This document shows, one piece after another, positions 1 to 64,000 of a stretch of 64,000 bases of DNA (positions are counted from its first letter, which is position 1; every line of letters begins with the position of its first letter). Origin of the DNA: Marinobacterium halophilum. Lineage in GTDB: Bacteria > Pseudomonadota > Gammaproteobacteria > Pseudomonadales > Balneatricaceae. The translations under genes and the position numbers were made by a program. Where the stretch lies: the NCBI RefSeq assembly GCF_003014615.1, contig NZ_PYGI01000015.1, forward strand, positions 1-64,000, in the 5' to 3' direction. Under the pieces are notes generated by a model. It was given only the letters and a program-made list of their open reading frames with translations. It did not search any database and was not told where the DNA came from.

Positions 1-776
1 TCACCGAAGCCTTTCACGAACGCCGGGCGCTTCTTGGTCCGCGCCGCCACTTCCTTGGAGGTGACGATCACGGCGGCACCACCGGCCACCGGCATCACGA
101 TCTCCAGCACGTGCAGCGGGTCTGCCACCATCTTGCTGCCGAGCACATCTTCGATGGTCATCGGCTTGCCATGGAACATCGCATTGGGGTTGTACTGGGC
201 GTTGGTACGCTGATCCACCGCCAGCTTGGCCATGGCCGTCTGGTCGTAACCATACTGCGCAGCATAACGCTGGGCGATCATGGCGTAGCCGGTGTTCTGG
301 CCAAGATGACCATAGGGCAGGTCAAACTCGGCTTCGGGCGCACCAAATGCCGTGCTGTGACCACCGAAACGCATCGCCTGCGCCATCCACGCCGGATCTT
401 CGTTCGGACCGAACGGGGCCATGCGCATCGGAATCACACACAACACCGCTTCACACAGACCCAGCTCGATCGCTGCCGCCGCACGCCAGATCATGCCAAC
501 CGAGGTACAACCACCCAAATCGACCACTTCAGCAAAGTTGACCTCGATACCGAGATACTCGGCCGCCATAGCCGGTACGAAGACAGATGCCTCGTGGAAC
601 TGCGGACCGTTGATGACCAGACCATCCAGATCGCTGGCCTTGAGGCCTGCATCTTCAAGCGCCTGTGCCGCCAGATCGGCCACCTGTTCAAGGTGGAACA
701 TCTGTGGCGCCGTGGCATATTTTTCCGGTTTATACTGAGCCGCACCGACAATCGCGGCTTCTCCTCTTAATCCCAT
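1..776 (-). CDS. Thiolase-superfamily protein, SCP-x/Ltp2 type (C-terminus off the window)
   Basis: The frame is open from the ATG at 776 to the window edge, giving about 258 residues without a stop; the C-terminal part lies outside. A GGGAGAA ribosome site precedes the ATG. The protein starts MGLRGEAAIVGAAQYKP and has a GGCTSVG segment with Cys90 where thiolases carry the nucleophile. The sequence resembles the thiolase-like lipid-transfer (SCP-x/Ltp2) branch rather than classical FadA. That branch makes or breaks C-C bonds on CoA thioesters, and some members act as retro-aldolases with a DUF35 partner, which would be encoded further left if present. It is first in reading order after the acyl-CoA synthetase (21-bp gap) and probably ends the same leftward operon. 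The exact reaction is not known. Confidence 0.8.
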   Translation of the reverse strand, partial: MGLRGEAAIVGAAQYKPEKYATAPQMFHLEQVADLAAQALEDAGLKASDLDGLVINGPQFHEASVFVPAMAAEYLGIEVNFAEVVDLGGCTSVGMIWRAAAAIELGLCEAVLCVIPMRMAPFGPNEDPAWMAQAMRFGGHSTAFGAPEAEFDLPYGHLGQNTGYAMIAQRYAAQYGYDQTAMAKLAVDQRTNAQYNPNAMFHGKPMTIEDVLGSKMVADPLHVLEIVMPVAGGAAVIVTSKEVAARTKKRPAFVKGFG

Positions 777-797
777 CGTATTCTCCCGACGCCTTTT

Positions 798-2627
798 TTA
801 TTGGTATTCAAACGGTGGCAGCCCGGCATCGGCCAGTGCTGCAGCCGAATACGGACGGTAGGTACCCGCTTTATCATCGCGTACATACAGCGGATCCTTG
901 CAGTGTTCCGGGGCATAGCCCTGACGCTGCAGATCCACCTTGCGCAATTTAAAGGTGGTGGTCATGTCGGCAGCCGCACTGACGCGCACGAACAGCGGTG
1001 CAGCATAGCGCGGCACCCGTGCCTCGGTCAGGTCATACAACGCCTGCGGATCGAATGACTGCCCTTCCTGCATGACGATCGCGGCCATACCGGCACGGCC
1101 TTCATGCTCAGGCACCTGCACACCGTAGATGTTGATCAGTTCAGCACCGGTGAAGTCGCCCAGCGCACTGGCCACTTCCTGAGTCGATACGTTCTCGCTT
1201 TTCCAGCGGAAAGTGTCGCCGATGCGGTCAACAAAGTAGAAGTAGCCATCTTCGTCGTAACGCAGCAGGTCACCGGAACGCCACCAGCTATCACCTTCGG
1301 AAAATACGTTGCGCAGGATCTTCTGCTCGGACGCTTCTGTAGATGTGTAGCCTTCAAAACGACCACCGCCGATTTCGGGATGGTTGATGATCATGCCGAT
1401 GCCTTCGCCCACTTCACCCGGCTCGCACAGGATATAGTGGCCCTGCTCATCACGCAGGTAACTGTCAGTGGCCACGTCGTAACGCACGAGACGGAAGTTG
1501 GTCTTGTTCCAGTCCGGCACACGGCCACAGGAGCCGATGTAGTTGTCCACGTTGATCAGGTTGGTATTGGCCTCGGTAGAGCCCCAGCCTTCATACACAT
1601 CCATCTGACCAAAACGCTCAATCCAGCGCTGCCAGGATTCAGCGGTCAAACCGGCCCCCATCATGCAACGCAGCTTGTGTTCACCACACTCGGTTTCCTG
1701 ATTCAGCAGGTAGCGGCAGATTTCACCGATGTACTGACAGACGGTCACGTCGTTATCGCGCACATCCTGCCAGAACCGGCTGACACTGAACTTGCGGCGC
1801 ACCAGAATGGTAGCACCGGCGCGCAAGGCAGTGGAGGTGACCGAGGTGGCGGCCGCGCCATGATACAACGGCAGGCAGCAGTAAAAGACATCATCGGACT
1901 TGGCACCGATGGTGACTTCCATCACGTCACCGGAACACAACCAGCGCATGTGGCTGTAGATAGCCGCCTTGGGCAGACCGGTGGTGCCAGAGGTAAAGAT
2001 CAACAGGGTCGGCATTTCCGCCTTGATACCCTTGCGGTGGACAGTGTCGACCTGGGTACGCGGAGCCGATTCAAGCTGCTCAATATAGGCGCTGCTCAGA
2101 CTGGCCAGATCCTCTGCAGAGGCGGGCTTTTCTGCATCCGGCAGCAGCCACAGCGGCACGTTAAGATCCGGCGTCTGAGCGAAGTTGTGCGCACACTCTT
2201 CACCTACGATCACCGCCTTGGCCAGGGTGGACTCCAATGCATGCTGCAGCGGACGGCCGTTGATCTGGTTATTGATGAACGCCACCACCACACCGATTTT
2301 GGTCAGGCCAAACCAGGTGGAGAAGAATTCGGGGCGGTTTTCCATCGCCATGGCGCAGACATCACCCGGCTTCAAACCGCACGCCAGCGCCGCATGGGCA
2401 ACCTGGTTGGCCTGGGCGTCAATTTCGGCATAACTCAGCCGACGGTCACCATAGATCAGGAACGGATGGTCGCCCAGACTGGCGGCCTGCGCTTCCAGAC
2501 GATCGGCCAGGGTGTAATGATCAAGCGGCTTAATCAGGCCAGCGGCCTGCGCACGCTGATCCATCTTCAGCTGAGTCTCGGCACGCGACGGCACGGCCGC
2601 CTGCGGGACAGAAAGAGTTGAACTCAT
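798..2627 (-). CDS. Long-chain/FATP-type acyl-CoA synthetase
   Basis: 609 residues, an AMP-forming ligase that would activate a carboxylic acid to its CoA thioester. The P-loop-like motif LLIFTSGTTGLPKAA lies near residues 205-220. YEGWGSTE and the later hinge region with GDSWWRSGDLLRYDEDGY and DRIGDTFRWKSENVS are also typical of the family. The form of the last motif (DTFRWKGEN/KSENVS) is characteristic of the FATP/FadD6-like branch, which handles long-chain, very-long-chain or steroid-type acids. It lies in a leftward operon with an SDR, a SnoaL-fold protein and a thiolase-like gene, so it probably supplies the CoA ester that those enzymes process. Substrate unknown. Confidence 0.88.
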   Translation of the reverse strand: MSSTLSVPQAAVPSRAETQLKMDQRAQAAGLIKPLDHYTLADRLEAQAASLGDHPFLIYGDRRLSYAEIDAQANQVAHAALACGLKPGDVCAMAMENRPEFFSTWFGLTKIGVVVAFINNQINGRPLQHALESTLAKAVIVGEECAHNFAQTPDLNVPLWLLPDAEKPASAEDLASLSSAYIEQLESAPRTQVDTVHRKGIKAEMPTLLIFTSGTTGLPKAAIYSHMRWLCSGDVMEVTIGAKSDDVFYCCLPLYHGAAATSVTSTALRAGATILVRRKFSVSRFWQDVRDNDVTVCQYIGEICRYLLNQETECGEHKLRCMMGAGLTAESWQRWIERFGQMDVYEGWGSTEANTNLINVDNYIGSCGRVPDWNKTNFRLVRYDVATDSYLRDEQGHYILCEPGEVGEGIGMIINHPEIGGGRFEGYTSTEASEQKILRNVFSEGDSWWRSGDLLRYDEDGYFYFVDRIGDTFRWKSENVSTQEVASALGDFTGAELINIYGVQVPEHEGRAGMAAIVMQEGQSFDPQALYDLTEARVPRYAAPLFVRVSAAADMTTTFKLRKVDLQRQGYAPEHCKDPLYVRDDKAGTYRPYSAAALADAGLPPFEYQ

Positions 2628-2668
2628 GTGCTCATTCCCTCTTGTAATTGATAGATGCTCGCTAGTCC

Positions 2669-3298
2669 TTAGCGCACACGGATTCGGGGCGCGGGTGTAT
2701 CACCGCGCATGGTCTGCAGGAACTGGTCCATCGGTGCGGGCGCGGCCACCTGAGGCAACACATCGGCATCCGGACGCTGGCTCCAGAATGCCTTCCAGGA
2801 CGGGAACAGTCCGTGGAAGGTTCCTTCGTACGGCTCACGACCCGGCCAGCGCATCTTCATATCGCCGATGGGCGGCTTGTTCAGATCGGTGGCGTACCAG
2901 TAGCACGGCAACCGGCGGCGGAAAAACCACTCGCCGTCGATGCGCTCGTAATCGTCCCAGTACAACATTTGCATGATCACCCACTCAGGACCGGTCTCAT
3001 GCTCGTTTTTGGAATACACCACACCGATGGCATGGTCAGCATCAACAAACTCGATGATGTGCTGCCCGAGGTGATGAGACGTCCCCGTGAACTGATCCCG
3101 CAACGTGGAATCAACCCAGGCCTTCAGATGTTCGCGACCAACCTTTTCACGGCCCACCCGGATGTCCGGTGCAAACAGTCCTACATGAGCATCGATATCG
3201 CGCATATCCAGCGACAACGAGTACTTGCCCGCCAACTGCCGAATCGCTTCAGTCGATTCAAGGCGGTCGATACGCTGTTCCAGTGTCATCTCAGTCAT
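2669..3298 (-). CDS. SnoaL-like (NTF2-fold) dehydratase/isomerase-type protein
   Basis: 209 residues from the ATG at 3298, which has GAGGTGG just upstream and lies 7 bases after the SDR stop; an in-frame longer start at 3436 would overlap the SDR and is rejected. The N-terminal helix TEAIRQLAGKYSLSLD carries Tyr26 and Asp31, followed by His75/His76 in TSHHLGQH. This Tyr-Asp-His spacing is what I recall for scytalone-dehydratase-like SnoaL proteins, including the bile-acid 7-dehydratase BaiE. The fold also covers ketosteroid isomerases and aromatic-ring dioxygenase small subunits, but there is no large subunit next to it. In this operon a dehydratase or double-bond isomerase acting on a CoA ester or ketone is the most sensible role (inference). 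Confidence 0.75.
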   Translation of the reverse strand: MTEMTLEQRIDRLESTEAIRQLAGKYSLSLDMRDIDAHVGLFAPDIRVGREKVGREHLKAWVDSTLRDQFTGTSHHLGQHIIEFVDADHAIGVVYSKNEHETGPEWVIMQMLYWDDYERIDGEWFFRRRLPCYWYATDLNKPPIGDMKMRWPGREPYEGTFHGLFPSWKAFWSQRPDADVLPQVAAPAPMDQFLQTMRGDTPAPRIRVR

Positions 3299-3305
3299 AG
3301 CCACC

Positions 3306-4037
3306 TCAGATGAAGACCATGCCGCCGTTAACGGCGATATTCTGACCGGTGATGAAACCGGCATCGTCGCTGGCCAGGAAGGACGCAACACGAGCGATAT
3401 CTTCCGGCTCGGCCATGCGACCCAGCGGAATCGCACTGATCATCTGCTCCATCCACTCGTCAGGAATGCCCTGCATCATCGGCGTGTTGGTTGCGCCGGG
3501 TACCAGCGTGTTGACGCGGATACCGCTGGGCGCCAGTTCACGGGCGATGCTGCGGGTCAAACCGATAACGCCGGCCTTGGAGGCGACATAATGGCTGGGG
3601 CCTTCGCCGGACATGGCTGCGGAGCTGGAGACATTGATGATGACACCGCTGCCGTTTTCGCTCATCAAGCGCGCGCCTTCACGGCAGCACAGGAAGGTAC
3701 CGGTCAGGTTAACGCCGATAACGCGTTCCCAGTTTTCATCCGGCGTATCCAGAAAGGCATCAACCGAACCAACGCCGGCATTATTGACGACCACATCAAG
3801 ACGGCCGAAGGCGTCCTTCACCTGCGCCATGGCACCTTTCACCGACTCGCTGTTCGAGATATCACAGGCGATGGCGATCACGTTACCTTCGGCGGCGGCT
3901 GCAGTGGCTTCAGCCGCTTCCTGATTGATATCGATGGCAGCCACCTTGGCGCCCTCGGCTGCAAAATGCTTAACAATCGCCTGACCCATACCCTGTCCAG
4001 CGCCGGTTACGAATACCACCTTGTCCTGATGCTTCAT
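3306..4037 (-). CDS. Short-chain dehydrogenase/reductase
   Basis: 243 residues, classical SDR. The nucleotide-binding motif GAGQGMG is at residues 12-18, NNAG follows near residue 88, then Ser and YVASK as the catalytic Ser-Tyr-Lys set. Asp36 after the second beta strand (AAIDIN) favours NAD(H) over NADP(H). It is the first gene of the leftward operon and is followed after 7 bases by the SnoaL-like gene. It probably oxidises a hydroxyl on the pathway intermediate or reduces a ketone. The sequence is close to the 3-oxoacyl-ACP reductase-like group, but the neighbours point to catabolism rather than fatty acid synthesis. Confidence 0.85.
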   Translation of the reverse strand: MKHQDKVVFVTGAGQGMGQAIVKHFAAEGAKVAAIDINQEAAEATAAAAEGNVIAIACDISNSESVKGAMAQVKDAFGRLDVVVNNAGVGSVDAFLDTPDENWERVIGVNLTGTFLCCREGARLMSENGSGVIINVSSSAAMSGEGPSHYVASKAGVIGLTRSIARELAPSGIRVNTLVPGATNTPMMQGIPDEWMEQMISAIPLGRMAEPEDIARVASFLASDDAGFITGQNIAVNGGMVFI

Positions 4038-4151
4038 TACTCATCCCCCCCATGCACACTGAAGTACATGGATATCCGGTTTTTGTTATGGAATGCATCT
4101 TCGATCAGCCACGCAAGGCCGACATCGTCCATCAAGACTAAGCCTCCCGTA

Positions 4152-4167
4152 CAGACCGACTGGTCTG
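4152..4167. promoter_or_regulatory. TetR/NemR-type operator palindrome between divergent operons
   Basis: CAGACC-GACT-GGTCTG is a perfect 6+4+6 inverted repeat in the 229-bp gap between the leftward SDR operon and the rightward hydrolase/reductase genes. It matches the pattern AGACC-N4-GGTCT used by NemR-like TetR repressors. A single repressor could control both arms. No TetR gene is visible in the window; it may lie left of position 1. Confidence 0.55.
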
Positions 4168-4266
4168 AACGGACGATGCTGTTGATGCCGCCCAATAAGA
4201 GGATGGACGCGAAAAGTTCTGACTGTGGTGCCTGCGGGTGCCCGGGCCAATAATAAGGAGAACAGC

Positions 4267-5097
4267 ATGGATCATCAGGATCTGCCCCTGCCGGTCGGCC
4301 AGTACGCCCAACTCGAAAACGGTTTGACTCTGCACTATCTGGACGTGGGTGAAGGCCCCGTCGTACTTTGGCTGCACGGCAGCGGCCCCGGTGCCAGCGG
4401 CTTCAGCAACTTCAAGACCAACTACCCGATCTTTGCCGAAGCGGGCTACCGTAACATCGTCCTCGACCTGCCCGGCTTCGGCCGCTCCAGCAAGCCGGAA
4501 GATGCACACTACAACCTCGACTTCTTCGTTGAGTGTTTGAACCAGTTCCTGCAGGCGACCGGCATCGAACGCTGCACCCTGCTGGGCAACTCTCTGGGCG
4601 GTGCCATTGCTCTGGGCCAGGCACTGGCACACCCGGCAACGGTTGAACGTCTGGTATTGATGGCTCCGGGCGGCGTGGAAGAGCGTGAAACCTACTTCCA
4701 GATGGAAGGGATCAAGCGCATGGTCGAGGTGTATGGCCAGGGTCCAATGGGTGTGGAAGAGATGCGTCAGGTGATGCAGCTGCAGCTGTTTGATTCATCC
4801 CAGCTGGATGAAGAGCTGCTGAAAGAACGTGCCGCCGTCGCCGTCACTCAACCGGCCAATCTGTTCTCCACCATGATGGTGCCGAACATGACCGAGCGTC
4901 TGGGTGAGCTGACCTGCCCGATCCTTGGTTTCTGGGGCAGCAACGACCGCTTCAACCCGGTTGAAGGTGTGTTCAAATTCCTCGATCACGCACCGCATGC
5001 ACGTTTCCTTATGCTGAACCGTTGCGGCCACTGGGTACAGGTAGAACATACCGATCTGTTCAACCGTACCTGTATCGATTTCCTGCAGCAGGGTTGA
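4267..5097 (+). CDS. Alpha/beta hydrolase, meta-cleavage-product hydrolase type
   Basis: 276 residues from the ATG at 4267, chosen because AAGGAG lies just upstream; a longer frame from 4225 lacks such a site. It has the oxyanion-hole segment HGSGPGA (about 37-43), the nucleophile elbow GNSLGG with Ser109, Asp227 in WGSNDRFNP and His255 in CGHWVQ. HGSGPGA plus GNSxGG is typical of C-C bond hydrolases that split ring-cleavage products (MhpC, XylF/DmpD, HsaD). The lower meta operon in this window lacks dmpD, but this gene is 46 kb away in a different cluster, so it more likely serves that cluster's own pathway. The next gene is an ene-reductase 51 bases downstream. Confidence 0.82.
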   Translation: MDHQDLPLPVGQYAQLENGLTLHYLDVGEGPVVLWLHGSGPGASGFSNFKTNYPIFAEAGYRNIVLDLPGFGRSSKPEDAHYNLDFFVECLNQFLQATGIERCTLLGNSLGGAIALGQALAHPATVERLVLMAPGGVEERETYFQMEGIKRMVEVYGQGPMGVEEMRQVMQLQLFDSSQLDEELLKERAAVAVTQPANLFSTMMVPNMTERLGELTCPILGFWGSNDRFNPVEGVFKFLDHAPHARFLMLNRCGHWVQVEHTDLFNRTCIDFLQQG

Positions 5098-5148
5098 GGT
5101 CGCGACCGCCGCGACTTCATACTCACAGCAGACTCAGGAGTGATGCCT

Positions 5149-7278
5149 ATGGCCGCTTATGAACACCTCGTTTCTCCCGGAACGATCGGCTCGATGGAGC
5201 TGAAAAACCGCATTCTCATGGCCCCGATGGGGTCAAACTATGCCGAGGAAGACGGTCGCTGCGGCGAACGTATCCAGGCGTTTTACGAAGCCCGCGCCAA
5301 AGGCGGCGCAGGTATGCTGACCATGGGCGTGTGCTCCATCGCCTATCCGGCGGGTACCGCCGAGCCTTACCAGGTTGGCATCTCTTCGGATGATTTCATT
5401 CCGGGACTGAAACAGCTCACCGACCGCGTCCACCAGCACGGTGCCAAGATCGCCATGCAGCTGCAGCACGCCGGTAAAACATCGGTGCGCGATCTGGCCG
5501 AAGGCCGTGAACTCTGGGTACCGTCCATGCCACCGGCCGCCAGCACCGACATGTTCAGTGCCCTGACCCAGTCTGAACTGGGCCGCTTTATCAGCTCCTC
5601 AAAAGGGCGCGAGAAAGGCGGTGTGCGTATCCGCGTCATGGAAAAAGACGATATCGCCCAGATGGTGACCTGGTTTGCCGATGCCGCCGAACGCGCTCAA
5701 AAGGCCGGTTTCGATGGTGTCGAGATCCATGCCGGTCATACCTATATCATCTCCGGCTTCCTGTCGCCCTACTACAACAAGCGCGACGACGAATACGGTG
5801 GCCCGCTGGAAAACCGCGCACGTCTGTTACTGGAAGTGATTCATGCCATTCGCGCTCGCGTTGGCAACGACTTCCCGCTGTGGATGCGCATGGACGCCAT
5901 CGAGCTGGATCTGCCGGGCGGCATCAGTCTGGAAGACGCCACCCGTACGGCACAGATGGCACAGGACGCAGGCCTCAACCTGGTCAGCGTCTCGGCTTAC
6001 GCCAACCTGAGCACCGGCAACGCCTTTACCAAGGCACCGATTCCGCACGAGCGGGCACGCTTCCTCGACTGGGCCGCGCACATCCGCAAGCATGTGAACA
6101 TTCCTGTGACTGCGGCTGGCCGTCTCGATCCCGAGGTGGCCGACAAGGCCATTGCCGATGGCAAGTGTGACTTTGTGGCCATGGGCCGCAAGCTGCTGGC
6201 CGACCCGGAACTGCCCAACAAGCTGGTCGAAAACCGGGCCGCTGACATCCGTCCCTGTATCTATTGCTATGCCTGTGTCAGCCAGATTTTTGTCAACGAG
6301 CGGGTCAAGTGCGCGGTTAATCCGCAGACCGGTCATGAGCAGGAATTGCAGATTATCGCGTCCGATAGTGCCAAAAACGTGCTGGTGGTGGGCGGTGGAC
6401 CCGCCGGATTGGAAGCGGCACGGGTCAGCGCCCTGCGCGGCCATAAGGTGACGCTGGTGGAAAGCAGTGGCCGCCTGGGTGGCACCCTGTTCTTCGCTGC
6501 GCTGGCCTATCCGGAAAACGGGCCGTTGCTGGATTATCTGATCAAGCAGGTACGCGACCTGCCAATCGAGGTGCGTCTCAACACCCATGCTGATGAAGCA
6601 TTGATCGATCAGCTGAAACCGGACCAGGTGATCGTCGCCGTCGGTGCCCGCCGCAATGCACCGGACATTCCGGGCGCAGATCAGAAGCATGTATGGTCCG
6701 GTGATGAACTGCGCAAGCTGATGACCGGTGAAGGTGCGGATATTGCCAAGCGCAAGCTCAGCGTCACCCAGCGGGTGATGATGAAATCCGGTTCGCTGGT
6801 CGGGGTCACCAACAGCACGGAAGCGATGCAGAGCCTGTCCAAACTGTGGATGCCACTGGGCAAGCACGTCACCATTATTGGCGGCGGATTGGTCGGTCTT
6901 GAACTGGCTGAATTTCTGGTCGAGCGTGGACGTCAGGTGGAAGTACTGGAACCGGGTCCGGATCTCGGTGCCGAGCTGTCCATCGTCCGTCGCTGGAAAG
7001 TACTGCACAACCTGGAAGAGCACAGTGTCAAGCTGGTCAAGAACGCACAAGTGCAGACGATTGGCAAAAAGAGCCTCAATTACTCCGATAGTGAAGGCAA
7101 CTGTCACGAAATCGCCACCGATTCGGTGGTACTCGCGATTGGTGCCGAAACCAACGACTGCCTCAGCCGCTGCGTCGAAAAGCGTGGCATCGAGGTGATC
7201 AACATCGGTGATGGGGCAGAAGTCGCTTACATTGAAGGCGCACTGCGCTCGGGCATGAAGGCCGCAGTTTCGGTCTGA
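5149..7278 (+). CDS. NADH:flavin oxidoreductase with 4Fe-4S cluster (2,4-dienoyl-CoA reductase/BaiCD-BaiH type)
   Basis: About 709 residues from the ATG at 5149, eight bases after AGGAG; GTG at 5140 and ATG at 5143 sit too close to that site. Residues 1-360 are an Old Yellow Enzyme TIM barrel (MELKNRILMAPMG, HAGHTYIISGFLSPYYNKR). Cys370, Cys373, Cys376 and Cys388 form the 4Fe-4S motif. Two dinucleotide folds follow (VVGGGPAGLEAAR and IIGGGLVGLELAE) for FAD and NAD(P)H. This three-part layout is that of FadH, trimethylamine dehydrogenase relatives and BaiCD/BaiH. It should reduce a C=C bond conjugated to a carbonyl. It is co-directional with the hydrolase and probably acts on the same substrate line as the leftward CoA ligase genes. 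Confidence 0.87.
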   Translation: MAAYEHLVSPGTIGSMELKNRILMAPMGSNYAEEDGRCGERIQAFYEARAKGGAGMLTMGVCSIAYPAGTAEPYQVGISSDDFIPGLKQLTDRVHQHGAKIAMQLQHAGKTSVRDLAEGRELWVPSMPPAASTDMFSALTQSELGRFISSSKGREKGGVRIRVMEKDDIAQMVTWFADAAERAQKAGFDGVEIHAGHTYIISGFLSPYYNKRDDEYGGPLENRARLLLEVIHAIRARVGNDFPLWMRMDAIELDLPGGISLEDATRTAQMAQDAGLNLVSVSAYANLSTGNAFTKAPIPHERARFLDWAAHIRKHVNIPVTAAGRLDPEVADKAIADGKCDFVAMGRKLLADPELPNKLVENRAADIRPCIYCYACVSQIFVNERVKCAVNPQTGHEQELQIIASDSAKNVLVVGGGPAGLEAARVSALRGHKVTLVESSGRLGGTLFFAALAYPENGPLLDYLIKQVRDLPIEVRLNTHADEALIDQLKPDQVIVAVGARRNAPDIPGADQKHVWSGDELRKLMTGEGADIAKRKLSVTQRVMMKSGSLVGVTNSTEAMQSLSKLWMPLGKHVTIIGGGLVGLELAEFLVERGRQVEVLEPGPDLGAELSIVRRWKVLHNLEEHSVKLVKNAQVQTIGKKSLNYSDSEGNCHEIATDSVVLAIGAETNDCLSRCVEKRGIEVINIGDGAEVAYIEGALRSGMKAAVSV

Positions 7279-7290
7279 TCCGCTCTGATC

Positions 7291-7353
7291 GGCCGCCCTG
7301 CCAAAAGCACGGCGGCCTGCTTCGCATTACCCCAACCTGACCGCTGCGGTCAG
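7291..7353. terminator. Two GC-rich hairpins between convergent genes
   Basis: GGCCGCC (7291-7297) pairs with GGCGGCC (7311-7317), with extra TGC/GCA pairing inside. A second perfect hairpin is CTGACCGC-T-GCGGTCAG (7337-7353). They lie between the convergent reductase and photolyase genes, where a transcription stop is expected, but neither is followed by a T-run, so simple intrinsic termination is uncertain. Confidence 0.4.
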
Positions 7354-7357
7354 ATTG

Positions 7358-8755
7358 CTATTCCGCACCCGCCGCATAGTCATCCAGCGCCGCCTGGCGT
7401 GCCTGCTTGTAGTCGATGATCGGGGCCGGTCGACCCTCGCGCTGACCTGCACCGGGCAAATGCCGTGCCTTGGGCTCCAGATGAAGCAGCTCAGGCAGCC
7501 ACTCGGCCAGAAATTCGCCATTGGGATCGAACTTCTGACTCTGCAACAGCGGATTGAAAATACGGAAATACGGTGCCGCATCCGCACCGACGGATGCACT
7601 CCACTGCCAACCGCCCAGGTTGGAGGCAAAATCCCCATCGATCAGTTGCGACATGAAAAAGGCTTCACCGCGCCGCCAATCAACGCGCAACAACTTGGTC
7701 AGAAAGGACGCCACTATCATGCGCAGCCGGTTATGCATCCAGCCGGTGGCCAACAGCTGCTTCATCGCCGCATCGACGATAGGGAAACCGGTTTCACCCG
7801 CCTTCCAGGCCTCAAACAAGGCGTCGTTATCCTGCCAGGTAATACGGGCTTCCGTTTCCGGACGGAACGGCGTAAGCCGACTCAATTCCGGGAAGGAAAC
7901 CAGCAGGTGACGGTAGAATTCGCGCCAGACCAACTCATTCAACCAGGTACTTTCCAGCCACCCTTCCGCATCCTGTGCCTGCTTGAGTGCCGCCAGGCAT
8001 TGGCGCGCCGACAGCGCACCGACGGTTAACGCCGGCGAAAGCCCTGAGGTGCCATGACGCGACGGGAAGTCACGCAAGTGGGCGTAGTCAGGTTCCTGTT
8101 CGTGGATAAATTGCTGCAAGCGGGCATGCAATGCGTCATCGTCGACCGGATAAGCCGGGTCGCGCGCAGAACGTGCACCGATGAACGGCCCTGCAATCGC
8201 ACTCCGAGCAGCTGATGACACCTCATGCTGCGTTCGCAAGGGGGACGGCAACGGCCCGTGATCACTCTGCAACAGACGTTTTAACCACGCCTTACTGAAC
8301 GGGGTAAACACCTTGAACGGCGTACCTTGCCCGGTCACCACCTGTCCCGGCGGCACGATCAAGTCACCGTGGTACCCCTGCGCAACAACCCCGGCGGCAG
8401 CCAGGCACTCACAGACCTGACGGTCGCGATTACGCTCATTCAGCGGATACTCGTAGTTGAAGTGCAACGCCGTTGCACCCTGCTCCTGTGCCAGCGTCAA
8501 AATGGCCTCGGGGCAATCGGCAAAGTGTTGCAAATCAAGCCGGATCAGTTCAACACCGGCGGCCGCCAGCTGTTGTTGCAGCCAGTCAAGACGACCATGC
8601 CAGTAACGCACGCGAGCCTCGGATTCGTTGTGCTGTGCCCACTGTGCCGGAGTCAGACACACCACTGCCTTGACCGGGTCGCCCGATGCACAGGCAGCTG
8701 AAAGTGCCGGATTATCGGCAACACGCAAGTCATTGCGAAACCAGACCAGTTGCAT
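7358..8755 (-). CDS. phrB: Deoxyribodipyrimidine photolyase
   Basis: 465 residues, usual length for a class I CPD photolyase. The N-terminal antenna domain begins MQLVWFRNDLRVADNPAL. The C-terminal FAD domain has GRQW-like segments, ATGWMHNRLRMIVASFL and DGDFASNLGGWQW, which form the FAD and lesion pocket. It repairs UV-made cyclobutane pyrimidine dimers using blue light. It ends an operon that starts with the ECF sigma factor and ChrR; light-linked oxidative stress control of photolyase by such a pair is well known in Rhodobacter and Vibrio relatives. The start overlaps nothing and directly abuts the stop of the DUF523/DUF1722 gene. Confidence 0.95.
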   Translation of the reverse strand: MQLVWFRNDLRVADNPALSAACASGDPVKAVVCLTPAQWAQHNESEARVRYWHGRLDWLQQQLAAAGVELIRLDLQHFADCPEAILTLAQEQGATALHFNYEYPLNERNRDRQVCECLAAAGVVAQGYHGDLIVPPGQVVTGQGTPFKVFTPFSKAWLKRLLQSDHGPLPSPLRTQHEVSSAARSAIAGPFIGARSARDPAYPVDDDALHARLQQFIHEQEPDYAHLRDFPSRHGTSGLSPALTVGALSARQCLAALKQAQDAEGWLESTWLNELVWREFYRHLLVSFPELSRLTPFRPETEARITWQDNDALFEAWKAGETGFPIVDAAMKQLLATGWMHNRLRMIVASFLTKLLRVDWRRGEAFFMSQLIDGDFASNLGGWQWSASVGADAAPYFRIFNPLLQSQKFDPNGEFLAEWLPELLHLEPKARHLPGAGQREGRPAPIIDYKQARQAALDDYAAGAE

Positions 8756-9724
8756 TCAGATATAATTCCTTAAACCGAGCTCGTAAGGGTGCGGGTTAAG
8801 ATAGGTCTGCTGACGAATATAGTCCGAGCCAAAACGCTTCACGTAATGCTTGAGCAATGTCAGCGGCACCACCAGATGAACATGTTCCTGACGGTACTGT
8901 TCAATGCAGGCCAACACTTCCTGCTTACAGTCACTGTCGATATCACGCTTGAGGTAGCCCAGCAGATGCATCAGCACGTTGGTGTGACTCTTGCGAGTCG
9001 CCTTGTGCGCCATGTGGTACATGAACCGGCCCAGGTAATGCTCGGCAATCTGCTCCAGCGGCAATGCATGCGCATCCGCCAGATAGCGGCCCAGCTCGCG
9101 ATATCCTTCATAATGATGCGCCATCAGCAGATATTTCTGCCGACTGTGGAACTGCAGAATCGTGTGATAGGACAGGTTGGTTTCGACGTTGTTCTTCCAG
9201 TCGTCGTACACAAATACACGGGTAATGAAGTTTTCCCGCAGCACTGCATCGTTCAGACGCGCCTCTTCCTCAAGCGGCAGGTTCGGGTTGCACTGGCGCA
9301 GCGCCCGCACGAACACGCCCTGATCAGCATGATGCGGAATCCCATTGCTGTGGTAGACCTTGACCCGCTCCATACCGCAACTGGGCGAACCCTTCATCAA
9401 AATGAAGCCGCGCAAATGACGATGACGCTCGGCAAAGTCCTCCCCTACCCGCATCAGATCATCAGTTACATCCATATCCGGATCGGTCGTACCCACGGCA
9501 CGCGGATGCTCGCCTTCCGGCCCCATCAGGCGAATGGGCTCACGCGGGATACCAAGACCGATGGCGACTTCAGGGCAAAAAGGTTCGAATTCGAAACAGT
9601 CGTCGAGCACATTCAAACAATAGCGCGACTGTTTGTGGCCACCGTTGTAACGGACTTTCTGCCCGGTCAGGCATGCACTGATGCCCACCGGGATTCTACG
9701 TTCCAGCAAAGGCTGATCCGACAT
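8756..9724 (-). CDS. DUF523-DUF1722 (YbgA) family protein
   Basis: 322 residues from the ATG at 9724, which has AGGA nine bases upstream; a start at 9823 would run 85 bases into chrR. The N-terminal half (RIPVGISACLTGQKVRYNG, then CPEVAIGLGIPREP, MKGSPSCG) is DUF523 and contains conserved cysteines that may bind metal. The C-terminal half (HYEGYRELGRYLADA and a LKHYVKRFGSDYI tail) is DUF1722/YbgA. In many proteobacteria this gene is found next to photolyase, as here, but its biochemical role is not established. It is translated within the rpoE-chrR-phrB operon. Confidence 0.85.
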   Translation of the reverse strand: MSDQPLLERRIPVGISACLTGQKVRYNGGHKQSRYCLNVLDDCFEFEPFCPEVAIGLGIPREPIRLMGPEGEHPRAVGTTDPDMDVTDDLMRVGEDFAERHRHLRGFILMKGSPSCGMERVKVYHSNGIPHHADQGVFVRALRQCNPNLPLEEEARLNDAVLRENFITRVFVYDDWKNNVETNLSYHTILQFHSRQKYLLMAHHYEGYRELGRYLADAHALPLEQIAEHYLGRFMYHMAHKATRKSHTNVLMHLLGYLKRDIDSDCKQEVLACIEQYRQEHVHLVVPLTLLKHYVKRFGSDYIRQQTYLNPHPYELGLRNYI

Positions 9725-9738
9725 CAAGACGGTTCCTG

Positions 9739-10398
9739 TCAAAGGCCGATGAACGGCTGCACCAACCGTCCCATCAAACCAGAGAATTTCAACGGCGCAT
9801 CGGTAGCGATCAGGCAGATACAATCTTCATTGGTATCCACAATCGGTTGATGACTAACGTCATCGTCCAGATCCGCTACATCACCCATACAAAAGCGCCC
9901 TATTTCATCGTTATACGACCCGCGCAGAATAAGGGTCAGTTCGTTGCCGCCATGGGTATGGTGAGGTACCGAGACTCCGGGTGAAATACGCAGCAAGCGA
10001 GTCGCTCCCGGGCCATCAAGTTCCAGATCAAGCTGGCGCACGCCATAGCCGATTCGCTTCCAGGGCAGCTGATCTATCGGCTTGCCCAGCATCTGCGCCA
10101 AGGGGGCCGGCAGCTCTGCAGCCGCAGCCGATGACACCGTGTCGTGTTTAACCGAAGCAAACTCCTGCTCCGGCTCGTCCAACCGTGCCAGCACTGCATT
10201 GAGTGCATCGTCATTCAGACGTGTCGGTGCCAGTTGATTCAGTAACGCACCACCAATCGCATCAGTCTGTTCACTGCGCTCACGGCAGTGCGGACACCAG
10301 TGCAAATGGCAGGCAACCAGTAACGCCATGCCTTGCGGCAAGCTACCGGCAGAGTAAGCCATCAAAGTGGCATCGTCAAAATGATGGGTAATATTCAC
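9739..10398 (-). CDS. chrR: ChrR-type zinc-binding anti-sigma factor with cupin domain
   Basis: 219 residues starting with GTG at 10398, which overlaps the sigma factor stop by four bases (GTGA). The N-terminal anti-sigma domain has a His-x3-Cys-x2-Cys zinc site (His31, Cys35, Cys38) and an upstream His near residue 6. The C-terminal half is a cupin (SVPHHTHGGNELTLILRG, later VSHQP) with the His/Glu set seen in ChrR. In Rhodobacter sphaeroides ChrR holds RpoE inactive and releases it on singlet oxygen or organic hydroperoxide exposure. The translational coupling and the neighbouring photolyase and cyclopropane synthase genes fit the same function. Confidence 0.9.
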   Translation of the reverse strand: MNITHHFDDATLMAYSAGSLPQGMALLVACHLHWCPHCRERSEQTDAIGGALLNQLAPTRLNDDALNAVLARLDEPEQEFASVKHDTVSSAAAAELPAPLAQMLGKPIDQLPWKRIGYGVRQLDLELDGPGATRLLRISPGVSVPHHTHGGNELTLILRGSYNDEIGRFCMGDVADLDDDVSHQPIVDTNEDCICLIATDAPLKFSGLMGRLVQPFIGL

Positions 10399-11015
10399 GC
10401 GTCTTCTCCCCAGTGAGCCTTGAGCTTACTGAATGCTAACCTGAGTCGGGATTTGACACTGCCCAGCGGGATACCCAGCTGGTCAGCAATCTCCGAGTGA
10501 CTCTTGCCTTCGTAGTAGGACAGGTGCAATACCTGTGCCTGGTTCTCGGGCAACGTATCAATGGCGGCTTTCATTCGCCCTTCAATGACCAAATGCTCGC
10601 CCATGTCCCGATGGTCCGGGTCTGGTTCCTCTTCCGGCAATTCATACAGGGCCATTTTCTCGCGGCGCATGCGGTCAATACTCTGATTACGCGCCAACGT
10701 AAAAATCCAGGTACTGGCACTGGCCTTGGTGCGATTGAACAGGTGCGCCTTGCGCCACACCAGCAGCATCGCCTCCTGAGTCACTTCTTCCGCCGTTGCA
10801 TCCGGCATGCCAAGACGTAAAATGTACGACTTGACCCGAGGGGCAAAGTAACCGAACAGCCGGGCAAATTCAGATTTGTCACGTGTCTCGGCAAGGTTAG
10901 TGAGACAGGCGCTCCATTCATCCCGCACCTGCTTCCTCCTCTCCTCAGATGTCGTATTCTGTGGGGTGATAGCGGCAGCGTTCACATCGCCTCCTTCGGC
11001 ATCGTTTTCCTGCAT
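10395..11015 (-). CDS. rpoE: ECF sigma factor, RpoE/ChrR-partner group
   Basis: Up to 206 residues. Region 2 holds FGYFAPRVKSYILRLGM, EVTQEAMLLVWRKAHLF and WIFTLARNQSIDRMRR; region 4 holds LPENQAQVLHLSYYEGKSHSEIADQLG and GSVKSRLRLAFSKLK. It lacks region 3, as ECF sigmas do. It would direct polymerase to stress promoters after release from ChrR. The start is open: the ATG at 11015 has no good ribosome site, whereas the in-frame GTG at 10985 has AAGGAGG four bases upstream. A TGATCC/CGTATG promoter predicted at 11024-11051 would place the transcript start near 11017, which also favours the GTG. The operon runs on to chrR, DUF523/1722 and phrB. Confidence 0.9.
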   Translation of the reverse strand: MQENDAEGGDVNAAAITPQNTTSEERRKQVRDEWSACLTNLAETRDKSEFARLFGYFAPRVKSYILRLGMPDATAEEVTQEAMLLVWRKAHLFNRTKASASTWIFTLARNQSIDRMRREKMALYELPEEEPDPDHRDMGEHLVIEGRMKAAIDTLPENQAQVLHLSYYEGKSHSEIADQLGIPLGSVKSRLRLAFSKLKAHWGEDA

Positions 11016-11023
11016 TTGCTCTC

Positions 11024-11051
11024 CATACGCATCCGTGGCTGAAAGGGATCA
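11024..11051 (-). promoter_or_regulatory. ECF (RpoE/ChrR-type) promoter of the sigma factor operon
   Basis: On the minus strand TGATCC (11051-11046) is followed after 16 bases by CGTATG (11029-11024). This fits the TGATCC / CGTA pattern known for RpoE-ChrR promoters and suggests autoregulation. Two related sites lie at 11098-11126 and 18471-18498. Confidence 0.6.
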
Positions 11052-11097
11052 ATCATTTCATCTTTATTCGTTTACAGGATTCTGCTGTCCATGTCGA

Positions 11098-11126
11098 TGA
11101 TCTGCTCCCGCCTACCCGGTCGTAAC
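11098..11126 (+). promoter_or_regulatory. ECF-type promoter of the rightward oxidase-DUF1365-cfa operon
   Basis: TGATCT (11098-11103), 17-base spacer, CGTAAC (11121-11126). It resembles the divergent promoter for the sigma factor. A transcript start near 11133 would leave about 30 bases of leader before the ATG at 11164. Confidence 0.55.
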
Positions 11127-11163
11127 AGCACCCAATCAGGTACACTTACAGGATGACCCCAAC

Positions 11164-12537
11164 ATGAGCATTAAAGTGATCAGACCTCAGAAGATCGCGG
11201 TGATCGGCTCCGGCATTTCCGGACTCGCTGCAGCCTGGTTGCTGAACAAGCAACATCAGGTCACGCTATTCGAGAAGGACGATCGTCCCGGCGGGCACTC
11301 CAACACTGTCAATGTCCCTACGCCCGGCGGTGAGCTCGCGGTTGATACCGGTTTTATTGTGTACAACCCGGTTAACTACCCCAATCTGGTCGAGTTCTTT
11401 CAGGCGCTAGGAGTACCCAGCCAGAAAACAGACATGTCCTTTGCTATCTCGGTTAACGCCGGAGCGCTGGAATATAGTGGCTGTGGCCTGCGCGGCGTGT
11501 TCGCGCAAAAGCGTAATCTGCTGCGGCCTGGCTACTGGAAAATGCTGGCCGATCTGATGCGCTTCTACCGTGAAGCTCCCGAGCTGATTGATGCACCCGA
11601 AGTGCAGTCGCAAACATTGGGTGAAATGCTGGACAGCCGCGGCTACGGCAAGACCTTTATTCACCAGCACCTGATTCCGATGGGGGCTGCCATCTGGTCA
11701 ACGCCTGCCGACCAGATGCTGGCGTATCCGGCAGTCACTTTTCTGCGTTTTTGCCAGAATCATGGCTTGGTCCAGCTCAAGGATCGCCCCCAGTGGCGCA
11801 CCGTGACCGGAGGCAGCCGAGAGTACGTCAGCCGGGTATGCCGCGAATTGGGCGACGGCCTGCGTCTGAATAGCCGTATTCACAAGATTCATCGCCGTGC
11901 CGGTAAGGCGGTAGTGGAGTTTCTGCACGGCGAAACCGAAACCTTCGACCATGTCGTGCTGGCCTGCCACGCGGACCAGGCGCTGTCGCTGCTGGCTGAA
12001 CCAACGGCGGAGGAACAGCGCCTGCTCAGTGCGTTCCCCTATCAGCGCAACCGTGCGTTACTGCATACCGACGACAGCCTGATGCCTCGCCGCAAGGCCG
12101 CATGGGCCAGCTGGAACTACCTGACCGACAGCCGCAGCACCCACGACCAGCCCGATGCCATCTCGGTGACCTACTGGATGAACAACCTGCAGCACCTGCC
12201 ACCTGAGCACCCGGTATTCGTTACCCTTAACCCGGTAGATGAACCCGCCGAAGGCAAGATTCTGCGCAGTTTCCTGTACGATCATCCGGTGTTCAACCTT
12301 GACTCGATCGCGGCCCAGAAGGAGATCTGGTCATTGCAGGGCCGACAGAACACCTGGTTCTGTGGTGCATACTTCGGTTATGGCTTCCATGAAGACGGCC
12401 TACAGGCAGGCCTGGCCGTAGCCGAACAGCTCGGCGGCATGCGCCGCCCCTGGACACTGGATAACCCCAACAGCCGTATCCACGTCCGCGCCAACGAGAA
12501 GCCACGCGTAGTCTGGCTGCCCGGAGCGGTAGCATAA
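11164..12537 (+). CDS. FAD/NAD(P)-binding amine-oxidase-like oxidoreductase
   Basis: 457 residues. The N-terminal dinucleotide fold is IAVIGSGISGLAAAWLL followed by FEKDDRPGGHSNTV, typical of the flavin amine oxidase/phytoene desaturase-like superfamily. The end holds WFCGAYFGYGFHEDGLQAG, a C-terminal FAD contact. In many bacteria this gene heads a conserved set with DUF1365 and a cyclopropane-fatty-acyl synthase-like methyltransferase under RpoE-ChrR control, as here. In related systems the set modifies unsaturated membrane fatty acids; a role in desaturating or oxidising a methylated fatty acid (for example on the way to furan fatty acids) is possible but is inference. Its stop overlaps the next start by one base. 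Confidence 0.85.
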   Translation: MSIKVIRPQKIAVIGSGISGLAAAWLLNKQHQVTLFEKDDRPGGHSNTVNVPTPGGELAVDTGFIVYNPVNYPNLVEFFQALGVPSQKTDMSFAISVNAGALEYSGCGLRGVFAQKRNLLRPGYWKMLADLMRFYREAPELIDAPEVQSQTLGEMLDSRGYGKTFIHQHLIPMGAAIWSTPADQMLAYPAVTFLRFCQNHGLVQLKDRPQWRTVTGGSREYVSRVCRELGDGLRLNSRIHKIHRRAGKAVVEFLHGETETFDHVVLACHADQALSLLAEPTAEEQRLLSAFPYQRNRALLHTDDSLMPRRKAAWASWNYLTDSRSTHDQPDAISVTYWMNNLQHLPPEHPVFVTLNPVDEPAEGKILRSFLYDHPVFNLDSIAAQKEIWSLQGRQNTWFCGAYFGYGFHEDGLQAGLAVAEQLGGMRRPWTLDNPNSRIHVRANEKPRVVWLPGAVA

Positions 12538-13334
12538 TGAGCCGTTCCTGCCTCTATGCCGGCCACGTGATGCATCACCGGGTGAAGCCCTCTGCGCACC
12601 GCTTCATCTATCGTGTCACCTCGATGCTGCTGGATCTGGAGGAGCTGCCGTTACTGGATACCCGGCTGAAATTCTTTTCACGCAATCGCTTCAACCTGTT
12701 TTCCTTCCATGAGCGTGACCATGGTGACGGCAGTGACCGCCCATTGATTGAACAGGTGCGTACCACCCTGAACGAGCAGGGTCTGGCGCTGGGCCAGGGA
12801 CGGGTCGAACTGCTTTGCTACCCGCGCCTGCTCGGCTATGTCTTCAACCCGCTCAGCGTATTCTACTGCTACGACGAAGACGACCGACTGGCCGCCATTA
12901 TTTATGAGGTCAGCAACACGTTCAAACAGACACACAGCTACCTGATTCCGGTGGATGCCACGGTGACCGGGCCTATCCAGCAAAGCTGTAACAAGGACTT
13001 TTACGTGTCGCCCTTCATCAGCATGGCGACCCGCTACCACTTTCACCTGCAACCACCCGAGCAGCGCGTATCCGTACGCATCCGCCAAAGCGATGACGAG
13101 GGAACGGTGCTGCATGCCACGTTCACCGGCACCCGTCGTCCCCTGAGCGACCGTGCATTATTGAGTACCTTTTTCCGCTATCCGCTGATGACCCTGAAAG
13201 TTATCGCCGGAATCCATTGGGAGGCTCTGCAGATCTGGCGCAAGAAAGTGCCGCTGCAGCCACGCCCGGCACCACCCGCATCACGGATCACGCTGGTGAC
13301 CAACCAAGGGGATGAGACCCATGAAACCATCTGA
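12537..13334 (+). CDS. DUF1365 family protein
   Basis: 265 residues; start ATG shares one base with the TAA of the preceding oxidase gene, so translation is coupled. Recognisable family stretches are YAGHVMHHRVKPSAHRF, GYVFNPLSVFYCYDE, YEVSNTFKQTHSYLIP and KDFYVSPFI. No signal peptide or clear membrane helix is visible at the N-terminus. The family is nearly always found between an amine-oxidase-like flavoprotein and a cyclopropane synthase-like methyltransferase, so it probably works with them on membrane lipid acyl chains. The biochemical activity is not established. Confidence 0.85.
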   Translation: MSRSCLYAGHVMHHRVKPSAHRFIYRVTSMLLDLEELPLLDTRLKFFSRNRFNLFSFHERDHGDGSDRPLIEQVRTTLNEQGLALGQGRVELLCYPRLLGYVFNPLSVFYCYDEDDRLAAIIYEVSNTFKQTHSYLIPVDATVTGPIQQSCNKDFYVSPFISMATRYHFHLQPPEQRVSVRIRQSDDEGTVLHATFTGTRRPLSDRALLSTFFRYPLMTLKVIAGIHWEALQIWRKKVPLQPRPAPPASRITLVTNQGDETHETI

Positions 13335-14583
13335 ATACCGCAGCCTGACCCAGCTGGAGGCGCTGCCACGTACCGGCTGGCTCAACCGCTGGTGCCTGAA
13401 AGCCCTGTTCAATCACCTGCCTGATTTCGACTACGGTACCCTTGACCTGCAACTGCCATCAGGCCAGCTGTTGCAGTTTGGTCAGGCACGGGAGGATGAG
13501 CCCCGTGCCGAGGTACGCATTCATCATTACCGGGCGCTACGTCGTCTGCTGCGTGCCGGCCCTATCGGCTGGTCGGAAGGTTATATGGACGGTGACTGGG
13601 ACAGTCCAGATCTGGTTTCACTGTTTCGCTGGGCGCTGGGCAACGAAGCCAGTATCCAGCGCATGGCCAAAGGCAACTGGCTGCTGCGCGGTATCAATCG
13701 TCTGCGCCATCTGCGCCGCGCCAACACCCGCAGCGGTTCACGCCGCAACATCGCCTATCATTATGATCTGGGCAACGATTTCTACTCACTCTGGCTCGAC
13801 CCCAGCATGACCTACTCGGCTGCTCTCTATGCTGAAGGAGCCAACAATCATGGCTCTGATGCCCTGCATCAAGCGCAACTGAACAAGTACCGTCGCATCT
13901 GTGAAATGCTGGCGTTACAGCCCGGGCAGCATGTGCTGGAAATTGGCTGCGGCTGGGGCGGCTTTGCCGAATTGGCCGCGCGAGAATTTGGTGCCCAGGT
14001 GCATGGTGTCACTCTGTCGGTGGAACAGCTGCAATATGCACGCGCACGGATCGAACGTGCGGGTCTTAATGAGCAGTGCCGCTTCACCCTGACCGACTAC
14101 CGTGACCTGACCGACACCTACGATCACATTGTCTCGATTGAGATGTTTGAGGCCGTGGGTGAAGAGCACTGGCCCACCTATTTCGATCAGGTGCATCAAT
14201 GCCTGAAACCCGGCGGCACGGCCGTGCTGCAGATAATCAGCATTGAAGAAGCACGCTTTGAGCAGTACCGCAGCAGTGCTGATTTCATCCAGACCTATAT
14301 TTTCCCCGGCGGCATGTTGCCGAGCCCTGAGCGCCTGCGTGCGGCCGTTGCCGATGGCGGCCTGGTGCTGGAACAGGAGCAGACCTTCGCCCTGGGATAT
14401 GCCGACACCTTGCGTGAGTGGCGACACAGCTTTATTGAGCAATGGCCGCGGATTCAGGCACTGAATGCCAATAACAGCTTCGATGAACGCTTCCGTCGCA
14501 TGTGGCTCTACTACCTGGCCTACTGCGAGGGCGGCTTCCGTCATGGCAGTATTGACGTGGGCCTGTACCAGCTGAGCCGATGA
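13321..14583 (+). CDS. cfa: Cyclopropane-fatty-acyl-phospholipid synthase family methyltransferase
   Basis: About 420 residues from the ATG at 13321, nine bases after AAGGGG; an ATG at 13312 is also in frame but overlaps that site. The S-adenosylmethionine motif VLEIGCGWGGFAELAA is near residues 200-215. The family signature YHYDLGNDFYSLWLDPSMTYS and SIEMFEAVGEEHWPTYF are present. It would transfer a methylene or methyl group from SAM to the double bond of unsaturated phospholipid acyl chains at the inner membrane. It overlaps the DUF1365 gene by 14 bases and the MFS gene by 4. Membership in an RpoE-ChrR-type operon suggests protection of lipids from singlet oxygen or peroxides. Confidence 0.9.
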   Translation: MKPSEYRSLTQLEALPRTGWLNRWCLKALFNHLPDFDYGTLDLQLPSGQLLQFGQAREDEPRAEVRIHHYRALRRLLRAGPIGWSEGYMDGDWDSPDLVSLFRWALGNEASIQRMAKGNWLLRGINRLRHLRRANTRSGSRRNIAYHYDLGNDFYSLWLDPSMTYSAALYAEGANNHGSDALHQAQLNKYRRICEMLALQPGQHVLEIGCGWGGFAELAAREFGAQVHGVTLSVEQLQYARARIERAGLNEQCRFTLTDYRDLTDTYDHIVSIEMFEAVGEEHWPTYFDQVHQCLKPGGTAVLQIISIEEARFEQYRSSADFIQTYIFPGGMLPSPERLRAAVADGGLVLEQEQTFALGYADTLREWRHSFIEQWPRIQALNANNSFDERFRRMWLYYLAYCEGGFRHGSIDVGLYQLSR

Positions 14584-15905
14584 GCCCACCGCTGACGCCT
14601 GCACAGCTGCTGGCCTACGCGCTACCGGCCCTGCCACTGGCGATCCCCACGGTCGGTCTGTATGTCCTGCTGCCCAGCTGGTATGTGGAAAACTGGGGGC
14701 TGACACTCTGGTTGACCGGCCTGTTGTTGCTGCTGGCCCGCCTCAGCGACCTGATCACCGACCCGCTCATTGGCCACTGGCTTGACCGGGGCCGGCCACA
14801 GCGCTTTCGCAGCTTCATTCTGCTCGGAGCCATGTTGTGTGTGCCCGGCTTACTGTTACTGGTACATCCGCTGGGCACCGCCCCCGCAGCGTCTCTGCTG
14901 GTGGGTTCCATGCTGCTGTATCTGGGCTGGACACTGGTACAGATACCCTACCTGAGCTGGCTGACGGCCCTGAGTCGTAACAGCTATCAACGCACCCGTG
15001 CCGCCAGTTGGCGCGAAGGCTTTACGCTGGCGGGCCTGCTGTTGTCGGCGGCCCTGCCGGCAGTCGGCCTCAGCCTCGGTGCCAGTACGGCCGACGTGCT
15101 GTTATGGGTCGCACTGGCCACACTGCTACCCGGCGCTCTCGCTCTGACCGGCCTGCTGCGGCGCACGCCACTGCCCAAACAACCCTCAACCGGTTTTGCT
15201 GCATCTGAAACTAAACAAAACCTCTGGCGTACGCTGCATGACACGCTGGGGCACAACCGCCCGGCACGCACATTACTGGGCAGCTGGCTGTTCAACGGTA
15301 TCGCCAACGGCGTGCCGGCGGTGCTGTTCCCGCTGTACATCAGCCGCACTCTGGGCGGCGACGAGGCTGATCGCGGACTGCTGATCCTGATCTACTTCGG
15401 TGCCGCCATCCTGTCGCTGCCCTTGTGGCTGGCGCTGAGCCAACGCTTCCACAAGGTTCGAATCTGGCAAGGGGCGATGCTGTTCGCCGTGCTGGCATTT
15501 ATCCCGGCAACCCTGCTCGGCAACGGCGATCTGCTGCTGTTCATCCCTGTATGTGTATTGACCGGGCTGGCACTGGGGGCCGACCTGGCCCTGCCTCACG
15601 CCCTGCAGGCGGATGTCTGCGATTGGGACAAAGCCTCTTTCGAACGCGAGCGACGTGGACTGCTGTTTGCCTGTTGGAACGGCGCCAACAAGTTGGCACT
15701 GGGCATTGCGGCGATGGTCGGACTGGGCTTGCTGCAACTGGCAGAGTATTTGGCTCCGGCCCAATCACCACTGTTACTCGCGCTGATCTATGCCGGGGTA
15801 CCCTGCGTAATGAAAGTCATTGCAGTGGTCTGGCTCAAGGATTATCCGCTGCAACTGCCAGCTACCGTGCGTCGGACTGGTATCCGAGATAAGCACCTGA
15901 CATAA
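14580..15905 (+). CDS. MFS transporter, GPH-like family
   Basis: 441 residues, strongly hydrophobic with about twelve predicted membrane segments starting LLAYALPALPLAIPTVGLYV. The motif RLSDLITDPLIGHWLDRGR between helices 2 and 3 is the DxxTDPxxGxxSD-like signature of glycoside-pentoside-hexuronide/melibiose-type MFS carriers. Start ATG overlaps the cfa stop (ATGA). Homologues sit in the same oxidase-DUF1365-cfa-MFS-DUF3833 order in other proteobacteria. Its cargo there is not known; a lipid-derived or small polar solute is possible. Confidence 0.85.
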   Translation: MSPPLTPAQLLAYALPALPLAIPTVGLYVLLPSWYVENWGLTLWLTGLLLLLARLSDLITDPLIGHWLDRGRPQRFRSFILLGAMLCVPGLLLLVHPLGTAPAASLLVGSMLLYLGWTLVQIPYLSWLTALSRNSYQRTRAASWREGFTLAGLLLSAALPAVGLSLGASTADVLLWVALATLLPGALALTGLLRRTPLPKQPSTGFAASETKQNLWRTLHDTLGHNRPARTLLGSWLFNGIANGVPAVLFPLYISRTLGGDEADRGLLILIYFGAAILSLPLWLALSQRFHKVRIWQGAMLFAVLAFIPATLLGNGDLLLFIPVCVLTGLALGADLALPHALQADVCDWDKASFERERRGLLFACWNGANKLALGIAAMVGLGLLQLAEYLAPAQSPLLLALIYAGVPCVMKVIAVVWLKDYPLQLPATVRRTGIRDKHLT

Positions 15906-15921
15906 ACCGATGGAGAAGCTC

Positions 15922-16479
15922 ATGCGGATTAGGCAGGTTTTGATAGTGCTGCTGACTGTATTGGTAACCGGATGCTCGCCAATGAAAACTGACACGTTAA
16001 GCCAACAAGGCCCAACACTGAAAATTGAAGACTTCTTCCAGGGCAAGGTTTATGCCTGGGGTATTTTTGAAGACCGCTTTGGTAATTTGCGCCGCCAATT
16101 TCAGGTCGAGATCGACGGTGACTGGGATGGTGACCGTCTGGTTCTGAATGAAAAATTTCTGTATAGCGATGGCGAACGCGATCTGCGCGTCTGGACCATC
16201 ACACCCACCGGCGACGGCGAATATGAAGGCCGAGCCGACGACATCATTGGCACCGCTGAGGGAATCAGTGAGGGTAACCGGTTGAATTGGCGCTACAAGA
16301 TGGAGCTGAAAGTAGGTGATGGCAGCTGGAAAGTGGCGTTCGATGACTGGATGTATCTGCAACCGGGCAACGTCCTGGTGAATAAAGCTGAAGTGCGCAA
16401 ATGGGGTGTTCAGCTGGGCGTGGTGACGTTGTTCTTTATCCACGCCGACCAGCTCAAGGACGCTCCGTTCGTGCTCTGA
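15922..16479 (+). CDS. DUF3833 lipocalin-like lipoprotein
   Basis: About 185 residues from the ATG at 15922, six bases after GGAG; an ATG at 15910 is possible. The N-terminus is a lipoprotein signal ending in LVTGC, with Cys18 as the lipidated residue. The rest (GKVYAWGIFEDRFGNLRRQF, GDWDGDRLVLNEKF, YKMELKVGDGSWKVAFDDWMY) fits the DUF3833 beta-barrel family. It is the last gene of the rightward ECF-controlled operon, placed in the periplasm or outer membrane. A lipid-binding role beside a fatty-acyl modifying enzyme is plausible but untested. Confidence 0.82.
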   Translation: MRIRQVLIVLLTVLVTGCSPMKTDTLSQQGPTLKIEDFFQGKVYAWGIFEDRFGNLRRQFQVEIDGDWDGDRLVLNEKFLYSDGERDLRVWTITPTGDGEYEGRADDIIGTAEGISEGNRLNWRYKMELKVGDGSWKVAFDDWMYLQPGNVLVNKAEVRKWGVQLGVVTLFFIHADQLKDAPFVL

Positions 16480-16518
16480 GCTACCCCATCAGGCAATCGC
16501 TCTATTGATTCTCTTGAC

Positions 16519-16989
16519 TCATTCGGCGGCGGAAATACGTCGCCGAATCTTACGCAGCAAAGCACCCACCAGTGGTAGCCTGAGATAGATGGGCGCACTG
16601 TCCCAGTAATCCAGATGCTCACATACCCGCCCTTGCGCATCGAGCAAAATACGTGTGCAACCCTCCACTTTCAGCATACCAATCACCGGCAAGTCGGCAC
16701 TGAAGTGCCACCGCAACCAGCCGACCTGTTGCACCTCATGCCAACAGATATCATCAACGCTGAAGTCCGGCCGACCGGCACGCTGAAACATGTCCATCAA
16801 CAGATGGTGCATGGCCTCACGTCCGTGTAGATCATTGAACGGGTCACGAAAATGGACATCTTCACTGGCACGTGCACAAAGGCTATCGACCATCTCCGGC
16901 GTCAATGATGCAAACGCATGGGCGTAATCAATCAGGGCCTGCTCATGACTGGACGGGGTATGGAGCACTGATGTGTTCTGTTGACTCAC
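16519..16989 (-). CDS. SnoaL-like/NTF2-fold protein
   Basis: 156 residues starting with GTG at 16989, which overlaps the SDR stop by four bases (GTGA). The sequence SEDVHFRDPFNDLHGREAMHHLLMDMF is typical of the SnoaL-like polyketide-cyclase/NTF2 fold. It is the third gene of the DUF3108-SDR-SnoaL leftward operon, converging on the oxidase-cfa operon. The same trio accompanies RpoE-ChrR regulons elsewhere. No catalytic assignment can be made from the sequence. Confidence 0.8.
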   Translation of the reverse strand: MSQQNTSVLHTPSSHEQALIDYAHAFASLTPEMVDSLCARASEDVHFRDPFNDLHGREAMHHLLMDMFQRAGRPDFSVDDICWHEVQQVGWLRWHFSADLPVIGMLKVEGCTRILLDAQGRVCEHLDYWDSAPIYLRLPLVGALLRKIRRRISAAE

Positions 16990-17765
16990 AGCCCGGTCCC
17001 CTTTTTGACCCAGCGAAAATACAGACCATCGGGCAGTAATCGCAGCAAGGCCAACGTGCGGGCAAAGGCTTTCGGAAAACGAATCTCGAAGCGGCGACTG
17101 TGTAGCCCGGCGACCAGCTGCCGGGCAGCATCCTCCGCTGAAATCAGCTGAGGCATCTCGAACGGGTTCTGGTCGGTCAGCGGGGTTTTGACGAAGCCGG
17201 GATTAATCACCTGCAAGCGGACACCACTGCCTTGCAGCTCCACTTGCAGCGCTTCACACGCATTGATCAGTGCTGCCTTACTGGCACCATAAGCTGCTGC
17301 TGTCGGCAGGCCGCGATATCCTGCCAGTGAGGCCGTGCAAGCGATCTGCCCAGACCCCCGCAGACGCATCCGCGGCAAAATAGCCTCCAGCCCTGTAATC
17401 ACGGCAAAATAGTTGATCTCCATGAGCTTACGGCAGGTGTCCTGATTCAACTCGGCCAACGGCATCGGCTGGTGGTCACCGGCGTTGAGCAGCACCAGGT
17501 CAGGCAGTTTCCACTCGGCTTCAATGCGTTCCAATGCCTGCGCGTAGGCACCGGATGCCGTCACATCCATCGGCAACGGCAGAATACGCCCATAGAGATC
17601 ATGCCCCCTCGCCTCCCGTTGCAGAGCTTGCAGCGGTTCAAGACGACGGCCGCTGACAATCACGTCCGAGCCTTCAGCCGCCAGGCGTAACGCGGTAGCA
17701 CGACCAATGCCGGAGCCAGCGCCGGTGATCCAGACCAGTGGCCAACGGGGCAATGCGGTATTCAT
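16986..17765 (-). CDS. Short-chain dehydrogenase/reductase
   Basis: 259 residues from the ATG at 17765 with AGGAAAG upstream; the start shares one base with the DUF3108 stop. Motifs are GAGSGIGRA near the N-terminus, LNAGDHQP in place of NNAG, and Ser with YGASK as catalytic residues. The C-terminal tail is basic and hydrophobic (RRFEIRFPKAFARTLALLRLL), suggesting membrane contact. Part of the DUF3108-SDR-SnoaL operon that probably belongs to the ECF regulon. Substrate unknown; a lipid-derived aldehyde or ketone would suit the context. Confidence 0.85.
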   Translation of the reverse strand: MNTALPRWPLVWITGAGSGIGRATALRLAAEGSDVIVSGRRLEPLQALQREARGHDLYGRILPLPMDVTASGAYAQALERIEAEWKLPDLVLLNAGDHQPMPLAELNQDTCRKLMEINYFAVITGLEAILPRMRLRGSGQIACTASLAGYRGLPTAAAYGASKAALINACEALQVELQGSGVRLQVINPGFVKTPLTDQNPFEMPQLISAEDAARQLVAGLHSRRFEIRFPKAFARTLALLRLLPDGLYFRWVKKGTGL

Positions 17766-18451
17766 CAACTTTCCTCCCGGGTATTCATTTCGGTCGATGA
17801 CTGCAGGCGCACACGAATACGGCTGCCATCGCGGGCACTGAACTCCATGCCAAGCCAGCGACCCCGTTCATCGTACCAGCTGAGGGTGTTTTCAAGATCG
17901 CCACCAAGACGGTATCTGCGCGCTGATACTGTGCGTTCACCCACCTGCAGCTCATCTTCCCCCTGCAGTTCAACTTTCAACTGACTCACGTTGCCGGTCA
18001 GGGTGTTCAACAACTGTGTCTGCTTCATCAACAGCGGGTGCCAGTGGTTGGAGGTCAGCAGGTTATCGCCCAGACGCTCATCACCTGCATTATTGTTCAG
18101 GCGGTAAAGGCCATCGGCACGGCGGTTGAAACGATACTCACGAGTATCACCATCATCATCGATGTAGACCTGCATTGCCGCCAGACGGCCCGACTCCCAC
18201 TGCTCTCGTGCCCGGTAGCGATAGTCATAATGAAACAGCCCCAATACGGAAATCTGCAGTTGCATGGCCACATCGACATCAAAGCCGCCCTTTGCCTGCG
18301 ATTGAAAACTCAGTCGATACTGACCGATCGACTTACCCTTGCGCTCGACCGCATACAGCGCTTCAGCACCATACAACTGCAGTGGCTCGACTGCATGTGC
18401 CGGCAGCGCCAGCAGCAGTAAAAACAGACTCTTCGCTAAGTATGAACGCAT
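17765..18451 (-). CDS. DUF3108 family exported protein
   Basis: 228 residues from the ATG at 18451, nine bases after AGGGGG; a longer frame from 18520 lacks a ribosome site. The N-terminus MRSYLAKSLFLLLLALPAHA is a Sec signal peptide with an AHA cleavage site. The mature part (YAVERKGKSIGQYRLSFQ, NRRADGLYRLNNNAGDERLG, GGDLENTLSWYDERGRWLGMEF) matches DUF3108, a periplasmic beta-rich family. It is first in its operon and has an ECF-like promoter just upstream (18471-18498). Function unknown. Confidence 0.82.
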   Translation of the reverse strand: MRSYLAKSLFLLLLALPAHAVEPLQLYGAEALYAVERKGKSIGQYRLSFQSQAKGGFDVDVAMQLQISVLGLFHYDYRYRAREQWESGRLAAMQVYIDDDGDTREYRFNRRADGLYRLNNNAGDERLGDNLLTSNHWHPLLMKQTQLLNTLTGNVSQLKVELQGEDELQVGERTVSARRYRLGGDLENTLSWYDERGRWLGMEFSARDGSRIRVRLQSSTEMNTREES

Positions 18452-18470
18452 AAAAAATCCCCCTAGGATT

Positions 18471-18498
18471 GATACGCTCACACTGGGAGAGCGGTTCA
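18471..18498 (-). promoter_or_regulatory. ECF-like promoter of the DUF3108-SDR-SnoaL operon
   Basis: Minus strand TGAACC (18498-18493), 16-base spacer, CGTATC (18476-18471). It differs by one base in the -35 from the promoter of the sigma factor operon and keeps the same spacing and CGTAT core. The predicted transcript start (about 18464) lies right at the ribosome site, so the leader would be very short. Confidence 0.5.
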
Positions 18499-18533
18499 AC
18501 CACAAGGAGGATTCAAGCACCCGCGTGCCTTAA

Positions 18534-20216
18534 TTAAACCCTGAAGCGTGACACCAAATCGTTAAGATGCCGTTCCAGGTCGCTCATTTGACTTGTCGTG
18601 CCTGCCAGTTCCTCTGCATTCCGGGTCGCCTGATCGGCGATATCAGCGATCTGCTGGACGCTCTTGCTGATCTCATCCGCAACCGCCGTCTGCTCTTCAG
18701 CCGCACTGGCGATCTGCGTATTCATCTCGGTAATGGTGCTGACCGAGTGCGTGATCTGCTGCAAAGAGCTGCGCGCATTGTCGGCACGGACGATCGTTTC
18801 CCGGCTTTGAGTTTGTGAGTTTTGCATTTCGGTGACCGCTTTACGGGCACCGTTTTGCAACCCTTCGATCATGCGCTGAATTTCATCGGTACTCTGCTGG
18901 GTACGGGTAGCCAGAGTACGGACCTCATCCGCCACAACCGAGAACCCGCGTCCCTGCTCGCCAGCACGGGCCGCTTCGATGGCGGCATTCAATGCCAGCA
19001 GGTTGGTTTGTTCAGCGATTTCACGAATCACGTTGATCACACTGCCAATCTGGTCAGCATCGGTGCCCAGACTCGCAATCACATCCGCTGAACGGTTGAC
19101 GTCATCGGCCAGACGGTTGATCGCATCAATCGTCTGCTCAACCACTTTCTGGCCATTAGCCGACTCAACATCCGCCTCGCGCGCCGAACCTGCCGCCTGA
19201 GCCGCACTGCCCGCAACCTGCTGTACCGCGGCTGCCATCTCATGAATGGCGGCAGCCGCCTGTGAGGTTTCACCTTTCTGAACGTGCGCATCTTCATGCG
19301 CACGTGTCACAACCTGTTTCATCGAATCGGTCGACTGGCTCAATGACTGCACTGCGCCCTTCACTTCCGTCACCAACTGCTGGATTTTTTCGACAAAATC
19401 ATTGAAGCCACGAGCCACATCGCCGACTTCATCATTGGTATCAACCGGCAAACGACGGGTCAAATCCCCCTCACCTTCAGCGATATCCTGAAGCGCAGCG
19501 GCAGTCTGCTGCAACGGCCGGATCATGCGCTGAGCCACGACCAGGTTGATCAGCGCAACGATACCGAGCAACACCAGCGCCGAGACGGCGATCAGCACCA
19601 GTGTGGCATGGACAGACGCCCGGATCTGCTGCTCCAGATCGGCTGCAGCCGCGTCGATATCATCGATATAGAAACCGGTACCGATCACCCAGCCAAACCC
19701 TGGAGCCTGCTCGGAATAGCTCAGTTTCGGTGCCAACCGGCCGGTTTGAGGCTTATCCCAGACATACCGGGTATAACCACCACCGGATTGCGCCTGACGG
19801 ATCAATTCCTGGACAATGGGCACGCCATCCTGGTCCCGAGTGTTGATCATATTCTTGCCCGGCTGTCCCTGCGGAGTGCGCTGGACAACATTATTGCCCT
19901 GCGGGTCATAGCCAAAGATATAACCATCCTCACCAAAGCGCATGGCATCCAGAATCTTGGCGGCCAGTATTTCCTGCTCATCACGGGTCAGGTCGCTGCG
20001 TGCCCGTATGGGGCTGATCGCCGTGATCGCCTGCTCAACGTAGTGCTTCAACTCGGTCTGCTTAGCTGACAACATCTCCGTTCGTATGCGCTGTACTTCT
20101 TCGCCACCCATTTCCTGCATTTCCATGCGGACAATGAGCATCACCGCGATGACTACGACAGCCAACGGGAGCAGGGACAGCAACAGCAGTTTACTTTTCA
20201 GTTTCAATCCAGACAT
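18534..20216 (-). CDS. Methyl-accepting chemotaxis protein with single Cache domain
   Basis: 560 residues from the ATG at 20216 with AGGTG upstream. Layout: membrane helix 1 (about 8-28), periplasmic Cache_2 domain with [18 protein letters not shown] and [13 protein letters not shown], membrane helix 2 (about 190-212), HAMP, then a long coiled-coil signalling domain with the hairpin tip [20 protein letters not shown]. It would bind a small ligand, often an organic acid, in the periplasm and steer the flagellar motor through CheA. Alone, not linked to che genes here. The ligand cannot be deduced. Confidence 0.92.
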
Positions 20217-20277
20217 GGTAAAGCACCTTGCGCAATACGGAGATATTTCTATCTTATGCAAAACCACGTTGTGTTTT

Positions 20278-20294
20278 AACAACTAAATGTTGTT
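20278..20294. repeat. Small inverted repeat between copA and the chemoreceptor gene
   Basis: AACAAC-TAAAT-GTTGTT, a perfect 6+5+6 inverted repeat just after the copA stop and upstream of the chemoreceptor start. It could be a weak terminator stem for copA or an operator for the next gene; there is no T-run. Confidence 0.3.
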
Positions 20295-20303
20295 GACCTT
20301 CAT

Positions 20304-22526
20304 TTAATTGATTTTCGCATGTTGAAGCCGGCGCGCATTTGCCACCACCGTGACTGACGAAAGTGCCATCGCTGCTCCCGCTATCGCCGGATTCAGCAGC
20401 AAACCGGTCCAGGGATAGAGCACACCCGCTGCGACCGGAATCGCCAAGCTGTTGTACAGAAAGGCACCGAACAGGTTCTGCTTAATGTTGCGCACAGTTG
20501 CACGGGAAATACCAATGGCCGCTGCCACCGAGTGCAGGCTCGAGCGCATCAGCGTGACATCGGCCGAGCTGATGGCAACATCGGTTCCCGAGCCCATGGC
20601 ATAGCCGATATCGGCTTGTGCCAATGCGGGCGCATCATTGATGCCATCCCCGACCATGGCGACGATTTTACCCTCGGCCTGCAAATCACGAATCACCGCC
20701 TGCTTCTGCTCAGGCTTTACTTCGGCTATCACACGCTCAATACCGACCTGCTTCGCGATGGCATTCGCCGTCCGGGCGTTGTCACCCGACAGCATCACAA
20801 CCTCAAGCCCTTGCCGATGCAGTTGTTCGACGGCGGCGGCACTGTCTTCACGCAAACGGTCGGCAATGGCCAGTAACAGCACCAAACGCCGATCAACAGC
20901 CATCCAGATGAGTGAGTGCCCGGCACTGCTGAAGGTGCCGGCATGGGCTTCAAACCCAGTGGTATCAACGCCCTGGTGACGCATCCAGTCATGATTACCC
21001 ATCAACACTTCGCGTCCAGCCACTTGCGCACTGACACCGTTGCCCGCAGTGGCGTTGAAACCATCGCTTGCCAGTAATGTGACGTTCTGCTCATGGGCAT
21101 AATCAACAACCGCTTGCGCCAGCGGGTGCTCGGAGTGCTGTTCGACGCTCGCCGCCAGCTGCAGCCATTCAGCGGTTTCGCCATCAGTATACAGATCTAC
21201 CACCGCAGGTTTGCCTTCGGTCAAAGTGCCGGTCTTGTCGACCACCACGGTAGTGATCGACCGCGCCTGCTGCAGGGCATCACCGTTGCGGATCAGGATC
21301 CCGTGCTCGGCCGCACGCCCCACTCCGACCATCACCGACATCGGTGTCGCCAACCCCAGGGCACAGGGGCACGCCACAATCAGCACCGTCAGTGCCGCAA
21401 CAATGGCATAGGGCCAGGCCGGTGCCGGAGCCAACCACAACCACAGCGTGGCCGTCAGTACCGAAATCAAGATGACAACCGGTACGAATACAGCGGCAAT
21501 ACGGTCTGCAAGACGCCCCAGAGCCGGCTTGGCGTTTTGAGCTTCGCGAACAGTCGCGACGATCTGCGCCAAGACCGTTTTCTGCCCCACGGCTGATACT
21601 TCAACCAACAAACTGCCCGAGCCATTGACCGTCCCGCCCGTGACCCTATCACCCTCAACACGTTTTACTGGCAACGGCTCACCGGTCAGCATGGATTCAT
21701 CCAGGTGGCTGCTGCCTTCTTTCACCACGCCATCTACCGGCACCTGCTCGCCGGGACGAATACGCACGAGATCACCCGGTTGCAGCATCGCGACCGGCAC
21801 TCGTGTGCTTTCGCCATCGCGTATCCGCAAGGCTTCGCGCGGTTGCAGGTTGAGCAGCTTGCGCAAGGCGTCATTGGTGCTGCCGCGTGCGCGACTTTCC
21901 AGTGCCTGCCCCAACAGGATAAAGCCCAGAATCATCACCGCCGCTTCATAATAAAGATGCATGGCCGCATCAGGCATTACACCCGGCATTAACGCCGTAG
22001 CGATCAGCAAGCCAGTCGAATATATCCAGGCCGTGCCTGTACCCAGCGCAATCAACGTATCCATATTCAGGTCGCCATGGAACAGCCCTTGCCAGGCCGC
22101 CTTGTAGATATGTCCGGCGCTGTAGGCCATGATTGCCAGGGTCACGATACCCATGGCCACACCCTGCAGCATGCCGTTGCGAGTATGCAGGTCGGGCATC
22201 CAGCCGGACAACATTGCCAACATCAGTCCCGCCCCCACAAACAGCGCTACCAGACTCTTGCCCAATGTCTTGCGATAGGCCTGGCGCTCCTGTTCAGCTC
22301 GCGCATCGTAATCATCCTGGTCCCGCATCAACTCGGCACCATAGCCTGCAGCCTCAACGGCTCGGACAACGATATCCGGATCGGCTTCAGTCTGAACCGA
22401 CGCAGTGCGGTCGGCAAAGTTGATCGCAAAATCATCAATGCCTTCAGCCTGGCGCAGCGACTTTTCAATACTGCGCACACATCCGGCACAGCGCACGTTT
22501 TGCAGTGAAAATTGGTAGACAGCCAT
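20304..22526 (-). CDS. copA: Copper-exporting P1B-type ATPase
   Basis: 740 residues from the ATG at 22526; an in-frame extension to 22757 has no ribosome site and would cross the copper promoter. One heavy-metal domain with CAGC (Cys13, Cys16), eight membrane helices, the metal-passing CPC in [10 protein letters not shown], phosphorylation site [10 protein letters not shown], and the hinge [10 protein letters not shown]. These are hallmarks of Cu(I)-ATPases that pump cuprous ions from cytoplasm to periplasm. The upstream MerR-type promoter (22573-22604) agrees with copper induction. A single gene; no cueR or chaperone gene is next to it. Confidence 0.95.
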
Positions 22527-22572
22527 ATAGCACCCCAACCTGTAGATATGGTGAGTGGTTTTCAATACCGGA

Positions 22573-22604
22573 ATGATAAACCCTGAAGTGAGGTATAGGG
22601 TCAA
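22573..22604 (-). promoter_or_regulatory. CueR/MerR-type copper promoter and operator
   Basis: Minus strand TTGACC (-35, 22604-22599) and TTATCA/TATCAT (-10, about 22579-22573) are 19-20 bases apart, the long spacer typical of MerR-family targets. The spacer holds a dyad with perfect ACCCT...AGGGT arms (22580-22584 and 22597-22601). It drives copA. The activator gene is not in the window. Confidence 0.72.
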
Positions 22605-22716
22605 GTGCCTGGCGGGATGTACTGGATATTCGAAGGGAGGAAGAGCAGTGAAAGGGTCGTGGAGCGCACTACGGGCACGATGACATACCGACGAGTGCGC
22701 TCCTGCAAAAGGTGGA

Positions 22717-23466
22717 TCAGAACATATGCAAGCCACCGTTGATGGAGAAGTCGGCACCCGTGATGTAGGCGGATTCGCCTTCAGCCAGGAAGGTCACGAT
22801 ACGGCCAATCTCGTCGGGTTCGCCCAGGCGACCGACCGGAATGGTCTTGGCAATTTTTTCCAGAACCGAATCATCGATCTTGGCAACCATCGGTGTCATT
22901 ACATAGCCCGGTGATACCGTATTCACGGTAACGCCCTTGGAAGCCACTTCCTGTGCCAACGCCTTGGTAAAACCATGGATACCGGCCTTGGCAGCCGAAT
23001 AGTTGGTCTGACCAAACTGGCCTTTCTGAGCATTCACCGAGGAAATGTTGATGACACGACCAAAACCGTTATCGATCATCGGGTTGATCACCAGACGCGT
23101 CATGTGGAACATGGAATCCAGGTTGGCCGATAGCACTTCATTCCACTGTTCCCAGCTCATTTTCTTGAACTGGCCATCACGGGTAATACCCGCGTTATTG
23201 ACCAACACATCAACATCACCACCGGTCAACTCCTTGACCGTTGCAATGCAGGCTGCGCAAGACTCTGCGCTGGTCACGTCACCATAGGCAACATCGATTT
23301 CGTAACCGGCCTTGCGCTGCTTTTCCTGCCAGGCCTTGGCCTTGTCGTGGTTGCCGCCGCTGTTGTATCCCGCTACGACACGAAAGCCGGCGTCAAACAG
23401 CTTGCGACAGATTGCTTCACCCAGACCGCCTGTACCGCCGGTTACCAATGCAACTCGTTTACTCAT
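22717..23466 (-). CDS. phaB: Acetoacetyl-CoA reductase
   Basis: 249 residues, SDR fold with GGTGGLGEA at the N-terminus, [14 protein letters not shown], and catalytic Ser-Tyr-Lys in [19 protein letters not shown]. The stretch NAGITRDxxFxKM and the end [16 protein letters not shown] are diagnostic of PhaB. It reduces acetoacetyl-CoA to (R)-3-hydroxybutyryl-CoA with NADPH for polyhydroxybutyrate storage. It stands alone; phaA and phaC are not in the window. Carbon from the meta pathway, which ends in acetyl-CoA and pyruvate, could feed it. Confidence 0.95.
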
Positions 23467-23663
23467 ATTTTGCTTCCCTTTCCCTATAAACCGGACGCAT
23501 CCCTCTTTTGCGACTCCTTAAAAAGCCACATGTTTACAGAGCGATGTCGTCAGCGAGTGTACGACTGATTATTATGGTTGTTCGCTGTGTAACAGCATTG
23601 ATCATAGTCTATTTAAACCATGTCAGTTGTATGACTTTGGTGCATTAGGGAAAGCCCTGACTG

Positions 23664-25028
23664 TCAGGATACAGGCACCAGACTCGACTCGGTTTCTAGG
23701 GTTTTGAGATAACGTCGCATCCACAGACTGGCGACGATTGCGGTCATCGCATTGGCCACCACCAGTGCGGCAAACATGCCGGTCAGGCCGAAGAAGTGAT
23801 TGCCAAGCCAGCCCAGAGGGACATACATCAGGAACAGCCGGAACAGGCTGATGCGCATCGCCCGCATCGGCTGATGCAGCGCATTGAAGGAAGATGCACT
23901 GAGGAAGGTGATCGCCTGAAAGCCAAAACCGGCCGGCACGATCAGGATCCACATCTGCAGCCAGCGCGCCACGTCCGGATCATTGCTGAACAGCCCGGCA
24001 ATGGCACCAGACGCCATCACCAGCACTGCAAAGATCAACAGCTGCCAAACCAGCGCAAAGCGGATGGCCACGCGGTAGGCCGCGCGCACACGCTCCACCT
24101 TGAGCGCACCGAAATTCTGACTGATAAAGGGTGGCAGGGTCATCGACAGTGCCAAACACACCAGCAACGACAGCGACTCAATACGCGAGCCCGCCCCGAA
24201 TGCCGCAACGGCTTCAGCACCATGTACCGCCACCAGCGACGTCAGGATGCCATTGGCCAGTGGCGTCATCATATTGGATAACGACGCCGGTAAGCTGATC
24301 GACAACAATTTGCGCCAGTTCGCCAGCATTGGTTTGAATGCAGGCAGCGTCAGCAACAGCATCCGCTTGCGGTAATACAACAGATGCAGCGCCAGCAGAA
24401 ACGTGACCGCCCATGCGATAACGCTGGCAATGGCCGCTCCCCGAATACCCATCGCCGGGATCGGGCCCCAACCGAAAATCAGCAGCGGATCAAGGATGAT
24501 ATTAAGCAGCGAAGATAGCAGCATAATCGAGGCCGAGAGTCGTGTATCACCTGAAGCCCTGAAGGTGCTGTTGCAGACCATGTTCAATACCAGAAACATG
24601 GAGCCTGCAAACCAGACTTCCATATAGGCATCGATCAGCGGCATCAACTCGGGAGCAGCGCCCATCCAGCGAAATACCGGATCGGCGAAATGCTGCCCCA
24701 GCAACCCTACAACCACCATCAGCAGCGCCGTCAGCAACAGGTTGTCGGTCGCCAATCGCGCGGCGGAGTCACTGCTGCCACTGCCGATCAAGCGAGCCAG
24801 GGTCGCCGATGTGCCAACGCCCAGGCCAATGGCCAGGCTAACAACAGAAAACGAGACCGGGAAGGTAAAGGCCAGCGCCGCCATCGGTTCGGTGCCCAAT
24901 TGGGCGACAAACCAGATATCGGCAAGGTTAAACAGCATCAGACTGACGATGCCGAGCATCATCGGTACCGTCATGCGCACCAATGTCGGGCGAATGGGCG
25001 CGTTGAGCAGATCGGGCCGCCGAGACAT
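23664..25028 (-). CDS. MATE-family efflux transporter
   Basis: 454 residues from the ATG at 25028 with AGGAAC upstream. Twelve hydrophobic segments in two similar halves; the N-terminus PTLVRMTVPMMLGIVSLMLFNLADIWFVAQLG and the later GASRIESL/GLGVGTSATLARLIGSG segments are typical of DinF/NorM-like MATE carriers. It would expel organic cations or drugs using a sodium or proton gradient. Single gene between phaB and the two-component system; the 197-bp gap before phaB holds no further gene. Confidence 0.88.
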   Translation of the reverse strand: MSRRPDLLNAPIRPTLVRMTVPMMLGIVSLMLFNLADIWFVAQLGTEPMAALAFTFPVSFSVVSLAIGLGVGTSATLARLIGSGSSDSAARLATDNLLLTALLMVVVGLLGQHFADPVFRWMGAAPELMPLIDAYMEVWFAGSMFLVLNMVCNSTFRASGDTRLSASIMLLSSLLNIILDPLLIFGWGPIPAMGIRGAAIASVIAWAVTFLLALHLLYYRKRMLLLTLPAFKPMLANWRKLLSISLPASLSNMMTPLANGILTSLVAVHGAEAVAAFGAGSRIESLSLLVCLALSMTLPPFISQNFGALKVERVRAAYRVAIRFALVWQLLIFAVLVMASGAIAGLFSNDPDVARWLQMWILIVPAGFGFQAITFLSASSFNALHQPMRAMRISLFRLFLMYVPLGWLGNHFFGLTGMFAALVVANAMTAIVASLWMRRYLKTLETESSLVPVS

Positions 25029-25106
25029 GCTGTTCCTGTGGTTGGTTGCGAAGGCGCAAAGTGTAACAGAAAAGTACAAGGCTTCGCCTGTCCACCCCTT
25101 GCAACC

Positions 25107-26462
25107 TTACTCGGCAGACCTGTGCGCGGGCAGCTCTACCTCGACCCGCAAGCCTCCGATCTCGGCACCTTCGAAACTGAGTTCTCCGGTATAGCTTTCA
25201 ACAATCGCCGTACAGATCGACAAACCCAGCCCGCTGCCCTCGCCCGCCTGCTCATCCAGCCGCAAGCCTCGCTGCGCCAGCTGTGCCAGTTGCTGTTCAG
25301 GTACGCCGTTGCCATCATCTTCGACTCGGATATGCCAGTGCGGTTGCGTGAGAGTCGGTGCATCGATCTGCAGGCGCACACGTTGGTGTGCATGACGCCA
25401 GGCATTGTCGAGCAAGTTGCCCAACAGCTCCAACATGTCGTCACGATCGAACGGCATCGCCACATCGGGCCAGTCACCGTCGAAATCAATTTCGTCACTG
25501 CCAATGCGGCTCAGCAGCGTAACCAGATGCGGAATTTCCTCGCAGGGGCGGAACTGGCGTCCCGGACTCGGGCTACCGGCAATACGTGCCCGTCGCAGCT
25601 CACGCTCAACCCGGTGGTGCAGTTGCTGGTACAGCTGACGCACCTGCTCTGCCTCCGTCTCCGGTACCTGGTCAGCCAGCCACTGCAGCTGTTGCAGTGG
25701 CCGTTTGAGTTCATGGGCCAGATTGCCCAGCGCGGTACGGGAGCGCCGGATTTGCTCGTCTGAGCGCTGCAGCAGCTGCTCAATGGCACTGACCAGCGGC
25801 TTGACCTCGGACGGCACATCGGTCGGCAGTTCCGCTACACCACCGGCCTGACGCGTTTCCAGTGCCTGCTGCAACGGTTGTAGACGGGCGAAACCGCGCC
25901 GCAGTATACGGCGTTGCAGCAACAGCAGTGCCGGCACCGTCAACGCCACCAATAACAGCAGGTAGCGCTCGAACCCCAGCTGCTCGCGCTGCAGAGGGGC
26001 AATGTCTTCGGCGATCCAGAGCGAAAAATTCTGTCCCTGCTTACTGAAACCCTGTTGCCACATCAACCACCGCTGACCACTGATCCCCGGCTCAAGCCCC
26101 CGCAAACTGTCCCCGACGCTCAGGCGGACCGTATTCGGCTGCTGATCCCACAGTGAACGGGAACGCAGCATCACCCCGTCACTCTGCAACTGATAATAAT
26201 GGCCGGAATGGACGCGCTGATACACATCAGGCAGACGGTCAGCCGCCAGAGTCCAGCCATCGGGCGTGAGTTCCAGTGCCGCAATCAGGCTGTCGGCGTC
26301 GTGTTGCAAACGTGACAGCACGAAATCCTGGGTCAATCGGCCCACCCCCACATGCACCAACGCAAGCAGTGCGGCCATCACCAACAGCAGTACCCAGAAC
26401 AACTGCTGGCGAATACGCTGTTCCAGTGATCGTGAATGCCTCTTGCGCTCCGTTGCTTTCAT
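25107..26462 (-). CDS. Sensor histidine kinase (PhoQ/QseC-like)
   Basis: 451 residues. Membrane helix 1 (about 20-42), periplasmic sensor (about 43-165), helix 2 (about 166-183), dimerisation box with His250 in LGNLAHELKRPLQQ, N-box LLGNLLDNAWRHA, G1 EDDGNGVP and G2 GSGLGLSI. The start overlaps the response regulator stop by four bases. The order PepSY protein, regulator, kinase suggests that the small exported PepSY protein feeds into signal detection. The stimulus is not evident; kinases of this type often sense divalent cations, peptides or envelope conditions. Confidence 0.92.
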   Translation of the reverse strand: MKATERKRHSRSLEQRIRQQLFWVLLLVMAALLALVHVGVGRLTQDFVLSRLQHDADSLIAALELTPDGWTLAADRLPDVYQRVHSGHYYQLQSDGVMLRSRSLWDQQPNTVRLSVGDSLRGLEPGISGQRWLMWQQGFSKQGQNFSLWIAEDIAPLQREQLGFERYLLLLVALTVPALLLLQRRILRRGFARLQPLQQALETRQAGGVAELPTDVPSEVKPLVSAIEQLLQRSDEQIRRSRTALGNLAHELKRPLQQLQWLADQVPETEAEQVRQLYQQLHHRVERELRRARIAGSPSPGRQFRPCEEIPHLVTLLSRIGSDEIDFDGDWPDVAMPFDRDDMLELLGNLLDNAWRHAHQRVRLQIDAPTLTQPHWHIRVEDDGNGVPEQQLAQLAQRGLRLDEQAGEGSGLGLSICTAIVESYTGELSFEGAEIGGLRVEVELPAHRSAE

Positions 26463-27133
26463 GCGGCCGTTTGCCTGGACGGCAACACATATCCCTGCCC
26501 CCGCCGGGTTTCAATCAACGATTTACCAAAGCGGTGGCGCAGACGATTGATATACACCTCTATGACATTGCTGTCGCGCAGCTGGTCTTCTTCATAGACA
26601 TGTTCGCTGAGCTGGCTTTTGGACAGTACCTTGTCGGCATTGAGCATCAGGTAACGCAGCAGACGAAACTCCTTGCCGGTCAGCTGATGCGTAGTGCCCG
26701 CCGCGTCCGTAGCCTGCTGGCGGTCGGGATCCAAGATGACGCCTCCTGCGCGCAGACAACTATCCGTCTGACCATGACGCCGACGGATCAAAGCCTCCAG
26801 GCGCGCCAGCAGCTCTTCTATATGAAACGGCTTGCCCAGATAATCATCCGCACCCGCCTTGAGACCATCAACGCGCTCATGCCAGGTATCACGCGCCGTC
26901 AGAATCAACACCGGGTGATCACGGCCCGCCGCACGCCAACTCTTCAGCACCTCCAGTCCAGACTTTTGCGGCAACCCCAAGTCGAGGATCACGGCATCAA
27001 ACGTCTCTTCAAGCCCCCAGAACTCCGCATCAATGCCGTTATGTGCCTCTTCGACCGCATAACCGGCGCGTTGCAAGTCAGGCTTGAGCCGCTCGATCTG
27101 GGCCAGATCATCTTCCACCAGTAGCAGACGCAT
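26459..27133 (-). CDS. OmpR/PhoB-family response regulator
   Basis: 224 residues. Receiver domain with acidic pair at residues 8-9, phosphoacceptor Asp51 in VILDLGLPQ, Thr in LTARD and Lys in GKPF. The C-terminal winged helix includes LTGKEFRLLRYLMLNADKVLSKSQL and VEVYINRLRHRFG-like sequence (IEVYINRLRHRFGKSLIETRRGQGY split here). Its partner kinase is translated from an overlapping start. It begins one base after the PepSY gene stop. Targets unknown. Confidence 0.93.
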   Translation of the reverse strand: MRLLLVEDDLAQIERLKPDLQRAGYAVEEAHNGIDAEFWGLEETFDAVILDLGLPQKSGLEVLKSWRAAGRDHPVLILTARDTWHERVDGLKAGADDYLGKPFHIEELLARLEALIRRRHGQTDSCLRAGGVILDPDRQQATDAAGTTHQLTGKEFRLLRYLMLNADKVLSKSQLSEHVYEEDQLRDSNVIEVYINRLRHRFGKSLIETRRGQGYVLPSRQTAA

Positions 27134-27134
27134 A

Positions 27135-27452
27135 TCAGTCCTCGATTTTCTCTTTCAGGATCGTGCCTTCGGCTGCATCCAGATAAAATTCACGGACCAC
27201 GCCATCGGTACCGATCACTTCAATTTCATACACCAACCGGTCGTCTTCGTATTCCAGCTCGATATCCAGCAAATGCCCGGCCAGCCGCTCTGTATGCTGC
27301 TCCAACAGGGTACTTAATGGCTGTATGCGTCCTTCACGCACCAGTGCCAACGCTTCATCGGCGTCCAAGTCACGCCCGGCCAGCGCCGAGCCGGACACGC
27401 TAATACCCGCCAACAGGCACAGTGAAACACACATTTTTTGCACGCTGTTCAT
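27135..27452 (-). CDS. Exported PepSY-domain protein
   Basis: 105 residues from the ATG at 27452 with GAGG upstream. Signal peptide MNSVQKMCVSLCLLAGISVS to about ALA-GRD, then a PepSY fold (DADEALALVREGRIQPL, VYEIEVIGTDGVVREFYLDAAEGTIL). PepSY proteins are small periplasmic modulators of proteases or sensors. Being the first gene of an operon with a regulator and kinase, it may be an accessory sensor or a feedback target of that pair. The divergent 212-bp gap to the YeeE/YedE gene is AT-rich and holds the promoters of both directions. Confidence 0.85.
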   Translation of the reverse strand: MNSVQKMCVSLCLLAGISVSGSALAGRDLDADEALALVREGRIQPLSTLLEQHTERLAGHLLDIELEYEDDRLVYEIEVIGTDGVVREFYLDAAEGTILKEKIED

Positions 27453-27664
27453 TGTTAACCTCACGTCCATCCGGTTGGACACGATTTTACCGCCACTGTC
27501 TGAAAGGAGACTTAAAAAATATTCGAATTATGTTATTTGCTTATTACATATTAGTCTTTATTAAACATTGATCTATAGCGAAAAAGAATTAGGATTACCA
27601 TCCTTCGTTAGACCCATAACTACCACGATTCAATATCTCGACGTATATCCAACCGGAACACGCC

Positions 27665-28915
27665 ATGAACAAGACTGAAAACCTCAGCGGGTTTATTCTG
27701 CTGATCCTGATTCTGAGCGCTGGCGGACTGGCCTTGCAGCCTGACATCTTTTTCCGCCTGCTGATCGGCCTCGGCCTCGGCTATGCCTTGACCCGCGCCG
27801 CTCTGGGCTTTGCCGGCAGCGTCAACCGCGCCTACCGTGCCGGTTCCACCAAACTGATGCGCGGCCTGATGCTGATGTTCACTGCGACAGCCGTCGCCTC
27901 TACCGCATTCCTGTACAACCAGAACCCGAAAGACCTGGACCTCTGGGTCAACCCGATCAACGCGGGCCTGATCATCGGCGGCCTGCTGTTCGGCTTTGGC
28001 ATGTCATTCGCCAGCTGCTGCGCTTCCGGTGTGCTCACCTACTTCTCCAGTAACCTGACGCGTCCGGCATTGATCCTGACCTGTTTTGGTGCCGGTGTTT
28101 TCCTCGGTTTCCCGCTACAGGCGACCCAGCCCTGGATTACCGACACCCTGGTATCGACTCAGACCTATGCCAACCAGGGTGTCTACCTGCCGGACCTGTT
28201 CCCGAACGACCCGATGAAGGGCTACTTCGGCGCGATCCTGCTGACCGTATTCTTTGCGGCTTTTGTCAGCTGGCTGGCGCATCGCTATGAACAGCGCCGC
28301 CGTCGCAATGACACCTATATAGGGGTTGCCGCCGAACACGCCCAGGCCGAGCAGAAGCCGCACAACCTGGGTGAATATCCCTTCTTCAGTCGCCAGACCT
28401 ACGAAGCGCTATTCGTCTCGCGCTGGTCAATGACCACAGGGATCGCCGTGATCGTGGTATTGTTCACCCTGCTGATGGGCATCACAGGCGCGGGCTGGGG
28501 CGCATCTACCCCGTTCGGCCTCTGGTTCGGTCGTCTGCTGATCGCCTTCGGTACAGACCCGGCCGCTATTGCCGAGTTTACCCACCGACCGGTCCAGGCT
28601 TTTACCATGCCGTTCTTCAGCCATCCGGTAAACGTGCAGAACATCGGCATCATGCTCGGCTCTGTCGTTTCCCTGCTGCTGGCCGGCCGCTTCTTCAGTG
28701 GCATGTCGAAGATGCGCCTGAGCCTGAAAGAAGCGGTATTGCTGATCATTGCCGGCCTGGCCATGGGCCTGGGCACTCGCTTCGCCAACGGCTGCAATGT
28801 AGGTGCCCTGTTCACTCCGATCGCCAACTTTTCGCTGTCCGGCTGGATCTTCCTGATCGTCATGGTTGCCGGCGGCGTCATCGGCAACGTAACCGGAAAA
28901 CGTCTGCAGTCATAA
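27665..28915 (+). CDS. YeeE/YedE-family sulfur-compound transporter
   Basis: 416 residues, about ten membrane helices. Two conserved cysteine segments, GMSFASCCASGVLTYFS in the first half and RFANGCNVGALFTPI in the second, match the thiosulfate transporter (TsuA) family, in which these cysteines relay the sulfur compound across the inner membrane. Probably imports thiosulfate or a related sulfur species. It is monocistronic; the 71 bases after its stop hold a large palindrome belonging to the next gene. Confidence 0.87.
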   Translation: MNKTENLSGFILLILILSAGGLALQPDIFFRLLIGLGLGYALTRAALGFAGSVNRAYRAGSTKLMRGLMLMFTATAVASTAFLYNQNPKDLDLWVNPINAGLIIGGLLFGFGMSFASCCASGVLTYFSSNLTRPALILTCFGAGVFLGFPLQATQPWITDTLVSTQTYANQGVYLPDLFPNDPMKGYFGAILLTVFFAAFVSWLAHRYEQRRRRNDTYIGVAAEHAQAEQKPHNLGEYPFFSRQTYEALFVSRWSMTTGIAVIVVLFTLLMGITGAGWGASTPFGLWFGRLLIAFGTDPAAIAEFTHRPVQAFTMPFFSHPVNVQNIGIMLGSVVSLLLAGRFFSGMSKMRLSLKEAVLLIIAGLAMGLGTRFANGCNVGALFTPIANFSLSGWIFLIVMVAGGVIGNVTGKRLQS

Positions 28916-28942
28916 TCCACGCTTGAAAAACCGACGGGCCGC

Positions 28943-28978
28943 CCACATGATGTGTAATACCTGTTACACATCATGTGG
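28943..28978. promoter_or_regulatory. 36-bp perfect inverted repeat over the ribosome site of the OYE gene
   Basis: Arms of 15 bases (28943-28957 and 28964-28978; core CACATGATGTGTAA and its complement) flank a TACCTG loop. Each arm contains its own palindrome, CACATGATGTG and CACATCATGTG, with centres 23 bp apart, about two helix turns. The right arm reaches into the TGGAG ribosome site of the gene starting at 28987. It could be a double operator for a dimeric repressor, an RNA hairpin hiding the ribosome site, or both. Confidence 0.65.
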
Positions 28979-28986
28979 AGTGTCCG

Positions 28987-30045
28987 ATGCCAACCCTTTT
29001 TGATCCCCTGCAGGCAGGTGCCCTGCGACTGCGCAACCGTATCGTTATGGCCCCACTGACCCGCTGCCGCGCGGATGCCGAGCGCGTGCCCGGCGAGCTG
29101 ATGGTGGAGTATTATCGCCAGCGCGCCAATGCCGGTCTGATCATCTCTGAAGCCACCGCTGTCACGCCAATGGGCGTCGGTTACCCTGACACTCCAGGGA
29201 TCTGGTCTGATGAACAGATCGAAGGCTGGAAGAAAGTCACCGACGCGGTCCATGCCGAAGGCGGACTGATCGTACTGCAGCTGTGGCATGTAGGCCGCAT
29301 CTCTCACCCCTGCTACCTGGATGGAGCATTACCAGTGGCCCCCAGCCCCATTCAGCCCGATGGACATGTCAGCCTGATCCGACCGAAAACACCCTATGTC
29401 ACGCCGCGCGCACTGGAGGTCGACGAGATTCCCGGCATTATCAAGGCATATCGCAAAGGTGCCGAAAATGCCAAAGCGGCCGGCTTTGACGGCGTAGAAA
29501 TCCACGGTGCCAACGGCTATCTGCTTGAGCAGTTCCTGCTCGACGGCAGCAACCAGCGCACCGATGCCTACGGCGGCTCGCTGGAAAACCGCGCCCGCCT
29601 GATGTTGGAAGTGACCGATGCCGTGATTTCCGTCTGGGGCGCTGACCGTGTCGGCATGCACCTGTCACCACGCGCCGATGCCCATGATGTCAGCGTCAGC
29701 GACCGGGAAGGTACCTACGGTTACATTGCAGAAGAACTGGGGAAACGTAAGTTGGCCTTTATCTGTACCCGCGAGCATGTTGCCGACGACAGCATCAGCC
29801 CGATGCTGAAAGAACGTTTCGGCGGGGTCTACATCGCCAACGAAAACTTCACTGGTGAAAGCGCTGCCGAACATGTGAGCAACGGTCAGGCGGATGCCGT
29901 CGCCTTTGGTAAACCCTACATTGCCAATCCGGACTTGGCTGCGCGCATCGCCAAGGAAACCGGCTGGAATGAGCAGGATCCGTCGACATTCTATGCCGCA
30001 GGCCCTGGAGGCTATATCGATTATCCGGCGCTGAGCCACGCATAA
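28987..30045 (+). CDS. nemA: Old Yellow Enzyme family alkene reductase (NemA/XenB type)
   Basis: 352 residues from the ATG at 28987, seven bases after TGGAG; GTG at 28975 lies inside the palindrome. Motifs: LRNRIVMAPLTRCRA at the start, WHVGRISHPCY, EIHGANGYLLEQFLLDGSNQRTD split around the active-site His/Asn, and YGGSLENRARL. These are classical OYE flavin-binding residues. The enzyme reduces activated alkenes, quinones, nitro compounds or N-ethylmaleimide with NADPH. It is a single gene bounded by a palindromic operator and a strong terminator, so it is probably induced by electrophiles. Confidence 0.9.
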   Translation: MPTLFDPLQAGALRLRNRIVMAPLTRCRADAERVPGELMVEYYRQRANAGLIISEATAVTPMGVGYPDTPGIWSDEQIEGWKKVTDAVHAEGGLIVLQLWHVGRISHPCYLDGALPVAPSPIQPDGHVSLIRPKTPYVTPRALEVDEIPGIIKAYRKGAENAKAAGFDGVEIHGANGYLLEQFLLDGSNQRTDAYGGSLENRARLMLEVTDAVISVWGADRVGMHLSPRADAHDVSVSDREGTYGYIAEELGKRKLAFICTREHVADDSISPMLKERFGGVYIANENFTGESAAEHVSNGQADAVAFGKPYIANPDLAARIAKETGWNEQDPSTFYAAGPGGYIDYPALSHA

Positions 30046-30078
30046 AAAAACGCCCCTTTTATTGAGGGGCGTTTTTTT
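30045..30078. terminator. Bidirectional intrinsic terminator
   Basis: AAAAAACGCCCCT (30045-30057) and AGGGGCGTTTTTT (from 30065) form a GC-rich stem with a 7-base loop. The A-run and T-run on the two sides let it work for the rightward OYE gene and for the leftward phenol operon, whose last gene ends at 30095. Confidence 0.9.
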
Positions 30079-30094
30079 GTGCAGTGTGGTCAGA

Positions 30095-31018
30095 TCACGT
30101 CAGCACGGTCAGGAAACGCTCATTGAGCTGGCGGTCATGGTAGAAGATCGCCTTGCCCAGTTTATCGGCATCCCAGGTAACCGGTTCGTGATCCGGATAA
30201 TGATAATCGCCGCCGCAGAACACTTCGGTTCGATTACCCGATGGATCAAAGAAGTAGATGGTTTTCCCATGTGTCAGGCCATGACGGGTCGGGCCGATGT
30301 CGATCGATGTATCAGTCATGGAAATCAGGTCCGCCGCACGCAGCACGTCTTCCCAGGTTTCCAGGAAGAATGACGCATGGTGGAACTTGCCCGGTTCCGG
30401 ATGATCGATAAACGCAACATCGTGTGCCTTCATACTCGCAGTCAGGAACTGGGCGACCCGCGTGCCATCCGGGGTAACCACCTGTTCAGCCAAGTCAAAG
30501 CCCAGCACGTCTCGGAACAGCTCCAGTGTGCGATCCAGGTCAGTCCCGTACAACAAGCAATGATCAAAACGAGTGGCCTTAATGCCCTGTAGGCCACGCG
30601 GCCACGCTTCGGGGTTACGGTTATCCACCCCCCACTTTCCGGTCTGTTGCTTGGTCGCAAACAGCTCGAAATCATGTCCACTGGGTGCCCTAAAGCGCAG
30701 GCGACGCCCGCAGTCCTTAAGCTCACCTGCCGCGATCACATCCACGGCGCAACCGAAGGCAACCAGATCCTCGTGTAATCGGTCCAACGTGCCTTCATCC
30801 AGGCACTTGAAGCCCATAAAATCCATACCCGCTTGATCCGCTTCACGCAGCACGACCGAGAATTTATCGACCTCGGTCCAGGCTTTCAGATAAACACGTC
30901 CTTCATCATCACGGTCCATCTCGATCAGCCCGAGCAGATCAACGTAGTGCTTCAGAGCTTCATCCATATCCAGCACACGAATTTGCACATGCCCCGGCCG
31001 CATTACACCTTTTTTCAT
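30095..31018 (-). CDS. dmpB: Catechol 2,3-dioxygenase, phenol-operon copy
   Basis: 307 residues from the ATG at 31018, six bases after GGTG; this is exactly the XylE/DmpB length. Iron ligands His153, His214 and Glu265 fall at the same numbers as in XylE, and the extradiol signature around [19 protein letters not shown] is intact. It cleaves catechol next to the hydroxyls to 2-hydroxymuconic semialdehyde. It follows the DmpQ-type ferredoxin gene by 20 bases and ends the phenol hydroxylase operon. By eye it differs from the second copy at 61357-62280 at 38 of 307 positions (about 88 percent identity), mostly in residues 72-115. Confidence 0.97.
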
Positions 31019-31038
31019 GTTATTCACCTTTTATTGTT

Positions 31039-31404
31039 CTATTGGTCATGTTGAGCGGCCGCTTGGCAGCGACTGCCAACCTCGGGCGGATCAGGCTCTA
31101 TCAACAAATCACTGCGGGCAAACACTCGACAAGCCAGCACTGTGCCTTCGGACTCCTGTTCCGATGAAATCCAGGCACGGCTCATGCGCTTGCTGAAATA
31201 ATCACCCTGCAAAATACGGATACGGCATTGCCCACAGCCGCCCCCACGGCAGCCCACAGCAATAAGATGCTGACCAGCACGTTCCATGGACACCAACACA
31301 CTGACATCCGGTCTGGCCTGAAAACCGACCTTTTGCTCATGCAGCGAAATACGGTGTGCGGTCTGCGTACCCTCTTCAATGCAAATTTGCTTATTATTAT
31401 TCAT
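31039..31404 (-). CDS. dmpQ: Chloroplast-type 2Fe-2S ferredoxin for reactivation of catechol dioxygenase
   Basis: 121 residues from the ATG at 31404, eight bases after GAGG. Cysteines in VGCRGGGCGQCRIRI followed by LACRV give the C-x4-C-x2-C...C pattern of plant-type ferredoxins. XylT and DmpQ, at the same place just before catechol 2,3-dioxygenase, re-reduce the ferric iron of that enzyme after inactivation by substituted catechols. The same role is likely here. A 143-bp gap separates it from dmpP and contains only a small inverted repeat (ATCGGT-TCTAT-ACCGAT, 31439-31455). Confidence 0.9.
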   Translation of the reverse strand: MNNNKQICIEEGTQTAHRISLHEQKVGFQARPDVSVLVSMERAGQHLIAVGCRGGGCGQCRIRILQGDYFSKRMSRAWISSEQESEGTVLACRVFARSDLLIEPDPPEVGSRCQAAAQHDQ

Positions 31405-31547
31405 GCTATCGACCTCACTTCCTGCCCGGGCCACGGACATCGGTTCTATACCGATCATCGGCTGTTGTGCCCCATGCATCCAGCCACAACGATGGAAAGA
31501 TATGATCCCGAAAGCGGTTTTACCTTTATCCAGAACCTGGCCTCTGT

Positions 31548-32609
31548 TCAGATCCTCTTGAACAGTGCCGAACGCGAGAGCTCTTCCGCACCGTCGGCGG
31601 CCGTCAGGAAACGCTCCATGTGAATGTCACGCTCGAACAGACGCCCCTGCATCAAAGCAGTAATTGCAGCATCAATCATGGGCGGCGGCCCACACAAATA
31701 CGCCTTATGACCATTGAAGCGATTATCAAAGTACTTGATCGCAGCCTCATGTACGAAGCCCTGGAAACCTTCCCAGTTATCCTCGTCCAGCGGCGCGTTG
31801 AGTGCCGGAATGTAATGGAAGTGGTCATGTTCACGATCGAGTGCTTCAAACAGTTCCCGGTTATATAGCTCGGCCACGTTACGGGCGCCCTGGAACAGAT
31901 AAATCTGGCGCGCGTCGCCCTCCTCCAGCATGTCGAGGATCATCGACTGGGGACTGGACAGACCCGAACCACCTGCTATAAAAATCGCGCCCTGTTCATC
32001 AGATTTACGCACGAAGAACTGACCGTAGGGACCGGAAACATCCAGCGTATCGCCCACCCGCAGGGTTTCATGCAGCCAAGTGGTACCGGCGCCGTTGGGT
32101 ACCAACCGCACATGCAACTCTAACCCGCGACTGTTAGACGGTTTGTTGGCGATGGAAAACGCACGAGTACCCTCAACACCCGGGATACGCAGATTGATGT
32201 ACTGTCCCGCCTGAAACTCCATGTCATCATCAAGCTCAAGGGTAATGCCCTTGATCGTCGGTGACAGATTCACCACATCGGTCACGGTACCGACGAAGTC
32301 ACGCACCGGATAACCGGCAAAGTCCGGGTCAACATCGATATCGGCTTCAATCACCATGTCGGATTCCGGTGTGGCGCAGCAAACCAGCACCTTACCTTCC
32401 TCACGTTCCATGTCCATCAACGCGAAGGGAGAGGCATTGCCCAGATCGGCATCACCCTCCAGCACCTGCACCTTGCAGGTCGCACAGGTCCCATGGCCAC
32501 AGGCAAATGGCAACCAGACCCCTTGGCGTAAGGCCGCGTCAAGGATGGTCTGGCCTTCATCGACTTCGATCACATCTCCAGTCGGTTCTACAGTCACTTC
32601 GTAACTCAT
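31548..32609 (-). CDS. dmpP: Phenol hydroxylase reductase component
   Basis: 353 residues from the ATG at 32609 with GAGGAG upstream, the same length as DmpP. N-terminal 2Fe-2S domain (ACGHGTCATCKVQVLEG and a later VLVCCAT), then FAD domain with RAFSIANKPS and NAD domain with GGSGLSSPQSM. It passes electrons from NADH through FAD and the iron-sulfur centre to the diiron hydroxylase DmpLNO. It follows dmpO by 11 bases. Confidence 0.96.
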   Translation of the reverse strand: MSYEVTVEPTGDVIEVDEGQTILDAALRQGVWLPFACGHGTCATCKVQVLEGDADLGNASPFALMDMEREEGKVLVCCATPESDMVIEADIDVDPDFAGYPVRDFVGTVTDVVNLSPTIKGITLELDDDMEFQAGQYINLRIPGVEGTRAFSIANKPSNSRGLELHVRLVPNGAGTTWLHETLRVGDTLDVSGPYGQFFVRKSDEQGAIFIAGGSGLSSPQSMILDMLEEGDARQIYLFQGARNVAELYNRELFEALDREHDHFHYIPALNAPLDEDNWEGFQGFVHEAAIKYFDNRFNGHKAYLCGPPPMIDAAITALMQGRLFERDIHMERFLTAADGAEELSRSALFKRI

Positions 32610-32620
32610 AACGGCTCTCC

Positions 32621-32983
32621 TCAAACGCCAGCGTTCTGATAGCCCTTGAGTTCAGGCGTTTGGAAACGTAGCAGCGACTTGTGGCCGATACCTTGATCCT
32701 TGAGTGCCACATCCAGCTGCGGTGCAAACGGTTTACTGTCCAACATCCAGGTCGCAGTAGACCAGTCGATTTTTTCCCACTCTGGGTGCAGCGAAAAGCC
32801 TTCTGGCATCACCTCTTCCAGCAGAGTGCGGAACGGAGTCTCCGGCGGTAGTGGGTAGGCAAAGGCGGCACAGAACATCAGGTGATGGTCCCAGCCTACA
32901 TAGACCACTTGGTTACCGTTGAAATTCTCAATGCGGTCTTTGATATCGCCGACATAGTCCGGCGTAATGGCTTGTACTGGCAT
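32621..32983 (-). CDS. dmpO: Phenol hydroxylase oxygenase small subunit (gamma)
   Basis: 120 residues from the ATG at 32983 with GAGGAT upstream; matches DmpO length. Begins MPVQAITPDYVGDIKDRIEN and contains FAAFAYPLPPETPF-like sequence (CAAFAYPLPPETPFRTLLEE). Third subunit of the hydroxylase together with DmpL and DmpN; it stabilises the complex and has no metal site of its own. Situated in the standard order between dmpN and dmpP. Confidence 0.93.
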   Translation of the reverse strand: MPVQAITPDYVGDIKDRIENFNGNQVVYVGWDHHLMFCAAFAYPLPPETPFRTLLEEVMPEGFSLHPEWEKIDWSTATWMLDSKPFAPQLDVALKDQGIGHKSLLRFQTPELKGYQNAGV

Positions 32984-33062
32984 TATTATTATCCTCAGCT
33001 TGTTCTTGATTCTCAGGCCAGCCTGAGAAGCGGCTGCTAACGCAGCGCTTCTCACGGATTGA

Positions 33063-34565
33063 TCAGGCGACGCCCTTCCACTTCTTCCAACGTTCTTCGT
33101 CCGGCGAACCTTTCATGTCCATGTTGTCTACACCGACATTCATCTGGTAGTAGTCGCGCAGCACATCTTCCACATCCGGACCACCACAATTGCCCTGGAA
33201 AATCTGGTGTACCGGCAGCCAGGATTGAACGTATTTCTCCGGCTCATCTTCAAAAATGTCGTGGCAGCCATCAGAGCAGAAATGATAACGATCGCCCTTA
33301 TAGATTGAGTCGCGGTAGCTGATCTGGGTCGGATCATCCATTTCGGTAAACAGCATTGGAATCTGGCAGATGGTGCACAACTGCGGCAGCGCTTTGGTAT
33401 AGAAACGCTCGCCTTTGGCTTCCATCTCTTTGGCCAGCTCCCAACGCGGACGGTAATATTTATCGAAGGTGTCTGGGTACTTCTCGCTTAACCAATCCAA
33501 CTCTTCGTCACTCGGAATCCAGGTATGGAAACCAGCCGCATGACCGTGGGTATAGAACGTCCACCACGCCTGATGGGAAACGTGCTCTTTTTCCTTTTCA
33601 ATAGTCTCAGCATACTTAGGCATGCGGATACCGTAACGGGCCAGATCCTTGAACAGTGCACCACCAGCCTCTTCGAAATAAACCTCCCAGGCCTCCTTCC
33701 AGCTCATCACCTTGTTAGGCAGCATGTAGTCCATCATCATCGATACGATGGTGAGCAGACGGGTACCACGCCAGAACCACTTGTCGATCCACTTCTGCAC
33801 GATCGGCACGTTGTCCTCGTGCTGCTCCAACAGGAACTTGATTACTTCCAGACCCAGGGTCATGTGACGCGCTTCATCGGACTGCGCCGAGAAACCGAAA
33901 GTCACCGTGGCCATGTCGCCGTTATACGCAGCACCAGACATGAACGGCACGAACAGCAGGTTGGTCAGTACGTACTCAAAGCTGAAGCCGATCGCCACCA
34001 TGAACTCGAACGGGCCGGCGGCACGGGCATCGTTGAAGAACGACTTGGGCACGGACAGGTACCAGACGCGGTCATGCATATGCGACCAGTCCTGCAGGCC
34101 GTCGAAGAACTTGTTGTAGTGGCTCATGGCATGAACCTGCGTCTGCACATGACGCAGCTCGTCGATCGCCTGCATCTGACAGGCGACACGGGCACCAACT
34201 CCGCCAAACTGACGACCGGTGTGGGCAAAGCCCTGGAACGCCTGGTATTCCAGCGGCGAGACGCCGGTCAGAAAGATCTTCAGGGCATTGACGTAACGCG
34301 GATCCGAGATGTTCAGCTGGCCGTTATTCTGGGCAAATGCATCAAAAATCGCGTAGAGCTTGCGCTCCTTCTCGGCCTGATATTTCCAGTAAGTATCCAT
34401 GGTCAGGCGGAAGGGGTCTTCCCACTTGGACCAGTCGGTGATCTTGATCCCCTCGAACTCTTCAAACGGAAATGCTTTGCTGCGGTCTTCGTAGGAAAAG
34501 TCCCAGTCCAGATCTCGGGTCAATAGGCGGTATTTATCTTTGATGTTGAGTTTCTTGGCTGCCAT
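33063..34565 (-). CDS. dmpN: Phenol hydroxylase oxygenase large subunit (diiron)
   Basis: 500 residues from the ATG at 34565 with GGTG upstream (GTG at 34574 also in frame). All six diiron ligands of bacterial multicomponent monooxygenases can be placed: Glu106, Glu136, His139 (DELRH), Glu197, Glu231 and His234 (DEARH). A C-terminal YHS-like segment has CTICQIPM and FCSDGCHDIFEDEPEKY, a probable zinc site. It hydroxylates phenol, and often cresols or benzene, to catechol using O2. Core of the dmpKLMNOP operon. Confidence 0.97.
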   Translation of the reverse strand: MAAKKLNIKDKYRLLTRDLDWDFSYEDRSKAFPFEEFEGIKITDWSKWEDPFRLTMDTYWKYQAEKERKLYAIFDAFAQNNGQLNISDPRYVNALKIFLTGVSPLEYQAFQGFAHTGRQFGGVGARVACQMQAIDELRHVQTQVHAMSHYNKFFDGLQDWSHMHDRVWYLSVPKSFFNDARAAGPFEFMVAIGFSFEYVLTNLLFVPFMSGAAYNGDMATVTFGFSAQSDEARHMTLGLEVIKFLLEQHEDNVPIVQKWIDKWFWRGTRLLTIVSMMMDYMLPNKVMSWKEAWEVYFEEAGGALFKDLARYGIRMPKYAETIEKEKEHVSHQAWWTFYTHGHAAGFHTWIPSDEELDWLSEKYPDTFDKYYRPRWELAKEMEAKGERFYTKALPQLCTICQIPMLFTEMDDPTQISYRDSIYKGDRYHFCSDGCHDIFEDEPEKYVQSWLPVHQIFQGNCGGPDVEDVLRDYYQMNVGVDNMDMKGSPDEERWKKWKGVA

Positions 34566-34581
34566 CGGGTTCACCTTTTTA

Positions 34582-34851
34582 TTATTCGTTCCAAGTCAGC
34601 GTCAGCTGATCGTCGTCTTCGTCCACGTTGCCACCGAGGGTGATCAGATTGACGTGCAATTCCTGCACATCCCAGTCACGGCCAATTTTTTCTTCAACGG
34701 TTTCGCGCTTGACCGCCAGAAAGCCTTCGGCCTCAATGCGGATCATGGCGGGCATATGGAGCACAGTTACATCGGGATTATCTGCCTCGATCGCTTCGAC
34801 GATGTAGCGAGATTCATCGTTATCCTGGAGCGCGATATATACTTTGGACAT
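34582..34851 (-). CDS. dmpM: Phenol hydroxylase effector (coupling) protein
   Basis: 89 residues, the usual DmpM length, with no cofactor motif. MSKVYIALQDNDESRYIVEA and WDVQELHVNLITLGGNVDEDDD are typical of MmoB/DmpM effectors. It binds the hydroxylase near the diiron site and is needed for turnover. Located between dmpL and dmpN with short gaps, each gene having its own ribosome site. Confidence 0.95.
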   Translation of the reverse strand: MSKVYIALQDNDESRYIVEAIEADNPDVTVLHMPAMIRIEAEGFLAVKRETVEEKIGRDWDVQELHVNLITLGGNVDEDDDQLTLTWNE

Positions 34852-34883
34852 GGGTCTGGTTCCTTCTTATTTTATGCGGGCGG

Positions 34884-35867
34884 TTATTTGATGCCGGCTT
34901 TGGCGACCCGCTTGTCCAGCTGCTCAAGAGCTGCGGCCAGAGCGTTTTCACCCAGCATCGCCTCGGCCAGCGGCGCCAGCGCTTCGGCTGCCTTACCACG
35001 CCATTTTTCGATCCACTGCGCCAGTAATGCCTTATTGGCATCGGACTCGGAAACGGCTGTTTTCAGGACCGCATCCATCCAGCGGATCGCATCCTTGTTC
35101 CACAGCTGCATAAACTCGATCAGCATGCCAATATCCTGGGCACCCTGTTCGCTCAACTGCTGATCAAACTGGTTGTACACCAGGTCGGTCGTCAGGGCGT
35201 CGATGACCAGGTTCTGCGCCAGCATCACTTCAAACCAGTCTTCAGTGACCAGTGTTTCCTCACACAAGGCGCGCAGCCCCTGCCAGATATCCGCCTCCAG
35301 CCACTGTTGTTTGGCTTCGACCAGTGCATCACCGGAGTTGCCGTCAAGGATCAAGCCAATACGCGACAGGTATTGCGCCATACCCAGTCGATCCATGCCG
35401 TTATACACAAGTGCCTGGGTAATGGCCGTGCCGTAACCATAGGCAGTGCCGTACATGTTGTTCAGGTTGGCGGTGTGCTCCAAATGGCGCAGCGGTACCA
35501 GGTAGCGGACCACCTGAGCACGGATTGCCTCGGGGATATGGCGTGCCAAGTCGCGCTTTTCAAAGAAACTGTAATTACTCTCGGCCACCTCCTGCATTTT
35601 GGCGCGCTGCTGCACGTAGGTGCCGTAGTAAAATTGGCGCGGGTCCTTGAACGCATACCAGTCGCTCATCACGATCGCGGTGCGGCGCGTATCGTTCAGC
35701 TCCAGCTCCGGCTGCCATAATGGACGGTAGTGAAAGTTGGTTTCCGACTGGAGGTCGTAAGTAGCCTCCTGATAGCGGGTAGCCGGCTTGTCGCCGAAAC
35801 GGCGCTCCACATTGGCGAAGGTATTACGGACCGGTTCCAGCGTGGCGGTTTTGATCTCAATGGTCAT
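34884..35867 (-). CDS. dmpL: Phenol hydroxylase oxygenase beta subunit
   Basis: 327 residues. The ferritin-like helical fold is related to DmpN but lacks the diiron ligands; characteristic stretches are NFHYRPLWQPELELNDTRRT, MSDWYAFKDPRQFYYGTYV and LRHLEHTANLNNMYG. Forms the dimeric (LNO)2 hydroxylase and supports the active-site subunit. Second gene of the operon, 27 bases after dmpK. Confidence 0.95.
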   Translation of the reverse strand: MTIEIKTATLEPVRNTFANVERRFGDKPATRYQEATYDLQSETNFHYRPLWQPELELNDTRRTAIVMSDWYAFKDPRQFYYGTYVQQRAKMQEVAESNYSFFEKRDLARHIPEAIRAQVVRYLVPLRHLEHTANLNNMYGTAYGYGTAITQALVYNGMDRLGMAQYLSRIGLILDGNSGDALVEAKQQWLEADIWQGLRALCEETLVTEDWFEVMLAQNLVIDALTTDLVYNQFDQQLSEQGAQDIGMLIEFMQLWNKDAIRWMDAVLKTAVSESDANKALLAQWIEKWRGKAAEALAPLAEAMLGENALAAALEQLDKRVAKAGIK

Positions 35868-35894
35868 GGAACTCTTCCCAGGCTGCAGTTGTTG

Positions 35895-36209
35895 TTATTC
35901 GGAAGCTCGGTTGTGGTTGTGCGACATCAGCGTTTCTTCACCGTAACGCCACTTTTCCATCTCGGCATCGACGTCACGGATCTGTGCTTCTGTCATGCGC
36001 ACAACATTGTTGGTAATGCAAAAGGCTTCAAACGCCTCTTGAGGCATCACCAATTCGACAAACAGGGAGGGGTCGTCAATGGCAAAATCAAACTCGACAA
36101 AGCGAGCATCCGGTTCGCTGCGAACCCGAATGTATTTGGTCAAACGATCAAAGGGCTGCCGCTTGGGCTGACCATTATCATCGCAGGTGTGCAGTGTGAG
36201 TTTTGTCAT
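35895..36209 (-). CDS. dmpK: Phenol hydroxylase assembly protein
   Basis: 104 residues from the ATG at 36209 with AGGA upstream; a longer frame to 36272 crosses the sigma-54 promoter. Sequence RFVEFDFAIDDPSLFVELVMPQEAFEAFC resembles DmpK/PhK proteins, which help load iron into the hydroxylase and are not part of the mature catalyst. First gene of the phenol operon, transcribed from the -24/-12 promoter at 36252-36269. Confidence 0.92.
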   Translation of the reverse strand: MTKLTLHTCDDNGQPKRQPFDRLTKYIRVRSEPDARFVEFDFAIDDPSLFVELVMPQEAFEAFCITNNVVRMTEAQIRDVDAEMEKWRYGEETLMSHNHNRASE

Positions 36210-36251
36210 TGTTATCCTCTGCTCATCAACGGATCGGTTCACTGAGTAGAA

Positions 36252-36269
36252 AAGCAACCGCCATGCCAA
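36252..36269 (-). promoter_or_regulatory. Sigma-54 (-24/-12) promoter of the phenol hydroxylase operon
   Basis: Minus strand TTGGCATGGCGGTTGCTTT reads TGGCAT-N5-TTGCT, with the invariant GG (36267-36266) and GC (36255-36254) exactly ten bases apart. The expected transcript start is near 36242, about 33 bases before the dmpK ATG. Same organisation as the Pseudomonas Po promoter. Confidence 0.9.
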
Positions 36270-36309
36270 CATGGATACATTCCGAATCAGCCAGCAACAA
36301 AAACACTCT

Positions 36310-36322
36310 AACTAATTGATAA
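36310..36322 (-). promoter_or_regulatory. IHF binding site in the dmpK promoter region
   Basis: Minus strand TATCAATTAGTTA is a full match to the IHF consensus WATCAANNNNTTR. It lies between the -24/-12 promoter and the upstream activator sites, where IHF bends the DNA in Po and Pu. Confidence 0.7.
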
Positions 36323-36402
36323 TATTTAACTTAAAAAACAGAAAACGGCTGAAATATGCTGTTTCAGCCTCTCCTTCTTGAAAATACCCACCCGTGATGG
36401 CC

Positions 36403-36449
36403 TAACCAAATGATGAAAAAATGGCAGGATTCATCGATCAAATGATCGA
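36403..36449. promoter_or_regulatory. Paired DmpR/XylR-type upstream activating sites
   Basis: Site A, TCGATCAAATGATCGA (36434-36449), is a palindrome with perfect 7-bp arms close to the known TTGATCAATTGATCAA. Site B, CTAACCAAATGATGAA (36403-36418), is a degenerate copy. They are 31 bp apart, three helix turns, as in Po and Pu, and about 170-200 bp upstream of the predicted start. Confidence 0.8.
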
Positions 36450-36451
36450 CC

Positions 36452-36494
36452 TGTGGCTGCGCCGCCACACGATAAGACTAAGACTTTGGTCTTA
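36452..36494. repeat. Cluster of inverted repeats upstream of dmpR
   Basis: TGTGGC-TGCGCC-GCCACA (36452-36469) and TAAGAC-TTTG-GTCTTA (36479-36494), the latter preceded by another TAAGAC (36473-36478). All are perfect dyads next to the activator sites. The remaining 108 bases up to the dmpR start are AT-rich with TATAAA at 36590-36595. They may be operators for dmpR; nothing else is seen in this stretch. Confidence 0.45.
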
Positions 36495-36602
36495 ATATTC
36501 TTGCTTTCTCTTCCCAATCCGGAACAAATACTCCAACAATAAAAATGAAGTTTTCATTCAGTCGAATGATATAAATCGCCAACAGCCGGTATAAAAAAAA
36601 TT

Positions 36603-38318
36603 ATGGCTAACACGCAATCACCCGAGTTTCCGGGCATCAATGATCTGTTGTCACAGATACGCTTCGAGAGCGACCAGGGAAAGGTCTGGCTCAACGAACA
36701 ACGCATGCTGCTGATCCATTCAAGTGTGATGGGACTGCTGCGCAAGGAGTTGATCGAGACACTGGGGGTAGAGCGCGCAAAAGGTTTTCTGATGCGCTTC
36801 GGCTACCACTCCGGATGGAAGGACGCTGAGCTGGTCGCCAAGATCCGACCCGACATGTCGAAAGAAGATGCATTCTTTGTCGGGCCTCAGCTGCACTGCA
36901 TCAAAGGGATGGTTAACGTCAAACCCGTTTCTCTGGATTTAGACATGGATAGCGGCCATTTCAATGCATCTTTTGACTGGTTCGACTCATATGAAGCCGA
37001 TGTGCACCTGCACGATTTTGGTCCTGCAGACGAACCGATTTGCTGGACGCTGATCGGTTATGCCAGTGGTTACACCACCTATTTCATGGGTCGCACCACC
37101 ATCTTCAAGGAGATTGAATGTGCCGGCATGGGTCATGATCATTGCCACATCATTGGCAAGCCGGCAGACGAATGGGAGGATCAGGCTGAGCTCGAACGCT
37201 ACCTGCTACCCGACCCGATTGCGGATAAACTCTTTGCCCTGCAGAGTCAGGTCAGCGAGCTGAGGGATAACTTCCGCAGCGCGGACCAGAGTGAAGATCT
37301 GCTGTTCAATTCGGTTGGACAATCCAGCGCATTCAAGAATGTGTGCCAAATGATCCGGCGCGCCTCCACCAGCCGGGTCACCGTACTCCTTCAGGGGGAA
37401 ACCGGGGTCGGCAAGGAAGTGGTCGCCAAGGGCCTGCACCAAAGCTCGGATAGAGCCGACAAACCCTTTGTCGCCGTCAACTGTGCCTGTATTCCACCGG
37501 ACTTGATCGAAGCGGATCTGTTTGGAGTGGAGAAAGGGGCTTTCACCGGAGCTACCCAGTCACGAGAAGGGAAATTCGAGCGCGCCCATGGCGGCACCAT
37601 CTTTCTTGACGAGGTGATCGAATTGTCACCACGCGCCCAAGCCAGCTTACTGCGCGTACTGCAGGAAAGTGAAATGGAACGGGTCGGTGATACCCGTACC
37701 CGCCGCGTTGATGTGCGCGTGGTCGCAGCGGCCAACGAAGACCTTGAGCAGGCGGTAAGCGACGGCAGGTTCCGTGCTGACCTCTTTTTCAGGCTGAATG
37801 TATACCCGGTTCACATTCCGCCGCTACGCGAACGTACCGAAGATATTCCTTTGCTGGTGGGTCATTTTCTGGAGAAATATCACACGCTCTATAACAAGCG
37901 GACGCTGGGCGTATCGGACATGGCGATGCAAGCGTTGATGCGGTACAAATGGCCCGGCAATATCCGTGAGCTGGAGAACATGACTGAACGCGGCATTATC
38001 CTCACAGACAATAATCACACCATCGATCTGGAAGCCTTTTTCCCATCGCTGTCAGAGCCAACCCACCCGCTCAACAGCATTAACCGGCAGGGTGTTTTGG
38101 CACAGCAGATCGCCCAAAACAGTCCCGATGCACCACTGTCCCGCCAGGATCTATGCGAGCAACTGCTTGACGACAGTTTCAGTCTGGAGCAGATGGAAGA
38201 ACAGCTGATCCGCAGTGCCATGGCACGTGCCGATGGCAATGTCTCTCAAGCGGCCAGATTGCTCGGCATGACCCGTCCCCAGCTGGCCTATCGGCTGAAA
38301 AAGCTGGAACCCGCGTAA
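36603..38318 (+). CDS. dmpR: DmpR/XylR-family sigma-54-dependent activator of phenol catabolism
   Basis: 571 residues, typical for DmpR. N-terminal XylR_N/V4R effector domain (about 15-205; GMGHDHCHIIG near its end), short linker, AAA+ domain with Walker A GETGVGKE (about 264), GAFTGA loop for sigma-54 contact (about 311), Walker B IFLDEV, arginine finger region FRADLFFRLNVYP, and a C-terminal Fis-type helix-turn-helix NVSQAARLLGMTRPQLAYRL. Phenols bind the A domain and relieve its repression of ATPase. Divergent from dmpK. No Shine-Dalgarno is visible; TATAAA ends seven bases before the ATG, so a leaderless transcript is possible. Related activators such as XylR, TbuT, MopR and PhhR cannot be told apart with certainty. 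Confidence 0.94.
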   Translation: MANTQSPEFPGINDLLSQIRFESDQGKVWLNEQRMLLIHSSVMGLLRKELIETLGVERAKGFLMRFGYHSGWKDAELVAKIRPDMSKEDAFFVGPQLHCIKGMVNVKPVSLDLDMDSGHFNASFDWFDSYEADVHLHDFGPADEPICWTLIGYASGYTTYFMGRTTIFKEIECAGMGHDHCHIIGKPADEWEDQAELERYLLPDPIADKLFALQSQVSELRDNFRSADQSEDLLFNSVGQSSAFKNVCQMIRRASTSRVTVLLQGETGVGKEVVAKGLHQSSDRADKPFVAVNCACIPPDLIEADLFGVEKGAFTGATQSREGKFERAHGGTIFLDEVIELSPRAQASLLRVLQESEMERVGDTRTRRVDVRVVAAANEDLEQAVSDGRFRADLFFRLNVYPVHIPPLRERTEDIPLLVGHFLEKYHTLYNKRTLGVSDMAMQALMRYKWPGNIRELENMTERGIILTDNNHTIDLEAFFPSLSEPTHPLNSINRQGVLAQQIAQNSPDAPLSRQDLCEQLLDDSFSLEQMEEQLIRSAMARADGNVSQAARLLGMTRPQLAYRLKKLEPA

Positions 38319-38345
38319 ATCCTCCTTCAACAAGTAGATCTCGTA

Positions 38346-38371
38346 ACAAAAAGCCCGGGCACGGCCCGGGC
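38346..38371 (-). terminator. Intrinsic terminator of the DUF1329 operon
   Basis: GCCCGGGC-ACG-GCCCGGGC (38353-38371) followed on the minus strand by TTTTTG. It ends the leftward YCF48-RND-DUF1302-DUF1329 operon and sits at the convergent junction with dmpR. Confidence 0.85.
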
Positions 38372-38398
38372 AACGCACTACTCTATGAAGGGAAGCGG

Positions 38399-39715
38399 TT
38401 AGCGGCCCGAGGCACGCATGTTCTGCACGCTGAACTTGTCTACAGGGCTTAGTTCAGGATCAACAATGCCCTTGAATTGGCCGGTAGTGCAGTGCTGAGC
38501 CTGAATGTCGATCATGGTGAAGGAATCATCGATCGCCACGCCCGTGCCCTTATTGACCGGCAGGTGATGATCGGGGTGCGCTTGACCGATAGTCCAGCTC
38601 TTCCACATTTCACCCTTGCGGTCATAGGTGATGTTACGCGGAATAATGAAGGTCTGGGCATCCATATAGTGCTCGCGCTTGCTGATCGGATGATTCGGAT
38701 CAACCGGTTCTGATTCAACTACATACACCTTGCGCAGCTGCCAGGTGATCTCCGGGAAGCAGCCACCTTTACCACCGAACGCAATCACCTGATAACCGTC
38801 ATCATCCTGGTGTGTTTCGGTATCCAGTGGCATGTCATTGTGGTTGTACATCGGCATCAGCACCTGCTTGGTGCCTTTATAAGTCCACTTCATGTCGCTG
38901 ATACGACCGTTGTAACCCTCAAAATCCTCAATCATCACATCTGTGCCGAGGAAGGCATCAGTCGTTTGACCACTGGAGAGACGGCGCACGCGACGTTGAA
39001 AACCCAGATACAGATAGGCGTTGTCCACTTTGGTGTCATCTTCAAAGCGGTGAATCAGCAGCTGGGTATTCTTCACATCAAACGGTTCCAATACCTGCAC
39101 ATAGATGCCACGGAACAGCTCGGACGGGTTCGGTGTAATCGCGGGGTAAGGGTCTTGCGAAGTCCTATGGGTGAAGTTCAGGAAGTGGAAATTCATCTTG
39201 ATGGTCCGTTCCTTGTTTCCAGACTCCATATCCCGCGTAGTCCAGTAGAACGGCATGATCGCTGCAGAATCGCCCCAGTTGTAACCATATTTATAATTCC
39301 ACGCCAGTTTCTCCCCTGCCCGAGGATCATCCAGTGACGGCTCAGCGGGGAAAGGCCGACCGGCTGTAGTAGCGGAAATTTCACCATGCTCTTCACCCAA
39401 CTCTACATCGGCCGAGTACTTGCGAGTCGCCTCAACATAGCTCGGGTGCAGGGCAAAGTCGGTGGTTTCGCCCACCTTTACCTCAGTATCACCGTTCTTG
39501 ACGAACTGATACATCGCCGGGTCCAGCACGTCTTTGAACTGGTCAACGTTACTCTGGTTGATGACCATGCCCGCCTTCAAGCCCTGAAAGGACGGTGCGC
39601 CGTCAGCATAGGGAAAGAAAGATTCCTGGATGATCTCTTCAGATACATCGGCCGCATGAGCACTGGTTGCCAACGTCATGGCGATCGTGGCGGAAAGCAG
39701 TGTTTTCTTCAGCAT
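38399..39715 (-). CDS. DUF1329 family exported protein
   Basis: 438 residues. Signal peptide MLKKTLLSATIAMTLATSAHA, then a periplasmic protein with SFQGLKAGMVINQSN, LDDPRAGEKLAWNYKYGYNWG and the C-terminal VYVVESEPVDPNHPISKREHYMD region split by loops. DUF1329 proteins resemble LolB/LppX-like lipid-binding folds and are nearly always encoded with DUF1302. Last gene of a four-gene operon with an MMPL pump. A periplasmic carrier of a hydrophobic compound between pump and outer-membrane protein is a reasonable inference. Its sigma-54 promoter links it to phenol response. Confidence 0.87.
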   Translation of the reverse strand: MLKKTLLSATIAMTLATSAHAADVSEEIIQESFFPYADGAPSFQGLKAGMVINQSNVDQFKDVLDPAMYQFVKNGDTEVKVGETTDFALHPSYVEATRKYSADVELGEEHGEISATTAGRPFPAEPSLDDPRAGEKLAWNYKYGYNWGDSAAIMPFYWTTRDMESGNKERTIKMNFHFLNFTHRTSQDPYPAITPNPSELFRGIYVQVLEPFDVKNTQLLIHRFEDDTKVDNAYLYLGFQRRVRRLSSGQTTDAFLGTDVMIEDFEGYNGRISDMKWTYKGTKQVLMPMYNHNDMPLDTETHQDDDGYQVIAFGGKGGCFPEITWQLRKVYVVESEPVDPNHPISKREHYMDAQTFIIPRNITYDRKGEMWKSWTIGQAHPDHHLPVNKGTGVAIDDSFTMIDIQAQHCTTGQFKGIVDPELSPVDKFSVQNMRASGR

Positions 39716-39745
39716 ATTATTTTCCTTATTGTCATAGCCGGTTGA

Positions 39746-41398
39746 TCAGAAGCTGTAACGAACCGTGAACTGGAGCTCATCTTCATCGTTGGCCGCGCCG
39801 ATCGGGCCATTGGTGAAACGGGCCAACGGCTCAAACTGCGGTGACGAATCGCCAAAGGCTGACGCCACACTCCAGGGGAAACGCTCTTTGCCGCCGGTCT
39901 TGAAATTGAGGCCGACGTTGAACATCCAGTGATTGTCCGGCGTCCATGACACACTTGGGGCATAGACCGTGGATTCGGCGGCAAAATCATGAGCAATGAT
40001 GACCTGTGGACTCAGGCGGTTATTCTTGTAGAAGCCTTTGAACAGCAGGGTGGCGATCCAATTGTCTTCGTCGTTGGGCATGTCCGCTTCGTGATCCAGG
40101 ATGTGCTCACCGAACAGCTGGGTGGACAGCAGGAACGCACTGCGGGTGCCCAGTTCAGGGATGATGATGTTCTTATCGAAACCGATCACGTAACGCAGCA
40201 TATCGGTTTCCTTGTGACCATTGAGGTCCCGCGGCATCTCTTCGCCCTCGGTATAGGCAAGCTCCAGGCGCCAGACCGCATCCATATCCATGGAATAGTA
40301 ATCAACGGAGCCACCCAGCAGGTTCACCCGCGGGAATTTGATGTCGAACACCCCGTCGGCAGCCGGGATTGGAGCACCCGGGGCAATCGGGCGGAAATGC
40401 AGCGATGGCAGTTGCTGGCGATAGGTCAGCGCATTCAGGGAGAAGGTTGCATCACCGTAGACACCCTCCCATTTCATACCCAGTTGGGTGTTGGCCAGGC
40501 TCCATTCAGGGTCTTCTACATCATGGATGATCGGTACAGGCTGGCTGTAGGGACCATTCGGAATCAACTGCAGATTTGCCGAGGATGAGAAGAAACAGCC
40601 CGCATCCAGAATACGGTACGGCTGGCCGCAGGTACCCAGGTTGTTGGGACGAAACTTGTCGAAATTCCACACCATGGACAGGTTGGAGTCATCAAAAACA
40701 CTGTTCGGACCCATGCGCCACTCGGCGGTTAACATCCACTGCGGGATACGGATATCTTCCAGCTCGTCATAGATATTATGGCGTGAATAATCCACCGGGT
40801 TGATCACATCAAGTACGCGAAACAGATCCGTTTTACCCCAGATCACCTGCTGCTTACCAAGACGGACTGACAATATATCGCCGTTCCCCAGCTCCTTGTC
40901 CGCACTCACATAGAGTTCACGAATGAAATCCAGTTTGTTATTGAATTCAGGGAAGCGGGCATCGTTCTCGTCATGATCCATGTACCCATCCAGATTTCCG
41001 CACAGGGTTGGATCATTTTCGCAGGGAAAGGAAACACCCGGCGTCAAAATGGCCGTCGAGGTATCCTGGCCATGCCAGTTCTCTCCCAAATAGGCGTGGC
41101 GCGCGCCCTTGCCGAACTCATCATCGTTCAGATCGTACACACCGTCATAGGTACCTCGCAGTACCCCGTTAATCTGCAACGAGCGGAAGCTGTCGGACTC
41201 GAGTTTGGTTTCAAACTCCGCCTGTGCCGTATTGCGGAATTTGGAAATACCGACACCGTCCCGGTAGTAGGTCGCGTTTTCGACGTAACCGGCCCAGGTG
41301 GTTTCGGCCGCTGCGGCAGGCAGGGCAAACCCCGTACCCAATGCCGCCGCGATGCCTAATGCGAGATGAGAGAATGTCGTTGTTATTGTTTTCGACAT
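39746..41398 (-). CDS. DUF1302 family outer-membrane protein
   Basis: 550 residues. Signal peptide to about PAAAAET, many alternating beta strands, and a C-terminal aromatic residue (LQFTVRYSF), the signature of outer-membrane beta-barrels. GNGDILSVRLGKQQVIWGKTD and DVINPVDYSRHNIYDELEDIR are family hallmarks. Possibly a channel for hydrophobic substrates. Encoded 16 bases after the RND gene and 30 before DUF1329. Confidence 0.87.
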   Translation of the reverse strand: MSKTITTTFSHLALGIAAALGTGFALPAAAAETTWAGYVENATYYRDGVGISKFRNTAQAEFETKLESDSFRSLQINGVLRGTYDGVYDLNDDEFGKGARHAYLGENWHGQDTSTAILTPGVSFPCENDPTLCGNLDGYMDHDENDARFPEFNNKLDFIRELYVSADKELGNGDILSVRLGKQQVIWGKTDLFRVLDVINPVDYSRHNIYDELEDIRIPQWMLTAEWRMGPNSVFDDSNLSMVWNFDKFRPNNLGTCGQPYRILDAGCFFSSSANLQLIPNGPYSQPVPIIHDVEDPEWSLANTQLGMKWEGVYGDATFSLNALTYRQQLPSLHFRPIAPGAPIPAADGVFDIKFPRVNLLGGSVDYYSMDMDAVWRLELAYTEGEEMPRDLNGHKETDMLRYVIGFDKNIIIPELGTRSAFLLSTQLFGEHILDHEADMPNDEDNWIATLLFKGFYKNNRLSPQVIIAHDFAAESTVYAPSVSWTPDNHWMFNVGLNFKTGGKERFPWSVASAFGDSSPQFEPLARFTNGPIGAANDEDELQFTVRYSF

Positions 41399-41414
41399 GA
41401 GTATTGGCCCTTTT

Positions 41415-43847
41415 TTATGCCTTGGTTGTCATGACACAGAGTGCCTCTGCTTCGGAATCAGCGTGGATCACACCATCCTCGTCGGCATAGGCTTTACAGA
41501 TGAACTTGGGTTTGAATACCAGCACCCAGCTGGGCACCAGCAACATGGCGGCAGCGCCATTGAGGACCACCATTACGATCAACAACAGAGCGGCTTCTGC
41601 CTGGAAACGGAGGTCGGACAGCACCACCCACATGACAATGCCAGCAATGAGGGTAATCGCAGTGAAGCTGACCGCCAGCCCGGTTGTACGGATCGCTCGG
41701 CGTACCGCCGCATGCAGGTCGTCCAGCACCACCATTTCCGAGCGGATGCGGTCCATCATGTAAATCGAGTAATCGATGCCTATGCCAACGCCGACGGCGA
41801 TGATCGGTACCGTGTTGGAATTGATGCCCATCCCGCTCAATCCCATGTAGGCATAGGTCAACGTGGTCGCAAACAGCATCGCACCGAACATCATGGTACC
41901 GGCCATGATCGAGGCATAGAAAACGGTCACCATGGCGAAAATCAGCAGGAATACCAGCGGCAGTACCCAGAGGTTGGTCTCGAAGGCCGCTTCGTTTTGC
42001 GACGCAATCACACCGATGGTGCCACCGGCCAAGCGGATGGTCAGGCCATCCACCTTGCCCTCGTTCTCGGCGATCCACTGTTTGGCAGTATGGATAGCAC
42101 GGCGAATGGTCTCGCCCTGATGGTCCTTGTAGTAGAACACCAGGTTGGCCACCCGCTCGTCACTGTCCACAAACTCTTTCAGTGCACCCGGAATCGGGTT
42201 CGACATCATGTAGGTGAACATCAGCCCGCCTACATACATGGGGTCATCCGGGATCTGTGCCCAGCGGGGGTCGTTGTTGTGCAGCAGACGGTTAACCTGC
42301 TTGACCAGATCCGGGATGCCCTTGGCGCCGCCGACACTCGGATCAAGCAACATGTGGCGCTCCAGATCAGCAAGAGCCTTGAGCACTTCGGGTCGCTTGA
42401 TACCGCCCTTCTCGGCCGTTTCGGCAACAATGTACATCTCCTCGGAACCGGGGAAGCTGTCGTTGATCGCCTTGGACGAACGGTTGTAATCGTGATCCTG
42501 ATACAGGATCGGCGAGCCCGGTTCGGACTCACCAATTACCACATGGGAAGAGAAGTAGAAGCCACCGCATAGCAACAATGCCGCAATACCCAGCGCCTTT
42601 TTCGCCGCTTTCTCGCCGCTGATCAAGTCGGCACAGACATAACCCACATTGCGGAACAGGTTGTGCTTGATCGTCGTGCTCTTCGGCTTTGGCAACACTG
42701 ACAACAACAGCGGCACTGCGAGTAATACCGTAATGATGATACTCAGTGCCCAGATGGAGGCGTAGTGCGCCAGCTTGGTGTTGAGCGGGATGGAGCCAAT
42801 GGCGATCAGCAACAGGCCAATGGCATCGGACACAACGCCCAGGCTGCCGGGACGGAACAGGCTTTCAAAGGTCAGACGCGCGGCCTGATGATGGTCATCA
42901 AGGGTATTCAGCTCCTGATAGTAGCGTTCCACCAGCTGAATGCCGTGCGACATGGCACGCGCGGAGATCAGAAAGGGAATCACCAAACTCAACGGGTCAA
43001 GGTTGTAGCCGAACATCGAGATGATCCCGATGCCCCAGATCGAGGAGACAATCACGCCCGCCAGCGGAATGAAAACGCCGTAGGCCTTGCGAAAGTAGAA
43101 CACCAGCAGCGACAACATGATCAACGCGGTGAACAGGAAGATCTCGATGATCTGGCCCAGATACTGATACGCCCACCCCACCAACATCGGCTGACCGGTT
43201 ACATGAATCATCACGCCGTTGGCCGCCTCCTGTTCGCGCATCTGCTGGATATGCTCGTACGTTGCAGCATAATCCAGCTTGCCCTCGATCAGCTGCGCCT
43301 TCACCAGCGCCATGTGCCGGTCGGGACTGACCAGCGGCCCCAGCACACGTGGATCAGCACTGACATCCTTGCGCAACTGGTCCAGCTGCTCGACACTCAG
43401 ATCGGTATGTTCGGGGTTGTAGTAGGGTTCGGAGTTGACGTTGCCTTCAGGCGTCAGCCACACCTTGCGTGAGTTGCGATGCGTCACACTGGTGACCAGG
43501 TTGTGATCAACCCCCGGCAGGGCATCCACCGCTTGGGTAATGCGGTGAATGCGAGACAGCGCCGCGTTATCGAAGATGTCGTGCTCGGTGAATTCGACCC
43601 CGATAATGACCACATTGGCACCGCCGAACGACGCCTTGATATCGTTATGCAGCTCAATGTACGGGTGCGTCTGCGGCAACAGATCGGCAAAGTCCGAGTA
43701 CATCTTTACGCCCGGAATCTGGGAGGCGAACCAGAGCGTCGCCAGCAGGATCAACGACAGAATCGTTTTGGGATGATTGAACAACTTCTGGTCGAAGTCG
43801 TGCAACCAGTGAGTAGCCTTATGGGCACTGGCAGATCGTTTATCCAT
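41415..43847 (-). CDS. MMPL/RND-superfamily transporter
   Basis: 810 residues. Helix 1 near residues 28-47, a large periplasmic loop, helices 2-6, a second loop and helices 7-12: the duplicated half-pump layout of MMPL/HpnN-like RND proteins. SFGGANVVIIGVE, SARAMSHGIQLVERYYQE and GVGIGIDYSIYMMDRIR are typical. Length is short of tripartite AcrB-type pumps (about 1040), and no membrane-fusion gene is present. It probably moves a lipid or hydrophobic aromatic between inner membrane and periplasm, with DUF1302/DUF1329 as partners. Direction of transport unknown. Confidence 0.9.
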   Translation of the reverse strand: MDKRSASAHKATHWLHDFDQKLFNHPKTILSLILLATLWFASQIPGVKMYSDFADLLPQTHPYIELHNDIKASFGGANVVIIGVEFTEHDIFDNAALSRIHRITQAVDALPGVDHNLVTSVTHRNSRKVWLTPEGNVNSEPYYNPEHTDLSVEQLDQLRKDVSADPRVLGPLVSPDRHMALVKAQLIEGKLDYAATYEHIQQMREQEAANGVMIHVTGQPMLVGWAYQYLGQIIEIFLFTALIMLSLLVFYFRKAYGVFIPLAGVIVSSIWGIGIISMFGYNLDPLSLVIPFLISARAMSHGIQLVERYYQELNTLDDHHQAARLTFESLFRPGSLGVVSDAIGLLLIAIGSIPLNTKLAHYASIWALSIIITVLLAVPLLLSVLPKPKSTTIKHNLFRNVGYVCADLISGEKAAKKALGIAALLLCGGFYFSSHVVIGESEPGSPILYQDHDYNRSSKAINDSFPGSEEMYIVAETAEKGGIKRPEVLKALADLERHMLLDPSVGGAKGIPDLVKQVNRLLHNNDPRWAQIPDDPMYVGGLMFTYMMSNPIPGALKEFVDSDERVANLVFYYKDHQGETIRRAIHTAKQWIAENEGKVDGLTIRLAGGTIGVIASQNEAAFETNLWVLPLVFLLIFAMVTVFYASIMAGTMMFGAMLFATTLTYAYMGLSGMGINSNTVPIIAVGVGIGIDYSIYMMDRIRSEMVVLDDLHAAVRRAIRTTGLAVSFTAITLIAGIVMWVVLSDLRFQAEAALLLIVMVVLNGAAAMLLVPSWVLVFKPKFICKAYADEDGVIHADSEAEALCVMTTKA

Positions 43848-43868
43848 GATAGAACCGTCGTGTTGTTA

Positions 43869-44888
43869 TTATTGGATGGGCAGCGACATCAAGGTACCGG
43901 CACCACCGGCGACCAGTAGCTCTCCGTTATCCAGCACAACTGCAGAACGCAGCCAGACCGGTAACGCTGGGCTCTCCAATCGTTCCCAGTACTGGCCGCT
44001 ACGGACTAACACAGTGCCGTTTTCTCCGACGGCGAATAGACCGGCGGACGTGTCGGCGAGACCGTACAGGGGAGCGGCCACCGGCGTGACCTCTGCCTGC
44101 CAGCTCACACCGCCGTCACGGGTGTGCATGATCTGGCCGTCCAGACCGACCACCCACCCGCGCTCCTCGGTGCGGAAGTGTGCTGCCTGGGGGTAGAAAT
44201 CGTTGGGTATGTACTCGAGGGGCTGCCAGGTCTGACCGCCATCGTCGGTGCGGGCAACCAGACCAAACTCACCGGTGGTATAGGCTGTTTGCGTATCCAA
44301 GAACTGGATACTGGTCAGCATCGCATCTTCATTAAGCGTGGTTTCAAACCAGTTGCGCCCCCCATCATCGCTGCTGAGCAATGTCGAAAAGCTGCCCACC
44401 GCCCAGTAGCTGCCGTCAGGCGCACAGGTTGCGCCAAGCAGATTCTCCGGGGTCGGCAGGTCAATGGATTGCCATTGCTGTCCTGCCGCATTGGCCGTCC
44501 ACAGCTGGCGCTCAAAACTCAGGGCAATCAACGAGCCATCGGGACAAACATCTACATCGATCAGATTGGGCCCATGACTCAGTGTTTGCCGTTGCCACTC
44601 TCCGGCATCACTGGCACGGGTCAACACCAGGCCATTGCTGCCAACGGCTACCTGGACCCGATCCGTGACCGCCAATGACAGAATCTGATCGGTACGACGT
44701 ACGGATGTATTACGCTCACCGTCTATCCCAGCAAGGTCGAGCGGTGCTTCACACCCAGCCATCAGGAGAGGGCAAACAATCAGGGACAACACTTTCCAGG
44801 CATGCGGTACGCGTGGCAGTGAATGTAATGCGGACAGGCTTGCAGACAACGGGTCTGCAGAGGCGAATACTTTTGGTGGTTTCATCAT
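43869..44888 (-). CDS. YCF48/BNR-repeat beta-propeller lipoprotein
   Basis: About 339 residues from tandem ATGs at 44888/44885. A long N-terminal segment leads to LLMAGC, a lipobox with Cys near residue 45. Repeated BNR/YCF48 blades contain SSDDGGRNWFET, ARTDDGGQTWQPLEY and HTRDGGVSWQAEV. Related to photosystem II stability factor HCF136/YCF48 by fold only. First gene of the operon; the same family regularly accompanies DUF1302/DUF1329/MMPL clusters. Likely a scaffold at the membrane for the transport machinery. Confidence 0.87.
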   Translation of the reverse strand: MMKPPKVFASADPLSASLSALHSLPRVPHAWKVLSLIVCPLLMAGCEAPLDLAGIDGERNTSVRRTDQILSLAVTDRVQVAVGSNGLVLTRASDAGEWQRQTLSHGPNLIDVDVCPDGSLIALSFERQLWTANAAGQQWQSIDLPTPENLLGATCAPDGSYWAVGSFSTLLSSDDGGRNWFETTLNEDAMLTSIQFLDTQTAYTTGEFGLVARTDDGGQTWQPLEYIPNDFYPQAAHFRTEERGWVVGLDGQIMHTRDGGVSWQAEVTPVAAPLYGLADTSAGLFAVGENGTVLVRSGQYWERLESPALPVWLRSAVVLDNGELLVAGGAGTLMSLPIQ

Positions 44889-44936
44889 TATTGTTCTTCT
44901 GGATGAATAGGCACAAACATCAGCTTCATATCGATA

Positions 44937-44954
44937 AAGCAACCGCTATGCCAA
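44937..44954 (-). promoter_or_regulatory. Sigma-54 promoter of the YCF48-RND-DUF1302-DUF1329 operon
   Basis: Minus strand TTGGCATAGCGGTTGCTTT differs from the dmpK promoter by a single base. GG (44952-44951) and GC (44940-44939) are ten bases apart. Predicted start near 44927, about 39 bases before the first ATG. Confidence 0.85.
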
Positions 44955-45025
44955 AACAGAAAAACAAAAAAAACAAATGAAATAAATAATATAAAACAAT
45001 ATGTTATGAAACAACCGCATCGTAA

Positions 45026-45041
45026 ACGGATACATATCCGT
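45026..45041. repeat. Perfect palindrome between sigma-54 promoter and upstream sites
   Basis: ACGGATA-CA-TATCCGT has perfect 7-bp arms. It lies between the -24/-12 element and the paired activator sites, in an otherwise AT-rich stretch. Possible operator for an additional regulator; no partner protein can be named. Confidence 0.5.
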
Positions 45042-45072
45042 GCATGTTTTCCGTCTCTCCATCAATACTACT

Positions 45073-45119
45073 TAATCAAATCATCAAAAAATGAAGGGGC
45101 ATTTTCGCAAATCATCAAA
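45073..45119. promoter_or_regulatory. Paired DmpR-type upstream sites of the RND operon
   Basis: TTAATCAAATCATCAA (45073-45088) and TTTCGCAAATCATCAA (45104-45119) share the CAAATSATSRA core with the two sites upstream of dmpK, in the same orientation and with the same 31-bp spacing. They are about 155-185 bp upstream of the predicted start. Confidence 0.65.
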
Positions 45120-45209
45120 TGCTCAATATCGATATTTTTCAATCACTGAAGGAACTCGTGTACACCTCGATCGCCAGCCCTTTACACAACGACAATACTC
45201 GGCAGACTG

Positions 45210-45284
45210 GCGCAAATAAGTTGCGCAAACGTGACACGCCCTGCGCAAATCGGTTAACGCATACGCCCACACTGTGAGGATACT
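45210..45284 (+). promoter_or_regulatory. Repeated TGCGCAAA boxes and likely promoter of the arylsulfatase gene
   Basis: GCGCAAA occurs at 45210, 45223 and 45243; the last two, as TGCGCAAA, are 20 bp apart. The final one extends to TGCGCAAATCGGTTA (45242-45256), 8 of 9 matches to the XylS/BenR half-site TGCA-N6-GGNTA, followed after 22 bases by GATACT as a -10. The first two copies also form GCGCAA-ATAAG-TTGCGC. An AraC-type activator, perhaps the one at 47043-47996, may bind here. Confidence 0.45.
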
Positions 45285-45336
45285 GAATGCGCTGCTCACG
45301 CAGCCTGTTCCCATAACAAAAATTAAAGGGCACTCC

Positions 45337-47025
45337 ATGAACATAAGACATTCCTTCTGGCGCAAGGCCGCCCTTGCTGCCACCCTGCTGACCTCTTCCG
45401 CACTTGCCTCCGCCGCCGAACGGCCCAATATCCTGCTGATCGTCGCCGATGATTTGGGTTATTCTGATATCGGTGCCTTTGGTGGTGAAATCGAGACCCC
45501 AAGCCTGGACGAGCTGGCCTCCGAGGGTATTCGCCTCACCGACTTCCATACCGCCCCGACCTGCTCACCGACCCGTTCCATGCTGCTCTCCGGCACCGAC
45601 AGCCACCAAGCCGGCCTGGGTAACATGGCCGAGCTGCTGCAGCCGGAACAGCAAGGCAAGCCAGGGTATGAGGGCTACCTGAATACATCCGTGGCAACCC
45701 TACCGGAAGTACTGCGCGACAACGGCTACAACACTTACATGGTCGGCAAATGGCACTTGGGCCGCAGCGAGGACAAGAGTCCGGCAGCGCGCGGTTTCGA
45801 CAAGTCGTTTGCCCTGATCCAGGGTGGCGCCAGCCATTTCGACGACCAGCGCGCCATCATCAGCAAGGATCCAAAAGCGATCTACCGCAACAACGGCAAG
45901 AGTGTTGATCTGCCCAAGGGTTTTTTCTCATCCGATTCATACACCGACCTGATGATGGACTACATCGACGAGGATCTGGCACAAGACAAACCCTTCTTTG
46001 CCTACGTTGCCTACACCGCACCACACTGGCCACTACAAGCACCGGACGCCTTCCTGAAAAAGTACGAGGGCAAGTACGAAGAAGGATATGAGCAGGTTCG
46101 CCAGGCACGCCTGGAGCGGATGCACGAGATGGGCATTATCGATGCTTCAGTAACGGCTCATACCCCGATGACCCAGTTACCTCGCTGGGAAGAACTGAGC
46201 GACGAGCAGCGCAAACTTGAAGCCCGCCGCATGGAAATCTACGCCGCCATGGTGGACAACATGGATCACAACATCGGCCGTCTGATTGACTGGCTTGATG
46301 AGAAGGGCGAACTGGACAATACCCTGATCATGTTCATGTCTGATAATGGTGCCGACGGCAACAGCCCTGAAGTACTCCCTGGCAATAAGGCCTGGTTTGC
46401 CAGTGACTATGACAACAGCTTTGAAAATTTGGGACGTCCCAATTCCTACGTCTGGTACGGAGCTCAGTGGGGACAGGTCAGTGCCACTCCCTTCCCGCTG
46501 TTCAAGGGTTTCGCCTCTCAGGGCGGTTTGGTAGCGCCCGCCATCATGCGCCTGCCCGGTGCAAAGCTGGCCGGTCAGATCAACCACGAGTTTATCCATG
46601 TCAAGGATGTGATGCCCACCTTACTCGAATTCGCCAGCGCCAAGGACGTGGCAACCCCCTACAACGGCCGTGAAGTGTTGCCGATCCAGGGTCGTTCCAT
46701 GCTGCCCACGCTGAAAGGGGAGAAAACAGAAGAACGCGCGGTGGGCTGGGAGCTGTTCGGCCGCTCGGCGATTCACAAGGGCGACTGGAAAATCCGTCTG
46801 CTGGAACAGCCCTATGGCAATGGCGAGTGGCAGCTGTTCAACCTGAAAAACGATCCAACTGAACGCCATAACCTGGCCCAGCAGGAACCGGAAAAACTGG
46901 CCGAACTGCTGTCCGACTGGGACGCCTACGTGCGTGACAACGGCGTGTTCCCGTCCGATCCGGAGAAGATGAAGAAGATCGGTTACAGTTTTACCACCTG
47001 TGTGTTTGATCGCTGTGTCGAGTAA
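45337..47025 (+). CDS. Exported arylsulfatase (type I, formylglycine dependent)
   Basis: 562 residues from the ATG at 45337, six bases after AAGGG. A Sec signal peptide ends near LASAAERP. The sulfatase motif CSPTR has Cys76, the residue converted to formylglycine; ADDLGYSDIGAFGG supplies calcium-binding Asp pair and GKWHLG the second signature. The sequence resembles Pseudomonas AtsA-like arylsulfatases but is exported. It should hydrolyse aryl sulfates, releasing sulfate and a phenol, which would suit the surrounding phenol genes. No formylglycine-generating enzyme gene is in the window. Convergent with the AraC gene. Confidence 0.92.
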   Translation: MNIRHSFWRKAALAATLLTSSALASAAERPNILLIVADDLGYSDIGAFGGEIETPSLDELASEGIRLTDFHTAPTCSPTRSMLLSGTDSHQAGLGNMAELLQPEQQGKPGYEGYLNTSVATLPEVLRDNGYNTYMVGKWHLGRSEDKSPAARGFDKSFALIQGGASHFDDQRAIISKDPKAIYRNNGKSVDLPKGFFSSDSYTDLMMDYIDEDLAQDKPFFAYVAYTAPHWPLQAPDAFLKKYEGKYEEGYEQVRQARLERMHEMGIIDASVTAHTPMTQLPRWEELSDEQRKLEARRMEIYAAMVDNMDHNIGRLIDWLDEKGELDNTLIMFMSDNGADGNSPEVLPGNKAWFASDYDNSFENLGRPNSYVWYGAQWGQVSATPFPLFKGFASQGGLVAPAIMRLPGAKLAGQINHEFIHVKDVMPTLLEFASAKDVATPYNGREVLPIQGRSMLPTLKGEKTEERAVGWELFGRSAIHKGDWKIRLLEQPYGNGEWQLFNLKNDPTERHNLAQQEPEKLAELLSDWDAYVRDNGVFPSDPEKMKKIGYSFTTCVFDRCVE

Positions 47026-47042
47026 ATAGCATAAAGGTATGC

Positions 47043-47996
47043 TTAGCCCCGTGTGACCAGCGTACGCTGTCTCAAAGTCTGGGATGGCGTTTCGCCGTAA
47101 TAATCCTTGTACAGCCGGGTAAAATGACTGAGATGGTTGAAACCGCACTGATACACCACGTCACTGACACTTCCCTGCGCTTGCTGCAGGCGCTGGTGTG
47201 CAAGCTCTAGTTTCTGCTGCAGGATGTAGCGCGCCGGTGAACAGCCGATGAACTGCTGAAAACCGGTTTCCAGTGAACGACGGCTACACCCTGCGATTTT
47301 CACCAGATCGGACACATTCAGGGGGTGCTCGATATGGGCCTTCAGCCAATCTACGGCGCGACGTAAATGTAATGGGAGGATATCAATTTGGGCTGGGATG
47401 GTATCGGTCAGCTGGTCGGACAGCGTCTCAATCAACAGGTTTTCCCAATGCTGCTGCATCACCGGCTGAACGTTACCCTCATTAATCTGGTGCTGGCTGG
47501 CCACACACTGCAGCAAACTGAACAGCGAACGCGCCTGCCGGCTCGACGAGCACAGGATTCTCAGTGCTCCAGAAAGCAGGCTTTCACTCTTAAGGCCGGA
47601 CCAGGCCTGTACTGTCTCACTGTCAAAGGTAATGACGATGGCTGAGGTCCCTGCATCCCAGATCAAATCAGCTTCGGACCCGGGCATCATAATCAGTATC
47701 TCATTGGTCCCCAACGTACGGTTGATGTTGCAAACACGTATCGTACGGTTCAGCGGCAGTACCAGATGGCAAGTACTGAGCGCCCCGGAACGCACATGCA
47801 CACGCTCGCCCCAACAGGCACCAAAAACAAAGGTCTTTTGCAATGGCTGCAAGGTGAAGCGATTGATGCTGCCGCCTTGTGACGTCAGAGGCTTGACCTC
47901 CCGTTCATCGATACGCGAATTCAGGAATGTCTGGACCTCATCGAAGTCACCAGACTCAAGACAGGTGTTATATGAAAAAGGCAATGCGCTGTTCAT
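47043..47996 (-). CDS. AraC/XylS-family transcription regulator
   Basis: 317 residues from the ATG at 47996; an in-frame TTG at 48035 is less likely. The N-terminal half is the AraC_binding_2 type domain found in XylS, BenR and related regulators (SGALSTCHLVLPLNRTIRV). The C-terminal double helix-turn-helix has HPLNVSDLVKIAGCSRRSLE and VSDVVYQCGFNHLSHFTRLY. It ends next to the arylsulfatase and could regulate it, or be the BenR-like activator of the ben promoters, which carry TGCA-N6-GGNTA boxes and have no other AraC gene in the window. Which of these is true cannot be decided from sequence. Confidence 0.88.
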   Translation of the reverse strand: MNSALPFSYNTCLESGDFDEVQTFLNSRIDEREVKPLTSQGGSINRFTLQPLQKTFVFGACWGERVHVRSGALSTCHLVLPLNRTIRVCNINRTLGTNEILIMMPGSEADLIWDAGTSAIVITFDSETVQAWSGLKSESLLSGALRILCSSSRQARSLFSLLQCVASQHQINEGNVQPVMQQHWENLLIETLSDQLTDTIPAQIDILPLHLRRAVDWLKAHIEHPLNVSDLVKIAGCSRRSLETGFQQFIGCSPARYILQQKLELAHQRLQQAQGSVSDVVYQCGFNHLSHFTRLYKDYYGETPSQTLRQRTLVTRG

Positions 47997-48160
47997 GGGA
48001 ATCGGGCCGTTGTTGTTTTTGTTCTTTTTCAGCAAAAATCATACCCATATTTCGGCTATTTCCGAAACCTGCAATTTCGGTATCTTATGCTTCACAGCGA
48101 ACCCGGTTGCAGATTTCGACATGTTGCTTTCGTTAAATCTTCAATTGTGGTGGGGCAGCA

Positions 48161-50251
48161 ATGAATCATTTGATCACTTTTGTCAGTTTACTCATCCTAC
48201 AGTTATTGCAGCCAGTCGTGGCCAATGAAGCCGAACGCTGTCTCCAGTGCCATGAACAGGAAACTCGTGAGTGGCAAGCATCCCAGCATGCCCACTCCAT
48301 GCAGCCGGCCAGCACCAATACCCTGCTGGGCAATTTCGACCATGGCCACTTCGTCAGCGAAGGACTTGAGGCCGAGTTCTATCGCGAGGAAGGGCAATAC
48401 CGCGTCAACCTGATCGAGGCCGGCCAAAAGACACGCTGGACGGTCAGTTACAGCTTTGGCATTTACCCGCTGCAGCAGTATCTGATCGACATCGGCGACG
48501 GCAAGCTGCAGGCGCTGAATATTGCTTGGGACAGCCGCAGTGCTGACGCGGGCGGCCAGCGCTGGTTTCGCCTGGATGATCCCGGGCACCAGCCCCCCGG
48601 CGCCCCGCTGCACTGGCGTGGGGTCTACCAGAACTGGAATAGCATGTGCGCCGACTGCCACAGTACCGGCCTGAGCAAAGCCTATTCACCGGGCCAGGAC
48701 CGCTATGACACCCGTTTCGAGCAGATCAACGTCAGCTGCAGCGCCTGCCACGCCGACGCCAGCGTACATGCGCAGGCTGCTCAGCAAGGTCGCACCCTGC
48801 CAGCCGGGGTCGACCTGAGGGCCAGGGGAGCTTGGCTCACCGGAACCACGGAACAGAAACCGCAGCACACCGGCCCACTATCATCCTCCGCACAAGTCGA
48901 AACGTGTGGTCGCTGTCATGCGCTGCGTACCCGACTGGACCAGACCCCGAGCGGGCGCATCCATAACCAGTACCGTCTTAACCGCCTGCACAGCCCGCTT
49001 TACTTCCCCGATGGTCGGGTACGCGAGGAAGTGTTCGTGCTTGGTTCTTTCCTGCAGAGCAACATGCACCGCGCGGGTGTGGTCTGTAGCAACTGCCACA
49101 ATCCTCATAGCGCACAACCCATCGCCGAGGGGAACGCGCTGTGCGGCCAGTGCCACGCGGCGGCCAGCTTTGACCGCCGCGAACATCACCGCCACCCGCA
49201 GGATTCGACCGGTGCTCAATGCATCAGTTGCCATATGCCCGAACGGACCTATATGCAGGTAGACCCGCGCCGGGAGCACAACTTCACCACGCCCAACCCA
49301 GTCACTGCACAACGCGCTGGTAGCCCCGACCCCTGTTTGGCATGCCACGATGACCAAAGCCGTGAATGGTCGATACAGCAACTGACGCAGCTCTGGCCCG
49401 ACCATCGGGAGCGCGCCGACTGGTTCGAGATCCAGCAGGCCGACCTGCCCGCCATGGCCGCATTCATTGCCGACCCGGCCTCCGCACCGCTGTATCGCGC
49501 AAGCCTGCTGGAACAGCAGGCCCCGGCACTCGCCCAGATTGCCCCCGCGCTAATTCTGGAACAGCTGCAGTCGCCCAACCCTCTGCTACGTGAAAGCAGC
49601 TGGACAGCTGCCGCCAATCTGCCCGTATCGGCCGTGCGACCCCATGCCAATGCGGGCTTGCACGATGAGCGTCTAAGCGTGCGCCTCGCAGCGTTTGAAA
49701 CCCTGCTGCGAATACGGGCTCTGCCCACGGAAGATACAGGGGTAAGACGGGAGTATGAAGATTACCTGACGCAGCAGGCAGACCGCCCGGCCGGGCGTAC
49801 CCTGAGCGCCAGCTATGAGCTAACCACCCAACCGGCAATCGCCGAGCAGAACCTGAACATCGCCCTGCAGATGGATAACGCCTACCAGCCAGCCTATATC
49901 TTGCTGACCGAACTGCTGCGATCGCAACAGCGGTTTGACGAAGCCATTGAGCTGCTGAAGCGTGGGTTGGAAGTCATGCCGGACAACGCCAATCTGCACC
50001 ACTTGCGCGGCCTGACCCGGCTGCAGCTGCGACAAATCCCGCCTGCACTCGACGACCTGGCCCTGGCTTGGCGACAGGCGCCGGATAATGCTGATTTCGG
50101 GTATCGCTACGCCTTGGCGCTATACCACACGGGTGACCGGGAGCGGGCTCACCTCCTGATCAGCCAGTTACTGCAACAATTTCCCCAACACCCAAGCATT
50201 GCCCGTCTTCGTGTCCTGCTGAAACCGGCACCGTCCGGACGCCCCAGATAA
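48161..50251 (+). CDS. Exported octaheme cytochrome c with C-terminal TPR repeats
   Basis: 696 residues. Signal peptide ends near PVVANEAE. Eight CxxCH haem sites: CLQCH, CADCH, CSACH, CGRCH, CSNCH, CGQCH, CISCH and CLACH, within the first 400 residues. The second half has HEAT/TPR-like helices (AYILLTELLRSQQRFDEAIELLKRGLEVMP split, LRGLTRLQLRQIPPALDDLALA). Proteins of this plan are widespread but mostly uncharacterised; a periplasmic electron-transfer or redox enzyme is likely. The 164-bp gap to the divergent AraC gene contains TTTCGG-N6-CCGAAA (48050-48067). Its tie to aromatic catabolism is positional only. Confidence 0.87.
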   Translation: MNHLITFVSLLILQLLQPVVANEAERCLQCHEQETREWQASQHAHSMQPASTNTLLGNFDHGHFVSEGLEAEFYREEGQYRVNLIEAGQKTRWTVSYSFGIYPLQQYLIDIGDGKLQALNIAWDSRSADAGGQRWFRLDDPGHQPPGAPLHWRGVYQNWNSMCADCHSTGLSKAYSPGQDRYDTRFEQINVSCSACHADASVHAQAAQQGRTLPAGVDLRARGAWLTGTTEQKPQHTGPLSSSAQVETCGRCHALRTRLDQTPSGRIHNQYRLNRLHSPLYFPDGRVREEVFVLGSFLQSNMHRAGVVCSNCHNPHSAQPIAEGNALCGQCHAAASFDRREHHRHPQDSTGAQCISCHMPERTYMQVDPRREHNFTTPNPVTAQRAGSPDPCLACHDDQSREWSIQQLTQLWPDHRERADWFEIQQADLPAMAAFIADPASAPLYRASLLEQQAPALAQIAPALILEQLQSPNPLLRESSWTAAANLPVSAVRPHANAGLHDERLSVRLAAFETLLRIRALPTEDTGVRREYEDYLTQQADRPAGRTLSASYELTTQPAIAEQNLNIALQMDNAYQPAYILLTELLRSQQRFDEAIELLKRGLEVMPDNANLHHLRGLTRLQLRQIPPALDDLALAWRQAPDNADFGYRYALALYHTGDRERAHLLISQLLQQFPQHPSIARLRVLLKPAPSGRPR

Positions 50252-50274
50252 AAAACCCCGCCATAAAGGCGGGG
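50250..50274 (-). terminator. Intrinsic terminator of the lower meta operon
   Basis: CCCCGCC-ATAAA-GGCGGGG stem (50256-50274); on the minus strand it is followed by TTTTTT. It ends the dmpCEFGHI operon and separates it from the convergent cytochrome gene. Confidence 0.85.
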
Positions 50275-50316
50275 TAAAGGAGACAAGCAACTGGAGTGTA
50301 ACGACTAGGGCGTTGG

Positions 50317-50508
50317 TTAGCGCCCCAGCTTCCTGGCCGACTGGCCACCAATGCCGAAGTGCTGTTTGGGCATCTCGGTAATAATGACCCGGACATTGGC
50401 TTCCGGCGAATCCAGAGAGCGAGCAATGGCGCTGGTGACCTCTTCGATCAGCATCTCTTTCTGCTCATCACTGCGCCCTTCCATGATGTGGATCTGTGCA
50501 ACAGGCAT
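50317..50508 (-). CDS. dmpI: 4-Oxalocrotonate tautomerase
   Basis: 63 residues, [20 protein letters not shown]; after removal of Met the N-terminal Pro1 is the catalytic base, with Arg11 and an Arg near 39 for substrate. It converts the enol form of 4-oxalocrotonate to the keto isomer. Last gene of the lower meta operon, ten bases after dmpH. Length and motif match XylH/DmpI. Confidence 0.95.
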
Positions 50509-50518
50509 ATAGACCTCC

Positions 50519-51325
50519 TCAGACGAACTTGCCGCTCAGAGTACCCAGGCCCTGATAACGCACCGTGAATGCATCGCCCTTATTCACCTGCACGGCCGCC
50601 GTGATCGCACCGATCATGATAAAGCTGCCAGCAGGCAGGCTTTCACCACGTTCAGCCATCATGTTAGCCAGCATCGCTACTGAAGCCGCCGGATGACCCA
50701 ACACGGCAGCACCCGCACCGGTCTGAACCACTTCACCGTTAATTTCCATTACCACACCGATGTTTTTCAGATCAACATCAGCAATGTCAGCCATACGGCC
50801 ACCGGTCACGAAACGGGTAGACGAAGAGTTATCAGCGATCACGCTTTTGAGGTCGAATTTGAAGTCCTTGTAGCGTGAGTCGATGACTTCAACAGCAGGC
50901 ATCACGAAATCGGTGGCGCGCAGAACATCACCAATGTGAACGCCTGGCCCTTTGAGTTCGTCCTTGAGAACAAAAGCCAACTCGGCTTCGATCTTCGGGT
51001 GGATCAACTCATCATGCTTGATCTCGCCGCCTTCAGGTACGCTGAAGTAGTCGGCCAGGAAGCCATAGCAAGGCTGCTCAACACCCATCTGAGCCATCTT
51101 GGCCCACGAGGTCAGCCCCATTTTCATGCCGACAATCTTGTGGCCACGTTCTTCCTTGCGACGACGGATTTCCCACTGGATGTCGAAAGCATCCTTGTAG
51201 GTCATATTGGGAAAATCATCCGTGATCTTGGTGATCTCATAAGCTTCCAGTTCAGCGTTCTCACAATGAATCGCCAGCTCTTCAATCTGTGAGCGTGTCA
51301 GCTTGTTCTCGTATACTTCAGCCAT
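50519..51325 (-). CDS. dmpH: 4-Oxalocrotonate decarboxylase
   Basis: 268 residues. Family features: [35 protein letters not shown] and [13 protein letters not shown], with acidic metal ligands in the middle pair. It releases CO2 from 4-oxalocrotonate to give 2-hydroxypenta-2,4-dienoate and works in a complex with the hydratase DmpE, a paralogue encoded two genes away. Start shares one base with the dmpG stop. Confidence 0.94.
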
Positions 51326-52353
51326 TAGATCAACCCCTTCTCTTTCGCCATGGTCAGTGCCAGGTCTTCAATCATGTCTTCTTGCCCACCCACGGTGCCG
51401 CGACGGCCCAGCTCGACCAGAATGTCACGGGCCGAGATGCCGTATTTCTTTTCTGCACGTTCTGCAAACAGCAGGAATGAGGAGTACACACCGGCATAAC
51501 CCAGGGTCAGTGCGTTACGGTCCACGCGGATCGGCTGATCCATCATCGGTACGATCAGGTCTTCGGCCACATCCATGATCTTGTACAGATCAACACCGGT
51601 CTCGACGCCCATCCGCTCCAGCACCGCGCAGAACACTTCCAGCGGCGTGTTACCGGCACCGGCACCCAGGCCTGCAACCGAGCCGTCGATGCGCGAGGCA
51701 CCGGCTTCAATCGCCGCCAGTGAGTTGGCAATCGCCATGCCCATGTTGTGGTGGCCGTGGAAGCCCACTTCGATGTTGGATGGCAGTTCAGCGCGCAGCA
51801 AACCGATCTTGGCGGTCACTTCGTCCGGCAGCATGTAGCCGGCAGAATCGGTGGCGTAGATGCAGTTGGCCCCGTAACCAACCATCAGTTTGGCCTGTTC
51901 CAGAATCTTCTCCGGGCTGACCATGTGCGCCATCATCAGGAAGCCGACGGTGTCCATTTCCATCTTGGCCGCCATACCGATGTGCTGTTCAGACACATCC
52001 GCTTCGGTGCAGTGGGTGGCGACACGGATGGTAGAAACGCCGCAGTCCTTGGCCATTTTCAGGTGGTCGACCGTACCGATACCCGGCAACAGCAGCGCGG
52101 AAATTTTGGCGTTTTTCATCTTCGGCACAACGGCGCTGAGGTATTCCTCATCGCTGTGGGCCGGAAAGCCGTAGTTCAGTGAGCGACCGCCGAGGCCATC
52201 GCCGTGGGTCACTTCGATCAGCGGCATGCCCGCCTCATCCATCGCCGAGGCGATGCTGACCATCTGGTCAAGGCTGATCTGGTGGCGCTTGGCATGCATG
52301 CCATCACGCAGAGACATGTCGTGCAGCGTGACTGTTTTACCGTTCAAATTCAT
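51325..52353 (-). CDS. dmpG: 4-Hydroxy-2-oxovalerate aldolase
   Basis: 342 residues from the ATG at 52353, eight bases after GGGAG; ATG at 52359 is too close. TIM barrel with [16 protein letters not shown] and the metal motif [11 protein letters not shown]. It splits 4-hydroxy-2-oxovalerate to pyruvate and acetaldehyde, and channels the aldehyde to DmpF in a stable complex. Immediately follows dmpF. Confidence 0.96.
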
Positions 52354-52368
52354 TGTCATCTCTCCCGC

Positions 52369-53280
52369 TTAGCCGCGTGCCGGCAGTGTGATGGTGCCGT
52401 TGGCCGCTTCTTCAGCGAACATCTCGGCGGTGCGCAGACCGGCTGCGGTCATGATGTCCAGGTTGCCGGCGTACTTGGGCAGGAAGTCACCCAGCCCTTC
52501 CACCTGCATGAAACAGGACACCTTGTTGCCATCAAAGATCGGGCCATTGACCAGGGTGTAACCCGGTACGTATTTCTGTACCTCTTTCACCATGGCGTGC
52601 ACGGACTCGGTGATCGCGGCCTGATCAGGCTCGCTTTCGGTGAGGCAGTGGATGGTGTCACGCATCATCAGCGGCGGCTCGGCCGGGTTGATGATGATGA
52701 TCGCCTTGCCCTCTTTGGCACCGCCGACCTTCTCAACGGCACCGGCGGTGGTGCGGGTGAACTCGTCGATGTTCTGACGCGTACCCGGGCCGACGGAGCG
52801 GGAAGAGACGGTCGCGATGATCTCGCCGTACTCAACCGGCTGTACACGGGATACGGCAGCGACCATCGGGATCGTCGCCTGACCACCGCAGGTGACCATG
52901 TTGACGTTCATCTCCAGGTTCTTGGCGTGGTCGGCCAGATTGACCGGCGGTACGCAGAACGGGCCGACGGCGGCGGGGGTCAAATCGACCATGATCACGC
53001 CCAGTTCGTTCAGCTTGCGGCTGTTCTCGGCATGCACGTAGGCCGAGGTGGCGTCGAAGGCCACACGGATGTCGTCTTCAATCACGTGCGACAGGATACC
53101 GTCCACGCCGGTGGCGCAGGTTTTGATGCCCATCTCTTCGGCACGCTTGAGGCCTTCGGACTCGGGGTCGATCCCGACCATCCACACCGGCTCGATCCAC
53201 TCGGAGCGCTGCATTTTCATCAGCAGATCGGTGCCGATGTTACCGGGGCCAATGATGACCGCTTTCAGTTTTTTGCTCAT
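52369..53280 (-). CDS. dmpF: Acetaldehyde dehydrogenase (acylating)
   Basis: 303 residues from the ATG at 53280 with AGGAAG upstream. NAD site [16 protein letters not shown], catalytic Cys in [11 protein letters not shown]. It turns acetaldehyde, NAD and CoA into acetyl-CoA while bound to DmpG. With dmpE and dmpG it closes the route from catechol to pyruvate and acetyl-CoA. Confidence 0.96.
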
Positions 53281-53310
53281 GCTGTTTCTTCCTGTAATCA
53301 ATTCGACCGA

Positions 53311-54096
53311 TCAGATGAAACGGACAGATGCACTGCCGATGCCACCGATACTGACGCTCATGAAATCGCCCGCCTTAACCGGTTCAAGCGGTACCAAAGA
53401 GCCGGACAGAATCACTTCACCCGCTTTCAACGGGATGCCGAATTGACCCAAGGTATTGGCCAACCAGGTGACGCAGTTCACAGGGCTACCCAGTGCAGCG
53501 GCGCCAGCGCCGGTACTGATAATGGAGCCGTTCTTCTCGACTACCATGCCGCAGGTCGCCAGATCGACCTTGCGCGGGTCAACCGCACGGTCTCCCAGCA
53601 CGAACAGACCACAGGAAGCATTGTCCGCCACGGTGTCCTGTATCTTGATGTCCCAGTTCTCGACGCGGGAATCAACCACTTCGAAGCACGGGATAACGCA
53701 ATCGGTCGCTGCCAATACGTCTGCATTGGTGATGCCCGGGCCCATCAGATCTTTTTTCAGGATGAAAGCAATTTCGCCTTCAGCCTTGGGCTGCATCAGA
53801 CGCTCGGAGATCGGCATCTCTTCGCCTTGGCTGAATGCCATGGAGTCGGTCAGGTAACCGAAGTCGGGCTGGCCAACTTTCAGCATGTTCTGCACCGCTT
53901 TGGAGGTCAGGCCGATCTTCTTGCCAATGACTCGCTCACCCGCTTCAATGCGGCGTTCCAGCATGCGCAAGGAGATATGGTAAGCATCATCGATAGTGAT
54001 ATCGCTGAAACGCTCGGTCAACGGGCGCACCGGTGTACGGTCAATCATTGCCTGATAGAGTTCGTCACCACAGGCCTGAATCAGTTGCTTGTCCAT
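53311..54096 (-). CDS. dmpE: 2-Hydroxypenta-2,4-dienoate hydratase
   Basis: 261 residues. GERVIGKKIGLTSKAVQNML, PKAEGEIAFILKKDL and CFEVVDSRVENWDIK are the hydratase versions of motifs shared with the DmpH paralogue. It adds water to 2-hydroxypentadienoate to yield 4-hydroxy-2-oxovalerate. It follows dmpC directly; the hydrolase gene dmpD, normally between dmpC and dmpE in the Pseudomonas dmp/xyl operons, is absent. Confidence 0.93.
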   Translation of the reverse strand: MDKQLIQACGDELYQAMIDRTPVRPLTERFSDITIDDAYHISLRMLERRIEAGERVIGKKIGLTSKAVQNMLKVGQPDFGYLTDSMAFSQGEEMPISERLMQPKAEGEIAFILKKDLMGPGITNADVLAATDCVIPCFEVVDSRVENWDIKIQDTVADNASCGLFVLGDRAVDPRKVDLATCGMVVEKNGSIISTGAGAAALGSPVNCVTWLANTLGQFGIPLKAGEVILSGSLVPLEPVKAGDFMSVSIGGIGSASVRFI

Positions 54097-54105
54097 CGTC
54101 TCTCC

Positions 54106-55566
54106 TCAGAGCTTGATGCAGATATTTTTGGTTTCGGTGTAGAACTCGAGACCGTGTACACCGCCCTCACGTCCAATACCGGACTGCTTGGCACCACCGA
54201 ACGAGGTACGCAGGTCACGCAGGAACCAGGAGTTAACCCAAGCCAGACCCACTTCCATCTGCTCAGCAACGCGAACGGCACGGGCAGAATTCTCGGTCCA
54301 GATGGCGCATGCCAGGCCATAATCAGTGTCATTCGCCAGTGCAATTGCTTCGTCTTCAGTATCGAACGGGCGAATATGGCAGCATGGGCCAAAGATCTCT
54401 TCGCGAATCACGCGGGCATCATCTGACAAGCCCGTCCAGATGGTCGGCTCGATCCAGGCACCATCGTTGAGCTCGGCACCCATGTCCGGAATCCCGCCAC
54501 CGATCTCGACGGTCGCGCCCTCTTCACGGGCCAGGTCGTAGTAGTATTTGACCTTGTCGCGGTGTTCGAGGCTGACCAGCGGGCCAAAGTTGGCTTCCTT
54601 GTCTTCCGGGCGACCCAATTTCAGCTTGGCAACCTCTTCCTTCATGCGGGAGAGAAATTTCTCGAAAACCGGACGTTCGACATAAACCCGCTCGGTACCC
54701 AGACACACCTGGCCGCAGTTAACGAAGGCAGAACGCATGGTGCCTTCCACGGCTTTCTCAATATCACAATCGGCAAAGACGATGCCCGGGTTCTTGCCGC
54801 CACACTCCATGGAGATGTTGCGCAGTCCCACTGATGCGGCACGCATGATCGCTTCACCGGTACGGGTTTCACCGGTAAAGGTAATCGCATTGACTAACGG
54901 GTGTGTGGTCAGGAATTCGCCAGCAGACTGAGGGCCAAAGCCATGCACTACGTTAAACACACCTGCCGGCACGCCACACTCGTTCATGACTTCACCGAGC
55001 AGCGTAGTCGTCGCAGGGGTTTCTTCAGAAGGCTTCACGACCACGGTGTTACCACAGGCCAGTGCCGGACCAACTTTGAAGGTCATCAACAGCAGCGGCA
55101 GGTTCCACGGAGAGATTACGGCAACGACACCCTTGGGTGTACGGTGGCCGACATTCAATGCACCTTTTCCATCCGGGGTATCCATGCGGAACGCTTCGGT
55201 CGGGTGGTTGGCCAGTGTTTCGGAAAATGCCTTGAAGTTCGCAGCGCCACGGGGGATATCAATATGGCTGGCGATAGAGCGCGGCTTACCGGTATCACGG
55301 CATTCGGCTTCGAGGAACTCGTCGAAACGTTCATTGATACGGTCCGCAACCTTGTTCAGCAGATCAGTTCGCTGTGCCTGGGTCAGCTTGCTCCAGGGCC
55401 CCTTCAACGCCGCTTTGGCAGCACGTACGGCGGCATCGACTTCAGCTTCGCCGGCTTCATGGATCATGCCGATCAGGCTGTTATCCACCGGGCAACGGTT
55501 CTCGAAGGTCTTGCCGCTGGCAGATGCGACATACTCACCGTTGATAAAGTGTTTGAACTCTTTCAT
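54106..55566 (-). CDS. dmpC: 2-Hydroxymuconic semialdehyde dehydrogenase
   Basis: 486 residues, ALDH superfamily. Catalytic Cys in VNCGQVCLGTERV, general-base Glu in SMECGGKNPG, NAD-site residues SPWNLPLLLMTFKVGPAL. It oxidises the ring-cleavage product 2-hydroxymuconic semialdehyde to 4-oxalocrotonate. First gene of the lower meta operon, preceded by a 197-bp gap with an inverted repeat (55690-55739) and no obvious BenR or DmpR site. Confidence 0.96.
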   Translation of the reverse strand: MKEFKHFINGEYVASASGKTFENRCPVDNSLIGMIHEAGEAEVDAAVRAAKAALKGPWSKLTQAQRTDLLNKVADRINERFDEFLEAECRDTGKPRSIASHIDIPRGAANFKAFSETLANHPTEAFRMDTPDGKGALNVGHRTPKGVVAVISPWNLPLLLMTFKVGPALACGNTVVVKPSEETPATTTLLGEVMNECGVPAGVFNVVHGFGPQSAGEFLTTHPLVNAITFTGETRTGEAIMRAASVGLRNISMECGGKNPGIVFADCDIEKAVEGTMRSAFVNCGQVCLGTERVYVERPVFEKFLSRMKEEVAKLKLGRPEDKEANFGPLVSLEHRDKVKYYYDLAREEGATVEIGGGIPDMGAELNDGAWIEPTIWTGLSDDARVIREEIFGPCCHIRPFDTEDEAIALANDTDYGLACAIWTENSARAVRVAEQMEVGLAWVNSWFLRDLRTSFGGAKQSGIGREGGVHGLEFYTETKNICIKL

Positions 55567-55689
55567 GGCTCACCTTGATCTGTCTCGGCCGGCCGCAAGC
55601 GCGCGCCGATCATTTTATTGTTGGATCACACGGCAACAGCCCTTACTTTCAAAGGACTGCCCGCCAGATTGAAATCCAGTATAGCGTTG

Positions 55690-55739
55690 CAAAAACGGGA
55701 TGAAACAGCCAAAAACGAGGGCTTGAAATCCCGTTTGTG
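55690..55739. promoter_or_regulatory. Spaced inverted repeat upstream of dmpC
   Basis: CAAAAACGGGAT (55690-55701) and ATCCCGTTTGTG (55728-55739) are inverted with one mismatch and a 26-bp spacer. It is a possible operator for the lower meta operon. A TATACT at the downstream side could be its -10. Confidence 0.45.
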
Positions 55740-55763
55740 GAATTAAATGCATATTTGTGATTG

Positions 55764-56948
55764 CTAATCAGCCTCCACTCGCACCTGACGCATCCGCAGC
55801 ACGTTCTGCAGCGCATATACGGCGGACCCCAGCACTACGCCCCAGAAGGCAGCACCGATGCCCAGGATGCTGATGCCGGAGGCTGTCGCCATGAAGGTTA
55901 TCAACGACGCATCCAGTTGCTTCTTGTCTTCCAAGGCAGCACTCAGACTGTTGCTGATTGCGCTCAACAGCGCCAACCCTGCGATGATGGCGATCATTTC
56001 CGCAGGGAAACTGGTAAAAAACAACACAATGCTACCGGCCAGAATGCCGCCTATGAGGTAGAACACACCATTGGCCACTCCGGCCCAGTAGCGTTTGTCC
56101 GGGTTTTCATGCGCTTCGGAGCTGGTACAGATCGAGGCGGTGATGGCGGCAATCACTGTGGTAATGCCACCGAAGAACGCGGTCGGTATTGATACCAGTG
56201 ACAGCATCGACACAATTGGCCTGGAAGCGAAACGGTAGCCCGAGGCCTTGAGGATGGTAAAGCCCGGCAAGAACTGCCCCGTCAGGCTGACAATCACCAG
56301 CGGCAGCGCCAGCCCCAGCGTCGAACTCAAGCTCCACTCGGGCATGATCAAAATCGGGCTGGCCAGTCGCCATTCCAGCTGGCTCAAGTTGGCATCCAGG
56401 GCGGTGACGGACAGCACCACACCCAACACCACCATCAGCACCAGAAAATAGGCACGGCTGACGAACTTGAACAGTACAAAGCCGAGAATCATCACACTGG
56501 TCACCAGCGGGACCGAATCCAGCGCCCGAAAAGCCCCCAGCCCGAAGTCAAACAGGATACCCGCCATCATGGCGGCGGCGACCCCTGTCGGGATCAGCTG
56601 CACCACCCTGTCAAACAGACCGGTGATGCCGATCAGGAAAATGATGACCGCTGCGGTGATATAGGCGGCTACCGCTTCGTTGATCGACAGCTCCGGGAAG
56701 AGCGTAACCAGCAGCACCGTACCCGGTGCCGACCAGGCCGTGATCACCGGAATGCGAAACCAGAGGCTCAGTGCAATCCCGGTCACAGCTGCGCCGATGG
56801 AGATCGCCAAGACCCATGAGGTCATCATCTCCACCGAGATACCGGCGTTCTGAGCCGCCTGGAAAAAGATCGCAAGCGGCCCGGAATAGGACACCAGCAC
56901 AGCCATCAGGCCGGCGATAATGGTTGAGATCGAAAGGTCTTTCAGCAT
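55764..56948 (-). CDS. benE: Benzoate/H+ symporter
   Basis: 394 residues, about twelve helices. VSYSGPLAIFFQAAQNAG, TAWSAPGTVLL and the long GFKLVP-like region LFKFVSRAYFLV fit the BenE family. It brings benzoate in with protons. Start codon overlaps the stop of the RidA-family gene; last gene of the ben block. Confidence 0.93.
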   Translation of the reverse strand: MLKDLSISTIIAGLMAVLVSYSGPLAIFFQAAQNAGISVEMMTSWVLAISIGAAVTGIALSLWFRIPVITAWSAPGTVLLVTLFPELSINEAVAAYITAAVIIFLIGITGLFDRVVQLIPTGVAAAMMAGILFDFGLGAFRALDSVPLVTSVMILGFVLFKFVSRAYFLVLMVVLGVVLSVTALDANLSQLEWRLASPILIMPEWSLSSTLGLALPLVIVSLTGQFLPGFTILKASGYRFASRPIVSMLSLVSIPTAFFGGITTVIAAITASICTSSEAHENPDKRYWAGVANGVFYLIGGILAGSIVLFFTSFPAEMIAIIAGLALLSAISNSLSAALEDKKQLDASLITFMATASGISILGIGAAFWGVVLGSAVYALQNVLRMRQVRVEAD

Positions 56949-57352
56949 TACCCCTCCCCCCGATCAATGACGGCGACCGCTTTCACCTCCAGAAAATAGC
57001 CGGGTGCGCCGCACAGCGAAGCGGCTCCAATGGCGGTCCAGGCCGGGTAGCAGCCTTTCATGTAGCGGTTGCGGACGTCCATGTAGAGCGGCAGGTCACG
57101 CATGTCGGTGTGATAGCTGGTCACTTCAACCAGATCCTCGAAGCGGGCACCCGCGGCATCCAGAATTCGTTTCATGTTCTCGAACACCTGCACGAACTGG
57201 GTTTCCTTGTCAGCCACCAGCTCACGCTGGTCATTGCGGCCGATCTGACCGGCAATATAGAGCGTGTCATTGACCAGCACCGCCGGGGCGTAGCCGATCT
57301 CGTCACGGATGAATTCCATTCCTTCAGGCACGATTATTGTTTTTGTTGCCAT
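56948..57352 (-). CDS. RidA/YjgF-family protein
   Basis: 134 residues from the ATG at 57352, seven bases after GAGGAG. The family core GDIGRNDQRELV-like segment and conserved Arg in DVRNRYMKGCYPAWTAIGA are seen. RidA proteins hydrolyse reactive imines/enamines; a related branch includes 2-aminomuconate deaminases of meta pathways. Placed between benD and benE, it may remove a by-product of aromatic breakdown. Function not certain. Confidence 0.82.
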   Translation of the reverse strand: MATKTIIVPEGMEFIRDEIGYAPAVLVNDTLYIAGQIGRNDQRELVADKETQFVQVFENMKRILDAAGARFEDLVEVTSYHTDMRDLPLYMDVRNRYMKGCYPAWTAIGAASLCGAPGYFLEVKAVAVIDRGEG

Positions 57353-57380
57353 CATGTTTCTCCTCAGCATAAAACGGAAA

Positions 57381-57400
57381 AGCAGGGCCGGAGCCCTGCT
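57381..57400 (-). terminator. Hairpin between benD and the RidA gene
   Basis: AGCAGGGC-CGGA-GCCCTGCT, perfect 8-bp stem with a 4-base loop, followed on the minus strand by TTTCCGTTTT. It may partially stop transcription or stabilise the upstream ben mRNA, lowering ridA-benE output. Confidence 0.55.
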
Positions 57401-57417
57401 TGGTTTGGATAAAAATT

Positions 57418-58203
57418 TCAGCCCTGGTCGCCACCACCCACCGGCAATACCGTACCGGTAATGTAGGAGGCCTCGTCCGAGGCCAGAAAGAGTATGGCGT
57501 TGGCCTGCTCTTCCGGAACGCTGTAGCGCTTCATGAAAGTAGAGTCGATGGTTTGGTCGACAATGGTCTGGTACCAGTCCTTCTCCTGCTGATTCATGGT
57601 GTCGTTGTTGCGCGGAATGCGCCGCTCGCCCACATCGGTCCCGCCCGGCGCCACCGCATTGACGCGGATGCCATGTTTGGCATTTTCAAAGGCCATGCAC
57701 ACGGTCATGGCATTAACCCCCCCCTTGGCCGCCGCATAGGGCACACGGTTAAGGCCCTTGGTTGCGATGGAGGATACATTCACGATCACTCCACTCTGTT
57801 GCTTCTGCATCTGCGCCAGCACGGCATGACAGCACCAGAGGGTCGGGAACAGTGAACGACGGATCTCGGCCTCAACCTGTTCCTCTTCATAGGCCTCGTA
57901 GGGTTTAGCCCAGATGGTGCCGCCCACGTTGTTGACCAGAATATCGATGCGGCCAAAATGGCTGACGGCCGCATCGATCGCCTTGCAGGCACCGGCATAC
58001 TGTTCCAGGTCTACATTGATAGTCTGTACCGCTGCGGCACCGGCGGCCAGGGCTTCTTCAGCCACTTCCTTGATGATCTCGGAGCGATCCACCAACAGTA
58101 GACTGGCTTTCTCGACCGCCATCTGCAGGGCGACGGCACGGCCGATTCCCTGGGCCGCACCGGTGACCACGGCCACCTTGTTTTTAAAACGTTCAGCTCG
58201 CAT
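57418..58203 (-). CDS. benD: Benzoate cis-diol dehydrogenase
   Basis: 261 residues from the ATG at 58203 with GGGGAG upstream; the longer frame runs into benC. SDR motifs GAAQGIGRA, NNVGGTIW and YAAAKGGVNAM. It oxidises and decarboxylates 1,6-dihydroxycyclohexa-2,4-diene-1-carboxylate to catechol with NAD. Sequence agrees with BenD/XylL. Fourth gene of benABCD. Confidence 0.94.
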   Translation of the reverse strand: MRAERFKNKVAVVTGAAQGIGRAVALQMAVEKASLLLVDRSEIIKEVAEEALAAGAAAVQTINVDLEQYAGACKAIDAAVSHFGRIDILVNNVGGTIWAKPYEAYEEEQVEAEIRRSLFPTLWCCHAVLAQMQKQQSGVIVNVSSIATKGLNRVPYAAAKGGVNAMTVCMAFENAKHGIRVNAVAPGGTDVGERRIPRNNDTMNQQEKDWYQTIVDQTIDSTFMKRYSVPEEQANAILFLASDEASYITGTVLPVGGGDQG

Positions 58204-58213
58204 ATCGCTCCCC

Positions 58214-59227
58214 TTACTTGCTCGCGGCAAACTTCTCGTAATGGAAGCTGGCAGGCTGAATGCCCTTTTCCTGCATGAAGCTGTTGACCGCTTCAACCAT
58301 CGGCGGTGGACCGCACAGGTAGATGTCGACATCGCCATCGTGCAAATGGCCCGGCCCCATGTGGTTGGTGACATAGCCCTTCTGCGGCCAGCTGCTGTCT
58401 TCAGATGCCACGCAGGCACTGAAAGTGAAGTTATCGATGGCGCTGGCAAAAGCGTCCAGTTTGCCCATTTCTACCAGATCAGTGTCATTGGTGACACCGT
58501 AGATCAGGTGGATCGGGTATTCGCTGCCGTCCTGCTGGATCTTTTCCAGCATCGCCAAGAAGGGCGCCAGCCCCGTGCCGCCAGCCAGCATCAATACCGG
58601 GCGCTTGATGTCGCGCAGGTAGAAGCTGCCGAAGGGGCCACGCAGGGTAATGTTGTCACCAACATTGGCGTTTTCGGCCATGTAGGTGCTCATCAGGCCT
58701 TCAGGTACGACACGAATCAGGAAAGAAACGGATTCGTCATCCTGATTAACCATAGAGCTGAAGGAGTAGGCTCGGGACTGGTCGGTACCCGGCACCTGAA
58801 CATTGACGTACTGCCCCGGCAGGAAGTGCATGGCACGCACCTGATCACCGGAGACCGTGAAGGAAAGGGTCGACTCGGACAGTCGGTTAATATCAGTCAG
58901 CTTGGCATGCACATCCGCCTGCTGGCTGCGCACACAGACTTCGGATGATGCCGGCACGGTAACCACACAATCGGCTTCCGGGATCATGCGACAGGTCAGC
59001 ACAAACTGCTGTTCAGCTTCCTGATCGGATAGCGCATCCTCGATGTAACCGTCCATCTCATAGCTGCCCGACTCGCAGTGACACTTGCAAGTACCACAGG
59101 CACCATCGCGGCAGTCCAGCGGGATGTTGAGCCCGGAACGATAGGCTGCATCGGCAACCGATTCCATCGGCAAAGTCGTAATGAAGCGTGTCACACCGTC
59201 TTCAAAATTGAGTGCTACTTTATACAT
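58214..59227 (-). CDS. benC: Benzoate 1,2-dioxygenase reductase
   Basis: 337 residues. N-terminal 2Fe-2S domain with CRDGACGTCKCHCESG and FVLTCRM, FAD domain with SRAYSFSSM, NAD domain with LAGGTGLAPFLAML. It carries electrons from NADH to the Rieske oxygenase BenAB. A 71-base gap without a gene separates it from benB; it contains CCTCGG...CCGAGG. Confidence 0.95.
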   Translation of the reverse strand: MYKVALNFEDGVTRFITTLPMESVADAAYRSGLNIPLDCRDGACGTCKCHCESGSYEMDGYIEDALSDQEAEQQFVLTCRMIPEADCVVTVPASSEVCVRSQQADVHAKLTDINRLSESTLSFTVSGDQVRAMHFLPGQYVNVQVPGTDQSRAYSFSSMVNQDDESVSFLIRVVPEGLMSTYMAENANVGDNITLRGPFGSFYLRDIKRPVLMLAGGTGLAPFLAMLEKIQQDGSEYPIHLIYGVTNDTDLVEMGKLDAFASAIDNFTFSACVASEDSSWPQKGYVTNHMGPGHLHDGDVDIYLCGPPPMVEAVNSFMQEKGIQPASFHYEKFAASK

Positions 59228-59298
59228 TGTGTGCTACCTCGGTCCCCTTCAGGGATGCCGATGACACCCCGAGGGACACTTGTTATGTTGGGTCGAGA

Positions 59299-59793
59299 TC
59301 AAAGGTGATAGATATCCACAACGTGGTGGATATAGTCGTTCTTCAGCACAACCTTCTTACGTTTGATCTTCAGCTTGCCGTCATCGCCACGCGCCAGGGT
59401 GACAAACGCGGTACCGAAATAGGTATCGACATCATTGTAACGCACGCTGCTGGTCATCCAGCTGTAGCGCACATCGGCATCGCCGGCGGATGCGTTCAGC
59501 ACCTCCAGGTTGCTCAGCATGTGCTGGGTACGCGGCTCCGGCAAAGAACTGGCGCTGGAGCGGTCGGTACGAATGCGGAACACACGATCTTCCAGGCCAT
59601 CACGACGGGCGTAGTAGATCAGGGAGATCTCGGACTGCGGGTCCTCGGTCAGCTCACCATCCACATCCCAGCTGGGCACCCAGAACTCGGCACCCTTGTC
59701 GTAATGCTCCAGCCAGTTGTCATAGTCCTTGTCATCCAGCGCACGCTGTTCAGAGTGCAGGAAATCACGAATTTCGTCGTAGCTGATAGTCAT
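59299..59793 (-). CDS. benB: Benzoate 1,2-dioxygenase beta subunit
   Basis: 164 residues, SnoaL-like cone fold typical for ring-hydroxylating dioxygenase small subunits (HSEQRALDDKDYDNWLEHY, LEDRVFRIRTDRSSASSLPEP split). It forms the structural core of the alpha3beta3 oxygenase. Three bases separate it from benA. Confidence 0.94.
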   Translation of the reverse strand: MTISYDEIRDFLHSEQRALDDKDYDNWLEHYDKGAEFWVPSWDVDGELTEDPQSEISLIYYARRDGLEDRVFRIRTDRSSASSLPEPRTQHMLSNLEVLNASAGDADVRYSWMTSSVRYNDVDTYFGTAFVTLARGDDGKLKIKRKKVVLKNDYIHHVVDIYHL

Positions 59794-59796
59794 GGC

Positions 59797-61137
59797 TTAC
59801 TCCCCCTTTTCCTTGCGTGCCGCTTCGGTTAACACTTTCTGCCAGTAGTGATGCTGAACGATGTAAAGACCTTCGTCCTCGACCTTCTCGCCACTCATCA
59901 CCGGATGCACACCGATTTTCTTCGCATCTTCATCCTGACCGTCGATCCAGTGTTCGGCACCGCGACACATGTCGTTCCAGGGCAGATTCATGCCCTTGAA
60001 ACCTTCCTGACAGGCGCGGAACTCTTCCAGATCATCCGGAGTCGCCATGCCTGAGGCGTTGAAGAAGTCTTCGTACTGACGGATACGGTGCGCACGCGCT
60101 TCCGCACTCTCGCCCTTGGGCGCGATGCAGTAGATGGTCACTTCGGTTTTGTCGACGGAGATCGGACGGAAGTGACGAATCTGCGAGCTGAACTGGTCCA
60201 TCAGGAACACGTTCGGGTACAGGCAGAGGTTACGCAGGTTGCCGATCATCCAGTCGGCACGATCAGCGCCGAACTTCTCGACCAGCTCATCACGGCGCTC
60301 GTACAGCGGACGGTCCTGCGGGTTGGGCCAATTCATCCACAGCAGAATATGGCCGTGCTCAAAGGCATAGAAACCACCGTTCTGCTTGTTCCAGGTGGAT
60401 GCATCCATCGCCTTCACGTCATCAGCTGACATGCCGGCCTTGCGACGACCCGTGGTGGCAACGTAGTTCCAGTGCGTAGCGGAGACGTGGTAGCCGTCAG
60501 CACCGTTCTCGGCCTGCAGTTTCCAGTTACCGTCATAGACATAGGTGGAGGAGCCGCGGACCACTTCCAGGCCTTCCGGTGACTGGTCAACGATCATGTC
60601 GACGATCTTGGCCGCTTCGCCCAAATGTTCGGTCAGTGGTTTAACATCATCATTCAGAGAACCGAACAGGAAGCCGCGATAGTTTTCCATCCGGACCTTT
60701 TTCAGGTCATGGGAGCCTTCGCAATTGAAGGAGTCCGGATAGCCTGCATCATGGGGATCCTTGACCTTGACCAACTTGCCGGAGTTGTTGAAGCTCCAGC
60801 CATGGAATGGGCAGGTAAAAACGGACTTGTTGTCTTTCTTTTTACGGCAGAGCACAGCGCCTCGGTGGCTGCAGGCGTTGATGAAGCAGTTCAGTTCACC
60901 ATCCTTGTTGTGAGTGATGACGATGGGCTGGCGACCAATATAACCGGTAAAGTAGTCATTCGGGTTGGCGACCTGGCTTTCATGCGCCAAATAGATCCAG
61001 TTGCCTTCGAAGATGTGCTCCATCTCAAGGTCAAACAGCTCGGGATCAGTGAACATGTCACGACGGCCGCGATAAAGACCTTGCTCTTTATCAACCTCCA
61101 TCATACCGCCCACTTTGGCTATCAGATTGTCTTGCAT
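59797..61137 (-). CDS. benA: Benzoate 1,2-dioxygenase alpha subunit
   Basis: 446 residues. Rieske centre Cys89-x-His91-x17-Cys109-x2-His112. Mononuclear iron: Asp214, His217, His222 in [13 protein letters not shown]. It adds O2 to benzoate to form the cis-diol. Length and motifs match BenA/XylX; toluate 1,2-dioxygenase cannot be fully excluded. A strong GGAGGG ribosome site lies six bases upstream, and the promoter carries two BenR/XylS boxes. Confidence 0.95.
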
Positions 61138-61163
61138 GCTATGCCCTCCTTATTGTTTGTCTC

Positions 61164-61226
61164 AGATTAGAGGGCGGTGCCAGTGGTCACTATCCAGCCA
61201 GTGCCATTCTTTATCCCATATGTGCA
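61164..61226 (-). promoter_or_regulatory. BenR/XylS-type promoter of benA
   Basis: Minus strand TGCACATATGGGATA (61226-61212, full match to TGCA-N6-GGNTA) and GGCACTGGCTGGATA (61205-61191, 8 of 9) are 21 bp apart, as at Pm and Pben. A -10 TAATCT (61169-61164) follows 21 bases later. Confidence 0.85.
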
Positions 61227-61279
61227 GCGAGCTTATGCGCCCTTCGGAAAAGTGTGCGAGGGCTCGCACGTTTGTACAT

Positions 61280-61311
61280 AAAAAAACGCCGTCATATGAC
61301 GGCGTAAAAAA
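61280..61311 (-). terminator. Intrinsic terminator after the second catechol dioxygenase gene
   Basis: ACGCCGTCATATGACGGCGT (61286-61305) is a perfect palindrome followed on the minus strand by seven T residues. It separates the xylE-like gene from the benA promoter, so the two are distinct units. Confidence 0.88.
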
Positions 61312-61356
61312 TTCGACTGCGGAACTCATACAGTCGAGTGCAGCACAACAACAGGA

Positions 61357-62280
61357 TCAGGTCAGAACGGTCAGGAAGCGCTCATTCAACTGACGGTCAT
61401 GGTAGAAGATCGCCTTGCCCAGCTCGCTCGCATCCCAGGTCACCGGCTCGTGATCAGGGTAGTGGTAGTCACCACCGGCGAATACTTCGTTGCGGTTGCC
61501 GGACGGGTCGAAGAAGTAGATGGTCTGGCCGTGAGTCAAACCATGACGGGTCGGGCCGATATCAATGGAGGTATTGGTCATGGAGATCAGATCCGCTGCC
61601 TTGAGTACGTCGTTCCAGGTTTCCAGGAAGAAGGAGGCATGGTGGAACTTGCCCGGCTCGGGATGATCGATGAATGCCACATCGTGAGCTTTCATGCTGG
61701 CCGTGAGGAACTGGGCAACGCGCTTGCCATCCGGCGCAACCACCTGTTCAGCCAGATCAAAGCCAAGCACATCCCGGAACAGCTCCAGTGTACGATCCAG
61801 GTTGGGACCATAGAGCAGACAGTGATCGAAGCGGTTCGCCTGCATACCTTGCAGACCACGCGGCCAGGCCTCGGGGTTGCGGTTGCCTACGCCCCACTTG
61901 CCGGTCTGCTGCTTGGTTGCAAAAAGCTCAAAGGCGTGACCTGTCGGGGCAACAAAACGTACGCGATGGCCGCAGTCTTTCAGTTCGCCAGCCGGAATGT
62001 CTTCTACCTCGCAGCCAAATTCGATCAGCTCGGCACGCAGCGTGTCCACCACCTCTTCATTGAGGCATTTGAAGCCCATGAAATCCATGCCGGCCACGTC
62101 TGCTTCACGCAGTACAACGGAGAACTTGTCCACTTCGGTCCAGGCCTTCAGGTAGACTCGTCCCTGGTCGTCACGGTCCATTTCGATCAGGCCGAGAAGA
62201 TCCACGTAGTGTTTGACGGCTTCATCCATATCCAGCACGCGAATCTGCACATGTCCCGGACGCATCACACCTTTTTTCAT
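61357..62280 (-). CDS. xylE: Catechol 2,3-dioxygenase, benzoate-side copy
   Basis: 307 residues from the ATG at 62280. His153, His214 and Glu265 are conserved as in the phenol-operon copy. It sits just upstream of benABCD as its own transcription unit with a BenR-type promoter and a terminator. No ferredoxin gene accompanies it. It should cleave the catechol formed from benzoate, feeding dmpCEFGHI. The substituted stretch at residues 72-115 compared with the other copy could tune substrate preference. Confidence 0.97.
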
Positions 62281-62336
62281 AGCCACCTCTTTTATTATCT
62301 GTTCGGCTGAGACCAGCATCAGCCGCCATGACTCGA

Positions 62337-62397
62337 CTATTACAGGCCAACGCCCGGCTTTAAATCCGCCCAATGCAAGCTTTATCCACTGCCTGCA
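62337..62397 (-). promoter_or_regulatory. BenR/XylS-type promoter of the second catechol dioxygenase gene
   Basis: Minus strand TGCAGGCAGTGGATA (62397-62383, full match) and TGCATTGGGCGGATT (62377-62363, 8 of 9) with 20-bp offset, then TAATAG (62342-62337) as -10 after 20 bases. GCCTGCA is tandemly repeated beside the distal box. Confidence 0.7.
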
Positions 62398-62456
62398 GCC
62401 TGCAGCCTACTCAACATCAGCCTCGGCACGATTAATGCGGTGATTGAATAGTGCAT

Positions 62457-62519
62457 TGCAGTTTCTGGACACACGTCTGCACGCTGCGGCTATTGGTGCC
62501 GATCAGGGTTCTTTCTAAT
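62457..62519 (+). promoter_or_regulatory. BenR/XylS-type promoter of the ABC importer operon
   Basis: TGCAGTTTCTGGACA (62457-62471, 8 of 9) and TGCACGCTGCGGCTA (62478-62492, full match) are 21 bp apart, followed by TCTAAT (62514-62519) after 21 bases. It is divergent from the dioxygenase promoter in the same 278-bp gap. Confidence 0.75.
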
Positions 62520-62558
62520 CAGTGGACCATAACAATAAAACTCCACGAGAGGTCTCAC

Positions 62559-63731
62559 ATGCTCAAGTTCAACACGCTGCGCACCGCCGTAGCCGCAAGC
62601 CTGGCAACGCTTACTCTAAGTGCGCCAGTTCTTGCCAGCCAGGATTCAATAAAGGTAGGCGTTATGCTGCCATTCAGCGGTGTTTACGGTGCCCTGGGTG
62701 ATGCCACCCGCAATGGCATGAAGATGGCGCTGCAGGAAAATGCAGCCCAGCTGCACGGCCGCAAGATTGAATATATCGAAATCGATACCGAAGCCCGCCC
62801 CGAACGCGCACCAGAAATCGCTTCTTCTTTGCTTAGCAACAGCGAAGCCGACTTTATTATTGGCCCGGTTCACTCCGGTGTCGCCATGGGCATGCTCAAG
62901 GTACTGCGCGGCAAGGATACGGTGATGATCGTGCCCAACGCCGGTGCCGGCCCAGTAACCGGTCCGCTGTGTTCACCAAACGTGTTCCGTACCTCGTTCT
63001 CCTCTTGGCAGCCGTCCTACCCCATGGGCAAAGTCGCGCTGGACAAAGGCTACAAGAAAGTGGTCACCATGAGCTGGAATTACGGCATGGGCAAGGAAAG
63101 CCTGGACGCCTTTGAAGAATCCTTTACCGCCGGCGGTGGTGAGGTGGTCAAGAAGATCCTGGTGCCCTTCCCGAAAACCGAATTCCAGGCATACCTGTCT
63201 GAAATTGCCTCCATCAACCCTGATGCGGTATTCGTATTCTTTGCCGGTGGCGGCGCGGTCAAGTTCGTCAAGGACTACGATGCGCTGGGCCTGAAAGGCA
63301 AGATTCCGCTGCTTGGCTCCGGCTTCCTCACCGAAGGCACCCTGGAAGCTCAGGGCAACTCTGCCGAAGGCATCCTCACCACGCTGCACTATGCAGATAC
63401 GCTGGATAACGATCTGAACAATAAGTTCCGTGCATCCTACAAGGAACAGTTTGGCAAGTCCTCGGACATCTATGCGGTCCAGGGTTATGACACCGGCCTG
63501 ATGATTGCCTCTGCGGTCAACGAATTGAAGGGCGACATCTCCGACCAAAAGGCGCTGATCAAGGCGCTGGAAACCACCACTGTAAACAGCCCGCGCGGTG
63601 ACTTCACCTTCTCGGCCGCGCATAACCCGGTGCAGAACATCTATCTGCGAACCGTGGAAAACGGCGAAAACAAGGTGCTCGAGATTGCCTCGCCGGCACT
63701 GGCCGACCCGGGCCGCGGCTGCAAGCTCTGA
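62559..63731 (+). CDS. ABC transporter substrate-binding protein, Liv (HAAT) type
   Basis: 390 residues from the ATG at 62559, six bases after GAGAGG. Signal peptide ends near PVLASQD. Type I periplasmic-binding fold: IKVGVMLPFSGVYGALGD, NGMKMALQENAA, FIIGPVHSGVAMGML. Proteins of this branch next to aromatic pathways usually bind benzoate-like acids rather than leucine. BenR-type boxes upstream support induction by benzoate. Gives the window a second uptake route beside BenE. Confidence 0.9.
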   Translation: MLKFNTLRTAVAASLATLTLSAPVLASQDSIKVGVMLPFSGVYGALGDATRNGMKMALQENAAQLHGRKIEYIEIDTEARPERAPEIASSLLSNSEADFIIGPVHSGVAMGMLKVLRGKDTVMIVPNAGAGPVTGPLCSPNVFRTSFSSWQPSYPMGKVALDKGYKKVVTMSWNYGMGKESLDAFEESFTAGGGEVVKKILVPFPKTEFQAYLSEIASINPDAVFVFFAGGGAVKFVKDYDALGLKGKIPLLGSGFLTEGTLEAQGNSAEGILTTLHYADTLDNDLNNKFRASYKEQFGKSSDIYAVQGYDTGLMIASAVNELKGDISDQKALIKALETTTVNSPRGDFTFSAAHNPVQNIYLRTVENGENKVLEIASPALADPGRGCKL

Positions 63732-63738
63732 TCCTCTG

Positions 63739-63761
63739 TCGGGCAGGCAGAGTCTGCCCGA
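63739..63761 (+). other. Intercistronic hairpin after the binding-protein gene
   Basis: TCGGGCAG-GCAGAGT-CTGCCCGA, perfect 8-bp stem, seven-base loop, no T-run. Such stems often protect the abundant binding-protein mRNA and reduce expression of downstream permease genes. Confidence 0.5.
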
Positions 63762-63796
63762 TCGTTTCCAACCAACTGATTTCACCGGGCTCTGTC

Positions 63797-64000
63797 ATGG
63801 ACACGTCTCTTTTTCTTGTGCAGCTAATCAATGGCCTGCAGTACGGCCTGCTGCTGTTTTTGATCGCTTCGGGCCTGACGCTGGTGTTTGGCGTTATGGG
63901 CATCCTCAATTTGGCGCATGGCTCCATGTATATGGTCGGTGCCTACCTCGCCTGGTATTTCGTCGAACATACCGGCAGTTTCGCTCTCAGCGCCATCATT
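63797..64000 (+). CDS. LivH-type branched-chain/aromatic ABC permease (N-terminal part)
   Basis: 68 codons are visible and the frame is open at the window end. Sequence MDTSLFLVQLINGLQYGLLL then IASGLTLVFGVMGILNLAHG, the typical start of LivH permeases. It belongs with the binding protein 65 bases upstream; LivM and two ATPase genes would be expected to the right, outside the window. Confidence 0.88.
   Translation, partial: MDTSLFLVQLINGLQYGLLLFLIASGLTLVFGVMGILNLAHGSMYMVGAYLAWYFVEHTGSFALSAII

Follow-up and report, generated by a model that had tools for sequence, protein, structure and literature searches.

The stretch of DNA analysed here (the window) comprises 64,000 nucleotides of the Marinobacterium halophilum genome and raises the question of why a four-gene operon for envelope proteins should carry almost the same promoter as the phenol degradation gene dmpK, and what an operon under such control would do for the cell. 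The operon is referred to as the pump operon and its gene set, wherever found, as the cassette.

The pump operon and its promoter

All four genes of the pump operon lie on the minus strand and encode a YCF48/COG4447-like protein (43869-44888), an RND transporter of the MMPL family (41415-43847), a DUF1302 protein (39746-41398), and a DUF1329 protein (38399-39715). Domain searches identify each of them, with an NCBIfam search added for the RND transporter and structure prediction for the last two, the DUF1302 protein being a predicted outer-membrane beta-barrel (low-confidence model) and the DUF1329 protein a LolA-like periplasmic carrier by predicted fold. The YCF48 protein has LMAGC after a hydrophobic stretch, by eye a likely lipobox. 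Among named relatives of the RND transporter, those from Marinobacterium species match best. Around these genes extends an aromatic island, one flank of which holds phenol hydroxylase genes, a ferredoxin gene, and a catechol 2,3-dioxygenase-type gene (30095-36272, minus strand, by domain search), and the other genes with HMGL and DmpG domains, FAA hydrolases, an aldehyde dehydrogenase, BenE, and a benzoate dioxygenase large subunit. The dmpR gene (36603-38318, plus strand) encodes an activator of the XylR_N-V4R-AAA+-Fis type, recognised by domain search and by its GAFTGA loop motif, with CapR 6iy8 as its closest solved structure. Besides DmpR, no XylR_N protein was found in the genome, which encodes one RpoN. 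These domain assignments, for the four operon genes and for DmpR, agree with the preliminary description of the locus.

For the pump operon, pattern matching places a -24/-12 promoter of the sigma-54 type, TTGGCATAGCGGTTGCTTT, at 44936-44954 on the minus strand, where it is conserved before YCF48 orthologues, and for dmpK a second, TTGGCATGGCGGTTGCTTT, at 36251-36269 on the same strand. The two had been described as one base apart, and they do differ at a single base over 19 bp. With up to two mismatches allowed they are the sole matches in the window, none arising in 100 shuffles, and the 3.65-Mb genome has eight matches at up to three mismatches, namely these two promoters with none and six sites with three, so that no other genome site comes below three; a reversed control pattern gave six matches at the same tolerance. 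The -24/-12 element of the pump operon, with its GG and GC, matches TGGCAYNNNNNTTGCW without mismatch, a pattern that at one mismatch occurs at chance level (8 against 7.5). The transcript would start near 44927.

Upstream of this promoter lie two putative activating sites on the minus strand, a proximal one, TTGATGATTTGATTAA, at 45072-45087, supported by consensus, orthologues, and a held-out profile, and a distal one, TTGATGATTTGCGAAA, at 45103-45118, 31 bp from the first and supported by orthologues and the same profile. They are separated from the promoter by an AT-rich spacer (44955-45071) with 70% A+T against 43% for the window. A putative pair at dmpK, recognised by pattern and profile on the minus strand (36402-36449), consists of 16-mers at 36402-36417 and 36434-36449, 32 bp apart. 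The window has four exact copies of the core CAAATSATSRA, at 36407, 36439, 45077, and 45108, each on the plus strand; at one mismatch there are 18 occurrences against 10.3 expected, a number reached by 3 of 100 shuffles, and the 11-base core with one mismatch is by itself not very rare. The preliminary description had both promoters carrying paired sites of this core in the same orientation, exactly 31 bp apart; pairing and orientation hold, whereas the distance is true of the YCF48 operon only, dmpK having 32 bp. The -24 hexamer lies 118 bp from the proximal 16-mer in the pump operon and 133 bp from it in dmpK, a difference of 15 bp that is no whole number of helical turns and has to be counted against the parallel.

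XylR/DmpR-type promoters are described as having two palindromic sites with centres 29-42 bp apart, 100-200 bp upstream (PMC6449761), and the pump operon pair fits that description, with sites 31 bp apart and centres at about -152 and -183 from the presumed start. A second palindrome, at 45111-45126, overlaps the distal site and, with 39 bp spacing, fits the XylR/DmpR consensus slightly better, but the orthologues support the register 45103-45118 for the distal site. IHF-like sequences are present in both promoters, the one in the pump operon spacer lying at 44994-45006 with one mismatch to the IHF consensus.

Conservation of the enhancer and promoter

Conservation was followed in related genomes, from which all the counts below come, beginning with a family set made up of the window and 20 orthologous loci from 19 genomes (G013, G022, and G062 not among them). 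All four cassette genes occur together in 20 of 20 of these loci by tblastn. A site pair with 29-33 bp spacing and a score of at least 25 of 32 is found in 18 of the 21 upstream regions, against 0 of 4200 Markov shuffles, the scores resting on two 16-mer consensus variants of which one was picked after these loci were seen; a -24/-12 site with at most one mismatch stands upstream of YCF48 in 20 of 21 regions, against 2.5% of shuffles. The exceptions are L068, which has neither pair nor -24/-12 site, and L066 and L069, in which the pairs are weak (scores of 21 and 24).

A profile that excluded the window and was built from 17 of the 20 other enhancers (L066, L068, and L069 omitted for their weak pairs) gives 36.3 bits to the pump operon site within the window, 15.3 bits to dmpK, and 7.2 bits to the next match. 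When applied to the whole genome, with 150 of 661 first-look candidates scored, the profile ranks the pump operon site first (36.3 bits, E 1.4e-8) and dmpK second (15.1 bits, E 0.07), a match that is weak alone and carries weight because of where the dmpK site lies. The third match in the same scoring, L082, reaches 14.8 bits, almost equal to dmpK. It was considered as a third DmpR target in this genome and judged a chance match, sitting where an ORF read as cpoB-like meets one read as queC-like.

The distribution of the RND transporter falls within that of phenol hydroxylase. Among 96 genomes searched, 23, the present one included, have an RND orthologue (at least 71% identity, with fragments in G013 and a partial match in G022), and the large subunit of phenol hydroxylase is present in 31 (at least 65% identity, partial in G052); all 23 fall within the 31 (Fisher p 9e-16, genomes treated as independent), and eight genomes have the hydroxylase without the RND orthologue.

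The preliminary description had proposed looking for this promoter beside the same genes elsewhere, and among the best 80 of 215 loci with an RND match, reduced to 78 for scoring because too little DNA precedes YCF48 in L119 and L135, the full element precedes YCF48 in 54. The element was defined as a -24/-12 site with at most one mismatch plus a pair scoring at least 22, placed 80-160 bp upstream, the thresholds being fixed after the family result. Twelve of the 78 loci are the same DNA as members of the family set (11 of them with the element), which leaves 43 of 66 loci beyond it. Chance likeness of the enhancer and promoter is thus ruled out by the shuffles, the held-out profile, and these wider loci. 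Outside YCF48 upstream regions the element occurs 44 times in 3.16 Mb of strand-bp, 34 times at dmpK and 10 times without an automatic assignment. Three of these ten (L132, L139, and L159) are, by position only, where dmpK sits in sister loci, and three that were inspected (L110:1724, L094:1459, and L113:1439) precede a gene read as catechol 2,3-dioxygenase, in L113 with a ferredoxin-like gene first; the other four are L100, L120, L124, and L161. Catechol 2,3-dioxygenase genes are thus likely to be a further DmpR target in some genomes. The link between element and phenol genes is strong but not universal: dmpN or dmpR at 50% identity or more is present in the DNA examined at 41 of the 54 loci with the element (13 having neither) and at 11 of the 24 without it. 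Five cassettes lacking the element (L091, L093, L101, L102, and L106) lie near more distant DmpR-like genes of 41-49% identity and might respond to different effectors.

Distances from the proximal site to -24 form clusters about one helical turn apart (96-100, 109-112, 117-122, 130, and 140-145), with a phasing R of 0.74 near 10.5 bp that none of 20000 random sets reaches when loci are treated as independent, although close relatives share a gap and the independent events are therefore fewer than 54. A first phase test had used 18 of the 21 family-set regions, those with weak pairs being omitted. Gene order is also retained, the arrangement dmpN(-) dmpR(+) cassette(+) being found in 35 of the 47 loci with dmpN among the best 80 of 215, the other 33 of the 80 having no dmpN in the DNA examined. 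The window is an exception, its cassette being oriented the opposite way, toward dmpR.

Plasmids provide one further instance. At E 1e-60 one of 72,556 plasmid records matched, the conjugative plasmid of Pseudomonas veronii T1, in which (L165:11344-17195) a meta-pathway dmp cluster is followed by dmpR, YCF48, and, at the end of the record, an RND match; the remaining two cassette genes would continue over the start of the record. The DNA between dmpR and YCF48 has a -24/-12 site that matches perfectly, together with a pair of sites scoring 26. The DmpR of this plasmid is about 94% identical to CapR 6iy8 (26 of 465 aligned residues differ). It has ELIDSFE where CapR has EWIDSFE.

Mechanism, cargo, and competing explanations

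The conservation of the element across genera, the held-out profile match, the presence of a single XylR_N protein, and the presence of RpoN together support well, at the level of sequence, that DmpR and sigma-54 very probably drive the pump operon, much as the preliminary description had proposed in holding that DmpR turns it on together with phenol degradation. In the reading favoured here, to which we assign a probability of about 0.72, a DmpR enhancer and sigma-54 promoter at 44936-45118 switch a four-part envelope exporter of phenol-associated hydrophobic compounds. Phenol-type effectors would activate DmpR, which would bind both sites, spaced by about three turns of the helix; the AT-rich spacer, bending perhaps with the aid of IHF, would loop so that DmpR touches the sigma-54 polymerase, and transcription would begin near 44927, the switch working like Po. 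The products would assemble into a four-part machine with the RND protein in the inner membrane, the DUF1302 beta-barrel in the outer membrane, and the LolA-like DUF1329 carrier and the YCF48-type lipoprotein in the periplasm, and this machine most likely clears phenol-associated hydrophobic compounds from membrane and periplasm while the hydroxylase degrades them. Of the import, export, or protection considered in the preliminary description, export or tolerance is favoured mainly by the precedent of AmeABCD of Castellaniella defragrans, a four-component, experimentally supported monoterpene exporter with DUF1302, DUF1329, COG4447, and HAE3-type RND components (PMC6394551). The likeness is one of component families, AmeABCD and in particular AmeD being compared here by description rather than by sequence, and AmeABCD differs in lying in a monoterpene island and, in the available text, in having no regulator named.

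The same DmpR switch could instead serve a cargo of the cell's own lipid, an MmpL/HpnN-like exporter and a LolA-like carrier fortifying the outer membrane against solvent stress, a reading that we hold to be rather unlikely. The predicted fold of the DUF1329 protein (mean pLDDT 77.8) resembles those of LolA-type carriers, a solved DUF1329 protein among them, and the RND protein matches HAE3, MMPL, MmpL3, and HpnN models. All of these RND matches are weak, however, and lie below cut-off, the best, HAE3, at 132 bits against 352, and the cassette itself contains no lipid-synthesis gene.

Rather unlikely, too, is that the machine, under the same DmpR switch, imports an aromatic substrate or a hydrophobic precursor across outer membrane and periplasm for the hydroxylase. 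Phenol passes membranes unaided, which counts against such a role. Transport roles have been proposed for related proteins: growth on Tween 20 requires PP_0765/PP_0766 (DUF1302/DUF1329), to which a part in substrate transport was ascribed as a proposal (PMC10866462), and a cluster with DUF1329, YCF48, and MMPL proteins has been proposed for benzene transport (PMC13101534). Deletion of AmeABCD, on the other hand, makes cells less tolerant of monoterpenes and lets more Nile Red accumulate, as the loss of an exporter would (PMC6394551). The DUF1302 model weakly matches porins and other outer-membrane barrels, as an importer might, but is too poor (mean pLDDT 64.7) to tell import from export.

Two further explanations touch control instead of cargo. 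It is improbable that, the motifs being genuine, expression is decided by another regulator, either an AphS-like repressor acting at a palindrome (45124-45137) or the AraC-family protein encoded nearby. The palindrome, CAATATCGATATTT, has one mismatch to the AphS/BphS consensus (PMC6449761) and is the only window match within three mismatches, and a weaker AphS-type match at 44927-44938 (two mismatches to a shorter core) overlaps the presumed start; yet at two mismatches or fewer one of the 21 upstream regions has such a palindrome, close to what shuffling yields (1.6% per region), and none was found in the 20 orthologous ones. An AphS site was accordingly rejected as a general feature upstream of the cassette. 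The CAATATCGATATTT palindrome adjoins the distal DmpR site. Finally, the single-base difference between the two promoters might reflect a local copy of the dmpK promoter, perhaps without function, which is very improbable given that spacing and flanks differ and that orthologues in other genera retain the element before the cassette amid different surrounding DNA.

Relation to known systems

The preliminary description held DmpR-type control of this gene set to be undescribed, and here it has to be corrected: control of COG4447, COG1033, PF07044, and DUF1302 genes by AphR, a member of the XylR/DmpR group, has been predicted in Burkholderia sp. 383, and control by AphS and/or AphT in other Betaproteobacteria (PMC6449761). 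The Burkholderia case has the same four families as the present one and, in the prediction, paired palindromes as targets of a XylR/DmpR-group activator, and a role against toxic aromatics was suggested there (PMC6449761). In the available text it concerns one betaproteobacterial genome, with an aminotransferase gene in the same operon (PMC6449761), whereas the present cassette is gammaproteobacterial, has four genes, and often lies beside dmpR, its promoter, spacing, and phase having been examined here. The Po-type dmp promoter of DmpR/CapR resembles the pump operon promoter in its -24/-12 site, paired upstream sites, AT-rich spacer, and regulator, and differs in serving a catabolic target instead of an envelope operon.

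Other related gene sets are known. PP_0765/PP_0766/PP_2018/PP_2019 of Pseudomonas putida comprise DUF1302, DUF1329, a periplasmic protein, and an efflux transporter with linked phenotypes, but lie in two places by their locus numbers and are tied to growth on Tween 20, with no link to phenol in the available text (PMC10866462). The nanopod cluster of ORM2a combines DUF1329 with YCF48 and MMPL proteins (PMC13101534), and the phenol hydroxylase cluster of Zoogloea oleivorans has DUF1302 and DUF1329 genes and a sigma-54 regulator (PMC7012976); the available text of neither paper mentions a DmpR promoter before them. In the open-access literature we found no description of DmpR control of the cassette in Gammaproteobacteria and no publication dealing with phenol together with DUF1302 and RND.

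A conserved gammaproteobacterial unit of DmpR and pump, present also on a conjugative dmp plasmid, therefore appears to be new. It may well be that in Gammaproteobacteria, including catabolic plasmids with near-textbook DmpR/CapR, the core DmpR regulon unites the phenol pathway with a dedicated pump in the envelope, both under phased enhancers of their own, the pump arm lying just past the end of dmpR and having escaped notice in the classical system. The pump operon would add a likely defence or transport arm to a textbook regulator that serves as a model activator and as a component of phenol biosensors. If so, phenol tolerance and phenol catabolism would belong to a single regulon, of which strains engineered with only the dmp operon may lack half, and an inducible, genetically simple setting would be at hand for finding the cargo of two domains of unknown function.

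Two neighbours of the pump operon deserve mention. An arylsulfatase-family gene (45337-47025, plus strand) is divergent from it and has no match of at least 35% identity in the 20 family loci (about 20 kb each); phenyl sulfate as its substrate would suit the island but is only a guess. Further along, a plus-strand gene (48161-50251) encodes a protein with cytochrome c7/CXXCH motifs and TPR repeats and lies beside the gene for the AraC-family regulator (47043-48035).
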